Below are positions 1 to 64,000 of a DNA stretch of 64,000 bases, piece after piece. Both the position numbers and the translations under genes were made by a program. The number at the start of each line of letters is the position of its first letter. The stretch's first letter is position 1. This DNA is from Saprospiraceae bacterium (GTDB lineage: Bacteria > Bacteroidota > Bacteroidia > Chitinophagales > Saprospiraceae): the NCBI GenBank assembly GCA_016787345.1, contig JAEUUU010000008.1, forward strand, positions 1-64,000, read 5' to 3'. The notes under the pieces were generated by a model. It did no database searches, was not told the DNA's origin, and saw only the letters and a program-made list of their open reading frames with translations.

Positions 1-107
1 GCCACGAAATTTATATCAAGATTACACTCGGCCGCCCCAATAATCCGGTGATCTGCATCTCTTTCCACGTTGCAGAATACCCCATGACCTACCCACTCAG
101 GGTTTGA
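1..107 (+). CDS. 3' end of a probable MqsR-like toxin gene (partial)
   Basis: An open frame enters from the left edge (frame starting at base 3) and ends at TGA 105-107. The visible residues include EIYIKITLG and VICISFHV, a beta-strand pattern like the end of MqsR-type and related RNase toxins (YVK-x-ISF). The stop lies 32 bp before the antitoxin ATG, the spacing of a toxin-antitoxin operon. Family assignment is an inference from 34 residues and from the neighbour; it could be another small toxin family. Confidence 0.45.
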   Translation, partial: HEIYIKITLGRPNNPVICISFHVAEYPMTYPLRV

Positions 108-139
108 TCTTTGACCATTTATCTCAGGAGAAACACACT

Positions 140-1132
140 ATGCAAAGTCCGTTGACCGGCAAGGAAATGAAGTTGCTCGTTCGTCCGAGCACCCTTGTCA
201 TTCGCAAAGAAGCCTTTCCGGTGATGTACCACGTTTGGCAATGCGAGGATACCGGTGAGGAATTCGAAGATCAAATATTGGTAGAAAGAAACCTTCGCCA
301 AGCAGCCGATCAATATCGCAGCAAGCATAATTTGCCGTTCCCCGAAGAAATTCAGGCTATTCGAGAGCAATATGGCATTTCAGCTGCCAAGATGTCGGAA
401 GTACTGCGGTTCGGCATTAATCAATACAAGCAATATGAAAATGGCGAACTGCCGAGCGAATCTAATGCCAGTTTAATTTTCCTGGCGCGGCACCCCAAAG
501 GCTTCTGCCAGTTGGTAGAGTTGAGCAGCCTTGAACCCGCTGAAAAAGAAAGCCTGATTCGCAAAGCAGAAGATGTTTTGGAAAAACACGCCGATTGGCG
601 CGAAGAAGAATGGAAGACTCGCTTGCTCATGGGGGCCGAACGTCCGGATGTAGAACGGGGATTCCGTTCGGCTGATTTGTGGAGATTCGGATCTATGGTG
701 AAGTTTTTTGCCCAGAAAATGTCACCGTACAAGACTCAAATGAACAAATTGCTTTTCTACGCCGACTTTACACATTTCAGGCGCCACGGGCGCTCCATTA
801 GTGGCGCAAAATACCGGGCCATTGAAATGGGGCCCGTACCCAATAATTTTGACGGACTCTTTCAATTTGCCGAAAATGAGCACTTTGTGCGCATGGAACA
901 TCATGAATACTCAAATGGCAGTATTGGAACGAAGTTTTTGCCGGATGATCGTGCTCTATCCCTGGAAGACGTGGAACTAGCAACTTTACAAGCAGTTTTT
1001 GAGCGTTTCCAAGGCGTGAAAGGTGTGAAGATTGTAGAAATTAGCCACGAAGAGGAAGCTTGGGCTAAAAATGCCGCGACGCATTCCATCATTAGCTATC
1101 TGGATAGTTACTTGCTTAAAGCTTTGGAATAA
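140..1132 (+). CDS. Antitoxin: MqsA-like HTH fused to a Panacea (SocA-like, DUF4065) domain
   Basis: 330 aa. The start at 140 is chosen because AGGAG lies at 126-130; an upstream in-frame start at 104 overlaps the preceding gene. Residues 1-60 resemble the YgiT/MqsA N-terminal zinc-finger region but the CxxC pairs are missing (SPLTGKEM and QCEDTGEEF stand in their place). Residues about 70-120 form an Xre/MqsA-type helix-turn-helix (ISAAKMSEVLRFGINQYKQY). Residues about 185-320 are a Panacea domain with KLLFYADF and AIEMGPVPNNF. Panacea domains act as toxin-specific chaperone or neutralising modules in type II toxin-antitoxin systems. The preceding partial gene is the likely toxin. The HTH suggests autoregulation. 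Confidence 0.85.
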   Translation: MQSPLTGKEMKLLVRPSTLVIRKEAFPVMYHVWQCEDTGEEFEDQILVERNLRQAADQYRSKHNLPFPEEIQAIREQYGISAAKMSEVLRFGINQYKQYENGELPSESNASLIFLARHPKGFCQLVELSSLEPAEKESLIRKAEDVLEKHADWREEEWKTRLLMGAERPDVERGFRSADLWRFGSMVKFFAQKMSPYKTQMNKLLFYADFTHFRRHGRSISGAKYRAIEMGPVPNNFDGLFQFAENEHFVRMEHHEYSNGSIGTKFLPDDRALSLEDVELATLQAVFERFQGVKGVKIVEISHEEEAWAKNAATHSIISYLDSYLLKALE

Positions 1133-1134
1133 AG

Positions 1135-1169
1135 AAACGGAGCCTCACATTGTTGAGGGGCTCCGTTTT
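1135..1169. terminator. Bidirectional terminator between antitoxin and secA
   Basis: Inverted repeat AAACGGAGCCTCA / TGAGGGGCTCCGTTT with a 6-nt loop, followed by T residues on the plus strand and preceded by A residues (T on the minus strand). It lies between two convergent genes. Confidence 0.8.
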
Positions 1170-1186
1170 GCTCGGTTTATTCAAAG

Positions 1187-4100
1187 TTACTTCCCGTGGC
1201 AATTCTTGTACTTCTTCCCGCTTCCGCAGGGGCAAGGCTCATTCCTGCCCACTACTTTTTCCTTCACAATCGGCTGTACCCGCTGCACGGGACCGTTGTG
1301 GCCGGCCGACATGGCGGCGCGTTGGGCGGCCTGCTGGGTCTCGGTCATGGCCTGCTGGTTGTTGGCTTTTAAGCGGCTGTTCTGGGCGCGGCGGGCGGCT
1401 TCGGCAGCGGCTTGTTGTTGCTGGGCGCGCTGCAGGGCGTCTTCGTCGGGCAGGGCCAGCGAGCCTTTGAGCAGGAAGGAGGTGACGTTGGAGTTGATAT
1501 GGCCGATCAATCCTTCGAAAAGGTTGTAAGCCTCCATTTTATAGATCACCAACGGGTCTTTTTGTTCGAAAGAAGCGCCCTGAACGGATTCTTTCAGGTC
1601 GTCGACGTTGCGCAGGTGCTCTTTCCAGGCATCGTCGATGATGGCGAGCGTGGCGACTTTTTCCACGTCCTGCATGATGGATTTGCCGTTGGTACGGATG
1701 GCGTCGTCCATATCGGCCGAGATGTTGAGGCCCAGGCTGCCGTCGGTGAAGGGCACGACGATCCGTTTGTAGCGGTGGCCTTCGCGTTCGTGCACGTCTT
1801 TGATAATGGGCAACAGGCGTTCGCCGACTTGCTGGCGTTTGCGGTGGTAGAGGTCGAATACCTGATGCTGGAATGTGGCCATCACCGTAGCTGCCGGCGC
1901 GCTTTTGAACCAGGCGGCATCCATTTCCGGGTCGACGCCGATCGTGCGGATGGCGTCGAGACGGAAGGTTTCGAAGTCGCCGCCTTCGCGGTGCACGTGT
2001 ACCAGTTCTTCGGTGATGCCGAGGAAGGCGCTGTTGATGTCTACGGCAAGTCGCTCGCCGAAAAGGGCGTTGCGGCGTTTTTTGTAAATGGCTTCGCGCT
2101 GGATGTTCATCACGTCGTCGTATTCGAGCAGGCGCTTGCGAATGCCGAAGTTGTTTTCCTCAACTTTGGTTTGTGCGCGTTCGATAGACTTGGTGACCAT
2201 GGAGTGCTGGATCACATCGCCGTCTTTATGGCCCATTTTATCCATCAGGCCGGCGATCCGGTCGCTCTGGAAGAGGCGCATCAGCGAATCTTCGAGCGAG
2301 ACGTAGAACTGCGAAGTGCCCGGGTCGCCCTGACGGCCGGCGCGGCCGCGCAGCTGGCGGTCGACACGGCGGCTTTCGTGGCGCTCGGTACCGATGATGG
2401 CCAGACCGCCCGCGTCTTTTACACCCGGACCGAGTTTGATGTCGGTACCCCGGCCGGCCATGTTGGTGGCGATGGTGACCTTGCCGGCCAGACCGGCTTC
2501 GGCGACGATCTCGGCCTCGCGCTGGTGCTGCTTGGCGTTCAGTACGTTGTGGTCGATGCCGCGCAGTTTGAGCAGGCGGCTGAGCAACTCGGAGATTTCG
2601 ACCGAGGTGGTACCCACGAGCACCGGCCGGCCGGCATCGCGCAGGCGGTTGATCTCCTCGATCACGGCGTTGTATTTCTCGCGGGCGGTTTTGTACACCA
2701 GGTCTTCCTCGTCTTTGCGGGAGATGGCGCGGTTGGTCGGGATGACGACCACGTCGAGTTTGTAGATGTCCCACAATTCCTTGGCCTCGGTTTCGGCCGT
2801 ACCGGTCATACCGGCGAGTTTGTGGTACATACGGAAATAGTTCTGGAGCGTGACGGTGGCGTAGGTCTGCGTGATCTCGCCCACTTTCACATTTTCCTTG
2901 GCTTCGATGGCCTGGTGCAAGCCATCGGAGTAGCGGCGACCCTCCATGATACGGCCCGTTTGCTCGTCGACGATCTTGACTTCGCCCTCGGGCGTCACGA
3001 TGTATTCGTTGTCTTTGTCGAACAGCGTGTACGCTTTCAGCAGTTGCTGCACGGCGTGTACGCGGCGGCTTTTGATGCCGTAGTCCTGCGAGAGGCGTTC
3101 CTTGGCTTCGGTGCGCTCGTTGAGGTCGAGATTGGCGTTCTGGTCAATTTTGGCCAGTTCGGTGCCGATATCGGGCAGGATGAAGAAGCTGGAGTCGTTG
3201 TTGAAGCGGGAGAGGAATTCCACGCCTTTTTCGGTGAGTTCGACCGAGCGGTTTTTTTCATCGATGGTAAACAACAGTTCTCGGTCCACGTCGGGCATCC
3301 GTTTGCTGTTTTCCTGCAGGTAGAAGTTCTCTGTTTTTTGCAAATGCACTTTGACGCCCTCTTCGCTGAGGAATTTGACCAGCGGGCGGGCTTTGGGCAG
3401 GGCGCGGTGGGCGCGCAGGAGCGACATGCCGGCCTGTCCTTCGTCGGTCCCTGTTTTTCCTTCGGCAAATTGTTTGCGCGCATCGGCCAGGAATTTGGCG
3501 GCCAGGCGGGTTTGTTCTTCAAAAAGGCGCTTGACGTTGGGGTTCAGCTCCACGTATTCCTGGTCTTCGGCGCCCCGGGTGACCGGGCCGGAGATAATGA
3601 GCGGCGTGCGCGCATCGTCGATCAGGACCGAGTCGACCTCGTCGACGATGGCGTAGTGGTGTTTGCGTTGCACGAGTTCGGTGGGGCTCACCACCATGTT
3701 GTCGCGCAGGTAGTCGAAGCCGAATTCGGCGTTGGTGCCGAAGGTGATGTCGGCCAGGTAGGCGTCAATGCGTTCCTGGGAGTGGGGGCGGTATTTGTCG
3801 ATGCAGTCGACCGTGAGCAGCAGGAATTCGTAGATCGGGCCCACCCATTCGGAGTCGCGGCGGGCGAGGTAGTCGTTGACGGTCACGATGTGCACGCCTT
3901 CGCCGGCCACGCCGTTGAGGTAGGCGGGCAGGGTCGCAACGAGGGTTTTGCCCTCGCCCGTGGCCATCTCGGCGATTTTGCCGTCGTGGAGCACCATACC
4001 ACCGATGAGCTGCACGTCGTAGTGTACCATGTTCCAGGTGATGTCGCCACCGGCGGCTACCCACTGGTTGTGCCACACCGCTTCATCGCCTTCGATCCGG

Positions 4101-4534
4101 ACGTAGGATTTGCCCCGGGCCGAGAGTTTGCGGTCGTGCTCGGTGGCCGTGACGCGCAGCGTAGGGTTTTCGGTGAATCGGCGGCTGGTTTCTTTGACGA
4201 GGGCGAAGGCTTCGGGCAGAATGTCGAGCAGGATTTCCTCGAGGGCTTTGTCGCGGTTTTTGCGCAGCTCGTCCACTTCCTTGAAGAGGGCGTCTTTGTC
4301 GTTGAAGTCCTCGGCGTCGATGGCCTGCTGGTTCACGCGGGCGATTTCGGCGTCGATGTCTTTGAGGTATTCGCGGATGCGCTCGCGGAACTCCAGGGTT
4401 TTTTCGCGCAGGGCATCGTTGGAAAGAGACTGATATTCAGCAAAATATCGATTGATCTCGGCAACGTTCGCTTCGTATTTATTCAGGTCGCGATCCTGTT
4501 TTGTGCCGAGCAGTTTTTTCAATAAACCAAACAT
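1187..4534 (-). CDS. secA: Preprotein translocase subunit SecA
   Basis: 1115 aa ATPase that drives Sec-dependent protein export through SecYEG at the inner membrane. Walker A is MATGEGKT at about residues 190-197 and the DEAD-type Walker B is DEVDSVLIDDAR at about 298-309. TSVEISELLSRLL and MAGRGTDIKLG belong to the second helicase domain. The C-terminus carries the SEC-C zinc site CPCGSGKKYKNCH. The length is normal for Bacteroidota, whose SecA has insertions that make it longer than the roughly 900 aa of E. coli. The start MFGLLKKLLG at 4534 is typical of the family; upstream in-frame codons run through the promoter. It is transcribed alone, convergent with the antitoxin. Confidence 0.97.
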   Translation of the reverse strand: MFGLLKKLLGTKQDRDLNKYEANVAEINRYFAEYQSLSNDALREKTLEFRERIREYLKDIDAEIARVNQQAIDAEDFNDKDALFKEVDELRKNRDKALEEILLDILPEAFALVKETSRRFTENPTLRVTATEHDRKLSARGKSYVRIEGDEAVWHNQWVAAGGDITWNMVHYDVQLIGGMVLHDGKIAEMATGEGKTLVATLPAYLNGVAGEGVHIVTVNDYLARRDSEWVGPIYEFLLLTVDCIDKYRPHSQERIDAYLADITFGTNAEFGFDYLRDNMVVSPTELVQRKHHYAIVDEVDSVLIDDARTPLIISGPVTRGAEDQEYVELNPNVKRLFEEQTRLAAKFLADARKQFAEGKTGTDEGQAGMSLLRAHRALPKARPLVKFLSEEGVKVHLQKTENFYLQENSKRMPDVDRELLFTIDEKNRSVELTEKGVEFLSRFNNDSSFFILPDIGTELAKIDQNANLDLNERTEAKERLSQDYGIKSRRVHAVQQLLKAYTLFDKDNEYIVTPEGEVKIVDEQTGRIMEGRRYSDGLHQAIEAKENVKVGEITQTYATVTLQNYFRMYHKLAGMTGTAETEAKELWDIYKLDVVVIPTNRAISRKDEEDLVYKTAREKYNAVIEEINRLRDAGRPVLVGTTSVEISELLSRLLKLRGIDHNVLNAKQHQREAEIVAEAGLAGKVTIATNMAGRGTDIKLGPGVKDAGGLAIIGTERHESRRVDRQLRGRAGRQGDPGTSQFYVSLEDSLMRLFQSDRIAGLMDKMGHKDGDVIQHSMVTKSIERAQTKVEENNFGIRKRLLEYDDVMNIQREAIYKKRRNALFGERLAVDINSAFLGITEELVHVHREGGDFETFRLDAIRTIGVDPEMDAAWFKSAPAATVMATFQHQVFDLYHRKRQQVGERLLPIIKDVHEREGHRYKRIVVPFTDGSLGLNISADMDDAIRTNGKSIMQDVEKVATLAIIDDAWKEHLRNVDDLKESVQGASFEQKDPLVIYKMEAYNLFEGLIGHINSNVTSFLLKGSLALPDEDALQRAQQQQAAAEAARRAQNSRLKANNQQAMTETQQAAQRAAMSAGHNGPVQRVQPIVKEKVVGRNEPCPCGSGKKYKNCHGK

Positions 4535-4611
4535 GGTCCGATGTGTATTTGAAAGGTGGTGTTGTAAAAAGCAGTAGCGGCGGCCTGTAGCGCCGCCTGA
4601 ATTCCGGGCCG

Positions 4612-4619
4612 CAAAGATA
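4612..4619 (-). promoter_or_regulatory. Predicted secA promoter, -7 box TATCTTTG
   Basis: On the minus strand TATCTTTG matches the Bacteroidota -7 consensus TAnnTTTG, 78 nt before the secA ATG. No clear -33 TTTG was found. Confidence 0.5.
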
Positions 4620-4758
4620 GCGCTTTCACGGCCGGATCGGGCAGGGCAGCACATATCATTCCATGCGGGGAAAATGTTATTTTTTTGTCAAAATGGCAGA
4701 AGCCGCCGCCCCAACCGGAAAAGATGGCGCAAAAAACAACCAAACAGCCCCAAACCTG

Positions 4759-4803
4759 ACAACCCAATCGAAACAATCGAACCAATCGAATCAATCGAAT
4801 CAA
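4759..4803. repeat. Short tandem array (CAATCGAAN) next to a stop codon
   Basis: Four to five 8-9-bp units of the form CAATCGAA, ending directly at the stop codon (4804-4806) of the minus-strand gene that follows. No inverted arm is visible here. Confidence 0.7.
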
Positions 4804-5253
4804 TTACAACATTCCTTTGTACAAAGTAACCATCGTCGCCACCAGCCACACCGCCAGCGCCGCATTGAACAACAGCGCCCCGATGGCCGTGACGCTCGCG
4901 TACCAGCGCCGGGCGCGCAGGCTCCCGCTCAGGCGGTCGCGGCTGCCGTGATCCAGTTCGGGCGGCTGCACCCACAAACCCGAACAAATGGCCAGGGCGC
5001 TTAGGGCCAGTACGGCCCACAGTACCCGGTTGAGGGTGTTAAACAGTTGAAAATGAAGGCTGTGGAACACCCAGTCCATCAAAATCAGTCCGGAAAACAA
5101 GGCGCTGAAAAACCACAACACCGGCCGGTAGCCCAACAAAAAACGGCGTTCGCGCAACGACAGATCGAGGCGGCGCTGCCCGGCGCGCAGGGCCGAGAAG
5201 GCGAAAAAAACAACGAGCAGCCAGAGCGGCCAGTAGTGGATGAGGAGGGGCAT
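4804..5253 (-). CDS. Hypothetical four-helix membrane protein
   Basis: 149 aa. Hydrophobic segments at about residues 5-22, 42-62, 75-95 and 118-145 suggest four membrane helices. A basic stretch (RAGQRRLDLSLRERRF) links the first two. I do not recognise the family. The start follows the stop of the upstream gene (5259) by 5 nt, so the two genes are probably co-transcribed. A tandem repeat array abuts its stop codon. Confidence 0.7.
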   Translation of the reverse strand: MPLLIHYWPLWLLVVFFAFSALRAGQRRLDLSLRERRFLLGYRPVLWFFSALFSGLILMDWVFHSLHFQLFNTLNRVLWAVLALSALAICSGLWVQPPELDHGSRDRLSGSLRARRWYASVTAIGALLFNAALAVWLVATMVTLYKGML

Positions 5254-5258
5254 GGGGG

Positions 5259-5756
5259 CTATTTTTTCAAACTGATTTGTACAAAACTGAATTCCGGGTC
5301 GGGTAAAACCATTTTTGCCCCGCTTCCCCGGTCGACGTACCCAAAGCCGGCTTCATTCGGGAGGGCCGTCAACCATTGCGGATGACGGGTTTTGATAAGG
5401 GAAACAGCCGGGTTGGGCGCAGGAAATACGAAGGCCGTACTTTCACTGTTGGGCTCGTTTTGCCAGTTGTATGGTCCGAAAATAGCGCTCAATTCACTCA
5501 GATTGATTGCAAAATCCCAATAGATCGCATTGATTTTGTCGGGAGCAGCAGCGTCGTAAATTATCTGAATGAGTGAAAACCTGGGATCGGAGGGTTTCAA
5601 TTTTCGCCAAATGAGGTGAGGCCGGGTCTCTTCATAGGGCTGTTGAGTAAACAAATCGGTCAATTGCAGCAAATCAATGCCGCGGGAGAGCAAAAGGGCT
5701 ACCCGGTTGAAATATTCTTTTAGCGAAAGTGTATGAAGTTCCTGTGCGTCCGACAT
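5259..5756 (-). CDS. Hypothetical cytoplasmic protein
   Basis: 165 aa from the ATG at 5756; a TTG 9 nt upstream is a less likely start. There is no signal peptide or membrane segment. Residues include YEETRPHLIWRKLKPSDPRF and aromatic-rich strands (AIYWDFAINL, FGPYNWQNEP), which suggest a small alpha/beta domain. I do not recognise it. It is the first gene of a two-gene unit with the four-helix membrane protein. Confidence 0.65.
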   Translation of the reverse strand: MSDAQELHTLSLKEYFNRVALLLSRGIDLLQLTDLFTQQPYEETRPHLIWRKLKPSDPRFSLIQIIYDAAAPDKINAIYWDFAINLSELSAIFGPYNWQNEPNSESTAFVFPAPNPAVSLIKTRHPQWLTALPNEAGFGYVDRGSGAKMVLPDPEFSFVQISLKK

Positions 5757-5935
5757 GTTTGACAAAAATAGCGCAAAATCAGCGCATTATCCCCCATGCC
5801 CGTTCAAAACATGACCGTCCAGGCCAGCACCATCGATCGAATCGAAGGCCGTCCCAACTTTACAGTTCTCAATTGTTCCAGATTTTTGCACTCAACTTTA
5901 AAAAAAACTCCAGATTTTTAAAGTGACCAACCGTG

Positions 5936-7630
5936 TTACGTAAGCATCACCCGCTCATGCACCAACCCCACGATCTCCGCCTCCAGCGCCGTGGCTTTTT
6001 CGGCCATACGTTCGGCTTCTTCGGTCACGGTGCGCGCGTAGTCTTTGTCGCTGAGCCCCAGGGCGTTCACCTTGACGTTGAGCCAGGCGCCGTGTACGGC
6101 CGTGCGGGCGCAGAGGGCGCCTACGCCGGCGTCGGTGACGGAGTTGGGATTGCCTTCCGCCACCATTTCGCGGATGAGGCCGAAGGATTCGAGGGCCAGC
6201 CGCATCACCTTGAGCGGCACCTTGATGGCGCCCACGGTGGCTTCCTGGATGGCCTGACTGCGGGCGTATTTTTCCTCGGGCGTGCCCTTGGGCAGTCCGA
6301 ATGCTGCCATGATGGCGTTGAAAGCGGCGGTATCTTCGTCGACGGCGCGCAAGAGGGCGTCCTTGAGTTGCTGACCGCGTTCGGCGGCCTGGCCGAAGTG
6401 GTCCCAGCGTTCGTCCCAGCCGCGTTTGTGGCTGCTGAGGTTAGCAACCATGGTGGCCAGCGACACGCCCAGGGCGCCCACGTAGGCGCTCACCGAGCCG
6501 CCGCCGGGGGCCGGGCTTTCGGCGGCCGTTTCGTTGGCAAATTCGCGCAGATTCTTCTTAATCAGTAGTTTGGCTTCGCCGGGATCGGCGGCTGCCAGGT
6601 TGTATTCGATGATCTTGCGCTGCGGATCGAAGGGGCTGAGTTCGTCGAGGCCCATCGACTTGACGGCGATCTTGATCAGTTCTTCTTCGCTCACGCCGGC
6701 GCTGCGTTGTTGTTTTTTCAAAAAATAACGTCCGGCTTCGAGCATCACTTCCAGGGGCACGAGGCCCACCAGTTCGGAGCCGGTGACGCGCATGCCGCGG
6801 CGGTCGGCGCTTTTGCAACATTCTTCAAAAGCCAGGTACAGCGGCGTGTTGCGGATGTTGGTGAGGTTCATCGACACCTGCGCGATGCCGTATTCCTCGA
6901 TGAACCAGCCGATGGCCTTCACGTCTTTCAGGACGCCGGGCTGGCGCAGGGGTTCGCCGCTGGCATCTTTCATGGGTTTTCCGGTGGCGGGGTCGTTCAG
7001 TACGCGGCCTTTTTCGCGCACGTCGAAGGCGACGGAATTGGCGCGGCGCACCGAGGTGGTATTCAGGTTGATGTTGTAGGCGATGAGGAAATCGCGGGCG
7101 CCGATGACGGTGGCGCCGCGTTTGGCGTCGAAGCGGGCAGGGCCGTAGTCGGGTTTCCATTCGGGGCGCGTGATTTTGTCGGGCAGGCCCTCATATTCGC
7201 CGGCGCGGATGTCGGCCAGATTTTGGCGTTCGGGGCGGGTGGCGGCCGCTTCGTAGCAGTAGACCGGCAGATCGAGCTCGCGACCCACGCGTTCGGCGAG
7301 TTGGTGAGCCCATTTGGCCGTTTCTTTCATGCTGATGTTCGACACCGGGATGAGCGGGCACACGTCGGTGGCGCCCATGCGCGGGTGTTCGCCGCTGTGT
7401 TTGCTCATGTCGATGAGTTCGCCGGCAGTCCGGATGGCGCGGAAGGCGGCTTCTACCACGGGAGCGGGTTCGCCCACGAAGGTGACCACGGTGCGGTGCG
7501 TGGCCTTTCCGGGGTCGACGTCGAGCAATTTGACGCCTTCCACGCTTTCAATAGCGTCGGTGATGGCTTTGAGCACAGCCGGGTCGCGGCCTTCGGAGAA
7601 ATTGGGGACGCATTCTATCAGTTGCTTCAT
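5936..7630 (-). CDS. ftcD: Bifunctional glutamate formimidoyltransferase / formimidoyltetrahydrofolate cyclodeaminase
   Basis: 564 aa. Residues about 1-300 are the formiminotransferase (starts MKQLIECVPNFSEGRD; HSGEHPRMGATDVCPLIPV motif). Residues about 355-564 are the cyclodeaminase (ESPAPGGGSVSAYVGALG). The enzyme moves the formimino group from formiminoglutamate to tetrahydrofolate and then releases ammonia to give 5,10-methenyl-THF, the last step of histidine breakdown. Both activities are fused, as in mammals and many Bacteroidota. The start at 7630 is set by the conserved N-terminus; upstream in-frame codons are probably leader. No other hut gene is adjacent. Confidence 0.95.
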   Translation of the reverse strand: MKQLIECVPNFSEGRDPAVLKAITDAIESVEGVKLLDVDPGKATHRTVVTFVGEPAPVVEAAFRAIRTAGELIDMSKHSGEHPRMGATDVCPLIPVSNISMKETAKWAHQLAERVGRELDLPVYCYEAAATRPERQNLADIRAGEYEGLPDKITRPEWKPDYGPARFDAKRGATVIGARDFLIAYNINLNTTSVRRANSVAFDVREKGRVLNDPATGKPMKDASGEPLRQPGVLKDVKAIGWFIEEYGIAQVSMNLTNIRNTPLYLAFEECCKSADRRGMRVTGSELVGLVPLEVMLEAGRYFLKKQQRSAGVSEEELIKIAVKSMGLDELSPFDPQRKIIEYNLAAADPGEAKLLIKKNLREFANETAAESPAPGGGSVSAYVGALGVSLATMVANLSSHKRGWDERWDHFGQAAERGQQLKDALLRAVDEDTAAFNAIMAAFGLPKGTPEEKYARSQAIQEATVGAIKVPLKVMRLALESFGLIREMVAEGNPNSVTDAGVGALCARTAVHGAWLNVKVNALGLSDKDYARTVTEEAERMAEKATALEAEIVGLVHERVMLT

Positions 7631-7851
7631 GATATTTTTTATTTGGAAAGGTGGGGCAAAGGTGAGGCTTTTGCCGGGAATCTCGTACGAGATGGCTGCA
7701 TTCATGTGCCTGTGTCACATGCCTTTACCCGTGTCTGGAAAAGGGTGGGGGAGCAGATTGCACCGCGAAAAAAAACATGGGCAGTGTTGCGCCGTTTGGC
7801 GCCTGGGCGGCCAGCGCTCTGGATACGCTGGATTGTGATGGTCGGCCAGCG

Positions 7852-8670
7852 TTAAAAATTGCCCACTTGCACGTCGTCGAAATACCCCGAGGCCCAAAGG
7901 GCCAGTATCAGCGTGCCGACGGCGATGCGGTAGTAGCCGAATACCTTGAATCCGTGGCGGGTGAGGTAACTGACAAACCCTTTGATGGCCAGCATGGCGA
8001 CCACGAAGGCTACAACATTACCCACCGTCAGAAGCAGAATTTCCTGCTGCGTAAGTGTCGAAACCTGATTTTCCTCCATAAAATCCCACAGGGACTTGCA
8101 GGTGGCGGCAAACATGGTCGGTACGGCCAGGAAAAACGAAAACTCGGCGGCGGTGCGCGGCGACAAGCCCTGCGTCAGGCCGCCGATGATTGTGGCGGCC
8201 GAACGGCTGACGCCCGGAACCATCGAAATGACCTGAAACAGACCGATGTTCAGCGCTTTTCGCCAGTTGATGTCGTCGGTTGTCGTTTCAACGCGGCTGC
8301 GGCGTTGAAAAAAATCGTCGAGCAGCAAAAAAATAATGCCGCCGACAATGAGCGCTGCGGCCACCACGACGATGTTTTCGAGCAGGGCATCGATCTGTTT
8401 TTTCAACAAAAGACCAAACACCACGGCGGGCAGGAAAGCCACGAACAACCGCAGGTAAAAAGTCAGGTTTTGGAAAAAACGCCGCCAGTACAAAACGACC
8501 ACCGAAAGGATGGCGCCGAACTGAATCGCGACGGTAAAAACCTTCACAAAGCGATCCGATTCAATGCCCATCAGCGTAGAGCCGATGATCATGTGCCCGG
8601 TGGATGAAACCGGCAGAAACTCCGTCAAACCCTCAATAATAGCCAGAATGATGGCTTGCAACAGGTTCAT
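7852..8670 (-). CDS. uppP: Undecaprenyl-diphosphatase UppP (BacA)
   Basis: 272 aa polytopic membrane enzyme that dephosphorylates undecaprenyl pyrophosphate, recycling the lipid carrier for peptidoglycan and glycan synthesis. The conserved [14 protein letters not shown] (residues 13-26) and PGVSRSA motifs are present and form the active site. Its ATG overlaps the stop of the upstream DUF3098 gene by 4 nt, so it is translated within the ftsX operon. Confidence 0.96.
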
Positions 8671-9062
8671 TCTTCCTCGGTCGGGTTGTTGTAGAGCGAG
8701 GGCGTGTTGTCTTCGGTGTTTTTCGGTCGTTTGAAAATACCGATGGCGACCACGACGAAGCCCGCTACGATCATCAGCGGCGCCAGGGTGATGCGGCGGA
8801 AACTGTAGAGTTCTTCGCCGTGCCATTCGTTCGGGTTGGTTTGCGCGCCGCCAGTCATGGCTGCCAGGCCCAGCAATACCAACAGCAGGCCGATGCCGAA
8901 ATACAGGAAGTTTTCACGGGTGTACAGGAGCTCGTGGTCGCCCGTGCGGAAGATATTCTGACGCTTCGAAGGCTCGCGGCGCGGCGCGGCGGGCGCCGGT
9001 GCGGGGCGTTTGGCGGGTTGTGCAGGTGCAGGATTGGGGCGACGAGGTTGCTGTTTAGCCAT
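8667..9062 (-). CDS. DUF3098 membrane protein
   Basis: 131 aa. A Pro/Ala/Arg-rich cytoplasmic N-terminus (residues 1-35) is followed by two membrane helices (about 52-70 and 90-112), the layout of DUF3098. The gene sits between ftsX and uppP, its usual place in Bacteroidota, which suggests a role tied to cell envelope or division; the function is unknown. The start at 9062 is preferred because codons further upstream run through a repeat array. Confidence 0.88.
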
Positions 9063-9070
9063 TTTTTTAA

Positions 9071-9236
9071 AGGTTGATGAGGGTTGATTAAGGTTGATGA
9101 GGGTTGATAAAGGTTGATTAAGGTTTATAAGGTTGATAAGATGGATATGGTTGTTTCCGAATGATAAACCATATAAACCCATATAAACCTCATAGCCCTT
9201 ATAAACCTTATAAACCCTCATCAACCCTCATCAACC
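9071..9236. repeat. Inverted arrays of GGTTGATGAG-type words
   Basis: The gap between ftsX and the DUF3098 gene is almost wholly made of words such as GGTTGATGAGGGTTGAT on the left (9071-9140) and their reverse complement TCATCAACCCTCATCAACC on the right (9174-9236), with GGTTTATAAGG/CCTTATAAACC variants inside. The arms could fold into a long imperfect hairpin within the operon transcript. The same words recur at 58655-58710. Confidence 0.85.
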
Positions 9237-9242
9237 CCTTTT

Positions 9243-10097
9243 TTAATACAATTCATCTACGCGCATTCGCAAAAACTTGTTGACCACAAACCAGGTGCTC
9301 AGGCCCGAAATCAGGACGCCGAGCACCAGCAGACTGACGTAAATGGCCAGTGCGCTGTTGAGATCCTGCAATTCGCGTATTTCAGGCATCTGGCGTTGTA
9401 CAACCACGGTGCCGAGGATAAGGGCGGCAATGGCTATGACGGCGCTGATGAGGCCGTTCCAGATGCCGCGCCGCAGGTAAGGGCGGCTGATGAACTCCCA
9501 GGAGGCGCCGACCAGTTCCTGATTTTTGATCAGAAAACGGTTGGAATACAGGGCCAGGCGAATGGTATTGTGAATGAGCGTAACGGCGGCAAAGATGAGC
9601 AAAAATCCGAGGGCGAGGGTGATCCAGCCCAGTTTTTCGAGGTTCGGACCGATATTGCCCGTGGTGGCGGCTTCGTAGTACAGCTCGGCGATCATGGTGT
9701 CGGCGCGCAGTTCTTCACGCCAGGCGAGCATGGTATCGGTGTTGGCGTATTCGGCGCGGATATTGAACCGAATGACGTCGCGCATGAGTTCGGGCAGGTC
9801 TTGCAAGAGGCTGGCATCGCCCAGGTCTTCGCGCATGGCGGCGGCGGCCTGTTCGCGGGTCACGAAGGTGACGGTTTCGGGTTTCACAAACGATTTTTCC
9901 CGCACCACGGAAACGATGCGCGACACGTCTTCGGGGCCGGCGTCGTTTTTGAGTTCGAGCCAGATGTCCACTTTTTCCTTGAACAATTGCACCAGCTTGC
10001 GCCCGTGCAGGGCGGTCAGGGCAAAAAAGCCCAGGATGAACAAGACCAGCGCGACGCTGATGATCGCGTACAGGTAGGTAGGTTTGGTTCGTGGCAT
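9243..10097 (-). CDS. ftsX: Cell division protein FtsX (permease-like)
   Basis: 284 aa. One N-terminal helix (about 8-30), a periplasmic domain (about 35-165), then three helices near the C-terminus: the FtsX fold. With the ATPase FtsE it controls peptidoglycan hydrolases at the septum. ftsE is not in the window. It heads the ftsX-DUF3098-uppP unit, and a consensus promoter lies 94 nt upstream. The ATG at 10097 gives the expected short cytoplasmic N-terminus. Confidence 0.92.
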   Translation of the reverse strand: MPRTKPTYLYAIISVALVLFILGFFALTALHGRKLVQLFKEKVDIWLELKNDAGPEDVSRIVSVVREKSFVKPETVTFVTREQAAAAMREDLGDASLLQDLPELMRDVIRFNIRAEYANTDTMLAWREELRADTMIAELYYEAATTGNIGPNLEKLGWITLALGFLLIFAAVTLIHNTIRLALYSNRFLIKNQELVGASWEFISRPYLRRGIWNGLISAVIAIAALILGTVVVQRQMPEIRELQDLNSALAIYVSLLVLGVLISGLSTWFVVNKFLRMRVDELY

Positions 10098-10190
10098 CTG
10101 GTGTGGTGTTGAAGGTCAAAAAAGGCCGTAAGGAGCCCGCCTGTGGCGCTTCGTGCGATTTCTGCGCAAATTTTTCGCCCGCAGGTACGG

Positions 10191-10224
10191 CAAAGGTAGC
10201 CGACGCCGTTTTCTTTGCAGTCAA
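10191..10224 (-). promoter_or_regulatory. Predicted promoter of the ftsX-DUF3098-uppP operon
   Basis: On the minus strand TACCTTTG (10198 to 10191) matches TAnnTTTG, and TTGAC (10223-10219) lies 20 nt upstream as a -33 element. Confidence 0.65.
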
Positions 10225-10240
10225 GACGACCATTTTTTCC

Positions 10241-10819
10241 ATGCAATACCTTTGCCTGATCCTTTCATTTGCCTGGCTGGGCTTTCAGCCCGACGGAAAA
10301 ATCTACTTCACCAACCCTTCCTTCGAAGATACGCCGCGCGAATCGGCCTCTCCCCTGGGCTGGAACTCCGTAACGCCCGGCAGCACCCCCGATATTTTGC
10401 CCGGCCCCTGGGGCGTACAACACAAAGCGCAGGATGGCGCTACCTGCCTGGGTCTTGTAAGCCGCGAAGATGGCACTTCGGAAGACGTCACACAAGCGCT
10501 CCCGGGCATGCTCAAAGCCGGCACCTGCTACACTTTTACCCTTTATCTCTCCCATGCCAAACGCTACGCCGGCTACAACCTGCCGGTGCGGCTCCGCGTG
10601 TGGGGTGGCGCCGGCCGCGATGGCCGCGATCAGTTGCTGGCTGCTTCGCCGCTGATCGACCATGAAGACTGGCGGGTGTACAAATTTCAATTCATTCCCA
10701 ATCGCGACATGCGCGTCATCACCTTCGAGGCGCATTACGGCCCGGGCGTTTTCAAACCCTACAAGGGCAATATTTTGCTGGATAATTGCTCGTACATCGA
10801 GCGATGCGACCGCGCCTGA
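10241..10819 (+). CDS. Secreted protein with carbohydrate-binding-like beta-sandwich
   Basis: 192 aa. A short hydrophobic N-terminus (MQYLCLILSFAWLGF) acts as a signal peptide. The rest looks like a galactose-binding/CBM-type jelly roll: FTNPSFEDTP near the start, a pattern seen at the edge of such domains, then CYTFTLYLSHA and a C-terminal ILLDNCSYIERC. Two Cys pairs could form disulfides. Specific ligand unknown. It is divergent from ftsX and convergent with the ligase gene, with one base between the stops. Confidence 0.7.
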   Translation: MQYLCLILSFAWLGFQPDGKIYFTNPSFEDTPRESASPLGWNSVTPGSTPDILPGPWGVQHKAQDGATCLGLVSREDGTSEDVTQALPGMLKAGTCYTFTLYLSHAKRYAGYNLPVRLRVWGGAGRDGRDQLLAASPLIDHEDWRVYKFQFIPNRDMRVITFEAHYGPGVFKPYKGNILLDNCSYIERCDRA

Positions 10820-10820
10820 G

Positions 10821-12320
10821 TCAGGGCGTGTCGTCAGAATGTTTGCTGTTCCCGAGGTCGATATTGACCAGCATGGCGGCGCACATGAAGAAAAATGACC
10901 CGATTTTGTCCGTTTCCACAAAGTCGTTCATGAGCATGAGCAGGTCGATCAACACAAAACAGAGCAGGGCCGCCAGCAACATGCGGCGCCGGGCAGGGTC
11001 GTGGGTTTGATGGTAGACCTTCTCGCCGCGCAGAATGACGAAAAAGCAGAAGCCGATAAATATCGCTACACCCGGGATGCCTTGTTCCACGGCAGTCATC
11101 AGGTAATAGTTGTGCATACCCGAGCGCTCGGGGTTGTCGCTCACATAGGTTTTAAAACTGCTGACGGTGTAATTTTTATAAAAAAAGTAAAAATTGCCGG
11201 GTCCGAAGCCCAAAATGGGCTTTTCCTGCAACATGGCAGAAGCGGCCACCCAACGGTACACGCGCTCCATGGTGGAAATGTCTTCCAGTTTGGTCGTGGC
11301 TTCCAGCAGGTTGTCGAAGCGGGTGTGAGTGACGGTCTTCTGGTAATCCGGGGCAAATTCCAGCCAGTTGCCGCGCGCGCCCAGCCAGCTGACGAACAGG
11401 GCAATGAGGAATACAAAAGCCGTCAGCGTGGCTTTCATCAGCCGAAGCCGAACCAACCACCGGATGCCGATAGCGGCCACCAGCGCCACGTATGCGGCGC
11501 GGGTGTAGGCAAAATTGATCCCGACAATAAATACGAGAATACCCGCAACAAGCAGCCACCAGGCCATCGACCAGCGCCGGTACCACCAGGTTCCGTACCA
11601 CACGAAAGGCAGGAAAATGGCCAGCAGACAGGCGTACATCACGTGGTTGCGGTAGAAGGGGCCCATCACGAAATTGACCGTCTTGAAGGAAAAGCCACTC
11701 GGGGCGTGACGGACCAGAATGACCAGCACCGTGATCAAAAGCGGCACAAAAAACCACCACAAGAGGTGTTTCCAGGCCCAGGCGCCATCCAGTACGCGGC
11801 CGGCCAGGAAGTAGAAGACGATGATGTACCAACCTTTGGCCAGTAAAAACTTGAAGGAAACGACAAAATCCTCCGACGCGGCAACGCTCACGGCCATCCA
11901 GGCGAGATGAACGAACAGGGCCAGGGTAATCGGGTGGCGGAAGTAGCGCCCGTCGAGACTTCGCCAGTGCTGAATAAACCAGATGACCGAAGCCAGGGTG
12001 AGCAGCCACATCAGCGGCTCAGAGGGAAAATCGGTGCCGAATCCGCCGGGCAGGTCCATTTCCGTGGAGATCGGGATGCAGGCCAGCATCACGAAAAAGA
12101 TGCGCTGGAAATCGACCAGCGCCCACCAGAGGATCAGCAAACCGAATGGAAGCCCGAGTATCCAGAGCCGGTCGAGCCAAACGGCGCACCAGATGGCGGC
12201 CACGCTTGCCAGACTAAATCCTGCCACCAGCGCGCTGCCGGGCCGTTCGCTTGGTACGGCCGCGAGTTTTTCCGCCATCTGGCGAAAAAAACGGAGGGTG
12301 TTGAGCAGGATGGTCGACAT
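10821..12320 (-). CDS. O-antigen ligase / Wzy-like polymerase
   Basis: 499 aa with about 11 hydrophobic segments and one large periplasmic loop, the layout of the Wzy_C / O-antigen ligase family. The conserved loop region includes GFGPGNFYFFYKNY and SGMHNYYLMTAVEQG, with the His of HNYYL expected to be functional. It probably polymerises or transfers surface polysaccharide at the periplasmic face. A GTG start directly after the upstream stop (12335) is also possible. Together with the Wzz-like gene before it, it makes a surface-glycan pair. Confidence 0.82.
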   Translation of the reverse strand: MSTILLNTLRFFRQMAEKLAAVPSERPGSALVAGFSLASVAAIWCAVWLDRLWILGLPFGLLILWWALVDFQRIFFVMLACIPISTEMDLPGGFGTDFPSEPLMWLLTLASVIWFIQHWRSLDGRYFRHPITLALFVHLAWMAVSVAASEDFVVSFKFLLAKGWYIIVFYFLAGRVLDGAWAWKHLLWWFFVPLLITVLVILVRHAPSGFSFKTVNFVMGPFYRNHVMYACLLAIFLPFVWYGTWWYRRWSMAWWLLVAGILVFIVGINFAYTRAAYVALVAAIGIRWLVRLRLMKATLTAFVFLIALFVSWLGARGNWLEFAPDYQKTVTHTRFDNLLEATTKLEDISTMERVYRWVAASAMLQEKPILGFGPGNFYFFYKNYTVSSFKTYVSDNPERSGMHNYYLMTAVEQGIPGVAIFIGFCFFVILRGEKVYHQTHDPARRRMLLAALLCFVLIDLLMLMNDFVETDKIGSFFFMCAAMLVNIDLGNSKHSDDTP

Positions 12321-12335
12321 AACGCGGAACGGCAC

Positions 12336-13448
12336 TCAGTTGGCCCGGATTTGGCCCATTACGCCCCGGTAGTTTTCGGCCAGCAAGGCGGCCAGCAGGG
12401 TAAACAGGAAAGCTGCCACGACCGAGGCGATGACGATGACCGAGCGTTTGGGGCGGCTTTTCACTTGCGGTACCTCGGCGCGTTCCACGGTAAGCAGGGC
12501 GGGAATATCGGTGTTGTAAGAGGCTTTGATGTGGTTGTAGCGCTCCATGTCGTAGCTCAGTTGTTTGCGCGACTGGAAGTGCAGGTCTCTCAGGATGGCA
12601 ACCTGGGGCAAACCCTCGTTGAAGCGGCGAATCGTGAGGTTGTCGCCGCTGTTCAACAGTTGTTTGCGCATTTGCTCGGAGGCGCGGAGTTCCGCCTTGA
12701 TGTATTCGACGGTATCGCGCGGGATGAGCGGGTTGTTTTGTAGAATATCGAGGCGGGCGCGGTTTCTCACTATGCCGGCTTCGGCGAGGGTAAGTTGTTC
12801 GGACAGTTGTTCGCCCTGCGCTTCGGAATCGTAAATGCCGTAACGCGCCTGGATGGTACGCATGCTGTCGCTCAGCAAGACGAGTTCCTCCTGCTTGCGT
12901 TTGATGTTGTCGTTGAAGGCGTCGAGCAGGCGGCGCTGGCTTTCTTTGGTCAGGCTTTGCGCGATGGCATTGATTTGTTCGCGGGCGGCGTTGGCGATAT
13001 CGGCGGCGAGTTTGGGATCGGTATCCTCCATACTCACGACGATGGCGTCGTTTTTGTTTTTTTCAACGGAATACAGCCCGTTGAAGATTTCACGCACTTT
13101 GAAGGCGCCGTCTTTGGAAGTAGAATCGATGCCGTAGTGCTGGTACAATTGAAAACGGGAAATCAGGTAGCCGGCCAGTTCGTTACTGCCGGCAATTTCG
13201 AGCAGCCGGTCCAGTTCGCGGTCGCCGCCGTAGTAATCGGTCACGGCGCTCGAGGCGCCGAACATCAGTTCCGGATTGGAAAGTTGCGGGCTGGTGGGGT
13301 AGAAAGTGGTGGAGGCTTTGTAGTAATTGTCCAGCATCAGGGAGAATCCAACGCTCCCGACGAGGGCCAAAAGACAGATATTTCGAATTGCTTTTCGCCA
13401 CCGGTAAATGGTCTGGAACGTATCAATCAGGTTGTCGCGCTTGTCCAT
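12336..13448 (-). CDS. Wzz/GumC-type polysaccharide chain-length determinant
   Basis: 370 aa. Membrane helices lie near both ends (about 20-42 and 330-352), enclosing a periplasmic domain rich in coiled coil (about 130-290), as in the Wzz family. There is no C-terminal tyrosine kinase, so it is the stand-alone type. It regulates the chain length of exported polysaccharide. The next gene starts within 15 nt of its stop, which supports a shared transcript. The start MDKRDNLIDTF at 13448 fits the family. Confidence 0.85.
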   Translation of the reverse strand: MDKRDNLIDTFQTIYRWRKAIRNICLLALVGSVGFSLMLDNYYKASTTFYPTSPQLSNPELMFGASSAVTDYYGGDRELDRLLEIAGSNELAGYLISRFQLYQHYGIDSTSKDGAFKVREIFNGLYSVEKNKNDAIVVSMEDTDPKLAADIANAAREQINAIAQSLTKESQRRLLDAFNDNIKRKQEELVLLSDSMRTIQARYGIYDSEAQGEQLSEQLTLAEAGIVRNRARLDILQNNPLIPRDTVEYIKAELRASEQMRKQLLNSGDNLTIRRFNEGLPQVAILRDLHFQSRKQLSYDMERYNHIKASYNTDIPALLTVERAEVPQVKSRPKRSVIVIASVVAAFLFTLLAALLAENYRGVMGQIRAN

Positions 13449-13499
13449 GCAGGATGGTTTGTTCGTTTGAAACTGCGGCGGCGTGTCGCCAAAGCGCCG

Positions 13500-13507
13500 C
13501 AAAAGTA
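13500..13507 (-). promoter_or_regulatory. Predicted promoter -7 box TACTTTTG of the wzz-ligase pair
   Basis: TACTTTTG on the minus strand matches TAnnTTTG, 52 nt upstream of the ATG at 13448. No convincing -33 element. Confidence 0.5.
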
Positions 13508-13540
13508 GCAAATTAGCCGTCGGGGGAAGTCCCGGGTTAA

Positions 13541-13579
13541 AAAAGACCGCCCGGCGGGAAGGGAATTCCTGCCGGGCGG
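13541..13579 (-). terminator. Terminator of the TPR gene
   Basis: Stem CCGCCCGGC / GCCGGGCGG followed on the minus strand by TCTTTTTT. A smaller hairpin (TTCCGGC/GCCGGAA) lies just before it at 13584-13602. Confidence 0.8.
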
Positions 13580-13633
13580 AATTTTTCCGGCTTTGCCGGA
13601 AAACGTTTCAGCCGTTTGAAAAGCTGCCTGGGT

Positions 13634-14749
13634 TCAGCGCCATTCTGCCAAAAGGCGTTCGGCTTCTTCGGAGCCCATTTGGGCGGCGGCTTCCAGATCG
13701 CGGGCAAACTCGGGCTTGCCGACCTGGTGTTTGGCGATACCACGATACAACAAGCCGTCAGCGTCGGGCAGGAATTCCCGGCCGGCTTTTATCTCGAGGG
13801 TTTTGTCGAATGCATCGAGAGCGGCGCGGGCGTCGTTGAGTTCCAGCAGGGCTTTGCCCAGGAACCAGGTGGCGCGGCGGCGGCGCACGAAGTTGGGGTC
13901 GTCTTCGTTGAAGTTGCGTTGCAGAAACAGGCGCATTTCCTGTGCCGCTTCGGCGAAGCGTTTGGTCCGGAAGAGGCATTCGCCTTTTCTCAGGCGGGCC
14001 AGCCAATGCAGGGGTTCCAGGGCCAGCGAGCGTTTGACGGCCTGCTCAAAATCGGCCAGCGCACCTTCCCAGTCGTTTTTCAGGGTTTTGACCTTCCCGC
14101 TGCCGTAATAGGGCTCGGGGTTGTAGGGATTGATCGCGATGCTTTTGGTAAAATCGTGCAGGGCGTCGTTGAAATTGCGCAGTTTGTAATTGACGTATCC
14201 GCGGCGCTCGTAGGCCAGGGCGTGGCGCTCGAACTTTTCGATAGCGCGGCTCAGGGCGACGGTTGCTTCTTCTTCCATGCCTTTTTGCTGCACCAGTTCG
14301 CGGCCGCGCAGGTACTCGGCCACGGCTACCTTGTCGGATGCCGGCTCGATCGTCAGATCAAACAGCAGGCGGCCATTGTCGACACCCCAGGCGCGGATAT
14401 GGCCGGCCACGGCAAACTGCGCCACTTCGTCGAGCAGGGCCGTGGTGCTGCGCCAGTGCTTCTCACTGTTCATCAGCGTTTGTTGCGGCACAACCAGGGC
14501 AAATTCTTCGGGCATAAACACCTGTTCGGGCTTGAACAAAATGTCGGCCTTGTAACAGGTCTCCAGACGGGTCAGCCAATGGCGGGAGGCGACGTCGTAG
14601 GTGCGTTGGTTGCCGAATTCAAGCCGGCCTTTGAAGATCAGTTTGAGCGCTTGCATAAAACATCCTGCTGTTGGGTTGCCGGCGGGCGGCAACACAGTGA
14701 AAGTTTCGATCCTTGGGGCGTCTTCACTCGGTTTGACTGGGGGCGGCAT
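13634..14749 (-). CDS. Tetratricopeptide repeat protein
   Basis: 371 aa, no signal peptide. TPR units are visible from about residue 150 to the end, for example AYERRGYVNYKLRNFNDALH, and the repeats AINPYNPEPYYGSGK and YRGIAKHQVGKPEFARDL. The first 130 residues form a separate N-terminal domain I do not recognise. An alternative ATG at 14656 has an AGGA before it; codons before it look coding, so the longer form is kept. Role unknown, probably protein-protein interaction. Confidence 0.75.
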   Translation of the reverse strand: MPPPVKPSEDAPRIETFTVLPPAGNPTAGCFMQALKLIFKGRLEFGNQRTYDVASRHWLTRLETCYKADILFKPEQVFMPEEFALVVPQQTLMNSEKHWRSTTALLDEVAQFAVAGHIRAWGVDNGRLLFDLTIEPASDKVAVAEYLRGRELVQQKGMEEEATVALSRAIEKFERHALAYERRGYVNYKLRNFNDALHDFTKSIAINPYNPEPYYGSGKVKTLKNDWEGALADFEQAVKRSLALEPLHWLARLRKGECLFRTKRFAEAAQEMRLFLQRNFNEDDPNFVRRRRATWFLGKALLELNDARAALDAFDKTLEIKAGREFLPDADGLLYRGIAKHQVGKPEFARDLEAAAQMGSEEAERLLAEWR

Positions 14750-15231
14750 AGGTTATTTCCACGACGACAGGGAGTTTCTCCACGTGTAGTCGGTGAAGTC
14801 GGTACGATTGCGTGTTAGCGTCGGATAATTCCCGGCGGCTAGCCGCGAATTATCAGTGTATTACCCACAAAATCAGAAGATAGAATGGCCCTTTCGAAGA
14901 TCTGAATCCTTCAACACAATGCCGTCCGAAAGGGTTCGCTTTTCCCGGTAACAGGGTGTCAAATATCCGAAACAAAGCCCGGAGCGCCAAACTTAACGTC
15001 GCTTAAATTTTAAAAAAATTATTTGTTTGTAAATGACTGGGAAAATATCATTCGGATAAATCACCGATTCGCATGCCTTTACCCAATAAAGGTTAAGTTT
15101 GACGCTTGCTTTTTTTTAGGCGGGCTTTGCCAAATGCTTGTTTAATTTGCCACACATTTGCTCCTGACCCAAATTGCCGCCAGACCTGCCCGAATTCTAT
15201 TTGTGAAGCTTTTTGTTTAAAACGCCATGCC
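14750..15231. other. Divergent intergenic region, 482 bp
   Basis: No coding frame is supported. It contains the palindrome at 14824-14854 and an AT-rich stretch (15005-15060). It must hold the promoters for the TPR gene and the acyl-CoA ligase, but no exact TAnnTTTG box was found. Confidence 0.6.
14824..14854. repeat. 31-bp two-level palindrome
   Basis: GATAATTC at 14824-14831 pairs with GAATTATC at 14847-14854. The inner GCGGCTAGCCGC (14835-14846) is itself a perfect palindrome. There is no T-run, so an operator or cruciform site is as likely as a terminator. Confidence 0.65.
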
Positions 15232-17058
15232 ATGTCGGAAAAACGTTTGTTTGATTATCTGCACGAACAACTTGCCCATTTTCCCCAGTCCAAAGCCTTC
15301 GGCTGCAAGTCGGCCGACGGCTCCTGGCAGTATTTGTCAACCGCGGAAATAGCCGAACTGGCCAACCGCCTGAGCCTGGGACTTTTGAATGCCGGGTTGA
15401 AACCGGGCGACAAAGTTGCGACGGTCGTCTATCGCACCACGCCGGCCTGGGTTATCCTGGATTTTGCCCTCTCTCAAATCGGGGTGCTCAACGTACCGAT
15501 GTACCCGACCATCAGCGTACGGGAATACGTCTACATCCTCAACGAGGCGGAAGTGCGTTGCTGCTTTGTCGGCGACGGCGACCTTTACGACAAAGTGGCG
15601 CAGGCACGGGAAAAATCGCCCGCCGTGAACGAGGTTTTTACCTTCGATCCGCACCCCTCCGCAAGGCACTGGGAAACTCTCCTGGCGCCGTCCGGTAGCG
15701 ACTTTTCGGCTGTCGAGCAGATCCGAACCACGATCCGCCCCGACGACCTGGCGACCCTGATTTATACCTCCGGCACCACCGGCGACCCCAAAGGCGTCAT
15801 GCTGACCCACCGCAATATCACCTACAACGTGGATACCATGCGGCCGCTTATCCCGCTCGATCCCGGCGACCGTGCCCTGAGTTTTCTGCCGATCAGTCAT
15901 ATTTTCGAACGGGCGGTCGTGTATGCCTACACCGCCTACGGCGCCAGCGTGAGTTTTACCGGCACCGATAACCTGGGCGGTGAAAACGGCGATTTTAAAG
16001 CAATTAAACCGCATTTCTTTACGGCGGTGCCCCGCCTTTTGGAAAAAGTGTACGAACGTATTCTCGAAAAAGGTCTCGAACTGAAGGGGCCGAAACGCGC
16101 CATCTTTTTCTGGGCGCTGGGGCTGACCGACCACTGGGCTTTTGAACAAAATCCCGGCTTTTTGACCGGCCTGCAACGCCGCATTGCCGACCGCCTGGTT
16201 TTTTCCAAATGGCGGGATGCACTGGGCGGACACATTCGCGGCGTGGTGACCGGCGCCAGTCCCTGTCCGCTGAAGATCATGCGTACTTTCAACGCCGCCG
16301 GCATTCCGCTCCGCGAAGGTTACGGGATGAGTGAAGCGGCCCCGGCACTGAGTTTCAGCCGTTACGAATCCAAGGGCGCGCTGCTGGGCACGGTGGGTAC
16401 CTTGCTGGAAGGTGTGGAAGCCTATATCGAGCCGGGCGGCGACTATGGCCCCGGCGAAGGCGAAATCATTGCCACCAGCCCCGGCATCATGCTTGGCTAT
16501 TTCAAACAGCCGGAAAAAACAGCCGAGGTGCTGCGCTTCGACGGGGGCAAACGCTGGCTTTGTACCGGCGATGTGGGCCGCTTCGTCGATGGCCCGGGCG
16601 GAAAAAAATTCCTGCAAATCACCGACCGCAAAAAAGAACTGCTCAAAACCAGCGGCGGCAAATACGTGGCGCCCGCCCCGCTCGAATCGCGCCTGAAAGA
16701 ACACCGCCTCGTCGAACAGGCGATGGTCGTGGGCAATAACCTGAAATTTGTTTCCGCCCTGATCGTGCCGGCCCAGGCCGCCCTGCGCGACTGGTGCGAG
16801 CACCACGAAATCGGGTGGACCACCCTTGCCGAAATGGTGCGTCACCCTCGGGTGCTCGAACGCTACCAAATGCTGCTCGACCGCATCAACCCCGATTTTG
16901 GGCGTGCCGAACAGATCAAAAAATTCGTCCTGCTGCCCGACATCTGGGAGCCGGTCAGAAAGGACGGGGCCGAGGGCGAACTGACGCCGACCCTCAAACT
17001 GAAAAGACGGGTGATCGAAGAGAAGTTTAAAGCGGAGATTGCGGGGATGTACGTTTAG
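15232..17058 (+). CDS. Long-chain fatty acid-CoA ligase (AMP-forming)
   Basis: 608 aa adenylate-forming enzyme that activates fatty acids to acyl-CoA for beta-oxidation or lipid synthesis. The ATP motif is YTSGTTGDPKGVMLTH at about residues 178-193; the second motif is REGYGMSEAAP; CTGDVGRF and DRKKELLKTSGGK form the C-terminal subdomain hinge and catalytic Lys region. It is of the FAA1/FadD15-like type. The start MSEKRLFDYL at 15232 is chosen because upstream codons run through an AT-rich leader. It is transcribed alone; the next gene is convergent. Confidence 0.92.
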   Translation: MSEKRLFDYLHEQLAHFPQSKAFGCKSADGSWQYLSTAEIAELANRLSLGLLNAGLKPGDKVATVVYRTTPAWVILDFALSQIGVLNVPMYPTISVREYVYILNEAEVRCCFVGDGDLYDKVAQAREKSPAVNEVFTFDPHPSARHWETLLAPSGSDFSAVEQIRTTIRPDDLATLIYTSGTTGDPKGVMLTHRNITYNVDTMRPLIPLDPGDRALSFLPISHIFERAVVYAYTAYGASVSFTGTDNLGGENGDFKAIKPHFFTAVPRLLEKVYERILEKGLELKGPKRAIFFWALGLTDHWAFEQNPGFLTGLQRRIADRLVFSKWRDALGGHIRGVVTGASPCPLKIMRTFNAAGIPLREGYGMSEAAPALSFSRYESKGALLGTVGTLLEGVEAYIEPGGDYGPGEGEIIATSPGIMLGYFKQPEKTAEVLRFDGGKRWLCTGDVGRFVDGPGGKKFLQITDRKKELLKTSGGKYVAPAPLESRLKEHRLVEQAMVVGNNLKFVSALIVPAQAALRDWCEHHEIGWTTLAEMVRHPRVLERYQMLLDRINPDFGRAEQIKKFVLLPDIWEPVRKDGAEGELTPTLKLKRRVIEEKFKAEIAGMYV

Positions 17059-17120
17059 GGTTTTGGTTTTTGGGCGTTGGGTTTTGGAAACCCAAAACCC
17101 AACTCCCAACTCCCAAAACC
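17059..17120. terminator. Inverted repeat filling the gap between convergent genes
   Basis: GGTTTTGG / GGGTTTTGG words on the left, and their complements CCCAAAACCC and CCCAAAACC on the right. The array fills the whole 61-bp space between the two stop codons. It can fold as a bidirectional terminator-like hairpin and belongs to the family of word arrays found at other gene borders. Confidence 0.65.
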
Positions 17121-20100
17121 TACAACCGCCTGATTTTGATATTCTTGTACCACACCGGATCGCCGTGGTCCTGCAGGGCGATTTTGCCTTCCCGCGCGGT
17201 GCCGAAGGCTGCCCATTCGTGGAATTTGCTGGCGGCGATCATTTTGGGCCATTCGGGCGAGTTCTGATCGTACGTCACCAGTTTGCGGTTGTTGAGCCAG
17301 TGTTCGATTTTGCCGTTTTTGGATACAATACGCACGTGGTTCCATTCGCCGGCCGGGCGCACGGTTTCGTATTTGCAGGAGATCATGTCGTAGAGGTCGC
17401 CGGCGCGGTGTTTCGGGATGCGGGCGTCGGGATGGCAGGCATTGTCGAGCACCTGCATTTCAGGGCCGGTCATCCAGCCGTAGCCGTATTTGGCAGGGTC
17501 TTCGATGACGTTGTAGAAAATACCGGAGTTGCCGCAGGGACCGATGCGCCAGTCGAGTTCCAGTTCGAAGTCTTTGTACGATTCGTTGGTCAGGATGTCG
17601 CCACCTTCCTTCTGTTGCCATTCGCCTTCGCCGCGCGGTTTGGCGTCGAGGTGGATGGCATTGTCCTGAACGACCCAGGCGGCGCCGATGGTGGTTTTGC
17701 CGTAGTTGTGCCAGCCGTTGAGGCTTTGGCCGTCGAACAGGAGCGTCCAGCCCGCGGCTTTTTCCCGCTCGCTGAGCGTGTTGTCGGGCAGTGGCGCGGC
17801 CGGCGACGGAGCGGCGGATACGGCGCCGGGTTGTCCGGCCGGTATTTCGTTGAGGGTGTACCAGGCTTCGGTGGTCCAGATTTCGTGATTCAAGGCGCTG
17901 AGCGGCAGGTTGCGCAGGCGGATATGGACGACGTGCCCGGCTTTCAGGCCCGGGATTTCGAGGAATACTTTTTTGCCGTCGGCGGAGACGGTGGCTGATT
18001 TGACATCCAGCGTGGTTTCATCCAGTTTGGGGCCCCCGTAGTTGAATGTGGGTTGGTAGCGCCATTGTTTGACGAGATAATGCGACAGGTTCCACCCGTC
18101 GCCGTCGCGCAGCGGTTCGGTGAATTCGATCTCCATACCGTTGCTTTTAGCGCGTACGGCCAGCATTTCGAACACCGAGTTGCCGTTGTATTTCATACGT
18201 TGCAGGCCATACCAGAGTTTGCCCTCCTGGCCCCAGTTGCCCGGGTTGCCGATCATGCCCACGTACAGCGCGCCATCGGGGCCCCAGGCCAGGCGGTGCG
18301 TACCGCCTTCGAGGCCCTGGGTGAAACGAAATACGCAACCCTGCATGACGCCGTTGACCGTTTCGGTACTGACGCGTTGCAAACCTCCGTAACACACGTC
18401 GCCGAAAATGACCTGCCCCTGATAAGGGCCATCTTTCAGATACGACGGCTGGGTAGGCGAGTTGCCGATCTCGTCCTGTGGCAACCATACCACGGGTGGG
18501 GTGACGGGCATTTGGGCCACGGCGAGGCTGTCGACCGAGTAGGAATTGAAAAATGCGCCGGGCGTGACCAGCAGGAGTTTCGACGAGGGCAGCCAGTCGC
18601 CCTGATTGTCGGTGATAAAGATTTCGCCGTTGGCGCCCAAGCCCACACCGTCGGGCGTGCGCAAGCCACGGGCTACGAATTCGATACTGCCGTCCTGTCG
18701 ACTGATTTTGACGCATTTGCCGCGATCCAGAATTTGCGGGCGGGCGCTGGCGCCGCCGGGCAGGATGGCCGTGGCCAGTGCGGCGTAAAAATGACCGTCT
18801 TTATAAGCCAGGCCAAAGGCAAATTCGTGAAAATTGGCCGAAGCCAGCCAGCCTTTGGCGAAGCATTGGTATTCGTCGATGATGTCGTCGCCGTCGGTAT
18901 CGACCAGTTTGGTGAGTTCCTGTTTTTGCAGGACGAAGATGGTGTCGTCGACTACTTTCAGGCCCAAGGGTTCGGCGAGTCCCTTGGCGATGCGCTTGAC
19001 TTTGATCTTTTTCGGGTCGCCGCTGGATACGTTGCTAAGGATGTACACACCGCCCATGGCATCCCAGGTCGACACGACCAGGCGGCCGTCGCTGAGAAAA
19101 TCCATCCCGGCGACTTTGGGCAAAAACTCTTCGGGGCGGGCCTGCGAAAGGTCGTAAGCCGGGTGTACGTCTTTCAAGGGCACGCCGTCGCCCGGGATTG
19201 CCTGGCTACCTCCGCCGAGCACCATGGCTGCCGGGGCGCCGTCGCGCAGGTGGGCAAAATTCTGAATCGGAATGGCTTTTGTTTCCGGGCTGCCCGAGCG
19301 CGTCCATTGCAGCGAAAGGCCGCGACCGCCGCCAGCCTGGAAATATTCCACCCGAATGGGATGGTAGCCGGCGCGAAGGGCTACTTCCGCTTCCTTGGGC
19401 GTGGAGCCGTGCCAGCCGTCGTGGTTGATGAGCAATTGTCCATCGAGGAAGAGCCGCGAGCCGTCGTCGGAAGCAAGCGTGAGCAGGAGGTTGTCGTCTT
19501 TTTCGAGGTACAGGTAGCCTTCGGCTTGCAGGGCAAAGTTGTTTTTAAATTCACCAAAGCCGTCGTAGCTGGCTTCCACCTGGCCCATTGCGCCTTCGAG
19601 GGTCGGTTTGCCGGCAAAACTGATGTCGGCGAAGGTGTTGGGCGCTTTATCCAGCTGAAACAATTTTACCCGAAGCCCGGGCGTAAGATCCTGTTCTTTT
19701 ACCGCTTCCGGGCTCAGCCATTTGCTGGCGGGGATGTCGGAGAGGTTGGTGACCAGGCCGCCTTCGCCGTCGTCTTCGCCTTCATCGAGGGAGAGCACGT
19801 AGGCGATCATCGCTTTGGCATCGTCGGGCTGGAGGTCGGGGTGGGCGCTCATGGCGGCCACGCCCCATACGCCGGCGCCGCCTGCCATGACTTTCTGGGC
19901 AAGTTTTTCGATGTTTTCGGGGGTGTTTTTGTAGCGCTGGGCGATCTGGGCATAGCCGGGGCCCACGGTTTTGACCTCGGCGTTGTGGCAGGTGCGGCAG
20001 TCGCTTTTGGCCATCAGGCGTTCGCCGGGGCTGACGGTTTGTTCGCCCTCTTCCTCGTTTTTGCGCTCGGCATCGAAGGGATTGGGGACGCAGGGCACGC

Positions 20101-20833
20101 TGATAAACATCGTCGTAAGCGTTGTGGAAGCGTTGCGGCGCAGGGTCAGTTCGCCGTCGACAGCCACAGCGTGCAGGTTGTCGGCAATTTGGGGCAGGTT
20201 TTTGGAGTCGACGGTTTTCCAGGCGCCGTTGGTTTCGATCGATGAGGCGTCGGCGATGCTGGAAGCGTTGGCGCGCAGCACGACCTCGGCGCCATCGGGC
20301 GCGCCCGACATGACGAAAGTGCGCTGGAAGCCGCGCTGACCGTCGATATTGACCATTTCCGGCTGTTCATTGATCCGGATGCGCTGCCCGCTGGCCAATA
20401 CGAGATCGTACATAATTTCTGCATGGCCGCCTTTGGTGTAGCGGTGGCCGCGGTAGTCGGTACGCGGCGTTTCCTCGCCGGCGGAGGTCCGGACCACCCA
20501 GGGGCGTTTGTGCGTATTTTCAAACCAGGCTGGCCCTACGCTCATGGGCTGCGGTCCGTGGCGCATGTTGTACACCGCGCCTTCGAAAGCTGCACTTCCG
20601 CTCCAGGCCTTGTAGAGCGCGCAGGAGTCGGTGGAGTAGGCGACCCAAAGCTGGTCGTCGAGGGCGAAGGTGATCATGCGCGGCTGTTTGTCGAGCACGG
20701 AGCGGAACACCCAGGGGTCGTTGGGGCGCGCGGAAGTCGGGACGTCGGTGTTTTTACGGCCGCGGGAGGCGAAAAACCAAACAGCCAGCAACCCCAGGGC
20801 AAGAAGCAGAAAGAGGGTACGAGATTTGAGCAT
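17120..20833 (-). CDS. Multidomain secreted protein: cytochrome c, PA14, beta-propeller dehydrogenase-like, DUF1080
   Basis: 1237 aa. An N-terminal helix (LFLLLALGLLAVWFFA) serves as signal or anchor. At about residues 275-365 is a class I cytochrome c with heme site CRTCH and a distal Met in AAMSAHPDL. Residues about 395-540 form a PA14 domain (NHDGWHGS). Residues about 590-1010 resemble the sorbosone/glucose dehydrogenase-like propeller of membrane-bound dehydrogenases. Residues about 1045-1237 are DUF1080 (3-keto-disaccharide hydrolase-like; HNYGKTTIGAAW, GDLYDMI). The architecture suggests periplasmic oxidation and cleavage of a carbohydrate. Substrate unknown. Confidence 0.85.
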   Translation of the reverse strand: MLKSRTLFLLLALGLLAVWFFASRGRKNTDVPTSARPNDPWVFRSVLDKQPRMITFALDDQLWVAYSTDSCALYKAWSGSAAFEGAVYNMRHGPQPMSVGPAWFENTHKRPWVVRTSAGEETPRTDYRGHRYTKGGHAEIMYDLVLASGQRIRINEQPEMVNIDGQRGFQRTFVMSGAPDGAEVVLRANASSIADASSIETNGAWKTVDSKNLPQIADNLHAVAVDGELTLRRNASTTLTTMFISVPCVPNPFDAERKNEEEGEQTVSPGERLMAKSDCRTCHNAEVKTVGPGYAQIAQRYKNTPENIEKLAQKVMAGGAGVWGVAAMSAHPDLQPDDAKAMIAYVLSLDEGEDDGEGGLVTNLSDIPASKWLSPEAVKEQDLTPGLRVKLFQLDKAPNTFADISFAGKPTLEGAMGQVEASYDGFGEFKNNFALQAEGYLYLEKDDNLLLTLASDDGSRLFLDGQLLINHDGWHGSTPKEAEVALRAGYHPIRVEYFQAGGGRGLSLQWTRSGSPETKAIPIQNFAHLRDGAPAAMVLGGGSQAIPGDGVPLKDVHPAYDLSQARPEEFLPKVAGMDFLSDGRLVVSTWDAMGGVYILSNVSSGDPKKIKVKRIAKGLAEPLGLKVVDDTIFVLQKQELTKLVDTDGDDIIDEYQCFAKGWLASANFHEFAFGLAYKDGHFYAALATAILPGGASARPQILDRGKCVKISRQDGSIEFVARGLRTPDGVGLGANGEIFITDNQGDWLPSSKLLLVTPGAFFNSYSVDSLAVAQMPVTPPVVWLPQDEIGNSPTQPSYLKDGPYQGQVIFGDVCYGGLQRVSTETVNGVMQGCVFRFTQGLEGGTHRLAWGPDGALYVGMIGNPGNWGQEGKLWYGLQRMKYNGNSVFEMLAVRAKSNGMEIEFTEPLRDGDGWNLSHYLVKQWRYQPTFNYGGPKLDETTLDVKSATVSADGKKVFLEIPGLKAGHVVHIRLRNLPLSALNHEIWTTEAWYTLNEIPAGQPGAVSAAPSPAAPLPDNTLSEREKAAGWTLLFDGQSLNGWHNYGKTTIGAAWVVQDNAIHLDAKPRGEGEWQQKEGGDILTNESYKDFELELDWRIGPCGNSGIFYNVIEDPAKYGYGWMTGPEMQVLDNACHPDARIPKHRAGDLYDMISCKYETVRPAGEWNHVRIVSKNGKIEHWLNNRKLVTYDQNSPEWPKMIAASKFHEWAAFGTAREGKIALQDHGDPVWYKNIKIRRL

Positions 20834-21085
20834 CGGACAATAGAACGGGTAGAAAAATGACCAAAGGACGCCTGCGCAACGGGCGCCGGCGACAAAACAT
20901 TTATTGGCAAATCGGGGAACTTGAAGCGGGTGAATTTGGTCAGAGCAGCGGCGAAGTTAAATTTTGGGTGTTTTATGAAGGGGAAAATTTTTGGACAAAA
21001 ACACATATTTGCTTCATGGGGTCAAAAAACTGTTTGTTGCCAACGAATTGGGACATTTGCCCGTCTTTTGAAAAAAAACACTGGT

Positions 21086-21778
21086 ATGCGAACCCTGTTC
21101 TTTCTTCTCTCCGCGCTGCTTCTTTGGGCTTCGTGCCGCGATCGCCGCGAACCCTTACAGCCTGCCTCTGGCAATTTTATCCGTTTCAACGATATGCAAA
21201 TCGGACAAAGTTCGCGCTACGTCCTGTTTGAAGGGGAGGACTACCACGACCCCGATAATTTCGATTTCGTTTATCGGCCCGACACCCTGGTGCTGACCGT
21301 CGTCGGCGCCGATGCCAACGGTTTTTTGATCGAGGAAAAAATGACGCCCGGCTCTGCCTCGCGCCACGGCGCCGGTTACATCATCGATGCCGACAGTATT
21401 TACCGCTACTATTTTTCAGTAAACGACGATACGCTTTTCCAAAAGGCGCTTCCGGGCCCCGGCGCATACCTGAACCACCGTTTGGGCTACACAACGCTGG
21501 AGTTGCCGCTGGCCCAATTTACAGGGCCCGAGATCGAGATCATCGGCTGGAAACCCGACTATATGGACGGCAATTTTTACTGGTCGGCCATCGATCGGGA
21601 CTATCAGTTGTTCGGCGTTTTTTACCCCGACGTCAATGTGCTGTCCGACAACCGTTTCATGCCGCCCGACGGCCCGGGCGTCTGGTGCGCTTACACGGCG
21701 ACCAACGGTCTGATCAAGATTGCGACGTACAATTCCTGGACCCGCCAGGGCCAGGGCTGGGATTTGTTGCCGGATTGA
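21086..21778 (+). CDS. Lipoprotein, tandem paralogue 1
   Basis: 230 aa. The signal peptide ends in a lipobox around WASCRDRRE, so it is a likely outer-membrane or periplasmic lipoprotein. The body is beta-rich (FIRFNDMQIGQSSRYVLFEG) and ends QGWDLLPD. I do not recognise a named family. The next gene encodes a close paralogue with the same lipobox and near-identical blocks. The start at 21086 is fixed by the signal peptide. Confidence 0.75.
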   Translation: MRTLFFLLSALLLWASCRDRREPLQPASGNFIRFNDMQIGQSSRYVLFEGEDYHDPDNFDFVYRPDTLVLTVVGADANGFLIEEKMTPGSASRHGAGYIIDADSIYRYYFSVNDDTLFQKALPGPGAYLNHRLGYTTLELPLAQFTGPEIEIIGWKPDYMDGNFYWSAIDRDYQLFGVFYPDVNVLSDNRFMPPDGPGVWCAYTATNGLIKIATYNSWTRQGQGWDLLPD

Positions 21779-21886
21779 GCCGCCGCGGCCCGGTCGGAGC
21801 AGTCTTAAATTTTTCCTAAAAAACAGTTTTACCCAACCCGAAGCCCTTCTGGCGCCTGTCTGGGTTTGAAAAAAAAACTTTTGATC

Positions 21887-22579
21887 ATGAAACACCTTTT
21901 GTTTTTCAGTTTTAGCCTGTTCCTGCTCTTCTCCTGCCGCGACCGACGCGAATACCTGCTGCCCGATTCGGGCACGCATATCCGCTTCAACGACATGCAA
22001 ATCGGGCAAACTTCGCGCTACGTCCTGTTCAAGGGAGAGGCTTATTTCGAAGCCAACAATTTTAACTTTACCTACCTGCCCGACACCCTGGTGCTGGCCA
22101 TCATCGGGGCGGATGCCAACGGTTATCTGGTAGAGGAAAAACTCACGCCCGGCTCCGCATCGCTCCACGGCGCCAACCATGTTTACAACGCCGACAGCGT
22201 GTACCGGTACTACCTGACCATCGAAAACGACACAGTGCGCCAGAAAGCCGTGCCGGGTCAGAGTTTTTGGATTCCCAATCACCTGACCGACAATCCGTTC
22301 GTGCTGCCGCTGGCGCAATTCACTGCCCCGGAAGTCAATATCGTCGGCTGGAAAACGGATCATACCTACACAGAGTCGTACTGGACGGCTACCGATCCCG
22401 CTTATTCGCTGTTCGGTTATTTTTATGTCGATCTCAATATTCTGACCGACAACCGCGACATGGCGCTGGACGGCCCCGGCTCCTGGTATGCCTACTCCGC
22501 CGAAAACGGCATTGTCAAAACGGCTTCGTACAGCTGGTGGACGCAAGAGGGGCTCGGCTGGGATTTGCTGCCGGATTAA
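21887..22579 (+). CDS. Lipoprotein, tandem paralogue 2
   Basis: 230 aa, same length as the preceding lipoprotein. Shared blocks include SCRDRRE, RFNDMQIGQ, SRYVLF, DTLVL, GADANG, EIIGW/NIVGWK and GWDLLPD. The signal peptide begins at the ATG at 21887; an in-frame TTG 21 nt earlier is less likely. The duplication suggests dosage or divergence of specificity. Its stop overlaps the stop of the convergent nucleoside transporter gene in TTAA, so no terminator fits between them. Confidence 0.75.
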   Translation: MKHLLFFSFSLFLLFSCRDRREYLLPDSGTHIRFNDMQIGQTSRYVLFKGEAYFEANNFNFTYLPDTLVLAIIGADANGYLVEEKLTPGSASLHGANHVYNADSVYRYYLTIENDTVRQKAVPGQSFWIPNHLTDNPFVLPLAQFTAPEVNIVGWKTDHTYTESYWTATDPAYSLFGYFYVDLNILTDNRDMALDGPGSWYAYSAENGIVKTASYSWWTQEGLGWDLLPD

Positions 22580-23850
22580 GCCACCATCATACCGGCCAGG
22601 GTAGCCGACAGGTAGGAGGCCAGTGTGCCGGCGATCAGGGCGCGGAATCCGAGCCGGGCCAGGTCGGCGCGGCGCTCGGGTTCGAGGGCGCCGATGCCGC
22701 CGATCTGGATGCCTACGGAGCCGAAATTGGCGAAGCCGCAAAGGGCGAAACTGACAATAGCCAGCGCCTTGGGGCTCAGTGTGTCTTTGATTTGCGACAA
22801 CTCGACGTAGGCAACGAATTCGTTGGCCGCCAGTTTGAGGCCCATGAGCGAGCCCGCGGTGAGGATTTCATTGGAAGGCACGCCCATGGCCCAGGCAAAG
22901 CCGGCAAAAACCCAGCCCAGAATGGTTTGCAGGCTCAGGTCGGGGTTGCCGAACCAGCCGCCGATGCCGCCGAGCATGAAGTCGACCAATGCGATCAGCG
23001 CAAGGAAACCCACCAGCATGGCGAGCACGTTGAGGCCCACGCGGAGACCGTCGGAACAACCTGCCGAGATCGCGTCGACGATATTGGAGTGGGCTTTTTC
23101 GACTTTCAGTTTGACGGAGCCTTTGGTTTCGGGTTCGCCCGTTTCGGGGTGCATGATCTTGGCGATGGCCAGGGCCCCTGGCGCCGCCATGATACTGGCT
23201 GCTATCAGGTATTCGGCTTTTACCCCAAACATGATGTAAGTAGCCATTACTCCGCCGGCAATGCAGGCAAAAGAGCCCGTCATGGAAGCCATGAGCTCGG
23301 AGGTGGTCATGCCTTTCAGGTAGGGCCGGATCATAATCTGGGCTTCCACCTGACCCACAAAAGCACTGGAAATATTGCTCAAAGCCTCGGCGCCGCTTAC
23401 CCGCATGAAGTAGTTCATGGCCCGGGCCAGCACCTCCACAATTTTTTGCATCAGACCAATGTGGTAGAGAATATTGACCAGGCAGGCGACGAAAATGATC
23501 GTCGGGATAATTTTGAAAAAGAAGATAAAACCGCCGTAGCCCAGCGCTTGTCCGCCGTTGGCCGCTTCGGTGGTCCCGATGATTTTTTGAAATGCCGCAC
23601 TGTCGGCCAACACGCCGAATACGAATTGCGCGCCGGCATCGGAGAAACTGAGCACTTTGGTCACGGCATCGCCCAGCCATTTAAAAATGGCCTGCCCGAC
23701 CGATGTTTTCAGGATAAATACAGCCAGGAGAACCTGCAGCAACAAACCCATGCCCACGGTGCGGTAATTGATGGCTTTGCGGTTGTTCGATAAAAGGTAG
23801 GCCAGGCCGAGGATCAGGATAATGCCCAGGATTCCGATAAGTCGATCCAT
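22576..23850 (-). CDS. Concentrative nucleoside transporter (NupC/CNT family)
   Basis: 424 aa polytopic permease. CNT signatures are visible: GVPSNEILTAGSLMGLKLAANEFVAY, quoted only in part as SNEILTAGSLMG and NEFVAY, plus GFANFGSVGIQIGG near the end. These residues bind nucleoside and Na+/H+ in the family. It imports nucleosides across the inner membrane. The divergent neighbour is uridine kinase, which would phosphorylate the imported nucleosides. A word array begins 5 nt upstream of the start codon. Confidence 0.93.
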   Translation of the reverse strand: MDRLIGILGIILILGLAYLLSNNRKAINYRTVGMGLLLQVLLAVFILKTSVGQAIFKWLGDAVTKVLSFSDAGAQFVFGVLADSAAFQKIIGTTEAANGGQALGYGGFIFFFKIIPTIIFVACLVNILYHIGLMQKIVEVLARAMNYFMRVSGAEALSNISSAFVGQVEAQIMIRPYLKGMTTSELMASMTGSFACIAGGVMATYIMFGVKAEYLIAASIMAAPGALAIAKIMHPETGEPETKGSVKLKVEKAHSNIVDAISAGCSDGLRVGLNVLAMLVGFLALIALVDFMLGGIGGWFGNPDLSLQTILGWVFAGFAWAMGVPSNEILTAGSLMGLKLAANEFVAYVELSQIKDTLSPKALAIVSFALCGFANFGSVGIQIGGIGALEPERRADLARLGFRALIAGTLASYLSATLAGMMVA

Positions 23851-23855
23851 TTGTG

Positions 23856-23911
23856 TTAATGTGCTAATGTGCTAATGAGGGAATGTGCTAATGTGCTAAT
23901 GGGGTAATGTG
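23856..23911. repeat. Tandem AATGTGCT words upstream of the nucleoside transporter
   Basis: About six copies of TAATGTGC/AATGAGGG-type 8-9-bp words between the divergent nucleoside transporter and uridine kinase genes, beginning 5 bp from the transporter ATG. Direct repeats only. Confidence 0.7.
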
Positions 23912-24006
23912 GGGTGGCCGAAAAGTACGCGACCTGAGCGGATTGCAAAAATTTTTGCCCAAAACCCTACTTTCGCCCGGTCATTCAATGCACACCGGCC
24001 ATCCAT

Positions 24007-24032
24007 CGCATCCTCAAATCCTCGCATCCTCA
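24007..24032. repeat. GCATCCTC words just before uridine kinase
   Basis: Words of the form GCATCCTC and AAATCCTC in direct order, ending 5 bp before the udk ATG. The same word family occurs at 27480-27730 and 37715-37762. Confidence 0.65.
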
Positions 24033-24037
24033 ATTAA

Positions 24038-24673
24038 ATGCGTCCATACCTCATAGGCATAGCCGGCGGCAGCGGTTCCGGCAAAACGAGTTTTATCCGC
24101 GCTTTGCGCAGCGAATTCAATGAAGAGCAGTTGTGCGTCTTGTCGCAGGACGATTATTACCTGCCGCGCGACCAGCAGCACCGCGACCACAACGACGAGT
24201 TCAACTTCGACCTGCCCAAGTCTTTTCACAAAAAAGACTTTTACCACGACGTCAAAAAACTGCTGGAAGGCGATACGGTCACGCGGCTGGAATACACGTT
24301 CAACAACCCCGACGCACAGCCGAAAACCCTGGAATTCAAGTCGGCGCCGGTCATTATCCTGGAAGGTTTGTTCGTATTCCACTACAAAAAACTCCAGCCG
24401 CTGTTCGATCTCAAGGTATTCCTTTATGCGAAGGAAAACCTGAAGATCATCCGCCGGATTCACCGCGACCAGCGCGACCGCGGCTACCCGATCGACGATG
24501 TTTTGTACAAATACCAGTACCACGTTTTGCCCTCCTACGAGCGTTATATTTTGCCGTACAAAGACGAAGCGGATATTGTAATCAACAACAACCGCGACGA
24601 TTTTCGCGATTTTCAACGGGGGCTTTCCGTGTTGTCCGGCTTTATTCGCAGCAAACTGGAGGAAAATAAATGA
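24038..24673 (+). CDS. udk: Uridine kinase
   Basis: 211 aa. P-loop GGSGSGKTS at residues 10-18, then SQDDYYLPRDQQ and NFDLPKSF typical of uridine/cytidine kinases, and the lid region RIHRDQRDRGY. It phosphorylates uridine and cytidine in the pyrimidine salvage pathway. It is divergent from the CNT nucleoside transporter, which fits a salvage module. Confidence 0.93.
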   Translation: MRPYLIGIAGGSGSGKTSFIRALRSEFNEEQLCVLSQDDYYLPRDQQHRDHNDEFNFDLPKSFHKKDFYHDVKKLLEGDTVTRLEYTFNNPDAQPKTLEFKSAPVIILEGLFVFHYKKLQPLFDLKVFLYAKENLKIIRRIHRDQRDRGYPIDDVLYKYQYHVLPSYERYILPYKDEADIVINNNRDDFRDFQRGLSVLSGFIRSKLEENK

Positions 24674-24719
24674 GGCTGCCCGTCGGGAACTATTTACAGC
24701 GATCACAGTTTAGCCCGGC

Positions 24720-25907
24720 ATGAAACACCAAGGTTTGCCGCCCGACGCTCCGCTGTACTCCGCACCGTTTTTGTTGTTGTGTATTTCGCACGGTCTTTTT
24801 GCCGCCAGTTTCAACATGATGCTGCCCGAGTTGCCCGCCTACCTCGAATCGCTCGGCGGCGGCGAACACAAAGGGCTCATCATTGCTCTGTTTACCCTGA
24901 CGGCGGGGCTGTCCCGCCCTTTCAGCGGCAAACTGGCCGACACCATCGGCCGGATGCCGGTGATGTACATCGGCGTTTTCGCTTGTGTGATCTGCGGGCT
25001 TTTGTACCCGGCGCTCGCTTTTGTCAGCGGCTTTTTGTGGCTTCGCCTGTTCCATGGTTTTTCCACGGGTTTTAAACCCACGGGCACCTCGGCCTACGTG
25101 GCCGACATCGTGCCCGCGCAACGGCGCGGCGAAGCCATGGGCATCCTGGGCATTTGCCTGAGTCTCGGCGCCTCGGCTTCGCCGCCCCTGGGCAGCTGGC
25201 TGGTGCAGCAGTATTCGATCAATGCCATGTTTTATGCTTCCACCGTTCTGGCGGCGCTTTCGATGGTTATTTTGATGCGAATGCCCGAAACCTTGTCCGA
25301 AAAACAGCCTTTTTCCCCAAAGTTGCTGCGCATCGGCCGCAACGACGTGTTCGATCCGCTGGCCATTCCGGCCGGCATTGCCATGTTGTGTTGCTACTTC
25401 GGCTACGGCGTCATTCTGACGCTGGTGCCCGACCTCTGCGATGCCGTGGGCGTCGCCAACCGGGGCACCTTTTTTAGCATTGCCACTTTATCGAGCGTTG
25501 CGACGCGCTTTTTTGCCGGGCGGGTTTCCGACCGCCTGGGCCGGGTGCCGGTTTTGAAAGCATCGGCTATACTGATTGCCCTTGCGCTGGCCGCTTTTGC
25601 ACTGACGAACACCCCGGCCATGTTGTACCTCGCTTCGGCGCTGTTCGGACTGGGTATCGGTATCTTTTCACCGGCTATCACGGCCTGGACGGTCGATCTG
25701 GGCGATCCCGAGCGCCGCGGCCGCGCCCTGGCTACCATGTACATCGCCCTCGAAATTGCGATCGGTGGCGGCGCGGCAATAGCAGGCTGGTACTACGGCA
25801 ACCAAACCGACCACATGCCTGCCGTCTTTTGGCTGGCAGCGGGCATGAGCCTGACGGGTCTTGTGTATTTGTTGTTTTGGGAACGCCGGAAACGGGAGGT
25901 GGTTTAA
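24720..25907 (+). CDS. MFS transporter (drug/sugar efflux type)
   Basis: 395 aa, 12 predicted membrane helices. The MFS loop motif is GKLADTIGRMPVM between helices 2 and 3, repeated as GRVSDRLGRVPVL in the second half. Substrate cannot be told from sequence. It starts 46 nt after udk and may be read through from it. A large hairpin follows its stop. Confidence 0.85.
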   Translation: MKHQGLPPDAPLYSAPFLLLCISHGLFAASFNMMLPELPAYLESLGGGEHKGLIIALFTLTAGLSRPFSGKLADTIGRMPVMYIGVFACVICGLLYPALAFVSGFLWLRLFHGFSTGFKPTGTSAYVADIVPAQRRGEAMGILGICLSLGASASPPLGSWLVQQYSINAMFYASTVLAALSMVILMRMPETLSEKQPFSPKLLRIGRNDVFDPLAIPAGIAMLCCYFGYGVILTLVPDLCDAVGVANRGTFFSIATLSSVATRFFAGRVSDRLGRVPVLKASAILIALALAAFALTNTPAMLYLASALFGLGIGIFSPAITAWTVDLGDPERRGRALATMYIALEIAIGGGAAIAGWYYGNQTDHMPAVFWLAAGMSLTGLVYLLFWERRKREVV

Positions 25908-25975
25908 CGACAATGTCAACTTGCCGGAAATGTTGCGACTTATGGGCAGGTGCTATTTAAGCCGACAGGTTTTTT

Positions 25976-26101
25976 ATTAGACAGGTTTATATTAGACAGG
26001 ATTAACAGGATTTACAGGATTGTTTTGATTATGCGGCTTCGCCGCATGGTTTTGATCCTGTGAATCTTGTTAATCCTGTCTAATATAAACCTGTCCAATA
26101 A
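25976..26101. repeat. Long near-perfect hairpin of AGACAGGATTAACAGGATT words
   Basis: The left arm (25976-26037) and right arm (26041-26101) are complementary over about 60 bp with few mismatches, separated by TTC. The central stem is ATGCGGC/GCCGCAT. The words ATTAGACAGG and ATTAACAGGATTTACAGG repeat inside each arm. It sits between two convergent genes and could act as a bidirectional terminator. Confidence 0.85.
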
Positions 26102-26149
26102 AACCCCGGTCCGCATATCACACTAAACTTGTCGGCCGGCACGCGCAGT

Positions 26150-27478
26150 TCAGGCGGCCGGTTTGCGGCGAAAAAAGAAGTGATACACCACCCAGCCGAC
26201 CAGTACGACGGCGATGCCGGCGCCGGAGTTTTTCGGGTTGTCGGCCAGTTGCAATACGATGAACAGGCCCGCCAACACGATAAAAAGCAGCGGGGTAAAC
26301 GGATACAAAATCGTCCGGTAGCCGCGTTCGGCATCGGGACGGCGTTTGCGGAACACGAAAATGGAAGCCCCGACCAACGCCATACCGATCCAGTCCATAA
26401 ACGTCACGTAATCGATCAGATCGCCGAAGGTGCCCCAAACCAGCAGCAGCACAATCGACCAGCCGGCCTGGATGAGGATGGCCAGGACGGGGGTGTGCCA
26501 GCGCGGGTGCAATTCGGCCAGCTGGCGGAAAAAGATGCCGTCTTTGGCCATGGCATAATAGATCCTGGGCGCCGACATGCAGTAGATCGCCGTGGTTCCG
26601 AAGGTCGACAACATGATCAGAAACGCCATCAGCCAGCCGCCCCAGGAAAAGACGGTTTTCATGGCATCGGCGGCCACGGTTTTGGAATTGGCAATGGTTT
26701 CGATGGGCAACAGTCGCATGTAGGCGACATTGGCCAGCACGTACACCAGCGTGACGATCAGGGCGCCCAGCACCATGGCGCGGGGCACGTTGCGTTGCGG
26801 ATTTTGCGTTTCGCCAGCCAGATAGGAAGCATGCTGAAAGCCGCCGTACGACCACAACACACCCACGAAAGCGGCGGCAAAAGCGCTCATCCAGTTGGTC
26901 GGCGATTCATTGGCAAATGTGCTGGCAGCATTGGCGGTGGAAATTTCAGGGCGGAAATAAAAGATACCCACCAGAATGATCAGGAGCAGGCCGGCGAGTT
27001 TGGCTCCCGTAAAAAGATTGGCCATCAGTCCGCCGACTTTTACCCCGAAAAGATTCACGATGGTCAAAAACACGGTAATACCGACGGCTATGGGTATGAC
27101 CAGGCCACTGTCCTGGTCGCCGGTTAAATACAACAAGTGTTCGGCACACACCACCGACAGCGCCGCGATACTGCCCGAAGTACTCACAAACAGGATAAAC
27201 CAGCCGTACAAAAAACCGGCTGTGTCGCCGAAGGCTTCGCGCAAATACACGTACAGCCCGCCGGCGCCGGGAAACATGCTGCCCATTTCGGCAAAGGTGA
27301 GCGCGCCCGTAAGCGCCACCAACCCGCCCAGCACCCACAGCGCAATAACGAATTCCGGTTGGTGCATTTGAAGGGCGATCTTGCCCGGCGTGCGGAAAAT
27401 TCCGCTGCCAATCGTGCTGCCGATGGCGATCATCGTGAGGCCGTACAGGGTCAGGGAGCGTTTTAGTTCAGTGGACAT
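26150..27478 (-). CDS. APC-family amino acid permease
   Basis: 442 aa, 12 predicted helices. The helix 1 motif IAIGSTIGSGIFRTPG, with the backbone break GSGIF that binds the amino acid, is clear. The family exchanges or takes up amino acids. Which one is not evident. The gene stands alone. Its start is immediately preceded by an element with word arrays. Confidence 0.9.
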   Translation of the reverse strand: MSTELKRSLTLYGLTMIAIGSTIGSGIFRTPGKIALQMHQPEFVIALWVLGGLVALTGALTFAEMGSMFPGAGGLYVYLREAFGDTAGFLYGWFILFVSTSGSIAALSVVCAEHLLYLTGDQDSGLVIPIAVGITVFLTIVNLFGVKVGGLMANLFTGAKLAGLLLIILVGIFYFRPEISTANAASTFANESPTNWMSAFAAAFVGVLWSYGGFQHASYLAGETQNPQRNVPRAMVLGALIVTLVYVLANVAYMRLLPIETIANSKTVAADAMKTVFSWGGWLMAFLIMLSTFGTTAIYCMSAPRIYYAMAKDGIFFRQLAELHPRWHTPVLAILIQAGWSIVLLLVWGTFGDLIDYVTFMDWIGMALVGASIFVFRKRRPDAERGYRTILYPFTPLLFIVLAGLFIVLQLADNPKNSGAGIAVVLVGWVVYHFFFRRKPAA

Positions 27479-27496
27479 GTGAAGATTCGAGGATAC

Positions 27497-27721
27497 GAGG
27501 ATACGAGGATTTGAGAAAAGGGTTGTTTCTGCTCTCGGGGGGTATAACGGACCTGCTATTTTACCGGATAATACTTGTTTTTACAAAAGAAATTAATGCT
27601 TTGGTGGGAACTGTGACACGTAACGAAGCCGGAAAAAGAGGAATCTTGATTCAATCAAATTTGATATAAATTACCCTTTTTGAAAGCAGAATCAACCCTT
27701 TTCTCAAATCCTCGCATCCTC
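27497..27721. mobile_element. Small element with 37-bp inverted repeats (copy A)
   Basis: Left end 27497-27533 and right end 27685-27721 are inverted repeats matching at 35 of 37 positions, with a 151-bp spacer. The outer parts are GAGGAT words, the inner part is AAAAGGGTTGTTTCTGCT. The 25 bp at 27516-27540 are identical to 35262-35286. There is no coding capacity. It resembles a MITE or other non-autonomous element; it occupies the gap between the galM-like gene and the APC permease. Confidence 0.7.
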
Positions 27722-27727
27722 AAATCC

Positions 27728-28657
27728 TCACTCATAGTATTCCACCCGAAACGCTTCCAGCCAGTCGCCGCCGGCCGGGACCGTCACCAGGCCTTCGCCA
27801 TTGTGAAAGGCGTCGACGTTGCAGGTCATGGGTTCGAGGGCGATGCTTTCGCGGTGGGGAGGGGTGAATACCTGGAAAAAAGGGAAGCTGGCTGCGCTGG
27901 CGACCACGGCAATTTTGCCTTTTTCGCCGCTGAGACCGAGCCGGTAAAGGGCGTTGGGGTTGGCAGTTTTGAAACAATTATCGAGTCGCGTATCGGCGAC
28001 GAGGGTGTCTTTCAAAAAAGCGGCGTAGGGTGTTTTTTGCCCGGTCGGGATCATTCTTTCATCAATTTCGACCCGGTCGGCGGCAGGCAGATGCATCAGG
28101 TGCTCGTCGGCGCTGTTGCTCAGCCGGAAATAGGGGTGCCAGCCGAAGCCTGCCGGAATCGGTTTGCCGTGGTGGTTTTTGACCATAAATGACAAACTGA
28201 AATCGCGCCGGTTCGAGATGGTAAAGGTCAGGTCGAGGGTGCAGGGGAACGGATAACCCACCTGGTGCCCGCTGTAATCGAGCCGGCATTCCAGTTCGGC
28301 GCTTTCGGTGGTCAGTTCGATGCGGACTACCTCGAAAGCTTCGGCGCGGGCAAATCCGTGGATGGCGTTGCCGGTATCGGCGTTGTTGATCGGGAAGGCG
28401 TATTGTTTATCCTCCCAGTTGTATTTGCCGTCGCGCAGGCGGTTGGGGAAGGGGAACAGGACGGCGCTTTTGCCCCATTTTCCGGCAGCCAGTTCTTCGG
28501 GAGTTTGATAGCCGTCCAGGATGTTTTGGTTGGAAAAATGCAGATCGAGCAAGGTGGCGCCTTTTCCGGGTACCAGGCTGAACCCGTTTCCATTGACGGG
28601 ATTGTAGATGTTATACCGGCGCCAGGCGCCGAAGGGGACAATAGCGAGCTCGTACAT
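27728..28657 (-). CDS. Aldose 1-epimerase family protein
   Basis: 309 aa. The galactose mutarotase-like fold is shown by FPFPNRLRDGKY (substrate-binding Arg), AIHGFAR (catalytic His), GFGWHPYFRL (second His) and a C-terminal ALEPMTCNVDAF with the catalytic Glu. It interconverts alpha and beta anomers of a hexose. The Bacteroidota subgroup is broad, so the substrate could be a hexose phosphate or another sugar. The stop codon TGA is also the first word of the adjoining repeat array. Confidence 0.9.
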   Translation of the reverse strand: MYELAIVPFGAWRRYNIYNPVNGNGFSLVPGKGATLLDLHFSNQNILDGYQTPEELAAGKWGKSAVLFPFPNRLRDGKYNWEDKQYAFPINNADTGNAIHGFARAEAFEVVRIELTTESAELECRLDYSGHQVGYPFPCTLDLTFTISNRRDFSLSFMVKNHHGKPIPAGFGWHPYFRLSNSADEHLMHLPAADRVEIDERMIPTGQKTPYAAFLKDTLVADTRLDNCFKTANPNALYRLGLSGEKGKIAVVASAASFPFFQVFTPPHRESIALEPMTCNVDAFHNGEGLVTVPAGGDWLEAFRVEYYE

Positions 28658-28745
28658 GAGGAAACCGGCAGATTGAATATTACAGCGATAAACTGCGGCA
28701 GCAAATGTGCGAAAACCCCGGCAAGCGCGTCTTTTTTTAAAAAGA

Positions 28746-28822
28746 AAAAACGGGAGACGATACAGATCGCCTCCCGTCGGGAAAAAACCTGGCCGGCGTC
28801 ATGCGGCTCCGGCCAGGTTTGG
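28746..28822 (-). terminator. Double terminator after the T9SS cargo gene
   Basis: Two hairpins: AAACCTGGCCGG/CCGGCCAGGTTT (28786-28821), followed on the minus strand by TTTTTT, and GGGAGGCGATC/GATCGTCTCCC (28751-28776), also followed by T residues. Confidence 0.85.
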
Positions 28823-28829
28823 GTAAAAA

Positions 28830-31484
28830 TTAGTGTTGCAGCACTACGCTGCGCTGGGTCATGTCGCCGTCGACAGAGATGCGCAGGAAGTACGTGCCGT
28901 CGCTCAGGTCGCCGAGTTCAAGCGGCTGGCTGACGTTGCTGACGGTGCCGAGGTTCAGCGTTTGCAGCACCTGGCCGATCGTGTTCACCACGTCGATGCG
29001 CACTTCACCGGCTTGTACCAGCGAGAGGTTGAGCACCACCGTGTTGCGGGTCGGGTTCGGGCTGATCGTGAGGGCTTTGATCGAAGACGGATCGTCGACG
29101 CCCGTGGTTACGTCGAATGTTTGCGTGTAAGCATCGACACATCCGCTGGGATCGGTAATGACAACCGAGTAAGCGCCGCTGACCGTCAGGCCGCTGATGT
29201 CTTCCGTGCTGGCCGTGAAGCCGCCCGGGCCCGTCCAGCTGAATTGATACAGCGAAGGATCGCCGAGGAATTCGGCCAGACCACCCGACACCGTGATGTC
29301 GATGGAGCTGCTGGTCACGTCGGCGTCGTCGATAGCCAGGTCATTGACCGGCGGCATAAGCGTAACGAGTTGGGATTCGCCTACGAAGAAGCAACCCGTG
29401 CTCGGGTCGACGTCGAATACGCTCGGACCGTTGGACGGATCGGTATCCGTGGCGCCGCCCAGAACCACCGGAGTGATGTAGTACGGACCATAGGTGAAGG
29501 GATCGTTGTCGTTGACGAGGCCTACGGCGAATACGTTTTCCAAAACGCCCGTGCCGCCGAGGAAGCTCGGGGCATCGGCCGGCCACTGGCCGGCGCTGAG
29601 CGGCGCGGAGCTGAGTGCCCACAACATACCGAAAACCGGGCCTACGGTCGGGATAGCGAATTCATCCGTGTTGACGGAGATGATTGCGCCCAGGTTGGCC
29701 AGGTTGCACACGAAACCGTCGTTGGCAACGGTGTAAGTGCCCACGGCGCCGTTGTCGCAGGTAACGCTCGGCGTTTGGGTGATTTCGATGCAGAATTCGC
29801 CGGTTGCCAGGGTGCCCTGGAATTCAAAACCGTCGATCAGGATGTAGTAGTTCACGCCCGATTCCGTCTGGAGATCGAGGCCCGAACGCCAGTCGGGTTC
29901 GCCGGAGGTGAAGAGGTCGTCGTTGCAAGCCACCAGGGTCAGGTCGCCGCAGCCGGCGCCTTCGTAGATGGCCATCTGGGTATCGCCCGGGTCTTGCTGA
30001 GCGGTACCGATGTAGTTGGTGGCATTGCAGGGCACCGTTTCGATGTGGTAGTTGGCGCCGTCGCCGGTGAAGGTGTACCACATGGAGCCGTTGACAACAT
30101 CGGTCGTGCCCGAAACTTCTTCGTTCCAGCAGGTTACGATCGGGTCGGTAGCAGCCGGTGTGGCGTTGGTGTTGTCATAAAGGCCGGTCACCTGGGGCAC
30201 GTCCGGCGTCTGGCCGAAGTACTGGGTGATGTCGACGGCGTTGGCGCAGTCGTCTACGTCGTACACGATCGACGGCAGCGAGACGAATTCTACTTCGTCG
30301 ACGTAAGCCAGGTACGTGTTGTTGTTTTCGGCGTAGTAGTCGATGGCGCCGAAGTCGGAGTCGTAGCCCCAGGCTTTTACCAGTGCGCCATTGACGAAGA
30401 ATTTCGCCAGGTTGTTGTCGAGGTCAACGACCAGTTCGATCGGGAACCACACGTTTTGCGGGTAAGTACCAGCAGCCACGGGGGCCGGATCGGTTACGTC
30501 GACCACGCCGGTGGTGCGGAAGTACACCTGCAGGGCGAAGTTTTCCGTAGCAGCGCCCGGAGCGGTTTCGTCGGTCTGGATGTTGAAGTAAGCGGCTTTG
30601 CCCGTCGGGATGAAGTATTTCCATTTCAGGCTGTAGCGGCCGGTGCTGCGGTTGCCGAGTTGCAGCAACTGGTCGTCGCCGGCGGCGCCGTCGGGTTTTA
30701 CTTTCATCGATTTGGTGCCGTTGGAGGCCTGCTCGGTCGATACCTCGGCGCTGACAATGTTGCTGGCGACGTCGTTGAGATCCCACGGAATCCAGTGGGG
30801 CGACTGCGCGCTGATGTTGCCTACGGTGTACGATTCAAAGTCATCGCAGATGATTTTGTCCGGGTTATCGTTGCAGGACACCGGGCCGGCGACTTCGTAC
30901 AATTCCAGGTCGTCGACTTTCCAGTGGTACTCCCAGTTGCCTTCCCAGCGGAACTGTATCCACACCTGAGCCTGGCCGTCGGCCTCGGGCAGCGGCAGGT
31001 CGATCTCGCCGTCGAAAATATTATCTGCCGGAAGATCGGTGAGGATTTGGTAGTAGGTAAAGTCGGTACCGTTGGTGCTGACGCCCACGCGAGCGTTGTT
31101 AATACCGAAGTAGAAGTATTGGGTGTAAAACTTCAGGTGGACATTGCTTTTGCCACTGCAGTTGGCCGGTACGCCTACACCCGTCAGGGTGACGTCGTGC
31201 GCATTGCCGTCGCCGTTGGCATCGGAGTTAAACAGAAAATAACCGGTGCTTGCGGTAGCGGAGCCCAGGCCGGGAACGACAGGGTCCTGAAAACCTGCGA
31301 GCGGGTCGTTGGTCCAGGTCCAGACTTCGGCGCCCAGATTGGTGCCGCCGTTGACCCAGTTGGTGGTGGCAGAAGCCTGATTGGAGAAGGTTTCCGTCCA
31401 AAATGCCTGGGCAGAGGCGTTTTGGTAGCCGAGAGCCAGCAGGAAAGCCAGAGCCAAGCTTCTGATAGTCAGTGTTTTAGTCAT
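28830..31484 (-). CDS. T9SS-secreted multidomain surface protein
   Basis: 884 aa. Signal peptide near residues 1-25 (ends NASAQ). The body has adhesin-like beta domains: a MAM/jelly-roll-like segment (KFYTQYFYFGINNARVG), a concanavalin-like segment, and pre-peptidase-type repeats (MWYTFTGDGANYHIETVP). The last about 75 residues are a type A sorting domain (SPNPTRNTVVLNLS, GTYFLRIS), so the protein is exported by the type IX system and anchored or released at the surface. No catalytic site is seen. A strong double terminator follows. Confidence 0.85.
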   Translation of the reverse strand: MTKTLTIRSLALAFLLALGYQNASAQAFWTETFSNQASATTNWVNGGTNLGAEVWTWTNDPLAGFQDPVVPGLGSATASTGYFLFNSDANGDGNAHDVTLTGVGVPANCSGKSNVHLKFYTQYFYFGINNARVGVSTNGTDFTYYQILTDLPADNIFDGEIDLPLPEADGQAQVWIQFRWEGNWEYHWKVDDLELYEVAGPVSCNDNPDKIICDDFESYTVGNISAQSPHWIPWDLNDVASNIVSAEVSTEQASNGTKSMKVKPDGAAGDDQLLQLGNRSTGRYSLKWKYFIPTGKAAYFNIQTDETAPGAATENFALQVYFRTTGVVDVTDPAPVAAGTYPQNVWFPIELVVDLDNNLAKFFVNGALVKAWGYDSDFGAIDYYAENNNTYLAYVDEVEFVSLPSIVYDVDDCANAVDITQYFGQTPDVPQVTGLYDNTNATPAATDPIVTCWNEEVSGTTDVVNGSMWYTFTGDGANYHIETVPCNATNYIGTAQQDPGDTQMAIYEGAGCGDLTLVACNDDLFTSGEPDWRSGLDLQTESGVNYYILIDGFEFQGTLATGEFCIEITQTPSVTCDNGAVGTYTVANDGFVCNLANLGAIISVNTDEFAIPTVGPVFGMLWALSSAPLSAGQWPADAPSFLGGTGVLENVFAVGLVNDNDPFTYGPYYITPVVLGGATDTDPSNGPSVFDVDPSTGCFFVGESQLVTLMPPVNDLAIDDADVTSSSIDITVSGGLAEFLGDPSLYQFSWTGPGGFTASTEDISGLTVSGAYSVVITDPSGCVDAYTQTFDVTTGVDDPSSIKALTISPNPTRNTVVLNLSLVQAGEVRIDVVNTIGQVLQTLNLGTVSNVSQPLELGDLSDGTYFLRISVDGDMTQRSVVLQH

Positions 31485-31634
31485 GAGAACATCTTTTTGG
31501 TTAACAGTTTGAATCATGATTTGAGTGGCCAAAATTCCAAAAAAAGTATCGGTTAGGGAAATGAAGGCCGGATGCTTTTTTCCCAAATGCCGTATTTATA
31601 CATTTTATGGTTAAATAATGCGGTGCAATACCGA

Positions 31635-34058
31635 TCACTCTGTGTCGTCTTCGGTGCGGGTATTTTTGCGTTCCGGGTTGTCTTTGGCCGTTTGTTTTAC
31701 CCGGAGGTTCATGTTGTAATTGACGCCCAGGCGGATTTGCCGGCCTGGCTGAGGGTTGTAGAGCAGGTCGTCGGGTGTTCCGCTGGCATCGAGCCCTGCA
31801 TATCGTTTGTTAAACAGGTTTTGCCCCTGAATATACACCAAAAAATGATCGCTCAAATTGAATCGTATGGCGGCATCCCAGGTACGGAAAGCGGGGTAAC
31901 GTTCGATAATGACAGGCCGTCCGGCCGATTGCTGCCAGGTGACGGCCTTGCTCAGTGCCGACTGCTGCCGGTTGGAACTCAACATGAGTTCGAAACGATT
32001 GGTTCGCCAGGAAGTCCTGAACTGAAACATCCACCGAGGCTGGTTGCGCACGTCGTCGGTCGAGGGGAATTCGTGGCCGAACCACTCCTTCCCACGGCAA
32101 TATTGCGCAAACATTTCCACCCGCCAGATCAGGTTGACTGTTTCTTTGGTCCCGCGTGAAATATCCAGGGCTGTTTCCCATCGCAAGATACCCTGCGTCC
32201 CCCATTGCATCATCGCCAAACCCGGCGCATTCGCAAAGCCATAACGCCAGGTGGGTATGATGCCAGCTTGTTGGGTGAAATACCCTTCGCGCAACAATTG
32301 CCGCGCTTCCTGATAAAAAAACAGGCCATCGAACTGCAACCCGGTCATCCGGTACCTTACCCCCAGCTCACCACCATAAGTTTGCTCTGCATTCCCAAAA
32401 AAGAATGGATCGCTGTGCCGGTATACTTTATCGGTAAAGAGGGGCGAAATCAGGTAGGCGTTGTTGGATGCGTATAACGACGGCCGCCGGTAGCCCGAGG
32501 CAAAATTGGCGCGCACCGACCAGGTGCTGTCGATGCGGTATTGCGCCCCCAAACGCGGCGCAGGCACCACGCCGTAATCGAACATCCAGTTGAGCAGGCC
32601 GCCGCCCACGACAAATAGCCGCTTGCCGCGGTATTCAAACTGCGCATACCCCGCCACATCCACGTCGCCGTCGGCAAACGGGTAGAAGGGCTTTACGTCG
32701 GGCGGATTGGAACTGCCGTCGACCCGCACCTCCACCGGGATCGCATAATACGAATGGGCAGGCACGCCCTGGCTGAGCGTAATTTGCATGCCTGTTTCGA
32801 GGTAAAAATTGGGGCGAATCGCGGCCGTCATTCGGGATTCGTAGCGAAGGTCGATGCCGTTGGCCGTGGTGTAGCGCTCATCGGAGGCCAACATGCGGTA
32901 CAGGTCTTGCCGCAAGGCCTGTCGGGCGGAGTCGGAGGTCAGAAATGCGGAGTTGACGTCGTAAACCGCGGCGCTCAGGCGGTCGTATACGTAGGTTGTG
33001 GTGGAAGTATTATCCAGTTTGTAGCGCAGAAAAGAGAATGTATTGTAGGTGGTCCGAATCTTTCTTTTGCGCTGAAAACCAAGTGAAAAGGTTTCCGTTC
33101 GTTCGGCCAGTCGGTTGGAGGGGTTGTACCAGCCCACGGCCAGCGGATTGAGCCCCAGCGCGCTGTGGTCGAAGCGGCCCATGCGGTGATAGGTGAGGTG
33201 AATGCCCCGCCAGGTCAGGTTGATGCCGAAAAGGCGGCTTTCGTGGGGTATCTGGGCAAGCTTTGCCTGGTGGCTGCCGGGCGTCGTGCCCCGATAATTG
33301 GGGTTGTTCAGGTAAAAGCTGGTATCGATCCCGTTGGTCAGATAATTGTCGACGTTGAACAAATTGGCGTCGTAAAACAAATCGGTATCGTCTCTGACGG
33401 TGCTGCTGCCGTACAAACTGAACCGGAAAATCCGTTTGTCACGACCGATTTTACCCCCGAACATGAGGTCGAGATTGTTGTAGCCAAACCTGCCGAACGA
33501 CAAATCGGCCTGTGTGTAAACCGGCCGTTCCGTTTCTTTCAGAATAATATTGACCACGCCGGCGCAGGCCTCGTTGCCGTAAATGGACGATGCCGGGCCG
33601 TACATGATCTCAATGCGTTCGGCCTGCCGGATGGGCAATTGCGAACCGATCGACATCCCGTTGGCCAGGGCGGATTTGACCGGTACGTCGTTGATCAGGA
33701 TTTTGACGTACTGATTGCCGCTCATGCCGCGCATGAGGAAAGTCTCGCCTTCCAGGGCGTTGCCCGGCTGCGACACCCGGATGCCCGGCGCTGCTTTCAG
33801 CACGTCGCCCAGGGTCACAAAACCGTAGCGCAGAATCTCGTCGGCCGTAATGACCCACACCATGTAAGGGAGTTGGTCGACGTCTTCAGGCGAACGGGTG
33901 GCAGAAATAGCCTGCGTTTTTTGAAGGGTAGGGTCCCGATCGAGGATGTTTTCCCTTCCCAATTGTTCCGGGCGAAGCAACATGGCACTGTCGGGTTGCG
34001 ACCGCACCACGGCTGCAAACAGCAAAATAGTCGACAATAAAAGGCAGGTTTTCAACAC
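31635..34058 (-). CDS. TonB-dependent outer-membrane receptor
   Basis: 807 aa from a GTG at 34058, 26 nt after the upstream stop; the ATG at 34163 would overlap the upstream gene by 80 nt and precede the signal peptide. Signal peptide about 1-20, plug domain about 70-185 (GDVLKAAPGIRVSQPG, MRGMSGNQYVKILIND), then a beta-barrel ending in NLRVKQ. It has no SusD partner or CarboxypepD-like N-terminal domain, so it resembles iron/vitamin-type receptors more than SusC. Ligand unknown. Confidence 0.88.
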   Translation of the reverse strand: MLKTCLLLSTILLFAAVVRSQPDSAMLLRPEQLGRENILDRDPTLQKTQAISATRSPEDVDQLPYMVWVITADEILRYGFVTLGDVLKAAPGIRVSQPGNALEGETFLMRGMSGNQYVKILINDVPVKSALANGMSIGSQLPIRQAERIEIMYGPASSIYGNEACAGVVNIILKETERPVYTQADLSFGRFGYNNLDLMFGGKIGRDKRIFRFSLYGSSTVRDDTDLFYDANLFNVDNYLTNGIDTSFYLNNPNYRGTTPGSHQAKLAQIPHESRLFGINLTWRGIHLTYHRMGRFDHSALGLNPLAVGWYNPSNRLAERTETFSLGFQRKRKIRTTYNTFSFLRYKLDNTSTTTYVYDRLSAAVYDVNSAFLTSDSARQALRQDLYRMLASDERYTTANGIDLRYESRMTAAIRPNFYLETGMQITLSQGVPAHSYYAIPVEVRVDGSSNPPDVKPFYPFADGDVDVAGYAQFEYRGKRLFVVGGGLLNWMFDYGVVPAPRLGAQYRIDSTWSVRANFASGYRRPSLYASNNAYLISPLFTDKVYRHSDPFFFGNAEQTYGGELGVRYRMTGLQFDGLFFYQEARQLLREGYFTQQAGIIPTWRYGFANAPGLAMMQWGTQGILRWETALDISRGTKETVNLIWRVEMFAQYCRGKEWFGHEFPSTDDVRNQPRWMFQFRTSWRTNRFELMLSSNRQQSALSKAVTWQQSAGRPVIIERYPAFRTWDAAIRFNLSDHFLVYIQGQNLFNKRYAGLDASGTPDDLLYNPQPGRQIRLGVNYNMNLRVKQTAKDNPERKNTRTEDDTE

Positions 34059-34083
34059 AGGAGATTTTGCCGGAAAAGTAAGG

Positions 34084-35199
34084 TTATTCTTCCTTTTCCG
34101 CTTCTTCCATGTGATCGGTGAGCCGTTGCACCAGTTTGAATTCGCTGAAAAACGTGCGCGCAATAACCCGTAAAACGGTGTATACCGGTATACCGATCAC
34201 CATGCCGACCACCCCGCCGATCTTGGCCGAAGCCAGCGTAACAATAAAAATTTCCAGCGGGTGCGCCTTTATGCTTTTTGAAAAAATCAGCGGCCCGACG
34301 AAGTTGTTGTCGATAAACTGGGTGAGTAAAAAAGCCCCCGCAACCTTCCCGATCAGGGGCATCATGGCCGCCGCTTCATAGTCGAGGTGCGACGAAACGG
34401 TGATAAATATCCCGAAAACAGCGCCCAGAATCGGTCCTACGTAAGGTACAACGTTCAGCAAGCCGCCGAATGCACCGATCAGCAAGGCGTTGTTGACGCC
34501 GAAAATCCACAGCAAAATGGTGCAAATCAGCACGAACGACACGACCTGCGTCAGCAGCCCGCGAAAATACCGCGTCAGCACTTCGCTCGATTCTTCCACG
34601 GCATGCCGCACTTTGGGCTCGAACTCGTCGGGTACCAGCGCGTGCAGTATGTCGAGGAAAAGCCGGTTTTCCCGCAAAAAGAAGAAAAGAATAAAGGTGA
34701 TCGAGAATATCGCCGCGACGATATTGCCGGCCGTGGCCAAAAATACGCCCACGAAGTTGCCGACCAGGGCGGGTTTGAACGTATCGAGCAGGACAGCCTG
34801 GGTGCGTTCGGCCAGTGATTCCTGCGCGCCGAGCATGCCCAGCCGGTGCAATTCGGTGTCGAGCCAGGAGAGCGGCCCCCTCCATTTTTCACCCACCGCC
34901 GTGTAATCGACGGTCGACAAAACCCTTGCTTGTTCCACCAGCGTGGGCACAAACATCATAATCACCCCGATAATGACCAGAAAAAAAGTCAGGATCGTCA
35001 GCAGTGCCGCGCCGTTCATCCCGATCCGGAAACGCCCGATCCGCAGGCGTTTGAGGAAAAAAATCATCAGCGGCTTGCCCAGCATCGACAATACCCATGC
35101 AATGAGCAAATAGGACAGGATGTCGGCAAAATAGTAGGCTACCGCGCCAAAACAGAGCAGGCCAGCCAGCCAGAGTAAATTGCGTTGCAGGGAAGTCAT
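34084..35199 (-). CDS. AI-2E family transporter (PerM/YdiK-like)
   Basis: 371 aa with about eight helices and the family hallmark near the middle: FGGLLNVVPYVGPILGAVFG. Members are proposed exporters or Na+/H+ antiporters; only some act on AI-2. The ATG at 35199 gives MTSLQRNLLWLAG; codons upstream run through an element. The TonB receptor follows in the same direction and may be co-transcribed. Confidence 0.87.
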   Translation of the reverse strand: MTSLQRNLLWLAGLLCFGAVAYYFADILSYLLIAWVLSMLGKPLMIFFLKRLRIGRFRIGMNGAALLTILTFFLVIIGVIMMFVPTLVEQARVLSTVDYTAVGEKWRGPLSWLDTELHRLGMLGAQESLAERTQAVLLDTFKPALVGNFVGVFLATAGNIVAAIFSITFILFFFLRENRLFLDILHALVPDEFEPKVRHAVEESSEVLTRYFRGLLTQVVSFVLICTILLWIFGVNNALLIGAFGGLLNVVPYVGPILGAVFGIFITVSSHLDYEAAAMMPLIGKVAGAFLLTQFIDNNFVGPLIFSKSIKAHPLEIFIVTLASAKIGGVVGMVIGIPVYTVLRVIARTFFSEFKLVQRLTDHMEEAEKEE

Positions 35200-35239
35200 G
35201 GGCAGGATGTTTTTGCTGGTGGATCTTGGTTGGTGAATT

Positions 35240-35552
35240 GGTGAACTGGTGAATTGGTTATAAAAGGGTTGTTTCTGCTCTCGGGGTGTATAGCGATTGT
35301 TTTGGGCCGCCCCGACCGGCTGGCGCGGCCGGCAAGTTACTGAAGCGCCAGGCATCCGGCTGGCGCGGCTGGCGCGGGGCTTTGCCCCGTGCCGTTGTTC
35401 CCGCCGGCAAGTTACCGAAGCGCCAGGCATCTGGCTAGCGCGGCTGGCGCGGTGGCTTTGCCCCGTGCCATTGTTCCCGCCGGCAAGTTACCGAAGCGCC
35501 AGGCATCCCGGGAGCAGAAACAACCCTTTTATAACCGATTCACCAATTCACC
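35240..35552. mobile_element. Small element with 41-bp inverted repeats (copy B) and internal 75-bp tandem repeats
   Basis: Ends at 35240-35280 and 35512-35552 are inverted repeats matching at 39 of 41 positions. The inner 25 bp (35262-35286) are identical to copy A. Between the ends lie tandem 75-76-bp units starting at 35328, 35403 and 35479 (the third partial), each beginning GCCGGCAAGTTAC. The outer words are GGTGAATT. There is no ORF. Copies A and B share ends but not interior. Confidence 0.75.
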
Positions 35553-35561
35553 AAATAACCA

Positions 35562-37664
35562 TCAATTCGCCATAATCGAAATCGCGCAGCCGCCGCTGGC
35601 CGCCAGGCGGAGGCGCAGGGTGTCGCCTTTGCGGACGGTCGTTTTCCGGATATTGACCGGATAAGGGTTCTTCTCATAATGCGCATCAGGACCGTCTTCG
35701 TAGATCGTCGCTTCGTAGGTTTTACCGGCCTCGAGGAAATCCAGTTTGAAGGTGAAATCGCGCGGGTTTTCGTCGGTGATGCTGCCGATAAACCAGTTCG
35801 GCTTGCCTTTTTCCTTGCGCGCCATGGTCAGGTAGTCGCCGACGGAGGCGTTAAGCGCCCGTGATTCGTCCCAATCGACCGGCACGTCGCGGATGAACTG
35901 GAACACGTCGGGGCGTTTTTCGTAGTTTTCAGGCAGGTCGGCGGCCATTTGCAGGGGGCTGTACAGGGTCACGTACAAGGCGAGTTGTTTGGCGACGGTG
36001 GTATGCACCCGTTCTTTTTTATTGGGGTCGAACTGGTTGACCTCGATCTGGAAAATGCCCGGTGTGTAATCCATCGGACCGCCCAGGATGCGGGTAAAGG
36101 GCAAAATGCACTCATGTTCCGGCGGGTTGCCCTTGCTCCAGGCGTTGAATTCCTGTCCGCGCGATGCTTCGCAGGCCAGCCAGTTGGGGTAGGTGCGGTG
36201 CAGGCCGCTGGGCCGCACAGGCTCGTGGGCGTCGAGCATGACGCGGTATTTCGCGGTGCGTTCGGCGACGCGCACGTAGTGGTTGACCATCCACTGGCCG
36301 TCGTGCCATTCGCCTTTGGGGATGATCTTGCCAACATAGCCGGTCTTGACGGCCGGGTAGCCGTATTGGTTCATAAAGGCGTAGGCAGAGTCCATTTGCC
36401 GCTCGTAACTCGTTACAGCCGAGGAAGTTTCGTGGTGCATGATCAGTTTGACGCCTTTGGATTCGGCGTAGCGGGAGAGTTCGGCCACGTCGTAGTCGGG
36501 GTACGCTTTGGTGAAGCTGAATACCTCTTCTTTTTGCTGGTTAAACCAGTTTTCCCAACCGATATTCCAGCCTTCCACGAGCACGCCGCCGAGGCCGTTT
36601 TTAGCGGCGAAATCGATGTATTTTTTGGTGTTGGCGGTGGTGGCGGAGTGTTTGCCCGAGGGCTGGCCGTTTTTGAAACCGTCGCCGTTCTGGCTGCCGG
36701 AGTAGTCCCAGGTGCCTTTTCCGACGTGCATTTCCCACCACACCCCGCAGTATTTCATGGGTTTGATCCAGGAGACGTCGCTGAGTTTGCAGGGCTCGTT
36801 GAGGTTGAGAATGAGGCGGTTGCCCAGCAAGCCGGCGGCATCGCGGTTGAGCAGCACGGCGCGCCAGGGTGTGTGGAAGGGGAGGGTGTTGACCGATTTG
36901 ACGGCCGGATCGGAAGTGGAAATCAGGAACGCTTTGAATTTCAGCGTCTTCGGATCGGCGGTGAGGTGCAGGGCGCCGAAATCGACCAGCGCAGCCTCGG
37001 CGATGCTGATATGCGTGCCGTTGGCGGCGCGCATGGTCAGCGGTGTCTGGACGTTGTAGGTGTCGACGATGTGCTGGGTGACGATCGATTTCTCGGCCAT
37101 GTACGGCGCCGTATTGATGCCGCTGATGCTCGTGGTGCTGTACACGTGTTCGTTGGAATCGTAGTCGCCCGGAATCCACCAGGCAGTATGGTCGGCCGTC
37201 ATTTGGAACTCGGTCAGTTCATTGGTTACTGTGATGTTGTCGGCTTTTTCTTTGGCCGGGAACTCGTAGCGGAAGCCCACGCCATTGTCGTAGGCGCGGA
37301 AATGGATGGTCATGGCGTCCGTTTCATTGGCGAGCCGGTAGCGGAGTTCGTTGTAATGGTCGCGGATCTGGGATTCTTCGCCCCACACCGGTTTCCAGGT
37401 TTCGTCGTGCGAGCCGGCCTCGGCGCTTACCAGTTTGAAGCCGCTGCTGAAATTATGGCCACGCGCCTCGATGCCCAGGCGCGACCAGTCGACCACCGTG
37501 GCGCCGTTGTAGGTTATTTTGTAAAAAGCTTCGCCCGATTTGTTGAGCCCCACTTTTACCGAGGTCGTTTTCCCCGGTGAAAGGAGGGTTTTTATCGTTT
37601 TTTGCGCATAAACGGACAGACTGCTGCCCGCGATGAAAAGCAGAAGAACAAGGAACTTTTTCAT
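35562..37664 (-). CDS. Glycoside hydrolase family 97 (alpha-glucosidase/galactosidase-type)
   Basis: 700 aa. Signal peptide about 1-20. N-terminal beta-sandwich to about residue 290, central barrel to about 600, C-terminal beta domain to the end, as in GH97. Candidate catalytic residues are the Glu in HHETS, the Glu in DAHEPVRP and the Glu in CEASRGQEF. The position used as an Asp nucleophile in retaining members reads VKTGYVG, which suggests the inverting, SusB-like type; the alignment is from memory. It would act in the periplasm on alpha-glucosides. No susC/susD pair is next to it. Confidence 0.92.
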   Translation of the reverse strand: MKKFLVLLLFIAGSSLSVYAQKTIKTLLSPGKTTSVKVGLNKSGEAFYKITYNGATVVDWSRLGIEARGHNFSSGFKLVSAEAGSHDETWKPVWGEESQIRDHYNELRYRLANETDAMTIHFRAYDNGVGFRYEFPAKEKADNITVTNELTEFQMTADHTAWWIPGDYDSNEHVYSTTSISGINTAPYMAEKSIVTQHIVDTYNVQTPLTMRAANGTHISIAEAALVDFGALHLTADPKTLKFKAFLISTSDPAVKSVNTLPFHTPWRAVLLNRDAAGLLGNRLILNLNEPCKLSDVSWIKPMKYCGVWWEMHVGKGTWDYSGSQNGDGFKNGQPSGKHSATTANTKKYIDFAAKNGLGGVLVEGWNIGWENWFNQQKEEVFSFTKAYPDYDVAELSRYAESKGVKLIMHHETSSAVTSYERQMDSAYAFMNQYGYPAVKTGYVGKIIPKGEWHDGQWMVNHYVRVAERTAKYRVMLDAHEPVRPSGLHRTYPNWLACEASRGQEFNAWSKGNPPEHECILPFTRILGGPMDYTPGIFQIEVNQFDPNKKERVHTTVAKQLALYVTLYSPLQMAADLPENYEKRPDVFQFIRDVPVDWDESRALNASVGDYLTMARKEKGKPNWFIGSITDENPRDFTFKLDFLEAGKTYEATIYEDGPDAHYEKNPYPVNIRKTTVRKGDTLRLRLAASGGCAISIMAN

Positions 37665-37714
37665 ATAAAGTGTGCAGTTTTTTCAAAAAAGTCGATTTTT
37701 TCAACAACCCGGTC

Positions 37715-37762
37715 GCATCCTCGCATCCTCGCATCCTCGCATCCTCGCATCCTCGCATCCTC
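37715..37762. repeat. Six perfect tandem copies of GCATCCTC
   Basis: Units of exactly 8 bp at 37715, 37723, 37731, 37739, 37747 and 37755. The last two bases form part of the TGA stop (37763-37761, minus strand) of NAD kinase. Perfect copies suggest recent slippage expansion. Confidence 0.9.
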
Positions 37763-38642
37763 AATTTCTAATATCCGCTCCCCAGGCCAGTTTTTGCCGG
37801 ATGGTGTGCAGGAAAGTAACGTCCTGCAATTGCACGAGTCGGATCGGGAAATCGTTGCGACGCACGGCCAGTTGGTGGTGGGCGCTAATCAGTTCGAAAC
37901 GGGAGTCGAGGGAGCAAATGAAGTTTTCGCCGCGCCCTTCGATGTCGAACGACAGGACCGACTCATCGGAGATTACGATGGGGCGCACGTTGAGGTTGTG
38001 CGGGGCCACGGGCGTGAGTACGAAATTGCCCGAATTGGGGAAAACCACCGGTCCGCCGCAGGAAAGCGAGTAGCCCGTGCTGCCCGTCGGGGTGGCGATA
38101 ATGATGCCGTCGGCCCAATAGGAGTTGAGATAATCGCCATTGATGTAGGTGTGGATGGTGATCATGGAGGAGGTGTCGCGTTTCAGCAGGGTGCAGTCGT
38201 TGAGTGCGAAGGGCACGTCGCCAAAAAGCCCGGGGTGGCTTTCGAGGTAAAGCATGGCCCGCTCCTGAATCACGTATTGTCCGCGCCGGAGTTTCTGGAT
38301 GGCTTCGGCTACCATTACTTTTTCGATGGTATTGAGAAAGCCCATTCGCCCGAGGTTGATGCCCAGCATGGGCACGCCGGCGTCGCGCACGAGGGTGACG
38401 GCGCTCAGCATGGTGCCGTCGCCGCCGAGAACGATGACGAAATCCATGCGGTGTACCCTGAAATCGCGGTAGTCGTCGAAGCGGCCGACAGGACCCTGAA
38501 AATTGATCTGCCCGTCCAGATCGGCGAGATAGGGCGCGTACACGTAGGCCGTGATGCCTTCGGCATGCAGGGCGTCGAACAAGGCCTGCACGTAAGGCTG
38601 GTCTTTGTCGCGGTATTGTTTTCCAAAAACGACAACTTGCAT
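37761..38642 (-). CDS. nadK: NAD kinase
   Basis: 293 aa. VLGGDGTML carries the GGDGT motif, NLGRMGFL follows, and ATPTGSTGYSLSCGGP binds NAD. It phosphorylates NAD to NADP in the cytoplasm. The start MQVVVFGKQY at 38642 matches the family; the longer frame reaches into the shared intergenic region. Its stop codon overlaps the end of a perfect 8-bp tandem array. The patatin gene is divergent. Confidence 0.95.
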   Translation of the reverse strand: MQVVVFGKQYRDKDQPYVQALFDALHAEGITAYVYAPYLADLDGQINFQGPVGRFDDYRDFRVHRMDFVIVLGGDGTMLSAVTLVRDAGVPMLGINLGRMGFLNTIEKVMVAEAIQKLRRGQYVIQERAMLYLESHPGLFGDVPFALNDCTLLKRDTSSMITIHTYINGDYLNSYWADGIIIATPTGSTGYSLSCGGPVVFPNSGNFVLTPVAPHNLNVRPIVISDESVLSFDIEGRGENFICSLDSRFELISAHHQLAVRRNDFPIRLVQLQDVTFLHTIRQKLAWGADIRN

Positions 38643-38806
38643 GGTTCGGAACCGGCTGTTGGGTTTGGGCTGGTAAAAATGAGGGCCCGGCGGCGGTTTC
38701 TTTCGCCAAATGGCGCGAAATTGCCAAAGCTTGTTCAATTTTGCCACAAGGTAGTGCCAATTCGGGCATTCCATGCGCCATTTTGCCAACAGACAAACGA
38801 TCCGAT

Positions 38807-40906
38807 ATGTCGAACTCCCACCCGCCTGAAATCTCCGTGGCCGACGTCGTCGCCCGGGAAAGAGAACAACTCCTGCGCCGCCGCGAAAACCTGTCGCAAA
38901 CCCACGGCGCCGAGCAGCAGCCCAACTGGTTCGGTATCGCCCTTTCGGGCGGCGGTATTCGCTCCGCCACGATCAATATGGGCTTTTTGCGCACGCTCAA
39001 CCGGTTCGGTATTTTGCGCAAGGCCGATTACCTGAGCACGGTGTCGGGCGGGGGGTACACCCATTCGTACGTGCAGGGTACTTTGAAACAAACGGGCGAG
39101 TACAGCGCGCTGTTTACCGACGATCACGCCAAAGAATTTCGCCAGCACGGCGAATACATGACGCCCGGGCAGGGCTGGGTCAAAAACAAAAACCTGTTCC
39201 TCCTGATCGTGGCCTTTCTGGTCAGCTGGTTGATGAGCCTGGTGAGTTTGATCATCGTCGGGGGGATTGTGTATTTTGCATACGAATTGATCACGGCAAT
39301 ACCGGGTCTTGCCACCGAAACGACCGCCGCGGCCGCGATGGCACAAAGCAATGAGGGGTCGGTAATACCGCTTATCTATTGGTGGAGCCTGGGGGCGATT
39401 CTGCTGGCGCATTTTTTTACCAGCGTTCTGTTGCCTTACAACCTGAATTTGTCCAAATTTTTCAACCTGCTGGAAGCCGCCGCCGCCGTGGTCGGTATTG
39501 TGATGCTCATCGGCTACAAGGCGGCGAATTACAGCATCGTTTCCGGGGGGAACGACTGGTGGGTTTGCCTGGCCGTCATTGCCGGTTTTATTCTCCTGGG
39601 CTTCGCCGCCAACCCGAACGGGCTCAGTTTTCACCGTTTTTACCGAAAGCAGCTGGCCGATCTTTATCTGCGTTTTGCCACGGATTTTAAAAACCACCCT
39701 TTGCACGATTTTTTCAAAGTGGATTCCAAACGGGAGGCCGATTACCTGGCGCCCTATCCGCTCATCAATACCTGCATGAACCTGCAAAACCCCACCGGTG
39801 AGGATGCCTTCAAAGGGGTGAAGGCCAGCGATTATTTTTTGCTCAGTCCGCTGTTTTGCGGCTCCAAAATCACGGGTTATGCCCCCACAACGCAGTTTTC
39901 CGATTTTAAAAAAATGACCTTGCCGGCGGCCGTGACGATTTCTGCTGCCGCCGTCAATCCGGGATTGGGTATTTATTCCAGCAAGGTCAAAAGCGCGGCG
40001 CTTACCCTGTTCAATGCGCGGCTCGGCTGCTGGGTCAGCAATCCCAAAAGCCGAAAACCCGGCACGGCGCCCTGGTGGCCCTGGTATTTTTTCAGCGAGT
40101 TGCTGGGCCGTATCGGCACCAAAAAACAAATGGTCAATGTCTCCGACGGCGGTCATATCGAAAATCTGGGCGCTTACGAACTGCTGCGCCGAGGCTGCCG
40201 GCTCATTATCAGCGTCGATGCCGGCCAGGATGCCCTGTACACCTTCGCCGATCTGAACAATCTGCTGCTGCGCGCCCGCAACGAACTGGGGCTTGAAATC
40301 CGTTTCCGGGAAGGTCAGGAACCGGAAAAAGTCATCGCTCCCCAACCCTCCACGGTGTATTCCAAAAAACGTTTTGCGGTGGCCGACGTAATCCAGCACT
40401 GGGCTTCCGACAAAGTGTGTACCCCGGCAGAATTCAACGGGCAGGGCTTTCCGCGCAAGATCGGCACCTTCGTGTACGTCAAATCGTCGGTTACGGAGCC
40501 TTCGACACCGCCGCCGCCCAAACCCGACGCGGACCTGAAATACAGCACGTATTATTACAAAATTTACCATCCCGAATTCCCGCACGAATCCACGGGCGAC
40601 CAGTTTTTCGACCCGGTGCAGTGGGAATCTTATTACCGGCTGGGGCAATACCTCGGCGCCGACATGCTCGGCCTCGGCCTGTTGGGCAAAGCCTCGCGCG
40701 ATTTTGCGCCGCAATTCAGCGTCGAACAACTCATCAACTGGTTCGACAAGCCGGAGCAAAATCCGCTGTTCTCCGATTCCGAACGCCGGCTGGTTGCCAA
40801 ACCCGACCAGGGCTTCGAAAGCGTCAATTCCGATGCCGACGGCGAAGAGACGGTGAAGGGGCGCAGCGCGCAGCCGCCGGAGGAAGAAGATGAGTATAGA
40901 ATTTGA
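38807..40906 (+). CDS. Patatin-like phospholipase with internal membrane segments
   Basis: 699 aa. The N-terminal oxyanion motif is SGGGIRSATINMG (residues about 47-59). The nucleophile region reads STVSGGGY, the form found in cPLA2-like and some patatin proteins in place of GTSAG. The catalytic Asp is in VSDGGHIENLG at about residue 447. Between the Ser and Asp blocks are about four membrane helices (around 135-260), an insertion not usual in patatins. It is predicted to hydrolyse membrane lipids. A repeat array begins at its stop codon. Confidence 0.82.
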   Translation: MSNSHPPEISVADVVAREREQLLRRRENLSQTHGAEQQPNWFGIALSGGGIRSATINMGFLRTLNRFGILRKADYLSTVSGGGYTHSYVQGTLKQTGEYSALFTDDHAKEFRQHGEYMTPGQGWVKNKNLFLLIVAFLVSWLMSLVSLIIVGGIVYFAYELITAIPGLATETTAAAAMAQSNEGSVIPLIYWWSLGAILLAHFFTSVLLPYNLNLSKFFNLLEAAAAVVGIVMLIGYKAANYSIVSGGNDWWVCLAVIAGFILLGFAANPNGLSFHRFYRKQLADLYLRFATDFKNHPLHDFFKVDSKREADYLAPYPLINTCMNLQNPTGEDAFKGVKASDYFLLSPLFCGSKITGYAPTTQFSDFKKMTLPAAVTISAAAVNPGLGIYSSKVKSAALTLFNARLGCWVSNPKSRKPGTAPWWPWYFFSELLGRIGTKKQMVNVSDGGHIENLGAYELLRRGCRLIISVDAGQDALYTFADLNNLLLRARNELGLEIRFREGQEPEKVIAPQPSTVYSKKRFAVADVIQHWASDKVCTPAEFNGQGFPRKIGTFVYVKSSVTEPSTPPPPKPDADLKYSTYYYKIYHPEFPHESTGDQFFDPVQWESYYRLGQYLGADMLGLGLLGKASRDFAPQFSVEQLINWFDKPEQNPLFSDSERRLVAKPDQGFESVNSDADGEETVKGRSAQPPEEEDEYRI

Positions 40907-40986
40907 GTGAGGAGCGATGAGTGATGAACGATGAGTTGCTTCGATCGGAAAATACTCCTCGCTCATCACTCCTCACTCATCACTCC
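40904..40986. repeat. Inverted arrays of GTGATGAGTGAG-type words
   Basis: The TGA stop of the patatin gene is the first word of an array (GAGTGAGGAGCGATGAGTGA). The complementary words CTCCTCGCTCATCACTCC and CTCACTCATCACTCC follow after about 20 bp. The arms can pair imperfectly. Confidence 0.75.
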
Positions 40987-41159
40987 TTTTCCCTACCTTC
41001 GGGCGTTTTTAGCCATCTTTGCAGCCTTTTTTAGGCTGGAAAGGGCCTTTTGTCAAGAGGCTTCAATGCCTCCAATCCTTTGATTTTCTGGAAAATATCC
41101 TGCCCTGATCAGCTGCTGGCGCCGTCGCGACGGCGTACAAAACCCGGTTGTTTCTGACT

Positions 41160-43841
41160 ATGCGTAATTTATTTCAATCCCTCCTTCAGCATCCGACCGT
41201 GCAAAAAATCCGCCAGCGGATCGTGCTGCTTTGGGCGCCGGTTCAAATATTCTGGAACCGCGCCACGGCGCCCGTTCGGCAGTTTTTTTCGCCCCTGACC
41301 CAGCGTTGGCTCCAGTTGACCTACCCGCTCCGGGTACGTTGGGCAGCGTTTCGTCAAAAAAGCCCGGTTTTGGGCAGTATCCTGGGCTGGACCGGCCGCT
41401 TGTTCAAATGGGGCTTCATCGCGCTGCTGCTGCTGGTGTTCAGCGTCTGGATCGGTATTTTTGGTAAACTGCCCAGTTTCGACGAACTGCGCAGCATCGA
41501 AACCGCCAATACCAGCGAGGTGTATGCCGCCGACAATGATCGCGAGCCGATCGGCAAGTTTTACATCGAAAACCGGACCACCATCCCGCTCGACAGCATC
41601 TCGCCCTTTGTCGTCAAAGCCCTGATCGCCACGGAAGACCGCCGCTTTTTTACCCACTCCGGCGTCGACCTGCAAAGCTGGTTCCGCGTGGCCTATGGCA
41701 TGGCTACCCGAAAATCGTCGCTCGGCGGCGGCTCTACATTGAGCCAGCAACTGGCTAAAAATCTGTACCCGCGCAAGTCGTACGGGATGGGGCCACTCAA
41801 CATTATCATCAACAAGATTCGGGAGAATTTTATCTCCATTAAACTGGAGCGCATTTACTCCAAACCCGAACTGCTCAACCTCTATCTCAATACCGTTCCC
41901 TTCGGCGGCGATCGCTTCGGTATCAACGTGGCGTCGAAATATTTTTTCAATCGAAAACCCAAAGACCTGAGCCCCGACCAGGCCGCTACCCTGATCGGTA
42001 TGCTCCAGGCGAGCACCAAATACGACCCGACCCGCAACCCCGAACTCTCGCGCGAACGCCGCAACCTTGTGCTGCGCCAAATGGTGCGCAACGGCGACCT
42101 TTCCGAAGCCGATTTTCAAACCCTGAGCAAAAAACCGGTCGGCGCCAAACGCTACGGCGCTTTCGGCAACAACGACGGCCTGGCCACCTACTTCCGCGAA
42201 TACCTGCGCACCAGCGCGATGCCCCGGCTGCTCAAAAACCTGAAAAAAGAAGACGGCAGCGAATACAACCTCTACACCGACGGCCTGAAAATCTACACCA
42301 CGCTCAACAGCCAGATGCAGCGCTACGCCGAAGAAGCCGTCGCCAAACACATGGCCACGCTGCAACAACAGTTCGATAAACACTGGAAAAATTATAAAAA
42401 CGGCAAACCCTGGGGCGACGACAAATGGATCGATGAGCAACTTCGCCGCAGCGACCGCTGGGGAAATCTCAGCGACGCCGGAATGAGCGAAGCGCAAATA
42501 CTCGAAAACTTCCAGCAGCCGGTCAAAATGACCGTTTTCTCCTGGAAAAACGGCGGTTCGGAGTCGGATACGACCATGACACCGCTCGACAGCGTCCGGT
42601 ACTATTTCTGTCTGCTCAATTGCGGATTTATGGCCATGGACCATCGCACCGGCTATGTACAGGCATGGGTGGGCGGTACCAATTTCAAACATTTCAAATT
42701 CGATCACAACCTGAGCCGCCGTCAGGTCGGCTCCACCTTTAAGCCGATCGTGTATGCCGCGGCCGTGCAGGACAGCGTAAAACCCTGCCAGTTTTTCCCC
42801 AATCAACTGGTCAAACTGGAAGACTGGGAGCCGCACAACGCCGACGAACGCTACGGCGGCTATTACACCATGGCCGGCGCCCTACAAAAATCGGTCAACG
42901 TCGTTGCCGCGCAACTCATCGAACGGGTCGGCATCCAAAAAACCATCGATCTGGCTACCAAAATGGGCGTTACCGCCAAACTCCCCCGTGAATTCGGTAT
43001 CAGCCTGGGCGCAGCCGATATTTCCCTGATCGATATGATGAAAGTGTACGGCACCCTGGCCAACGGCGGCGTGCGCCCCGACCCGGTCGTGGTGCTGAAA
43101 ATCACCGATCGAAACGGGAATGTGTTGTACGACTACGAAGAAGAATTGAAAAAAGACCCCAAAATCAACCTGCACGAACGCGCCCTGACCACCGACCAGG
43201 CCGCGATCATGACCCGCATGCTGCAGCAGGTGATCAATTACGGCACCGGCGCCCGCCTGCGTTCCGGATATGGCATCCAGGGTGATTTTGCCGGAAAAAC
43301 AGGTACCACGCAAAACCATTCCGACGGCTGGTTTATTTGCTACAACCCCGATCTGGTCACCGGCGCCTGGGTCGGCGGCGAAAGCCCGGCCGTGCGCTTC
43401 CGCGATATGTCGCTCGGCCAGGGCTCGGCGATGGCCCTGCCTATCGTGGCCTGGTTCTGGCATAAAGTGGCCAACGACCGCAAATACGGCAAAATTCTGC
43501 ACGACAAGTTCCCCGAACCCAGTCCCTCCGTAGCCGGAATGTTTGGGTGCCCCACCTGGATCGGTATTTCTCCCGACACCTTCAATATCCTGATGCAGGA
43601 CAGCACCATCGCCGATACCTTGCGCGCCCGCGGCTACAAGGACGTTCAGGACGTGCTCGACTCCTATTTCGGAACCCAGGAACCGCCCGGTGGCGAAGGC
43701 GGCGACATTCCGGACGAAGGCGAGGGCGACCAACAGGGCGAAGACCGCCGCGAACGCCGAAAAGACTTTTTTGACAAACTGCTGGGCCGCGAAAAAGAAG
43801 ATAAAGACAAAAAGAAGGGTGGGGGCGGAAACCGACGATGA
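41160..43841 (+). CDS. Class A penicillin-binding protein 1A
   Basis: 893 aa. A cytoplasmic tail and one helix (about 75-98) precede the glycosyltransferase domain with TEDRRFFTHSGVD and GGSTLSQQLAKNL. The transpeptidase domain has the SxxK equivalent GSTFKP, SVN in QKSVNVVAAQ and KTGTTQNHSDGWF. It polymerises and cross-links peptidoglycan. The C-terminal tail is highly charged (RRERRKDFFDKLLGREKEDK). The ATG at 41160 is preferred to a TTG 12 nt upstream. Confidence 0.94.
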   Translation: MRNLFQSLLQHPTVQKIRQRIVLLWAPVQIFWNRATAPVRQFFSPLTQRWLQLTYPLRVRWAAFRQKSPVLGSILGWTGRLFKWGFIALLLLVFSVWIGIFGKLPSFDELRSIETANTSEVYAADNDREPIGKFYIENRTTIPLDSISPFVVKALIATEDRRFFTHSGVDLQSWFRVAYGMATRKSSLGGGSTLSQQLAKNLYPRKSYGMGPLNIIINKIRENFISIKLERIYSKPELLNLYLNTVPFGGDRFGINVASKYFFNRKPKDLSPDQAATLIGMLQASTKYDPTRNPELSRERRNLVLRQMVRNGDLSEADFQTLSKKPVGAKRYGAFGNNDGLATYFREYLRTSAMPRLLKNLKKEDGSEYNLYTDGLKIYTTLNSQMQRYAEEAVAKHMATLQQQFDKHWKNYKNGKPWGDDKWIDEQLRRSDRWGNLSDAGMSEAQILENFQQPVKMTVFSWKNGGSESDTTMTPLDSVRYYFCLLNCGFMAMDHRTGYVQAWVGGTNFKHFKFDHNLSRRQVGSTFKPIVYAAAVQDSVKPCQFFPNQLVKLEDWEPHNADERYGGYYTMAGALQKSVNVVAAQLIERVGIQKTIDLATKMGVTAKLPREFGISLGAADISLIDMMKVYGTLANGGVRPDPVVVLKITDRNGNVLYDYEEELKKDPKINLHERALTTDQAAIMTRMLQQVINYGTGARLRSGYGIQGDFAGKTGTTQNHSDGWFICYNPDLVTGAWVGGESPAVRFRDMSLGQGSAMALPIVAWFWHKVANDRKYGKILHDKFPEPSPSVAGMFGCPTWIGISPDTFNILMQDSTIADTLRARGYKDVQDVLDSYFGTQEPPGGEGGDIPDEGEGDQQGEDRRERRKDFFDKLLGREKEDKDKKKGGGGNRR

Positions 43842-43918
43842 GGGGGGAGACCCGGCAGGGCAGACGCGTGAACGCTGAATAGCCTCAATCAAAAATTCAA
43901 ATTATTGATAATCAGTTG

Positions 43919-44022
43919 GATTACATGATTGCAGATTACATGATTGTTGATTTAAGATGTATCCTTAGCGTACACTCCGACACTCAACAATCTAAAATCA
44001 TGTAATCTGCAATCATGTAATC
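43919..44022. repeat. Perfect 27-bp inverted repeat of GATTACATGATT words
   Basis: 43919-43945 and 43996-44022 are perfectly complementary over 27 bp. Each arm contains GATTACATGATT twice. The 50-bp spacer has no further pairing of note. It lies between the convergent PBP1A and fasciclin genes. Confidence 0.85.
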
Positions 44023-44097
44023 ACGTGATTTGACTTTGCAGGTGTTTATGCCCCAATTTATATGCGTTTGCCCTGGGGTAAGTCCGGATAAAATTAC

Positions 44098-44133
44098 AGC
44101 GGCCGCAGAGAGAACTAACTCTCTGCGGCCGCT
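44098..44133. terminator. Perfect 15-bp stem terminator of the fasciclin gene
   Basis: AGCGGCCGCAGAGAG / CTCTCTGCGGCCGCT with loop AACTAA, 50 bp past the stop of the minus-strand gene and followed there by a T-rich stretch. Confidence 0.8.
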
Positions 44134-44182
44134 GCGTATTTGTGTGAAATTTTTCTGATCACACGCTTTCCCTGCCGGATGA

Positions 44183-45133
44183 TTACAGTTGCGGCAGAAT
44201 CACCTTGTCGATGGCGTGGATAACGCCATTGGTGGCCTGTACATCCACGACTACGATATTGGACGTGCGGTTGTTGGCGTCGATAATTTTGGCGCCACCG
44301 TCGAGGTCGATGGTCAGGTTCTGGCCGCCGAACGTCGGAACTACCTGGCCGTCGGTGAGCGCGCCGGAACGCACGTTGGCGTTGGCCACTACGTGGTACT
44401 GGAGTACTTTGTTGAGCGTAGCGGCGTCGATGGCGTTCAGATCGGCCACGTTGAGTTCGGTCAGGAGCGCGGCAAAAGCGCTGTTGGTCGGAGCAAATAC
44501 CGTGAACGGACCGGTTCCCGAGAGTACGCCGACGTAGTCGACACCCAGGTCGGAGCGCGTCAGGGCAGCCACGAGAATGCTGAAGTTCGGGTTGTTCAGG
44601 GCGTGGTTGACCACCGTCGGCGGCACCATCACCTTGTCGATGATGTGTACGACGCCGTTGTCGGCCAGTACGTCGGCAGTTGTGACGGTTGCTTCGTTGA
44701 TTTTGACGCCCGAAGCCGTGTTGGCAAAGAGGCTGACCGGGAAGGTGCTGCCGGTGAAATTGAGCGACGACGGTACGTAGCCGGTCGTCACATTGGCGGC
44801 GCGAACCTCTCCGGCTACCACGTGGTACAGCAGGATATCTTTCACGGCGCTGCTGGGCAGATCGCTCAGTTTGGTGGCGCCGAGCGAGCTCAACAGGCTG
44901 CTGAAGGCGGCGTTGGTCGGGGCGAATACCGTGAATTTACCGGCCGTATTGCCGTTCAGAACATCTTCGAGACCGGCGTATTTCACGGCTTCCACCAGCG
45001 TGCTGAGGTCGGCGGTGTTGGCGGCCAGATCGGTAATGTTGTTGGGGGCCACCGTATCGTTGTCGTCTTTGCAGGCGGTGAACAGGGCGGCGCCGGCCAG
45101 CAGGAACAGGGTGCTAAAAAGCAGATTTTTCAT
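44183..45133 (-). CDS. Lipoprotein with two fasciclin domains
   Basis: 316 aa. Signal peptide with lipobox ALFTACKDD. Two FAS1 domains at about residues 38-170 and 175-315, each with FTVFAPTNAAF or FTVFAPTNSAF and a closing VVHIIDKV or VIHAIDKV. FAS1 domains mediate adhesion at the cell surface. It is transcribed alone. Confidence 0.92.
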   Translation of the reverse strand: MKNLLFSTLFLLAGAALFTACKDDNDTVAPNNITDLAANTADLSTLVEAVKYAGLEDVLNGNTAGKFTVFAPTNAAFSSLLSSLGATKLSDLPSSAVKDILLYHVVAGEVRAANVTTGYVPSSLNFTGSTFPVSLFANTASGVKINEATVTTADVLADNGVVHIIDKVMVPPTVVNHALNNPNFSILVAALTRSDLGVDYVGVLSGTGPFTVFAPTNSAFAALLTELNVADLNAIDAATLNKVLQYHVVANANVRSGALTDGQVVPTFGGQNLTIDLDGGAKIIDANNRTSNIVVVDVQATNGVIHAIDKVILPQL

Positions 45134-45350
45134 AATCTGGATGAATGAGTTAGGAGTGAAATGTTAGTGACAAATGTGCCCCATGAACGCCCCGGCTTCT
45201 ATTCTTGTTTAATCTTGTTGAGAATTTTGTTTGTAAAAATTAAACAAAACGGGGCTAACCTCTTCAATCCCAATAGGCAAGCCAATTGAAAAAAAATTCC
45301 GGACGCCGGGTTTTTGCATGTCAGTTCGTGCAAAAAGTTTCGGCCTTTTC

Positions 45351-45358
45351 TACATTTG
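45351..45358 (+). promoter_or_regulatory. Predicted promoter -7 box TACATTTG
   Basis: TACATTTG matches TAnnTTTG, 31 nt before the ATG of the nucleoside permease-like gene. The -33 element is unclear. Confidence 0.5.
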
Positions 45359-45388
45359 GCCGTTCAATACATTGCAAAACGAAACGAT

Positions 45389-46591
45389 ATGCAGACCTCT
45401 ACCCGCGTCCAACTGTCCGCCATGATGTTCCTCGAATTTTTTATTTGGGGCGCCTGGTTTGTGACCATGAGTACCTACCTCAGCAAAACCCTTTCAGCCG
45501 GCGACGTTCAGATCGGCCTGGCTTACCAAACCCAGAGTATCGGCGCTATCCTGGCGCCTTTTATCATCGGCCTGATTGCCGACCGCTTTTTTGCCGCGCA
45601 AAAAATCCTGGGCATATTGCACCTCCTGGGCGCAGTGCTGATGTGGTACGCCGCATCTCAGCCCGATTTTGGCGGTTTTTACCCGGTTGTACTCATTTAC
45701 ATGATCTTTTACATGCCTACATTGGCTTTGGTCAATGCCATTTCCTTCCGCCAGATGAAAGACCCTGCCAACGAGTTCCCGGGCATACGGGTGTTGGGTA
45801 CAATCGGCTGGATCGTTGCCGGGCTGACGATCGGCTGGCTGGCCTGGGAAAAGCAGGGGCAGTTGGTTAACACCTTCCGGATGGCGGCTGTGGCTTCGGC
45901 CGCGCTGGGTCTTTTCAGTTTTTTCCTGCCCAATACGCCGCCGCCCAAGGCAGGTTCCGACAAAGTCAATATCTCCGATCTGCTGGGCCTCGATGCCCTG
46001 GGCCTCTTGAAAGACCGCTCGTTTCTGGTGTTTTTCCTGGGTTCGGTGCTGCTTTGCGTGCCACTCTCGTTCTACTACAATTTTACCAACCTGTTTTTGA
46101 ATGAATCGGGCATGGAAGGCGCTGCCGGCAAAATGAGCATGGGCCAGATGAGCGAGGTGGCATTCCTGATCGCTATGCCCTGGTTTTTCAAACGTCTGGG
46201 CGTCAAGCGCATGCTGCTCGTGGGCATGGCCGCCTGGATGCTCCGTTACCTGCTCTTTTCCTGGGGCGATACCGGCGCCGGCTACTGGATGCTGATTCTG
46301 GGCATCGTTCTGCACGGCATTTGTTACGATTTCTTCTTCGTGACGGGCCAGATCTACACCGACGAGCGAGCAGGCGAGCGCTTCAAAAGCGCGGCGCAGG
46401 GACTCATCACACTGGCTACCTACGGCGTCGGGATGCTGATCGGCTCGTATATCTCGGGCTACGTCGTGGATGCCTACAAAACGGAAACGGCGCACGACTG
46501 GGCGCAAATCTGGCTGGTTCCGGCCGGTATTGCCGCCGCGGTGCTGCTGGGTTTTGCCCTGTTGTTCAGGGGCGACAAGGCCAAAGCCTGA
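45389..46591 (+). CDS. MFS nucleoside permease (NupG/XapB-like)
   Basis: 400 aa, 12 predicted helices. The N-terminus LEFFIWGAWFVTMSTYL and the loop GLIADRFFAAQKILG are typical of the nucleoside:H+ symporter family. GICYDFFFVTGQIYTDE in helix 10 supports it. It is the second nucleoside importer candidate in this window beside the CNT protein. The ATG at 45389 follows a predicted promoter. Confidence 0.88.
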   Translation: MQTSTRVQLSAMMFLEFFIWGAWFVTMSTYLSKTLSAGDVQIGLAYQTQSIGAILAPFIIGLIADRFFAAQKILGILHLLGAVLMWYAASQPDFGGFYPVVLIYMIFYMPTLALVNAISFRQMKDPANEFPGIRVLGTIGWIVAGLTIGWLAWEKQGQLVNTFRMAAVASAALGLFSFFLPNTPPPKAGSDKVNISDLLGLDALGLLKDRSFLVFFLGSVLLCVPLSFYYNFTNLFLNESGMEGAAGKMSMGQMSEVAFLIAMPWFFKRLGVKRMLLVGMAAWMLRYLLFSWGDTGAGYWMLILGIVLHGICYDFFFVTGQIYTDERAGERFKSAAQGLITLATYGVGMLIGSYISGYVVDAYKTETAHDWAQIWLVPAGIAAAVLLGFALLFRGDKAKA

Positions 46592-46611
46592 GTTATCGAG
46601 AAATTCATACA

Positions 46612-47243
46612 CAGAGGCAGAGTGTTTCACGCGAAGGCGCAAAGGAGCAAAGTGCGCAAGGAGGGGGGATTTTTTTGTTGCACGCAGAGCCGCAGAGGCG
46701 CAGCGTTTTTTGATGGGAAGTCATGGCTTCTTTCTTTAAGCGCTTTGCTCCTTTGCGCGCTTAGCGTGAACCCTCCATCCCTCTGCGTCTCTGCGCCTCT
46801 GCGTGCAATAAAAAATGCGCGCTTTGCTCCTTTGCGCGCTTAGCGTGCCCCCCCCAGCCCTCTGCGGCTCTGCGCCTGGGCGTGCACTAAAAATTGCGCG
46901 CTGGGCTCCCACGCGCGCCCCGGGCGGACCCCCCCTCCCGCGGCGTCCCCGCCCCCCCGCGTGCAAAAACAACTGCGCGCTGGGCTCCTTTGCGCGCATT
47001 GCGAGAACCCGCCAACCCTCTGCGTCACTGCGCCACTGCGTGCAAAAAAAAATGCGCGCTTTGCTCCTTTGCGCGCTTAGCGTGCCCCCCCCATCCCTCT
47101 GCGTCTCTGCGCCTCTGCGTGCAATAAAAAATGCGCGCTTTGCTCCTTTGCGCGCTTAGCGTGCCCCCCATCCCTCTGCGTCTCTGCGCCTCTGCGTGCA
47201 AAAAAAAATGCGCGCTTTGCTCCTTTGCGCGCTTAGCGTGAAA
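46612..47243. repeat. 630-bp array of about 78-bp units with inverted ends
   Basis: The left end has GAGTGTTTCACGC and an inverted copy of the unit (46612-46730). Six tandem units follow from 46740, each running CGCTTTGCTCCTTTGCGCGC, CTTAGCGTG, a C-rich tract, CTCTGCGTCTCTGCGCC, then an A-rich tract. The array ends in GCGTGAAACACTC at 47243. Unit 3 (about 46898-46977) is strongly diverged, with A/T positions replaced by G/C. Open frames here are by-products of the repeat. Convergent genes lie on both sides. Confidence 0.85.
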
Positions 47244-47246
47244 CAC

Positions 47247-47954
47247 TCACCCCCCTGCCCCGAACAGCGCGGCAGTCACCTCTTTTTTCCGGGCCCGGGC
47301 CACGGGAATCCGGCTGCCGTCGGAGAGCAGCAGTTCCTCCCCGTCGAGGCGGCGCACGATGGCGCGGGCAACGATATAGGATTTGTGTACTCGCAGAAAG
47401 TGCTCGGCCGGCAGGTTATTTTCGAGGTTATTCAGGCTTTCCAGCGTGACCACTTTATCGGCGCCGGTGAAAATTTTGACGTACTCCTTCCAGCCTTCGA
47501 TGTAGCGAATGTCGTCGAGCGGGATTTTGATCCACTGCCGGTCGGCTTTAACGGTGATAAAACCCTCCGGTTTGTCGGAGGCCAAGCCGTTCCGTTGTTG
47601 CAGAAGCGCCTTCGCTTTGTCGACGGCGTGCTGAAAACGTTCGAATGCAAAGGGTTTCAGCAAATAATCGACGGCGTCGAGGTCGAAAGCTTCGTGGGCA
47701 TGCTGGGCATAGGCGGTGGTAAAAATGGTGACCGGCCGGTAAGACACCGCGCGCAACAGATTGACGCCGCTGAGCAAAGGCATTTGAATGTCGAGAAAAA
47801 GCAGGTCGATCGACTGGCTTTGCAGTACCTCGACCGCCCGGATCGGGCTCCGGCATTTTTCCACGATTTCGAGCTCGGGCATGCGCTGGATGTAATTTTC
47901 CAGCAGCGCCAGCGCCAGGTGTTCGTCATCAACGAGCAGGCATTTGATTTTCAT
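47247..47954 (-). CDS. LytTR-family response regulator
   Basis: 235 aa. Receiver domain residues 1-120 with acidic pair VDDE, phosphoacceptor Asp about 55 in FLDIQMP, and YLLKPF with the conserved Lys. The LytTR DNA-binding domain is residues about 130-235 (LRVHKSYIVA). It pairs with the LytS-type kinase, with which it overlaps by 26 nt. Targets unknown. Confidence 0.93.
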   Translation of the reverse strand: MKIKCLLVDDEHLALALLENYIQRMPELEIVEKCRSPIRAVEVLQSQSIDLLFLDIQMPLLSGVNLLRAVSYRPVTIFTTAYAQHAHEAFDLDAVDYLLKPFAFERFQHAVDKAKALLQQRNGLASDKPEGFITVKADRQWIKIPLDDIRYIEGWKEYVKIFTGADKVVTLESLNNLENNLPAEHFLRVHKSYIVARAIVRRLDGEELLLSDGSRIPVARARKKEVTAALFGAGG

Positions 47955-48996
47955 GGTATTGAAGGTGCAGGGTGACTTCGAAGACGCCTTCGTTTTCCCC
48001 GGCAACGAATACGTGCCTGCCGGGATAATTGAGTTCCAGCCGTTGCCGGATGTTTTCCAGCCCCACGCCCCCCACCTCGTCTTTTTGCTGATCGGCGGGG
48101 TTGAAGGTGTTTTTGATTTCAAAATAAATGTCGCCGGGCTGGCACTTCAAATGCAGGTGCATAAAGGCGGCCGGGTTGACGTCGAGATCGCCGTGTTTCA
48201 AGGCATTTTCGACCAACGGCAACAGCAGCACCGGCTCGATCAACACCCCGGCCGTGTCGCCTTCGATGGTAAATCCAATCGGCAGCGGCTGTTCCGATTT
48301 CATTTCAAAAAGATCGAGATAGGCCCGGATTTGTTCCACTTCGCGGTCGAGGGGCACCTTGCCGGCCTGAGCGTCGTAGGTGACGTAGCGAAGCAAATCG
48401 CTGAGCCGCAGCACCATGTCGGCCGTGCGCGGGTGCTGCAGGGTGGCGGCCGCGTAGATGTTGTTGAGGGTGTTGAAGAGGAAATGTGGATTGATCTGGG
48501 CTTTCAGGTAATTGAGCTGCGCCTCCACGTGTCGGGTTTCCAGTTCGCGGTGCCGTAATTCGAGGGCGTGGCGATTTTCCACCAATTGATATAAGGTGCT
48601 GAACAACAGCAACAAAAAGTAGGAGATCGAGTACACCACAAACATTCGAACCCAACTGGGCTGCATGCCGGTGCGGGCGACCAATACATTGCCGCCGAAG
48701 GTAGTCAGCTCCACCCAGGTGCGCAGCGCGGCCATACCAAGCCAAAACAGCAACAAATACACGATGAGCTCCCGGTATCGCCCGGGCTCCAGGTAGCGGT
48801 TGACGAGCAGTTTGGCATTGCCGTAGTACAGGGCAAGCATGAATGCGAGGTTCATCACCGTCCGCATCAATGCTTCACCGGGCGGGCGCACCTGACTGAA
48901 CAGGTAAAAGAAAGACACGAAGACAAAGGTCCAGCCTGTCAGATGGGTAATCAGGCGCGCCCGCCCGGATAGCAACATGGATACGAAAGACGGCAT
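47929..48996 (-). CDS. LytS/YehU-type sensor histidine kinase
   Basis: 355 aa. Four helices (about 15-150), then a coiled coil, then the His_kinase domain with AQINPHFLFNTLNNIY (phosphoacceptor His) and a HATPase with VENALKHG and GVGLENIRQRL. It autophosphorylates and passes phosphate to the LytTR regulator. The ATG at 48996 lies one base after the stop of the fused upstream ORF, so kinase and regulator are in its operon. Confidence 0.93.
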   Translation of the reverse strand: MPSFVSMLLSGRARLITHLTGWTFVFVSFFYLFSQVRPPGEALMRTVMNLAFMLALYYGNAKLLVNRYLEPGRYRELIVYLLLFWLGMAALRTWVELTTFGGNVLVARTGMQPSWVRMFVVYSISYFLLLLFSTLYQLVENRHALELRHRELETRHVEAQLNYLKAQINPHFLFNTLNNIYAAATLQHPRTADMVLRLSDLLRYVTYDAQAGKVPLDREVEQIRAYLDLFEMKSEQPLPIGFTIEGDTAGVLIEPVLLLPLVENALKHGDLDVNPAAFMHLHLKCQPGDIYFEIKNTFNPADQQKDEVGGVGLENIRQRLELNYPGRHVFVAGENEGVFEVTLHLQYHENQMPAR

Positions 48997-48997
48997 G

Positions 48998-50587
48998 TTA
49001 GGGCTCCGTTTTGACAAATCTGGCGACCCGCGGTGTACCGCCGGCTGCTTGAATTTGTACCAGATAATGCCCCGGCATCAAGTCGCCGATCATGGCTTCC
49101 AGCTGTTGCGCGCCTGGCGCCGCGTCGCTTTGTAAGGCAAAAATTTTCAATGTCCGCCCGTTCAGATCCAGAATACTGGCCTGGAAATCAGCGGCTTCCA
49201 GCAGATCGAATTGCACCTGAATCCGCTCGCTGGCCGGATTGGGCGACACCCGCAGCGCGCCAAGTCGCGGATCGGGCGCAGCAGTGCCGCTGCTCAGCAA
49301 AGTGCTGTCAAGCACGATGTTTTCATCGCCCGGCTGATACAGCATGTAGGTGAAGTAGATCAGCATCATCTCGTCGGTCGTCGCTTCGCCCTGATTGACC
49401 CACTGCGGCGGATCGGAAGGATTTTGATCGTTGTTCAGGGTATTGTCGTACACGGCATAGGCATGCACTTTGGCGCCGATGGGCATTTTTTGCACCTGTT
49501 GGAACAAATACGAGCCCTGCCAGTGAAAATCCCAGTCGGGTATCCGGATCAGCGGAATGGTATCGCCTTGCAGGGTGCGGGCAAAACACTCGATGCTTTG
49601 CCCGATCAGGTGCATGTGCGGACCGATGCCAATCAGTGAGGCATTGGTGGGCACGGTAAATTGCGCGTGATAGGTCTTCACCTGATTGGGCGGGATGGAC
49701 AGCGGGTAATCGCTCAGCGAGGGCGGAAAATGGTTGATAAACGGCGCGATACTCACCTCGCGGATACCCTGATTGGTGGGGGTAAAAAACAAATTGACCG
49801 TCGCGTTGGCCGTCAGTCCCTGGGCATTGCCGGGGTAGTGAATTTGCAGGACGAGGTCGGCGCCGGGGGTGAGTTTCATACCCATAAACGGCGGCAGCAG
49901 CGTGTTGCGCGAGCCGGGTACCCAGGCGCCGACCAGCCGTGCGCCCTGCACCCCGATGCCGCCGAACTGGGCATATCCGGGCTCGGGGGTGGCCAGGTCG
50001 TTGAGTTTTGCCTGCCCGGTCGTGTCTTCAAATACCAGCACGTGGTGGATTGCCTGGTGATCGCTCGGAATAACCTCCATGCCGCGCAGAAAAGCCGTTT
50101 GGGCCAGTCCGTTGGGCACCACGAAACAGCGGTATTCGTCGACGGGCGAAGTAATGGTATAAAACGGCGTTTGCAAAATATGGTCGGGCATACCGATCTC
50201 CGAGCCCACGGTAAACACCGGATCGGGGGGCGCAGCCGCCAGGTTGCCCGACGGCGCGCCGGTAGCCACCCAGTCTTGAATACGCTGTATTTCAGCGTCG
50301 GTCAGGGTGTTCTCATGGGCAAACCGGCGATAATCCGGGTCGGCTTTCCACGGCGGCATCCGTTTTGCGGCCGTGGCGTCGGCGATTGCTTCCTTGTAAT
50401 TCACGGCATTGTCGTAGCCGATCAATGAAAACCCGGCGATGCCGCCGTCGCGGTGACATTTGACGCAATGGTCGTACAGCAGGGGAGCGATGTCGGTCGC
50501 CCAGTTGATCGACTGGGCCGAAAGACCGGGCAAGGCCAGCAGGAAGAGGACAAGCGAGGCAAGAGTGCCTTTTTGCGAAGAGGACAT
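48998..50587 (-). CDS. Candidate independent start: T9SS cytochrome c/Cu-monooxygenase-like protein
   Basis: 529 aa from the internal ATG at 50587 of the fused ORF. The signal peptide directly after this ATG, and the T9SS domain at the other end, show that this part must reach the outside by itself. The AT-rich 45 bp before the ATG looks like a leader. If it is translated from here, the upstream desaturase reads on into it without a stop. Confidence 0.55.
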   Translation of the reverse strand: MSSSQKGTLASLVLFLLALPGLSAQSINWATDIAPLLYDHCVKCHRDGGIAGFSLIGYDNAVNYKEAIADATAAKRMPPWKADPDYRRFAHENTLTDAEIQRIQDWVATGAPSGNLAAAPPDPVFTVGSEIGMPDHILQTPFYTITSPVDEYRCFVVPNGLAQTAFLRGMEVIPSDHQAIHHVLVFEDTTGQAKLNDLATPEPGYAQFGGIGVQGARLVGAWVPGSRNTLLPPFMGMKLTPGADLVLQIHYPGNAQGLTANATVNLFFTPTNQGIREVSIAPFINHFPPSLSDYPLSIPPNQVKTYHAQFTVPTNASLIGIGPHMHLIGQSIECFARTLQGDTIPLIRIPDWDFHWQGSYLFQQVQKMPIGAKVHAYAVYDNTLNNDQNPSDPPQWVNQGEATTDEMMLIYFTYMLYQPGDENIVLDSTLLSSGTAAPDPRLGALRVSPNPASERIQVQFDLLEAADFQASILDLNGRTLKIFALQSDAAPGAQQLEAMIGDLMPGHYLVQIQAAGGTPRVARFVKTEP

Positions 50588-51400
50588 GGTAGTTCTGTTT
50601 TGTAAATTTTTGACAACGTGTTGATTGGCTTTTATTCTTTCATGCACCTCATCCACCTTGTCGGCGCTATCGGTACGCAAGGTACCCATAAGCCGGTCCC
50701 AAATGGTAAAGTACAGCCCGAAATTGCCGGTAAACCGCTCGTGGTGCTGATTGTGGTAGATCGAACTGTTCAGCCAGCGCCCCAGCGGGTGGCGGTACAG
50801 GCTTTTCGGGAAAATCTCGTAGCCCAGATGCCCATACACATTGAACCAAAGCATCAGGGTGATAAAAGCAAAAAAGGAGATCGGATGCATGGGCATAAGC
50901 ACCAGCAAAAGCGGCAAAATGCCGCCTTCCAGCACGGCCTCCGAGGGGTGAAAAGCGTAGGCTGCCCAGGGTGAAGGATTCACCGAACGATGGTGCACCA
51001 GATGTACCCGCCGGTAAATGCGCGGATGGTGCATCAGCCGGTGCATCCAGTAGAAATAAGCGTCGTGGATCAGCAGGCTCAACGGGATACTCAGCAACAG
51101 CCAACCTATGCCGTATTCCTCAATATTGGTATAAAACTGCGTGTACTGGCGCAGCGGCGTGCCCAAAAACAGCCAGGCAATTGCCCCGAAAATACAGGCG
51201 GTCAGAAAGGAATAGCCGATCTCGCGGCGGTAGTCGCGGTCGGCCGGAAAACGTTGCTGGATTTTGCGATACAACCAGCCGCGGCGTTTCCAGACGTAAA
51301 AAACAAGAAACAGCGCACCGCTCAGCACTGCGTAGCGGCCAAATATCAGCAGCGGCGTGAGCATCCAGCGCAGGGAGGAAAAATCGGTCGGGTCGAACAT
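48998..51400 (-). CDS. In-frame fusion ORF: sterol desaturase/fatty acid hydroxylase plus T9SS cytochrome c and Cu-monooxygenase-like protein
   Basis: 800 aa without an internal stop. Residues about 1-262 are a four-helix fatty acid hydroxylase with His boxes HDAYFYWMHRLMHH, HLVHHRS and HNQHHER. Residues about 263-271 translate an AT-rich stretch that looks intergenic. At residue 272 is an ATG with a full signal peptide (LVLFLLALPGLSAQ). Then come a cytochrome c site (HCVKCHRDGG), a copper type II monooxygenase-like region (HQAIHHVLVFED, LQIHYPG, GIGPHMHLIGQ) and a T9SS sorting domain (VSPNPASERIQVQFD). Two genes that lost the separating stop is more likely than one functional fusion. Confidence 0.8.
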   Translation of the reverse strand: MFDPTDFSSLRWMLTPLLIFGRYAVLSGALFLVFYVWKRRGWLYRKIQQRFPADRDYRREIGYSFLTACIFGAIAWLFLGTPLRQYTQFYTNIEEYGIGWLLLSIPLSLLIHDAYFYWMHRLMHHPRIYRRVHLVHHRSVNPSPWAAYAFHPSEAVLEGGILPLLLVLMPMHPISFFAFITLMLWFNVYGHLGYEIFPKSLYRHPLGRWLNSSIYHNQHHERFTGNFGLYFTIWDRLMGTLRTDSADKVDEVHERIKANQHVVKNLQNRTTMSSSQKGTLASLVLFLLALPGLSAQSINWATDIAPLLYDHCVKCHRDGGIAGFSLIGYDNAVNYKEAIADATAAKRMPPWKADPDYRRFAHENTLTDAEIQRIQDWVATGAPSGNLAAAPPDPVFTVGSEIGMPDHILQTPFYTITSPVDEYRCFVVPNGLAQTAFLRGMEVIPSDHQAIHHVLVFEDTTGQAKLNDLATPEPGYAQFGGIGVQGARLVGAWVPGSRNTLLPPFMGMKLTPGADLVLQIHYPGNAQGLTANATVNLFFTPTNQGIREVSIAPFINHFPPSLSDYPLSIPPNQVKTYHAQFTVPTNASLIGIGPHMHLIGQSIECFARTLQGDTIPLIRIPDWDFHWQGSYLFQQVQKMPIGAKVHAYAVYDNTLNNDQNPSDPPQWVNQGEATTDEMMLIYFTYMLYQPGDENIVLDSTLLSSGTAAPDPRLGALRVSPNPASERIQVQFDLLEAADFQASILDLNGRTLKIFALQSDAAPGAQQLEAMIGDLMPGHYLVQIQAAGGTPRVARFVKTEP

Positions 51401-51463
51401 GACTAACAGGTTTGAGTGATGAATCGGCGTCAGGTTTAAGTTACCTGATGTTAATTTTTTGTC

Positions 51464-51471
51464 CAAATCTA
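51464..51471 (-). promoter_or_regulatory. Predicted promoter -7 box TAGATTTG of the desaturase-kinase-regulator operon
   Basis: TAGATTTG on the minus strand fits TAnnTTTG, 64 nt before the ATG at 51400. Confidence 0.5.
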
Positions 51472-51677
51472 TCTGCCTGTACGGTTTGTCTGCAAGGCAC
51501 ATTCAACCAACGGTCGCCCCCGATCAACCATTTGCAGGGCGATTGCCATGGGTTGAAAGAAAAAGGCGCTTGGTTGAGCCGGTTTGGCCGGCGCTTTTTT
51601 CAGCCCCCACCTTTGTCTCGTCGCCCCGAAATGCGACGCTCATTTTATCACGACAACCCTCATTCAAATTTCCCATC

Positions 51678-52400
51678 ATGCAAAACTTTCGTTCTGAACT
51701 GCGCCTTCTGACCCTGGCCCTGCTGGCCGTTCTTTTTGTTCTCAGCGCCTGCCGTAAAGACGGCGAGGTCGTCGCCGAACTGCTCACTGCGGCCGAAGCC
51801 GCCGAAATTACGGAATCGGCCGTCTCCGAACGCACCGCCGGCGCCACGCTGCCCACTATCGACATGACCGAATTGCTGGCCAGCATTCCCCAAACCTGCA
51901 ACACACCCGGCGATACCACCATTCAAAAAAGCAATACGTTTGGCGCCGCCAGTTATTCCTGCACCTTCAACCTGAGTTGGCTGCTCCATTGCAGCAACGC
52001 CGGCGTCCCGCAAAGCGCCGACGTCGACGTCAGCGGCAACGGTACCTTTTCCTCGGCCCATTGGTCGGGCGCCGACCAGACGACCGGCGAACTGACCATC
52101 ACCGGCATCGCGCCCTCGGCGACCGATTACGTGGTTTCGGGCTCGTACAACCTCAACGGCAACCTCACCGGCAACCTGCGCCGCACCGACCCGACCCTCG
52201 ACGTGCAAACAACCGTTACCCTCGCCAACCTGACCGTCCGCAAATCCGACTACCAGATCACCGACGGCGACGGCACGGTAAGCGTAACCGCCTCCAACGG
52301 TCAGGGACAGTCGCAAACGCTCACCGGTACCCTTGTCTTCAATGGCGACGGCACGGTGACCGTGACGGTCAACGGACATACACACACGTTCCCGATTTGA
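51678..52400 (+). CDS. Hypothetical lipoprotein
   Basis: 240 aa. Signal peptide ending in a lipobox (FVLSACRKD). The rest is Thr/Ser/Gly-rich beta structure with repeated -TVTV- strands and a final TVTVTVNGHTHTFPI. Two Cys pairs (QTCNTPGD; SYSCTFN, LHCSN) may be disulfides. Family not recognised. A near-consensus promoter (CACCTTTG at 51608, TTTG at 51583) lies upstream. Confidence 0.72.
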   Translation: MQNFRSELRLLTLALLAVLFVLSACRKDGEVVAELLTAAEAAEITESAVSERTAGATLPTIDMTELLASIPQTCNTPGDTTIQKSNTFGAASYSCTFNLSWLLHCSNAGVPQSADVDVSGNGTFSSAHWSGADQTTGELTITGIAPSATDYVVSGSYNLNGNLTGNLRRTDPTLDVQTTVTLANLTVRKSDYQITDGDGTVSVTASNGQGQSQTLTGTLVFNGDGTVTVTVNGHTHTFPI

Positions 52401-52411
52401 TGCAGATCGGC

Positions 52412-52451
52412 CAGGGTCGCGCGCCGTACGGCTTTTAAAAACGCGACCCTG
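52412..52451 (+). terminator. Terminator after the lipoprotein gene
   Basis: Outer stem CAGGGTCGCG / CGCGACCCTG encloses the small hairpin GCCGTACGGC with TTTT. Confidence 0.55.
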
Positions 52452-52489
52452 CCCAAACAACTCTCTGCCGCTTGCATCGTTATACCGGC

Positions 52490-52900
52490 ATGGAACTGAC
52501 GATTCAAACCCCCGCGCTGCTGTTTCCGGCCGTATCGTTGCTCATGCTGGCCTACACCAACAAGTTTCTTGCCATCGCCAACCTCATCCGGAAGTTGTAC
52601 TCCGATTACGAGGAAAAACAACAACTGCACCTGCTGTACCAAATCTCCAACCTCAAACGTCGCCTTCAACTCATCCGATGGATGCAGGTGATGGGTGTCG
52701 CCAGCATCCTGGGTTGCGTCGTCACCATGTTTTTTGTGTATGAAGAATGGCAGATGTGGGCCAAACTTCTGTTCGCAGGCAGCCTGCTCCTGATGATCGT
52801 TTCTCTGGTCATCTGCCTCGTTGAAATCTTCCTGTCGGCCGGCGCTTTGCGGCTTTTATTAAAAGACATCGAGGAAAAGGAAGACCAGCACCAGCAGTGA
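52490..52900 (+). CDS. DUF2721 membrane protein
   Basis: 136 aa. N-terminal PALLFPAVSLLMLAYTNKF and helices at about 10-28, 65-88 and 95-120 fit DUF2721. Between them is a charged region (YEEKQQLHLLYQISNLKRRL). Function unknown. The gene is followed by the rimP promoter. Confidence 0.85.
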   Translation: MELTIQTPALLFPAVSLLMLAYTNKFLAIANLIRKLYSDYEEKQQLHLLYQISNLKRRLQLIRWMQVMGVASILGCVVTMFFVYEEWQMWAKLLFAGSLLLMIVSLVICLVEIFLSAGALRLLLKDIEEKEDQHQQ

Positions 52901-52907
52901 GAGGGCA

Positions 52908-52939
52908 TTTGGCATATTCAAAAAAGCGACTTACCTTTG
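52908..52939 (+). promoter_or_regulatory. Predicted rimP-nusA promoter
   Basis: TTTG at 52908-52911 and TACCTTTG at 52932-52939 match the Bacteroidota -33 and -7 elements with a 20-nt spacer. Confidence 0.7.
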
Positions 52940-52967
52940 TGGCATAAATCTGATCGCAGTAAAACGA

Positions 52968-52992
52968 GAGGGAACCAAAAGTTCCCTCTTTT
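52968..52992 (+). terminator. Terminator-like hairpin in the rimP leader (possible attenuator)
   Basis: GAGGGAAC / GTTCCCTC with loop CAAAA, followed by TTTT. It lies inside the predicted 5' leader of rimP, between promoter and start codon, so it may attenuate the rimP-nusA transcript. Confidence 0.65.
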
Positions 52993-53028
52993 GTTTATAT
53001 CTACCTGAAAAACAGGTCAATACGCAGT

Positions 53029-53508
53029 ATGGACGTCACAGAACGCATCACCCGGCTCCTCGAAGAAAAATTCACGACCGACGAAGCATTCGCCGATTGC
53101 TTTATCGTCGAGATCCACCTCAAAGGCGGCCAGCACCTCGACGTGTTCGCCGATTCGGACTCGGGTATGACCTTCTTAAAGTGTCAGGCCCTCAGCCGCC
53201 ACCTCGAAAAACACCTCGACGAAAACGGCTGGCTCGGCGAAAAATACGTCCTCGAAGTCAGCAGCCCCGGCGTCGACCGGCCGCTCAAATTCCCGCGCCA
53301 GTACCGCAAAAACGCCGGCCGGACACTTGCCGTTACCCTGACCGATAAAACCCAAAAAACCGGGCTGCTCAAAAGCGCCGACGATAACGGAATCGTGCTC
53401 GAAACGACCCATATCGAACGCGAAAACAACAAGAAAAAAGAAGTCAAAACCGAAACGCCCATCGCTTACGACCAAATCGAAAAGGCGGTGGTGCAATTGG
53501 CATTTTGA
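53029..53508 (+). CDS. rimP: Ribosome maturation factor RimP
   Basis: 159 aa. The N-terminal alpha/beta domain (IVEIHLKGGQHLDVFADSDSG), the signature YVLEVSSPGVDRPLK and the C-terminal SH3-like domain fit RimP, which assists 30S subunit maturation. It is the first gene of the conserved rimP-nusA-infB set; nusA starts 29 nt after it. Confidence 0.93.
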   Translation: MDVTERITRLLEEKFTTDEAFADCFIVEIHLKGGQHLDVFADSDSGMTFLKCQALSRHLEKHLDENGWLGEKYVLEVSSPGVDRPLKFPRQYRKNAGRTLAVTLTDKTQKTGLLKSADDNGIVLETTHIERENNKKKEVKTETPIAYDQIEKAVVQLAF

Positions 53509-53536
53509 ATAAGGTTCAACTCAACACATTTCCACG

Positions 53537-54784
53537 ATGGTAAACTTAGTAGATGTTTTCTCCGACTTTAAATCCGGCAAAAACATTGACCGCCCCACCA
53601 TGGTGCGCGTACTGGAAGACGTATTCCGCACCCTGATCAAAAAGAAGTACGAAAACGACGAAAACTTCGATGTCATCGTCAATACCCAAAAAGGCGACCT
53701 TGAAATCTGGCGCGTGCGCGAAGTCGTACCCGACGGCGAGGTAACCGACGACAACAGCCAGATCGCCATCTCCGAGGCGCACCTCGTCGACGAGGCCCTC
53801 GAAGTCGGCGAAGAGTGTTACGAACAACTCTCGATCGAAGACTTTGGCCGCCGCGCCATCATGGCCGCCCGCCAGACGCTGGTGTCGCGCATCATGGAAC
53901 TCGAAAAAGACGAGGTGTACCGCAAATACACCGAGCGCGTGGGCGACGTGGTCACCGGCGAAGTCAGCCAGATTATGAAAAAAGACCTGCTCGTGCTCGA
54001 CGATGCGACCGGCAACGAACTCGTGTTGCCCCGCACCGAAATGATCAAAGGCGACTACTACCGCAAGGGCGATATGGTACGCGGCATCATTCGCAAGGTC
54101 GAAATGCGCAACAACGCGCCCTTCGTCATGATCAGCCGCACCGATCCCGGCTTCCTTGAAAAACTGCTCGAAGCCGAGGTGCCCGAGATCGAAGACGGCA
54201 TCATCGAGGTCAAAAACATCGTGCGCCTGCCCGGCGAACGCGCCAAGGTCGCCGTCGAGAGCCACGACGAACGCATCGACCCCGTGGGCGCCTGCGTGGG
54301 GATGAAAGGCAGCCGTATCCACGGCATCGTGCGCGAATTGCGCAACGAAAACATCGACATTATCAACTATACCAACAACGTTTCGCTGTTCATCCAGCGC
54401 AGCCTGACGCCCGCCAAAATCACGACCATCGAACTCGACAACGAACGCAAGCGCGCGGCCGTTTACCTCGACGCCGACCAGGTGAGCCTGGCCATCGGCA
54501 AAGGCGGCTCCAACATCAAACTGGCCACCAAACTCACCGGTTTTGAAATCGACGTGTACCGCAACAACCAGCAGGAATTCGAAATCGACGACGTGGATCT
54601 CGAGGAATTCAGCGACGAAATCGAACCCTGGGTGATCGAAGCGTTCAAAAACATCGGCTGCGATACCGCCCGCCAGGTGCTCGAACTCAGCGTCGAAGAA
54701 CTCGTGCGCCGCACCGACCTCGAAGAGGAAACCGTGCAGCAAATGGTCAATATCCTGGCCCGGGAATTTGAAGAAGAAGGGTAG
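53537..54784 (+). CDS. nusA: Transcription termination/antitermination protein NusA
   Basis: 415 aa. N-terminal RNA polymerase-binding domain (about 1-125), S1 domain (about 130-200, GDVVTGEVSQIMKKDLLV), two KH domains (about 205-350; VGACVGMKGSRIHGI and SLAIGKGGSNIKLA) and a short C-terminal helical end. It lacks the two acidic repeats found in E. coli NusA, as usual in Bacteroidota. It modulates pausing and termination. Confidence 0.96.
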   Translation: MVNLVDVFSDFKSGKNIDRPTMVRVLEDVFRTLIKKKYENDENFDVIVNTQKGDLEIWRVREVVPDGEVTDDNSQIAISEAHLVDEALEVGEECYEQLSIEDFGRRAIMAARQTLVSRIMELEKDEVYRKYTERVGDVVTGEVSQIMKKDLLVLDDATGNELVLPRTEMIKGDYYRKGDMVRGIIRKVEMRNNAPFVMISRTDPGFLEKLLEAEVPEIEDGIIEVKNIVRLPGERAKVAVESHDERIDPVGACVGMKGSRIHGIVRELRNENIDIINYTNNVSLFIQRSLTPAKITTIELDNERKRAAVYLDADQVSLAIGKGGSNIKLATKLTGFEIDVYRNNQQEFEIDDVDLEEFSDEIEPWVIEAFKNIGCDTARQVLELSVEELVRRTDLEEETVQQMVNILAREFEEEG

Positions 54785-54823
54785 GGGACACCCTTGCTCG
54801 AAATAAATAGCACATTATAGTAT

Positions 54824-54878
54824 ACAGAGGCGCGAAAGACGCGGAAGGAAATACCCTTCGCACTTTCAGCGCCTCTGT
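54824..54878. repeat. Imperfect inverted repeat of ACAGAGGCGC words
   Basis: ACAGAGGCGCGAAAGACGCG on the left pairs with CGCACTTTCAGCGCCTCTGT on the right. The words resemble those of the 46.6-47.2 kb array. It may terminate nusA. Confidence 0.6.
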
Positions 54879-54999
54879 GCATAAATTGTTCCGGCTCCGG
54901 ATTGTCATTAATTCGTATTACTGTTGATTAAAAATCATACAAGCAATCCAGATAAACCCGATACCGGACATTTCTGACATAAAAACCAACATCTTAACG

Positions 55000-55007
55000 T
55001 ATCTTTG
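55000..55007 (+). promoter_or_regulatory. Predicted infB promoter, TATCTTTG
   Basis: Exact TAnnTTTG match 136 nt upstream of the infB ATG, giving infB its own start site. Confidence 0.55.
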
Positions 55008-55142
55008 CGGCGTTTTCCAACCCATCTTCAAATTTTTTAAACGTTTTCAGCCTTCTAATACAGGACTTTTTCCCAACACAGCGCGTTACGTGCCTTCTTT
55101 AAACAGCAAATAGTTCCTTTTTTTCAGTAGAAAAACCGCTTA

Positions 55143-58088
55143 ATGGCATTAAAACTTATCAAGGTAGCGAAGGATTTCAACGTCGGTCTGCATAGCATCG
55201 TCGAGACCCTGCATGCCCGTGGCTTTACCCATGTCGAAGAACGACCCACCACGGAAATCACCGACGAAATGCTGGCCGTGCTCCAGAAAGAATTCCAGAA
55301 AGACCTCGCTATCAAACAGGAAGCCGACAAGCTCCTGCGCCCTGTGCTTAAAAAAGATCCTGTTCCTGTTCCTGTGCCCCCGCCGGCGCCGGTGACGGTC
55401 GCGCCCCCTGCGCCCCCGATCGCCAAGCCCGTGCTGCCCCGTCAGGAACCGCCCCAGGCTGCTCCCCCGCCACCGCCTCCCCCGGCCGAACCGGTCCCGG
55501 CGCCCGCGCCGCCCAAGCCGGCCGAGCCCGAAGTGCTGCCCCGCGAGCGCCCCGCCCTGCGCGTGGTCGGCAAAATCGACCTCAACCCGCCCAAGCCGGC
55601 GCCCAAGCCCGAAGAGAAAAAACCGGCCCCGGTCGTCGAAAAAGCGGAAAAGCCCGCCGAGCAGCCGCCGGCAGCCCCTCCGCCGCCCGCCCCGGCCCCG
55701 GCGCCCGCGCCGCCCAAGCCGGCCGAACCCGCTCCGGCCGAACCCGCTGCCGCGGAGTCCGAAGACCCCGAATTCTACCGCGCCGACTCCCCGCAGCTCC
55801 GCGGCCTCAAAATTCTCGGCAAAGTCAATCTGGAAAAACCCGCCCCGCCCAGCACCGGCAACCGGAGCGGTGGAAACAATAACAACCGCAACACCGGAGG
55901 CCGTCGTGACGACCGCGGTGGCCGCCGTGACGACCGGCAGCAAGGAACCACCAACCCGCCGCAAACCGGCCAGCCGGCTACCGCGGGCGGAAACGACCCC
56001 AACGCCGAACGCCGCAAGCGCAAACGCAAAAAAGTACAACAACCGGTCACGGCCGAATCCCTGCAAGCCTCCATGTCGGGCAACCAGGGCGACCGCAAAG
56101 GCGGCGGCAACCGCGGCCCCGCACCCGGCAACCGCCCGGCCGGCGGCCCCGACGCCCCCAAAGAGGTCTCGCTCAAGGAGATTGAAGATCAAATCCGCCA
56201 GACCATGGCCCGCCTCGGCGCCGGCGCCAGCCGTAAACGCCAGAAAATCCGCCGCGACAAACGCGACGAACGCCGCGAACGCGCCGAACAGGCCCAAATG
56301 GCCGAAACCGAAGGCGGAAAAACCCTGCAGGTAACCGAGTTCATCTCGGTATCCGACCTGGCCGCACTCATGAACGTGCGCCCGGCCGATATTATCAAAG
56401 CCTGTATGACCCTGGGCATCTTCGTGTCGATCAACCAACGCCTCGACGCCGAACTGATCGAAGTTGTGGCCAGCGAATTCGGCTACGAAATCCAGTTCAT
56501 CAGCGCCGAAGAACAGGTCGAGGTCGAAGAAGAAGAAATCGACGATCCGGCCGATCTGCGCCCGCGCCAGCCCATCGTCACCGTGATGGGTCACGTCGAC
56601 CACGGTAAAACCTCCTTGCTCGACTTTATCCGCTCCGCCAAAGTCGCCGAAGGCGAAGCCGGCGGTATCACGCAGCACATCGGCGCCTACGAAGTCACCA
56701 CCGACGACGGCCGCAAAATCACCTTCCTCGATACCCCCGGTCACGAAGCCTTTACCGCCATGCGTGCGCGGGGCGCCAAAGTAACCGACGTAGCCATCAT
56801 CGTGATCGCCGCCGACGACTCCATCATGCCCCAAACCCGCGAGGCCATCAGCCACGCACAGGCCGCGGGCGTACCTCTCGTTTTCGCGATTAACAAGATC
56901 GATAAAGCCGGCGCCGACCCCGAACGGATCAAAAACGAACTGGCGCAAATGAACCTGCTGGTGGAAGAATGGGGCGGTAAATACCAAAGCCAGGACATTT
57001 CGGCTAAAAAGGGCCTCAACGTGGACAAACTCCTCGAAAAAGTACTCCTCGAAGCCGAATTACTCGAACTCCAGGCCAATCCCAAACGCCGCGCTGTGGG
57101 CACTGTGCTCGAAGCATCGCTCGAAAAAGGCCTGGGCTACGTCGCCAAAATCCTGGTCGAAAACGGCACGCTCGACATCGGCGACCCGATCATCGCGGGC
57201 GAATTCGCCGGCCGCGTCAAGGCCCTGTTCAACGAACGCGGCAAAAAGGTGAAATCTGCCGGCCCGGCCCAACCCGTGGTCGTGCTCGGCCTTCCGGGCG
57301 CCCCGCAAGCCGGTGAAAAAATCAAGGAAGCCGCCACCGACGCCGAAGCCAAGGAGATCGCATCCAAACGCGCTCAAATCCTTCGCGAACAGGCCAACCG
57401 CGCCAACAAACGCATCAGCCTCGAAGAAATCGGCCGCCGCCTCGCCCTGGGCAACTTCAAAGAACTCAAACTCATCGTCAAAGGCGACGTGGACGGTTCG
57501 GTGGAAGCCCTCAGCGACTCGCTCATCAAACTGTCGATGGACAAAATCCAGGTCTCGGTTATCCACAAAGCCGTCGGCCAGATCGTCGACTCCGACGTCA
57601 TGCTCGCCTCCGCTTCCGATGCCATCATCATCGGCTTTCAGGTGCGCCCCTCGCTCACGGCCCGCAAACTGGCCGAAAAAGAAGGCGTGGAGATCAAAAT
57701 GTACTCCATCATCTACGAGGCCATCGAAGAAATCAAGGCCGCAATGGAGGGCATGCTGGAGCCGACGAAAGAAGAAGAGATCATGGGCCAGGTGGAAATC
57801 CGCGAGGTCTACAAAATCTCCAAAGTCGGCACCGTGGCCGGTTGCTACGTGCAGGAAGGCAAGATCAGCCGCAACCACTACGTGCGCATCATCCGCGACG
57901 GTATCGTGGTATACCCGGTCAATGCCAACCAGCACGCCGAACTCTCCTCGCTCAAACGTTTTAAGGAAGACGCCAAAGAGGTCAAAGGCGGCCTCGAATG
58001 CGGTCTTACAATCCGCAACTTCAACGACATTAAAGTCGGCGACGTGGTCGAATCCTACGTGGTGAACGAGGTGAAAACAAAACTTTGA
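55143..58088 (+). CDS. infB: Translation initiation factor IF-2
   Basis: 981 aa. The N-terminal IF2_N helix (residues 1-60) is followed by a long Pro/Ala-rich linker (about 75-210), a Gly/Arg/Asn-rich stretch (240-345) and a second IF2_N-like region at about 400-460. The GTPase has G1 GHVDHGKT at 483-490, G3 DTPGHE and G4 NKID. IF-2 brings fMet-tRNA to the 30S subunit. Low-complexity linkers differ widely among relatives. Confidence 0.96.
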
Positions 58089-58165
58089 TTCACACGGGTT
58101 TCCCGACCAGGCAGCGCGCCAATCCGCGTGCCATGGCGGGAAATACCAGCGATAATGAAATAATG

Positions 58166-58199
58166 GCCCCCGGCGACGATGCAGTTGCCGGGGGCTTTT
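58166..58199 (+). terminator. Terminator of infB
   Basis: GCCCCCGGCGAC / GTTGCCGGGGGC with loop GATGCA, then TTTT. Confidence 0.88.
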
Positions 58200-58227
58200 G
58201 CTTGCCCGCCAAATAGGCAGAACCCTG

Positions 58228-58235
58228 TACTTTTG
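58228..58235 (+). promoter_or_regulatory. Predicted promoter -7 box TACTTTTG
   Basis: Exact TAnnTTTG match after the infB terminator, upstream of the small gene at 58348. Confidence 0.5.
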
Positions 58236-58347
58236 CCTTGTCTACTTCGCGCCGGGAAGATTTAAGCAGGAGGTTGGTAAGGGTTTGTGGAATCCGTCCT
58301 ACTGAAAATCTGGCGTCAAGCGGTATTCGATAATATTTTTTTTAAAG

Positions 58348-58599
58348 GTGAAAAAGAAACTGACACTCTATCTGGATGCAACCGTTGTCGAAAACGCCAG
58401 GCGGTATGCCCGGCAGAACGGCAAGCATTTGTCTGGCCTGATCGAGGATTATCTGCAGGCACTGACGGCAGATAATCCGCCGTCAGTGGAATCGACCTCC
58501 AAAACCAGCCGCCTTTACGGCATACTGGCGCCATTAGGCCAGGATACGGATACGCGACCGCAGCTGGAAGAAATTTTGACCCAAAAATATCTTCCATAA
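58348..58599 (+). CDS. DUF6364-like ribbon-helix-helix protein (possible antitoxin)
   Basis: 83 aa from a GTG at 58348. The N-terminus KKKLTLYLDATVVENARRYA, then GKHLSGLIEDYL, is the RHH pattern of DUF6364 and similar antitoxins. The C-terminal tail (RLYGILAPLG) would contact a partner. Such genes normally precede a PIN-domain toxin, but the next 120 bp hold only a 40-codon frame that runs into a repeat array. Confidence 0.7.
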   Translation: MKKKLTLYLDATVVENARRYARQNGKHLSGLIEDYLQALTADNPPSVESTSKTSRLYGILAPLGQDTDTRPQLEEILTQKYLP

Positions 58600-58654
58600 G
58601 CATGACAATCGAGGAACAACGCGCCAGTCAGCCCGTTTTTACCTCCCCCCGCTC

Positions 58655-58710
58655 CATCAACCCTCATCAACCTTATAAACCCATATCAACCTCATCAACC
58701 CTCATCAACA
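58655..58710. repeat. Array of CATCAACCCTCATCAACC words before rfbA
   Basis: Direct words CATCAACCCTCATCAACC, TTATAAACC and ATATCAACC, the same as one arm of the ftsX-DUF3098 array. It lies 10 bp before the rfbA ATG. A short frame (58602-58724, ATG to TGA) has its 3' half made of this array. Confidence 0.75.
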
Positions 58711-58720
58711 CATTTTACCC

Positions 58721-59587
58721 ATGAAAGGTATCATCCTCGCCGGCGGCCTCGGCACCCGGCTTTATCCCCTGACCCTCGCCGTGAGCAAACAGCTCATGCC
58801 GGTGTACGACAAACCCATGATTTACTACCCGCTCAGCACACTCATGCTGGCGGGTATCCGCGACGTGCTCATCATTTCCACACCCTACGACCTGCCCAAG
58901 TTCGAACAACTCTTCGGCGACGGCTCGGCGCTGGGCATGAACTTTTCCTACGTCGTGCAACACGAGCCCAACGGCCTGGCCCAGGCTTTTGTGCTCGGCG
59001 CGCCTTTCATCGGCAACGACTCCGCCTCGCTGATCCTGGGCGACAATATCTTTTACGGCGCCGGCCTGGGCGAACTCGTGCGTTCCTGCGCCGCGCCGCA
59101 AGGCGGGATTATCTTCGCTTACCAGGTGGCCGACCCGGAACGCTACGGCGTAGTCGAGTTTGACGAAAATTTCCGCGCCCTCAGCATCGAGGAAAAACCC
59201 CGGCAGCCCAAAAGCCACTACGCCGTGCCGGGACTGTATTTCTACGACAACTCCGTCGTGGAAGTCGCCCGCAACCTGCGGCCCAGCCCGCGCGGCGAAT
59301 ACGAAATCACCGACGTGAACAAATATTATCTCGAAAAAGGCCTGCTCGAAGTGCGCGTCATGGGCCGCGGCTACGCCTGGCTCGACACCGGCACCCACGA
59401 ATCGCTCATGCAGGCCGGACAATTCATCCAGACCATCGAAACCCGGCAGGGCCTCAAAATCGGTTGCATCGAGGAAATTGCCTGGGAAATGGGTTTCATC
59501 GACGACGCCGGACTGGAACAACTGGGCCGGAAATACGTGAAAAGCGGGTACGGAGAGTATTTGCTGAATTTGTTGAAAAACAAATGA
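58721..59587 (+). CDS. rfbA: Glucose-1-phosphate thymidylyltransferase
   Basis: 288 aa. [11 protein letters not shown] is the nucleotidyltransferase signature at residues 8-18; [18 protein letters not shown] and LGDNIFYG complete the active site. It makes dTDP-glucose for dTDP-rhamnose and related sugars. rfbB/C/D are not adjacent. The promoter of the TIR gene overlaps its 3' end. Confidence 0.95.
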
Positions 59588-59602
59588 ACCGCCCTAAATT
59601 TG
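59573..59602 (+). promoter_or_regulatory. Predicted promoter of the TIR-FGE operon
   Basis: TTG at 59573-59575, a 19-nt spacer and TAAATTTG at 59595-59602 match the Bacteroidota -33/-7 consensus. The TIR ATG follows 20 nt later. Confidence 0.65.
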
Positions 59603-59621
59603 TCGGCCGCCAACCCGCCAC

Positions 59622-61100
59622 ATGACGCCCGTTGATATATTTATCGCCTACTCCCACAAAGACCTCGCCTTCAAAGACGAGCTCCGCGTACACCTACGCC
59701 CGCTCACCCGCGCCGGCCGTGCCCGCGTGTGGGACGACCACGACATCGAGGCCGGCCGCGAATGGGACGCGGCCATCAAGGAAAAACTCTTCGCCGCGCA
59801 GATCATCCTCCTGCTCGTCAGCCCCGACTCCCTCGATTCCGATTATTTCTACGGCCAGGAAGTCGCCGTTTCGCTCGAACGCCACGCCCGCGGCGAAGCC
59901 GTGGTGGTGCCCGTCATCCTGCGCGCCTGCCTCTGGCAACAAACGCCCCTCGGCGCCCTCGAAGCCCTGCCCACCAAGGGCAAACCCGTGAACTCCTGGA
60001 CGCCCCGCGACGACGCCTGGCACGCCGCCGCCCAGTCGGTCAGCGAACTCGTCGATACCCGCCGCGCCGAACTCGAACGCCAAACCGCCCTCGAACAACA
60101 ACGCCGCGCCTTCGCCGCCGCCGTGGAAGCCGCCGCTCAACTGGCCCAAAACCACAACTGGCCCGAGGCCGCCCGCGCCTTCGCCGACGCCCTGCGCCTC
60201 CACCAGCCCGGCTTCTCGCCCGACCCGGCCGCGCTGGAGCAACGCATCGACGATTGCCACCACCAACAAAACGCCGCCCTCCGCCAGGCCGAGCTCGCCG
60301 AACGCAAAGCCGTGTTCGACCGCACCCTCACCCGCGCCGGCACGCTGTTCGGACAGGAAAACTGGCCCGAAGCCCTCGACGCCTACCGCGACGCCCTGCG
60401 CCTTCGCGAACCCGATTTCCCCCTCACCGAGGCCGGCAGCCGCATCGAAACGCGCATTGCCCAATGCGAGGCGCAGATCAAAGCGGCCGCCGACCGGCTC
60501 CGCCATTACCAGCGCCTGCTCGAAACCGCCCAAAAACACCTCCGCCGCCGCGAATTCGACCCCGCCGAAGCGCTGGCCGAAGAAGCCCGGCAACTGAACA
60601 TGGGCCCCGGCGCCGACGGACTACTCGCCCAAATCCGTACCGCCCGCGAACAACCCGCCCCGCCCGCCGCCCAGGGCGCCCGCCGCTGGCCCTTCGCCCT
60701 GGGCGCCGCGCTGCTCTGCGTGGCGCTGTTCCTGATCTTCCGGCCCGGCAAAACCGCCCGCACCGGCAACCCGCCTGCTGATACCACCCTGCGCAACAAC
60801 CCGCCGACCCCCGCTGCCCAGACGCCCTCCGCTGCCGAAACCGCCGATTTCAACGCTGCCAAAACTGCCGGCCGCCTCCGGCCGCTCGAACAATTTTTGA
60901 ACAAATACCCCGACAGCCGCTACAAAAAAGAGGTGCAGGCCCTGCTCGTGCCCCTGTACCTGGGCTCGGCCAAAACCCTGCTCAAGGAAGACAGCCGCGC
61001 CGCCAAAACCGCGGCCTGCGGCTACGTTATGGCCATCCTGGCCATCGACCCGACCCATGCCGGCGCCCTCGATCTTCAGCGACGTTTCAAATGCCAATAA
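59622..61100 (+). CDS. TIR-domain membrane protein, partner of the DGR target
   Basis: 492 aa. Residues 1-145 are a TIR domain (MTPVDIFIAYSHKD, WDDHDIEAGREW). Glu80 in SDYFYGQE aligns with the catalytic Glu of NAD-consuming TIR domains. Residues 146-345 hold TPR-like helices, with the pair NWPEAARAFADALRL (179-193) and NWPEALDAYRDALRL (247-261). A membrane helix lies at 356-374. The outer C-terminus (410-492) has EQFLNKYPDSRYKKEVQALL, a module also present in the next protein. Codons are strongly C-ending. It could signal from a periplasmic sensor to a cytoplasmic NADase. NADase activity and signalling are inferred. Confidence 0.88.
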   Translation: MTPVDIFIAYSHKDLAFKDELRVHLRPLTRAGRARVWDDHDIEAGREWDAAIKEKLFAAQIILLLVSPDSLDSDYFYGQEVAVSLERHARGEAVVVPVILRACLWQQTPLGALEALPTKGKPVNSWTPRDDAWHAAAQSVSELVDTRRAELERQTALEQQRRAFAAAVEAAAQLAQNHNWPEAARAFADALRLHQPGFSPDPAALEQRIDDCHHQQNAALRQAELAERKAVFDRTLTRAGTLFGQENWPEALDAYRDALRLREPDFPLTEAGSRIETRIAQCEAQIKAAADRLRHYQRLLETAQKHLRRREFDPAEALAEEARQLNMGPGADGLLAQIRTAREQPAPPAAQGARRWPFALGAALLCVALFLIFRPGKTARTGNPPADTTLRNNPPTPAAQTPSAAETADFNAAKTAGRLRPLEQFLNKYPDSRYKKEVQALLVPLYLGSAKTLLKEDSRAAKTAACGYVMAILAIDPTHAGALDLQRRFKCQ

Positions 61101-61102
61101 CC

Positions 61103-62467
61103 ATGAAAATTATCCCCGCACTCCTCCTCCTGCTCGCCGCCCTGCTCGCCCCGGCCCTCGCCTCCGCCCAATGCTGCTGCTGCATCAAACGCGACGCCGG
61201 CCAAAAACTCTACGACCAGGGCAAATACGAAGCCGCGATCGCCAAATGGCAGGAAGGCAAAACAGAGTGCGGCGACGCCCCCGACGACTGCCCCGACCTC
61301 GACCAGCGCATCAGCAAGGCTCGCGCCAAAATCAAGGAACGCGACCAGGCCGCCGCCCAGCGCCGCCGCGAACAGGAAGCCGCCGCCCAACAACAACGCG
61401 AACGGGAAGAACGCGAAGCCGCCGCCCAGCAGGCCGAACTCCAGCGCCTCCGCGACAAAGCCGACGACGACCTCTGGGACGTGCTCAAAGACGGCAACGC
61501 CGCCGACTGCGACCGATACCTGTCCAAGTACCCCGAATCCAAACCCGGCCGGCATACGCAGGAGGCACTGCAACGGAAAAAAATGCTGACGGGGGCGGGG
61601 ACGGCTGTTACGCCGACTACCAGCGATGCGCCAGGCGCGGGAACCGCTAAGGCGGCTTACGAGCCTGAAATGCTCAAAATTACCGGCAGCGATTTCCGAA
61701 TGGGCAGCGAGGCGGGTGATTCGGATGAAAAACCGGTACACAATGTCACTATCAGCAGTTTTCACCTCGGCAAATACGAGATCACCAATGCCCAGTTCTG
61801 CGCGTTTCTCAATGAAAAAGGCAACCAGACCGAAGGGGGGGTAGAGTGGATTGATTTGTCCGGTACTTACGACGATGAAAAATGCCGGATTTATGCCGAG
61901 GGCACGGGTTTCAAGGTGCGTTCTGGCTACGAAAATTACCCTGTTATTTTCGTCTCCTGGTACGGCGCGACGGCTTACTGCGCATGGCTGAGCGCCAAAA
62001 CCGGAAAAAAATACCGCCTGCCCACCGAGGCGGAATGGGAGTATGCTGCCGGCAATGGCGCCAAACACACGACGTACAGCTGGGGAAGTGTATCGCCCTC
62101 CGGCGTTCAGGGCGGGAATGTGGCCGATGAAACCGCGAAAAAGCGTTACTCCAGTTGGGCGATTTTCGATGGTTATTCGGATGGTTACGTTTACACGGCG
62201 CCAGTAGGCAAATTCAATCCGAACGACTTTGGTCTTTATGATATGAGCGGCAACGTATGGGAATGGTGCGCTGACTGGTACGGATCGGATTATTACGCTT
62301 CCAGCCCGTCTTCCAATCCTAAGGGACCGGATTCCGGTACTTATCGGGTTTGCCGGGGTGGCGGCTGGGATTCGGTACCATCGGGAGCCAGGGGCGCCTC
62401 CCGGAACAGGTACGGACCGAACACACGGTACCTCAGTCTGGGGTTCCGGGTCGCCCGAGACTATTAA
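61103..62467 (+). CDS. Secreted FGE-fold variable protein, target of the diversity-generating retroelement
   Basis: 454 aa. Start at 61103 (2 nt after the TIR stop) gives a signal peptide ending ASAQ, then CCCC. A charged coiled coil spans about 66-125, then DRYLSKYPESKPGRHTQEAL (137-156), like the TIR protein's C-terminus. Residues about 188-454 form an FGE/sulfatase-modifying-factor domain (FRMGSEAGDSDEKPVH, GKYEITNAQFCAFLN, LPTEAEWEYAAG, DMSGNVWEWCADW). The two Cys of active FGE are missing, so it is a C-type-lectin-fold binder. The last 40 residues (415-454) are the variable region. Codon bias relaxes after about 61600. Confidence 0.92.
   Translation: MKIIPALLLLLAALLAPALASAQCCCCIKRDAGQKLYDQGKYEAAIAKWQEGKTECGDAPDDCPDLDQRISKARAKIKERDQAAAQRRREQEAAAQQQREREEREAAAQQAELQRLRDKADDDLWDVLKDGNAADCDRYLSKYPESKPGRHTQEALQRKKMLTGAGTAVTPTTSDAPGAGTAKAAYEPEMLKITGSDFRMGSEAGDSDEKPVHNVTISSFHLGKYEITNAQFCAFLNEKGNQTEGGVEWIDLSGTYDDEKCRIYAEGTGFKVRSGYENYPVIFVSWYGATAYCAWLSAKTGKKYRLPTEAEWEYAAGNGAKHTTYSWGSVSPSGVQGGNVADETAKKRYSSWAIFDGYSDGYVYTAPVGKFNPNDFGLYDMSGNVWEWCADWYGSDYYASSPSSNPKGPDSGTYRVCRGGGWDSVPSGARGASRNRYGPNTRYLSLGFRVARDY
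62347..62467 (+). other. DGR variable region (VR)
   Basis: 121 bp ending at the stop codon. It matches the TR at 62564-62684 without gaps. 15 differences lie at 62369-62436 and all sit opposite A in the TR. Two more differences (62459 G for C, 62465 T for C) lie in the last 9 bp, in the IMH region. The first 22 bp contain no A in the TR and are identical. One 3' difference turns CAA into the TAA stop. Confidence 0.95.
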
Positions 62468-62507
62468 ACTTTATACTTTTATATTTTTACCCTTTTTACA
62501 TTTTTTT

Positions 62508-62534
62508 AAAATTCGGCGAAGCCGAAATTTTTTT
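62508..62534 (+). terminator. Terminator after the FGE-fold gene
   Basis: AAATTCGGC / GCCGAAATTT with loop GAA, then T residues. It separates the target gene transcript from the template repeat. Confidence 0.75.
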
Positions 62535-62563
62535 AGAAAAAGGGCAACGCGGCAGGCAGGCCA

Positions 62564-62684
62564 GGTTTGCCGGGGTGGCGGCTGGAATACGAAACCAACG
62601 GAAGCCAGGGGCGCCAACCGGAACAGGAACGAACCGAACAAACGGAACAACAATCTGGGGTTCCGGGTCGCCCGACACTATCAA
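62564..62684 (+). other. DGR template repeat (TR)
   Basis: 121 bp. In the frame of the VR it reads GWNTKPTEARGANRNRNEPN, with AAY and other A-rich codons at the variable positions. Of 31 A residues in the 68-bp diversified stretch, 15 differ in the VR. No C, G or T differs there. It would be transcribed as part of a template RNA and copied by the reverse transcriptase with A mutagenesis. Confidence 0.95.
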
Positions 62685-62856
62685 GACGCATTAGAGCTGT
62701 CTTCGCCGGAGTCTGGCGGTTGCATAGTGCCCCGCCGGAGTGTGCGATTAGATAGTCTGCGCGTTGTCCTGTCCCTGTCCGTTTGGGCATGGCAAATACA
62801 TCGTTGGAAGGTGGGGCTAGTAGCTGGTCGAACGTCCCGCCTTTCTTTTTTTTTCT
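62685..62856 (+). ncRNA. Probable 3' part of the DGR template RNA
   Basis: 172 bp between TR and avd with no convincing gene. In known DGRs the RNA downstream of the TR is needed for cDNA priming. Contains CGCCGGAGT repeated twice (62708 and 62733) and a T-rich tract (62841-62856). Exact ends are unknown. Confidence 0.45.
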
Positions 62857-63207
62857 TTAATGCTTGAGCGATTTAATCCAGCCGCCGATCATACTGCCAA
62901 TTTCGTCGACCTTTCGGGCTAAATCCTGGTACTTTAAGGAGTTGTAATAACCCAACTCGAAACAAAGCCGAAAGAAGTAGCGGAGTTTTTCGAGTTGAAT
63001 ATTAGCCCTGCGAAGGCGGGCTAACTTCTCCTCGGCCGGCGAATAGTACGCTTCGATACAAATTTCGAGAACATCCGTGGCGGTATTTTGGATGCGATCA
63101 CCCAGCAAAAAGCGCTGCTGCCGTGGGAATCTCGCCAGTATTGGGACGAGGTCTTTTAGTAGCGTAAATGTTTTATTCACAATCAAATTGTCCTGATGAA
63201 GCGGCAT
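62857..63207 (-). CDS. avd: DGR accessory protein Avd
   Basis: 116 aa four-helix-bundle protein. ARFPRQQRFLLGDRIQ, LRRANIQLEKLRYFFRL, ELGYYNSLKY and the C-terminal EIGSMIGGWIKS are typical of Avd. Avd forms a basic barrel-shaped pentamer that binds the DGR reverse transcriptase and template RNA. Here it is on the minus strand, opposite to TR and RT, and its ATG (63207) overlaps the RT start (63196) by 12 bp. Confidence 0.92.
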   Translation of the reverse strand: MPLHQDNLIVNKTFTLLKDLVPILARFPRQQRFLLGDRIQNTATDVLEICIEAYYSPAEEKLARLRRANIQLEKLRYFFRLCFELGYYNSLKYQDLARKVDEIGSMIGGWIKSLKH

Positions 63208-64000
63208 ACTTTTCTTTTTGATAAGATAACGGACTTTGATAATTTATTGTCGGCTTTTTATCAGGCTCGCAAAGGCAAGCGGGACAAGCCGGCGGTTGCG
63301 GCTTTTGAGATGAATGTAGAACGCAATTTGTTTGATATACAGCAGGAATTGAAATCAAAATCCTACCTGCCCGGTGCATACACCACCTTCCTCATCCACG
63401 ATCCCAAGCAGCGCATGATCAGCACCGCGCCGTTTCGCGACCGGGTGGTACACCATGCTTTGGTGAATGTGATCGAGCCGATATTTGAAAAAACATTTGT
63501 TCACGACAGTTATGCCAACCGCAAGGGCAAAGGGACGCACCGGGCGATCGAGCGGTATCAGCACTACGCCCGGCGTTACTCCTGGGTATTGAAATGCGAC
63601 ATCCGGAAATTTTTCCCCAGTGTGGATCACGCTGTTCTGAAGCGGGAAATCCGCTGGAAAATCGCCTGTCCTGACACGCTTTGGTTGTGCGACCGAATCA
63701 TCGACGGCTCCAATACACAGGAGGCGCCCGGCGTGTACTGGCCGGGCGATTATTGTTTGCCCGGCGCGGCGGAAGCGCAGATTTGGCCACGTCGGGGGCT
63801 TCCCATCGGCAACCTGACCAGTCAGTTTTGGGCCAATGTGTACCTGAATCGTTTCGACCATTTCGTGCGGGAGACCTTGCGTGCGCCCGGCTATGTGCGC
63901 TACGTCGACGATTTTGTGTTGTTTTCCGACGATAAAAACTGGCTGCAGGCCGTGCAGGCGCCCCTGTCGGATTTTCTGGCTGTTCAGCGTTTGGCCCTGC
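63196..64000 (+). CDS. DGR reverse transcriptase (partial, runs off the window)
   Basis: 268 codons visible from ATG 63196, no stop. TAPFRDRVVHHALVN is the RT1 region, VLKCDIRKFFPSVDH is motif A with the catalytic Asp, GLPIGNLTSQFWANVYLNRF is the motif typical of DGR RTs, and YVRYVDDFVLF is motif C with YVDD. The C-terminal thumb lies beyond the window. It copies the TR RNA with adenine-specific errors, and the cDNA replaces the VR. Confidence 0.95.
   Translation, partial: MKRHTFLFDKITDFDNLLSAFYQARKGKRDKPAVAAFEMNVERNLFDIQQELKSKSYLPGAYTTFLIHDPKQRMISTAPFRDRVVHHALVNVIEPIFEKTFVHDSYANRKGKGTHRAIERYQHYARRYSWVLKCDIRKFFPSVDHAVLKREIRWKIACPDTLWLCDRIIDGSNTQEAPGVYWPGDYCLPGAAEAQIWPRRGLPIGNLTSQFWANVYLNRFDHFVRETLRAPGYVRYVDDFVLFSDDKNWLQAVQAPLSDFLAVQRLAL

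Follow-up and report, generated by a model that had tools for sequence, protein, structure and literature searches.

A diversity-generating retroelement with a predicted exported lectin target next to a TIR gene in a Saprospiraceae bacterium

The element at the end of the 64,000-nucleotide stretch analysed here (contig JAEUUU010000008.1 of a Saprospiraceae bacterium, positions 1 to 64,000; hereafter the window) is almost certainly a diversity-generating retroelement (DGR) of the well-known kind. Its full explanation is probably that the DGR rewrites an exported lectin that works with a membrane TIR protein, the gene for which overlaps that of the lectin. The features are listed in Table 1.

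Table 1. Features of the DGR locus, with positions in the window.
Feature	Position	Strand	Basis or remark
TANNTTTG, putative -7-like Bacteroidota promoter element	59595..59602	+	27 bp ahead of the TIR start codon
TIR-TM protein, 492 aa	59622..61100	+	TIR 6-114, hydrophobic span 358-376
DGR target gene	61091..62467	+	Pfam, hydropathy; VR at 3' end
Variable repeat (VR)	62347..62467	+	Repeat alignment; stop codon included
VR 3' end, IMH-like, without A-site changes, bearing two C-site differences	62437..62467	+	Repeat alignment; role by BPP-1 analogy
Extended inverted repeat 3' of VR	62490..62544	+	DNA fold of 62468-62563, z -2.9
Core hairpin TTCGGC[GAA]GCCGAA, C-G closed GNA triloop	62512..62526	+	Sequence and fold
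Template repeat (TR)	62564..62684	+	Repeat alignment
Structured spacer RNA 3' of TR	62706..62858	+	Covariation, homologue search
Conserved 3' stem of spacer RNA	62807-62817 pairs 62834-62844	+	T run next; coordinates read off sequence and alignment
Avd, 116 aa	62857..63207	-	Pfam, NCBIfam
DGR reverse transcriptase (RT), 370 aa	63196..64000, on to 64308 of contig	+	GLPIGNLTSQ, YVDD; profile, structure and tree comparison

The VR and the TR, 121 bp each, were realigned without gaps, as had been predicted, at 86% identity; the predicted offset of 217 bp is the distance from start to start. Among the 17 differences, 15 were located in the first 112 bp, and all of these fell on TR adenines (seven A>T, five A>G and three A>C), with P = 3.6e-10 for 15 random mismatches falling all on A in this part. 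A recount also gave the 31 adenines of the original prediction in the 68-bp stretch at 62586-62653, and 32 across the first 112 bp. The remaining two differences, which had been likened to IMH versus IMH*, were indeed found in the last 9 bp, both at TR cytosines; together with the hairpin 3' of the VR, such a difference is characteristic of DGRs. Eight of the 15 changes were at codon position 1 and seven at position 2, yet none was at position 3, where five of the 31 TR adenines lie. Past DGR activity is the natural reading of this pattern. When the TR and the VR themselves were set aside, the best match to the TR in its own genome had an E-value of 0.014 over 25 query bases, and by eye it was no VR; a remote VR for this TR was rejected.

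The original prediction proposed that non-A differences be looked for in the VRs of relatives. The TR/VR pairs had been chosen for a share of differences at TR adenines (A-share) no lower than 0.75 or 0.85, so that this share was partly selected for. The share was 17/17 in L058, 16/16 in L066, 17/18 and 15/15 in L078, and 17/18 plus one gap in L060; the lowest for an RT-linked pair, at the selection of at least 0.75, was 20/25 (L077, of a lineage without Avd). The contig of the G025 ortholog (C210) ends inside the TIR gene, so that a second VR of the window's locus is not readable there.

Extension of the sequence beyond the window, within contig C118, which reaches 65100, showed that the RT is complete and ends 0.8 kb before the contig does. 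Its best solved relative was chain 8ub7_A ('Reverse transcriptase', 274 bits), which we take to be the RT of the Bordetella BPP-1 DGR; a group II maturase gave 101 bits. In a tree of 77 rows, the RT was placed among DGR RTs and was separated from three group II RTs with an SH-aLRT of 100. Both comparisons support the predicted DGR-type YVDD enzyme. The predicted Avd gene was likewise recognised by NCBIfam DivGenRetAVD (105.9 bits, cut-off 80) and Pfam bAvd (2e-18). The two genes had been said to follow the TR. Both do lie downstream of it, but Avd runs on the opposite strand and shares 12 bp, including both start codons, with the beginning of the RT gene. Such head-to-head starts were observed in seven loci, of the same genus or labelled Bacteroidota. 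Given this orientation, RT and Avd may not have to share a transcript.

Subsequently, the non-coding parts were compared with other loci. C(GAA)G-type loops were present 3' of some VRs and hardly ever 3' of TRs. The hairpin 15-mer occurs a third time (C6); this copy is in coding sequence with no TR/VR-like repeat nearby and was regarded as coincidence. Avd-bearing loci from different phyla share the spacer RNA, which shows strong covariation, and its covariance model marked the downstream side of TRs at many other loci; an Rfam scan of 58000-64000 gave no match. The T run next to its 3' stem, ahead of Avd, speaks for a separate TR transcript, although TIR, target, TR and RT may also be expressed as one operon. 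Upstream of the TIR gene, we take TANNTTTG to be a -7-like Bacteroidota promoter element; it was the sole plus-strand match in 59300-63200, where the density predicts about 0.9.

The DGR target carries an FGE-sulfatase (C-type-lectin-type) domain at residues 191-456 of 458 (Pfam, 7e-61) and matched the T. denticola variable protein 1 (2y3c) with an E-value of 5.5e-16. The predicted C-type-lectin fold, with the VR at the 3' end of its gene, is that of a DGR target. By hydropathy the protein starts with a signal-peptide-like stretch, and its middle part appears helical by eye. The overlap with the TIR gene is 10 bp. The TIR-TM protein matched Pfam TIR_2 (2.3e-13) and PADLOC ThsB (4.1e-46), and TPR_2 under its cut-off; its middle and end are helical in our reading. 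A sequence search at 0.001 found no solved-structure relatives of the TIR domain. Against an ortholog, dN/dS was 0.316 for the TIR gene, and 0.036 for infB and 0.020 for rfbA in the same genome pair; the TIR gene is kept, but it is fast-evolving. The membrane topology was predicted from hydropathy, and in our reading the charges flanking the TM spans give no clear C-out preference. AlphaFold gave weak models for both proteins, with a pLDDT of 69.5 for the target and 60.8 for the TIR protein, and neither was used.

Comparable pairs were found elsewhere. TIR and exported FGE genes also overlap in two relatives, L058 and L059, by 4 bp each, and the L058 target bears a TSP_3 repeat, which fits an extracytoplasmic location. 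In a third relative, L060, a single protein of 652 aa runs from a TIR domain through one TM span to the variable FGE domain; the DGR target of L138, on a contig labelled Acetobacteraceae, has the same TIR-TM-FGE order. TIR-FGE fusions with a DGR and without a TM span (L122, L131, L133, L067 and L074) indicate that TIR-FGE coupling needs no membrane. The same genus also has TIR-TM-FGE proteins (L309, L310 and L311) with neither RT nor Avd in the sequence fetched, and the DGR accordingly looks like an addition to an already existing family of receptors. L310 may nevertheless be served by a distant TR, since its genome (G009) has DGR RTs elsewhere. A TIR match was obtained in 12 of the 102 DGR loci scanned; in the clade mate L078, the locus scan did not find TIR.

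The Bordetella phage BPP-1 DGR (avd-TR-spacer-brt), as described in PMC3240598 and PMC12875486, shares with the window the A-changed TR/VR pair, RT, Avd, a C-type-lectin target, IMH, a hairpin after the VR and a structured spacer after the TR. The window differs in that its DGR lies on no recognised phage, Avd is on the opposite strand, the hairpin loop is a 3-nt GAA rather than a 4-nt GRNA, and the target gene overlaps a TIR gene. In the inverted DGRs of DiGReF group 4 (PMC3521204), cassette parts also lie on differing strands, but there, according to that description, the RT is inverted relative to TR/VR, whereas in the window only Avd is, its start overlapping that of the RT. A hairpin with a GRA trinucleotide loop is described for the nanoarchaeal DUSEL4 DGRs, which differ in being archaeal and in carrying the hairpin within the target gene (PMC4372165).

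Loci combining FGE, TIR and DGR are already regarded as putative conflict systems in the accounts of Kaur et al. (2020, PMC7159879), a 2021 eLife paper (PMC8195603) and Dore et al. (2024, PMC10907252). The FGS/DGR ternary and STAND systems described there likewise combine FGE-fold sensors that a DGR diversifies with effectors such as TIR, and some of their targets are predicted to be periplasmic or secreted; in the window, by contrast, the TIR protein itself bears the TM span. No MoxR, vWA or STAND gene was found among the eight upstream genes scanned (48998-59587: fatty-acid hydroxylase, DUF2721, RimP, NusA, IF-2, DUF6364, nucleotidyl transferase and one without a match), and the locus was thus not assigned to the MoxR-vWA type. 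Nor was it assigned to Thoeris: its TIR matches ThsB, but PADLOC found no ThsA in the eight upstream proteins. The genome has a second DGR (C146), with EAD11 and an AAA ATPase.

By analogy with BPP-1, the RT-Avd complex would copy an RNA comprising the TR and the structured spacer, with errors at template adenines, and the cDNA would replace the VR of the neighbouring gene, with the IMH-like end of the VR and, beyond it, the C(GAA)G DNA hairpin presumably aiding this step. Each such rewriting would alter the binding face of the exported FGE-fold protein. The variable lectin may then partner with the membrane-anchored TIR protein and sense something at or beyond the inner membrane, the TIR domain being the putative cytosolic output, probably through NAD+ cleavage or a nucleotide signal. 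We lean slightly toward such a TIR-coupled hypervariable membrane sensor. More tentatively, its design may resemble that of Toll-like receptors, with a hypervariable lectin outside, TIR inside, and a specificity rewritten by a DGR that was added to a fixed TIR-TM-lectin family.

Other explanations were weighed against this one. An RT of group II intron origin or of some other class, beside unrelated repeats, would account for the 147.8 bits scored on the group II maturase model; however, the cut-off of that model is 300, the tree and the solved-structure comparison favour a DGR, and TR, Avd and spacer RNA adjoin the RT. We regard this reading as refuted. It is also very unlikely that the DGR has decayed and that the repeats are a fossil with no diversification now. 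In two other DGR loci of the genus, L060 and, in our reading, L005, the VR is indeed 1 nt out of register with the TR, and the target frame is shifted. In the window, however, the TIR, target, Avd and RT frames are all open, the VR is in frame with changes that spare third codon positions, and the hairpin, the IMH-like end and the spacer RNA are all present.

It is possible, if somewhat doubtful, that an ordinary DGR varies a secreted or surface adhesin and that the upstream TIR gene is an unrelated conflict gene, there by chance. Most cellular DGR target clusters, as reported by Roux et al. (2021, PMC8144416), have binding domains together with a signal peptide or an N-terminal TM domain, and in the genus TIR genes are widespread, with matches in 18 of 40 genomes, own included, at a threshold of 1e-15. 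Some TIR/DGR pairings may thus be chance, but hardly so where the genes overlap or are fused. Overlap of the TIR and target genes in three genomes, their fusion in a fourth and the existence of TIR-TM-FGE fusions without a DGR all count against a chance neighbour.

Searches with the spacer-RNA covariance model could help to find DGR templates where the VR is unseen. If the TIR domain reads out the variable lectin, the locus would be a direct system for targeted hypermutation of a sensor that ends in a known immune-enzyme class. One genus holds the arrangement in fused and in split form, both with a DGR and apparently without, which makes the origin of such a receptor testable. The Toll-like-receptor-style reading, if true, would mean that receptors at the cell envelope are diversified in a somatic-like manner.

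The VR closes the 3' end of the target gene and was aligned with the TR without gaps over 121 bp, the two starts being 217 bp apart, as the original prediction had stated. Within the first 112 bp, each of the 15 differences falls on a TR adenine, of which this part holds 32 (P = 3.6e-10 for 15 of 15 mismatches falling on A by chance). A recount also confirmed that 15 of 31 adenines are changed in a 68-bp stretch of the TR, and that the last 9 bp carry two non-A differences, both at a TR C. Eight of the changed adenines are at codon position 1 and seven at position 2. If all 31 A were replaced with any base, the TR would allow, by arithmetic only, 4.6e18 DNA and 3.7e15 protein variants. The DGR is real, was well observed in the original prediction and is given its correct name there.

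Features of the DGR and its partner gene
Feature	Coordinates	Strand	Description
TIR gene	59622-61100	+	TIR domain, helical stretch, one hydrophobic span, short further part
DGR target gene	61091-62467	+	ends with VR; C-terminal FGE-sulfatase domain
VR	62347-62467	+	121-bp repeat pair with TR
TR	62564-62684	+	121-bp repeat pair with VR

The reading frame of the RT was followed past the window; the contig, C118, extends to 65100, and the complete gene ends at 64308. The best solved relative of the RT was 8ub7_A (274 bits), and a group II maturase reached only 101 bits. A tree was built from 77 RTs, out of 120 collected, with a quick method and SH-aLRT support only; in it, the window RT grouped with DGR RTs and was split with a support of 100 from three group II RTs of the same order, at a branch that the tool flags as long. 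Hence, the predicted DGR type was borne out by both the solved relative and the tree, and a grouping with group II introns was not seen. RT matches at 1e-20 were obtained in 17 of the 60 genomes searched (own included) and in 2 of 23 genera. Right after the RT, at 64328-64985 of C118 (4328-4985 of L004, the window's locus), a 167-nt and a 101-nt stretch are each doubled about 395 bp apart, with copies 97% and 94% identical, respectively.

The genome has two further DGRs, on contigs C146 and C117. The C146 RT is 49% identical to the window RT over 1-352 and is accompanied by an EAD11 protein, an AAA ATPase and a 1573-aa FGE ORF; the C117 RT is from a lineage where no Avd was found. At the former locus (L005, G000:C146:14000-27069), target and TR are on one strand and Avd and RT on the other, beside the EAD11 and AAA ATPase genes; an iSTAND match was also obtained, below its cut-off. 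Its VR is, by eye, one nucleotide longer than the TR, which shifts the target frame in this assembly, and tandem ATTCATC-type heptamer repeats occur at 4050-4166, 10375-10470, 10763-10851 and 11391-11472. At the latter (L071, G000:C117:44000-53076), the TR is directly behind the RT and the target carries FGE and TSP_3 matches.

The target protein of the window combines a signal-peptide-like start with the C-terminal FGE-sulfatase domain, and a Treponema denticola variable protein is among its solved relatives. Its gene overlaps the TIR gene by 10 bp. The helical stretch of the TIR protein gave a TPR match below its cut-off, and E80 in the YFYGQE motif is a candidate for the catalytic glutamate. 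The gene pair is retained in the loci L058 and L059 with 4-bp overlaps, and in L060 a single protein contains TIR (6-113), a span (307-325) and FGE (363-628). One DGR target with TIR, span and FGE was also observed in L138, labelled Acetobacteraceae, where 15 of 16 VR/TR differences are at A. TIR-FGE targets beside a DGR RT were further found in L067, L074, L122, L131 and L133, with no span at the threshold used, and in L148, with a weak span; a STAND-like middle part was noted by eye in L067, L133 and L148. TIR matches were present in 12 of the 102 DGR loci scanned.

TIR, span and FGE fusions with no RT or Avd within the fetched 12-16 kb were also observed (L309, L310 and L311). The contig of L308, a split TIR/FGE pair, stops 122 bp past the FGE gene, so that a DGR may still be present there. 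No RT match at 1e-20 was obtained genome-wide in G002 (L308) or G023 (L309 and L311), and G009, which holds L310, has several elsewhere in its genome. When the window was compared with L312, the protein identities of infB, rfbA and TIR were 99.0%, 99.3% and 90.8% (437 residues), with dN/dS of 0.036, 0.020 and 0.316, respectively. In addition, a run of N covers the VR region of the TIR-FGE target in L067 (1136-4627), and in L059 (8363-10021) VR and TR seem collapsed to one copy, no repeat pair being found; DGR repeats may disrupt such assemblies. The genome with the nearest TIR ortholog, G025, shows several FGE matches in a row on contig C15, which matches part of the N-terminal stretch of the window target at 75%.

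The Avd gene that had been predicted scored above its curated cut-off. Among the best 80 of 562 relatives (named loci), 76 had an Avd match, 74 on the RT strand and two opposite (L078 and L079, both labelled Bacteroidota; L079 and L062 are one contig). In the RT tree, eight rows have an opposite Avd (L004, L058, L059, L060, L062, L066, L067 and L078), 44 a same-strand Avd and 11 none, L104 being counted among the 11 yet having an Avd outside the distance rule; 11 viral rows are unlabelled. The eight rows occupy two starred sets (five of six rows, including the window, and three of four), and the label needs four changes on the tree, two of them forced by starred branches. With start codons chosen by hand, Avd and RT start head to head in seven of the eight loci: with a 12-bp overlap in the window and L062 (whose Avd ORF is open further upstream), a shared CATG in L058, L059 and L060, and a 2-3 bp gap in L078 and L067. 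Unlike these, L066 has convergent genes. The position of the TR around this pair differs among loci: in the window and L058 it separates VR from Avd, in L060 it is inverted relative to the VR, and in L078 it overlaps the 3' end of the RT. In L060 (6910-7027 / 7324-7440), the inverted TR is on the strand of Avd, and the VR is one nucleotide shorter than the TR, so that the end of the TIR-TM-FGE target is frame-shifted. Inverted DGRs have been described (PMC3521204, in the part available), and control by overlapping opposite transcripts is a known idea (PMC7154746, likewise); no description of an inverted Avd was found in the DGR literature searched, which was covered in part.

The 176 nt downstream of the TR gave a fold z of -3.3, and Rfam 15 had no match within 58000-64000. 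A covariance model, R2, was built from 14 TR-free spacer sequences (set A4), eight of which were chosen for high scores under an initial model, R1, and searched against 136 loci outside A4 (85 cellular, 40 of 80 viral, and 11 controls without known DGR). At rough E-values of 0.1 or less, 50 hits were obtained: 42 came from cellular loci (41 of the 85 had hits and 44 had none), eight from the 40 viral loci and none from the controls. Where a TR had been detected, 35 of 36 hits were located -20 to 170 nt downstream on its strand, the other being in L184; 14 hits fell in loci without a detected TR. One locus, L141, has two hits (1826-1974 and 3595-3746), perhaps reflecting two TRs. Since R2 was silent in the eight loci of the no-Avd lineage, the spacer RNA, which occurs in more than one phylum, is a feature of Avd-bearing DGRs. 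In the 11-pair 3' stem, 95.4% of cells were paired over 41 distinct hits; 167 cells had both sides changed versus 39.8 +/- 6.7 after shuffling, and covariation was 1.02 versus 0.28 +/- 0.025 shuffled and 0.13-0.22 when slid by 1-3 columns, in an alignment that was fitted to R2 and hence leans towards the model. The BPP-1 spacer is reported, in the parts available of PMC12875486 and PMC8867640, to be structured and to recruit RT-Avd.

C(GNA)G loops form an extraordinarily stable type of DNA hairpin. A hairpin, TTCGGC[GAA]GCCGAA, was observed 44 bp past the VR; its three copies in 5.28 Mb are in the window, between the C146 VR and TR, and in one unrelated gene. GNA-triloop hairpins were found behind 11 of 28 VRs examined, the TTCGGC[GAA] form behind seven of the ten from Avd-bearing loci of the genus (absent in L064, L072 and L074) and none of the ten from the no-Avd lineage. 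A VR/TR pair was available for 134 of the 181 loci, and these were surveyed more widely (152 deduplicated sites; some few of the pairs could be ordinary tandem repeats). Hairpins within 110 nt were counted if they had a perfect stem of 6 bp or more with 4 G/C. Behind VRs, there were 23 C(GNA)G triloops and 17 C(GNNA)G tetraloops, with neither after any TR or before any VR, and 41 of the 42 G..A loops were closed by C. When stems of 5 were allowed, 24, 1 and 0 triloops and 18, 0 and 1 tetraloops were counted after VR, after TR and before VR, respectively. Against a simple hairpin rule weigh the 111 of 152 sites with neither loop type even at stems of 5, the single most frequent tetraloop behind VRs, G(CTTG)C (n = 8), and the viral loci, which were counted unthinned for kinship. 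As far as the parts available of these sources show, GRNA tetraloops are described for phage DGRs (Guo et al. 2011), GRA triloops for one archaeal group (Paul et al. 2015), and extraordinarily stable short DNA hairpins are known (PMC10527192).

By analogy with BPP-1, we propose that an RNA of TR and spacer would be transcribed from the + strand, probably ending at the T run behind the stem, and that RT and Avd, expressed from opposite strands, would bind the spacer. RT-Avd would copy the TR with errors at A, and the cDNA would replace the VR from its 5' homology up to the IMH-like end; the post-VR hairpin would serve as the target mark. As a DGR, the element belongs to a known kind; it is an instructive variant for its pairing with a membrane TIR protein, its opposite-strand Avd and its conserved spacer. 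The cDNA is proposed to diversify an exported protein at its lectin face, the obvious candidate ligands being phage particles or molecules on cell surfaces, and we think that this protein may report to the TIR protein.
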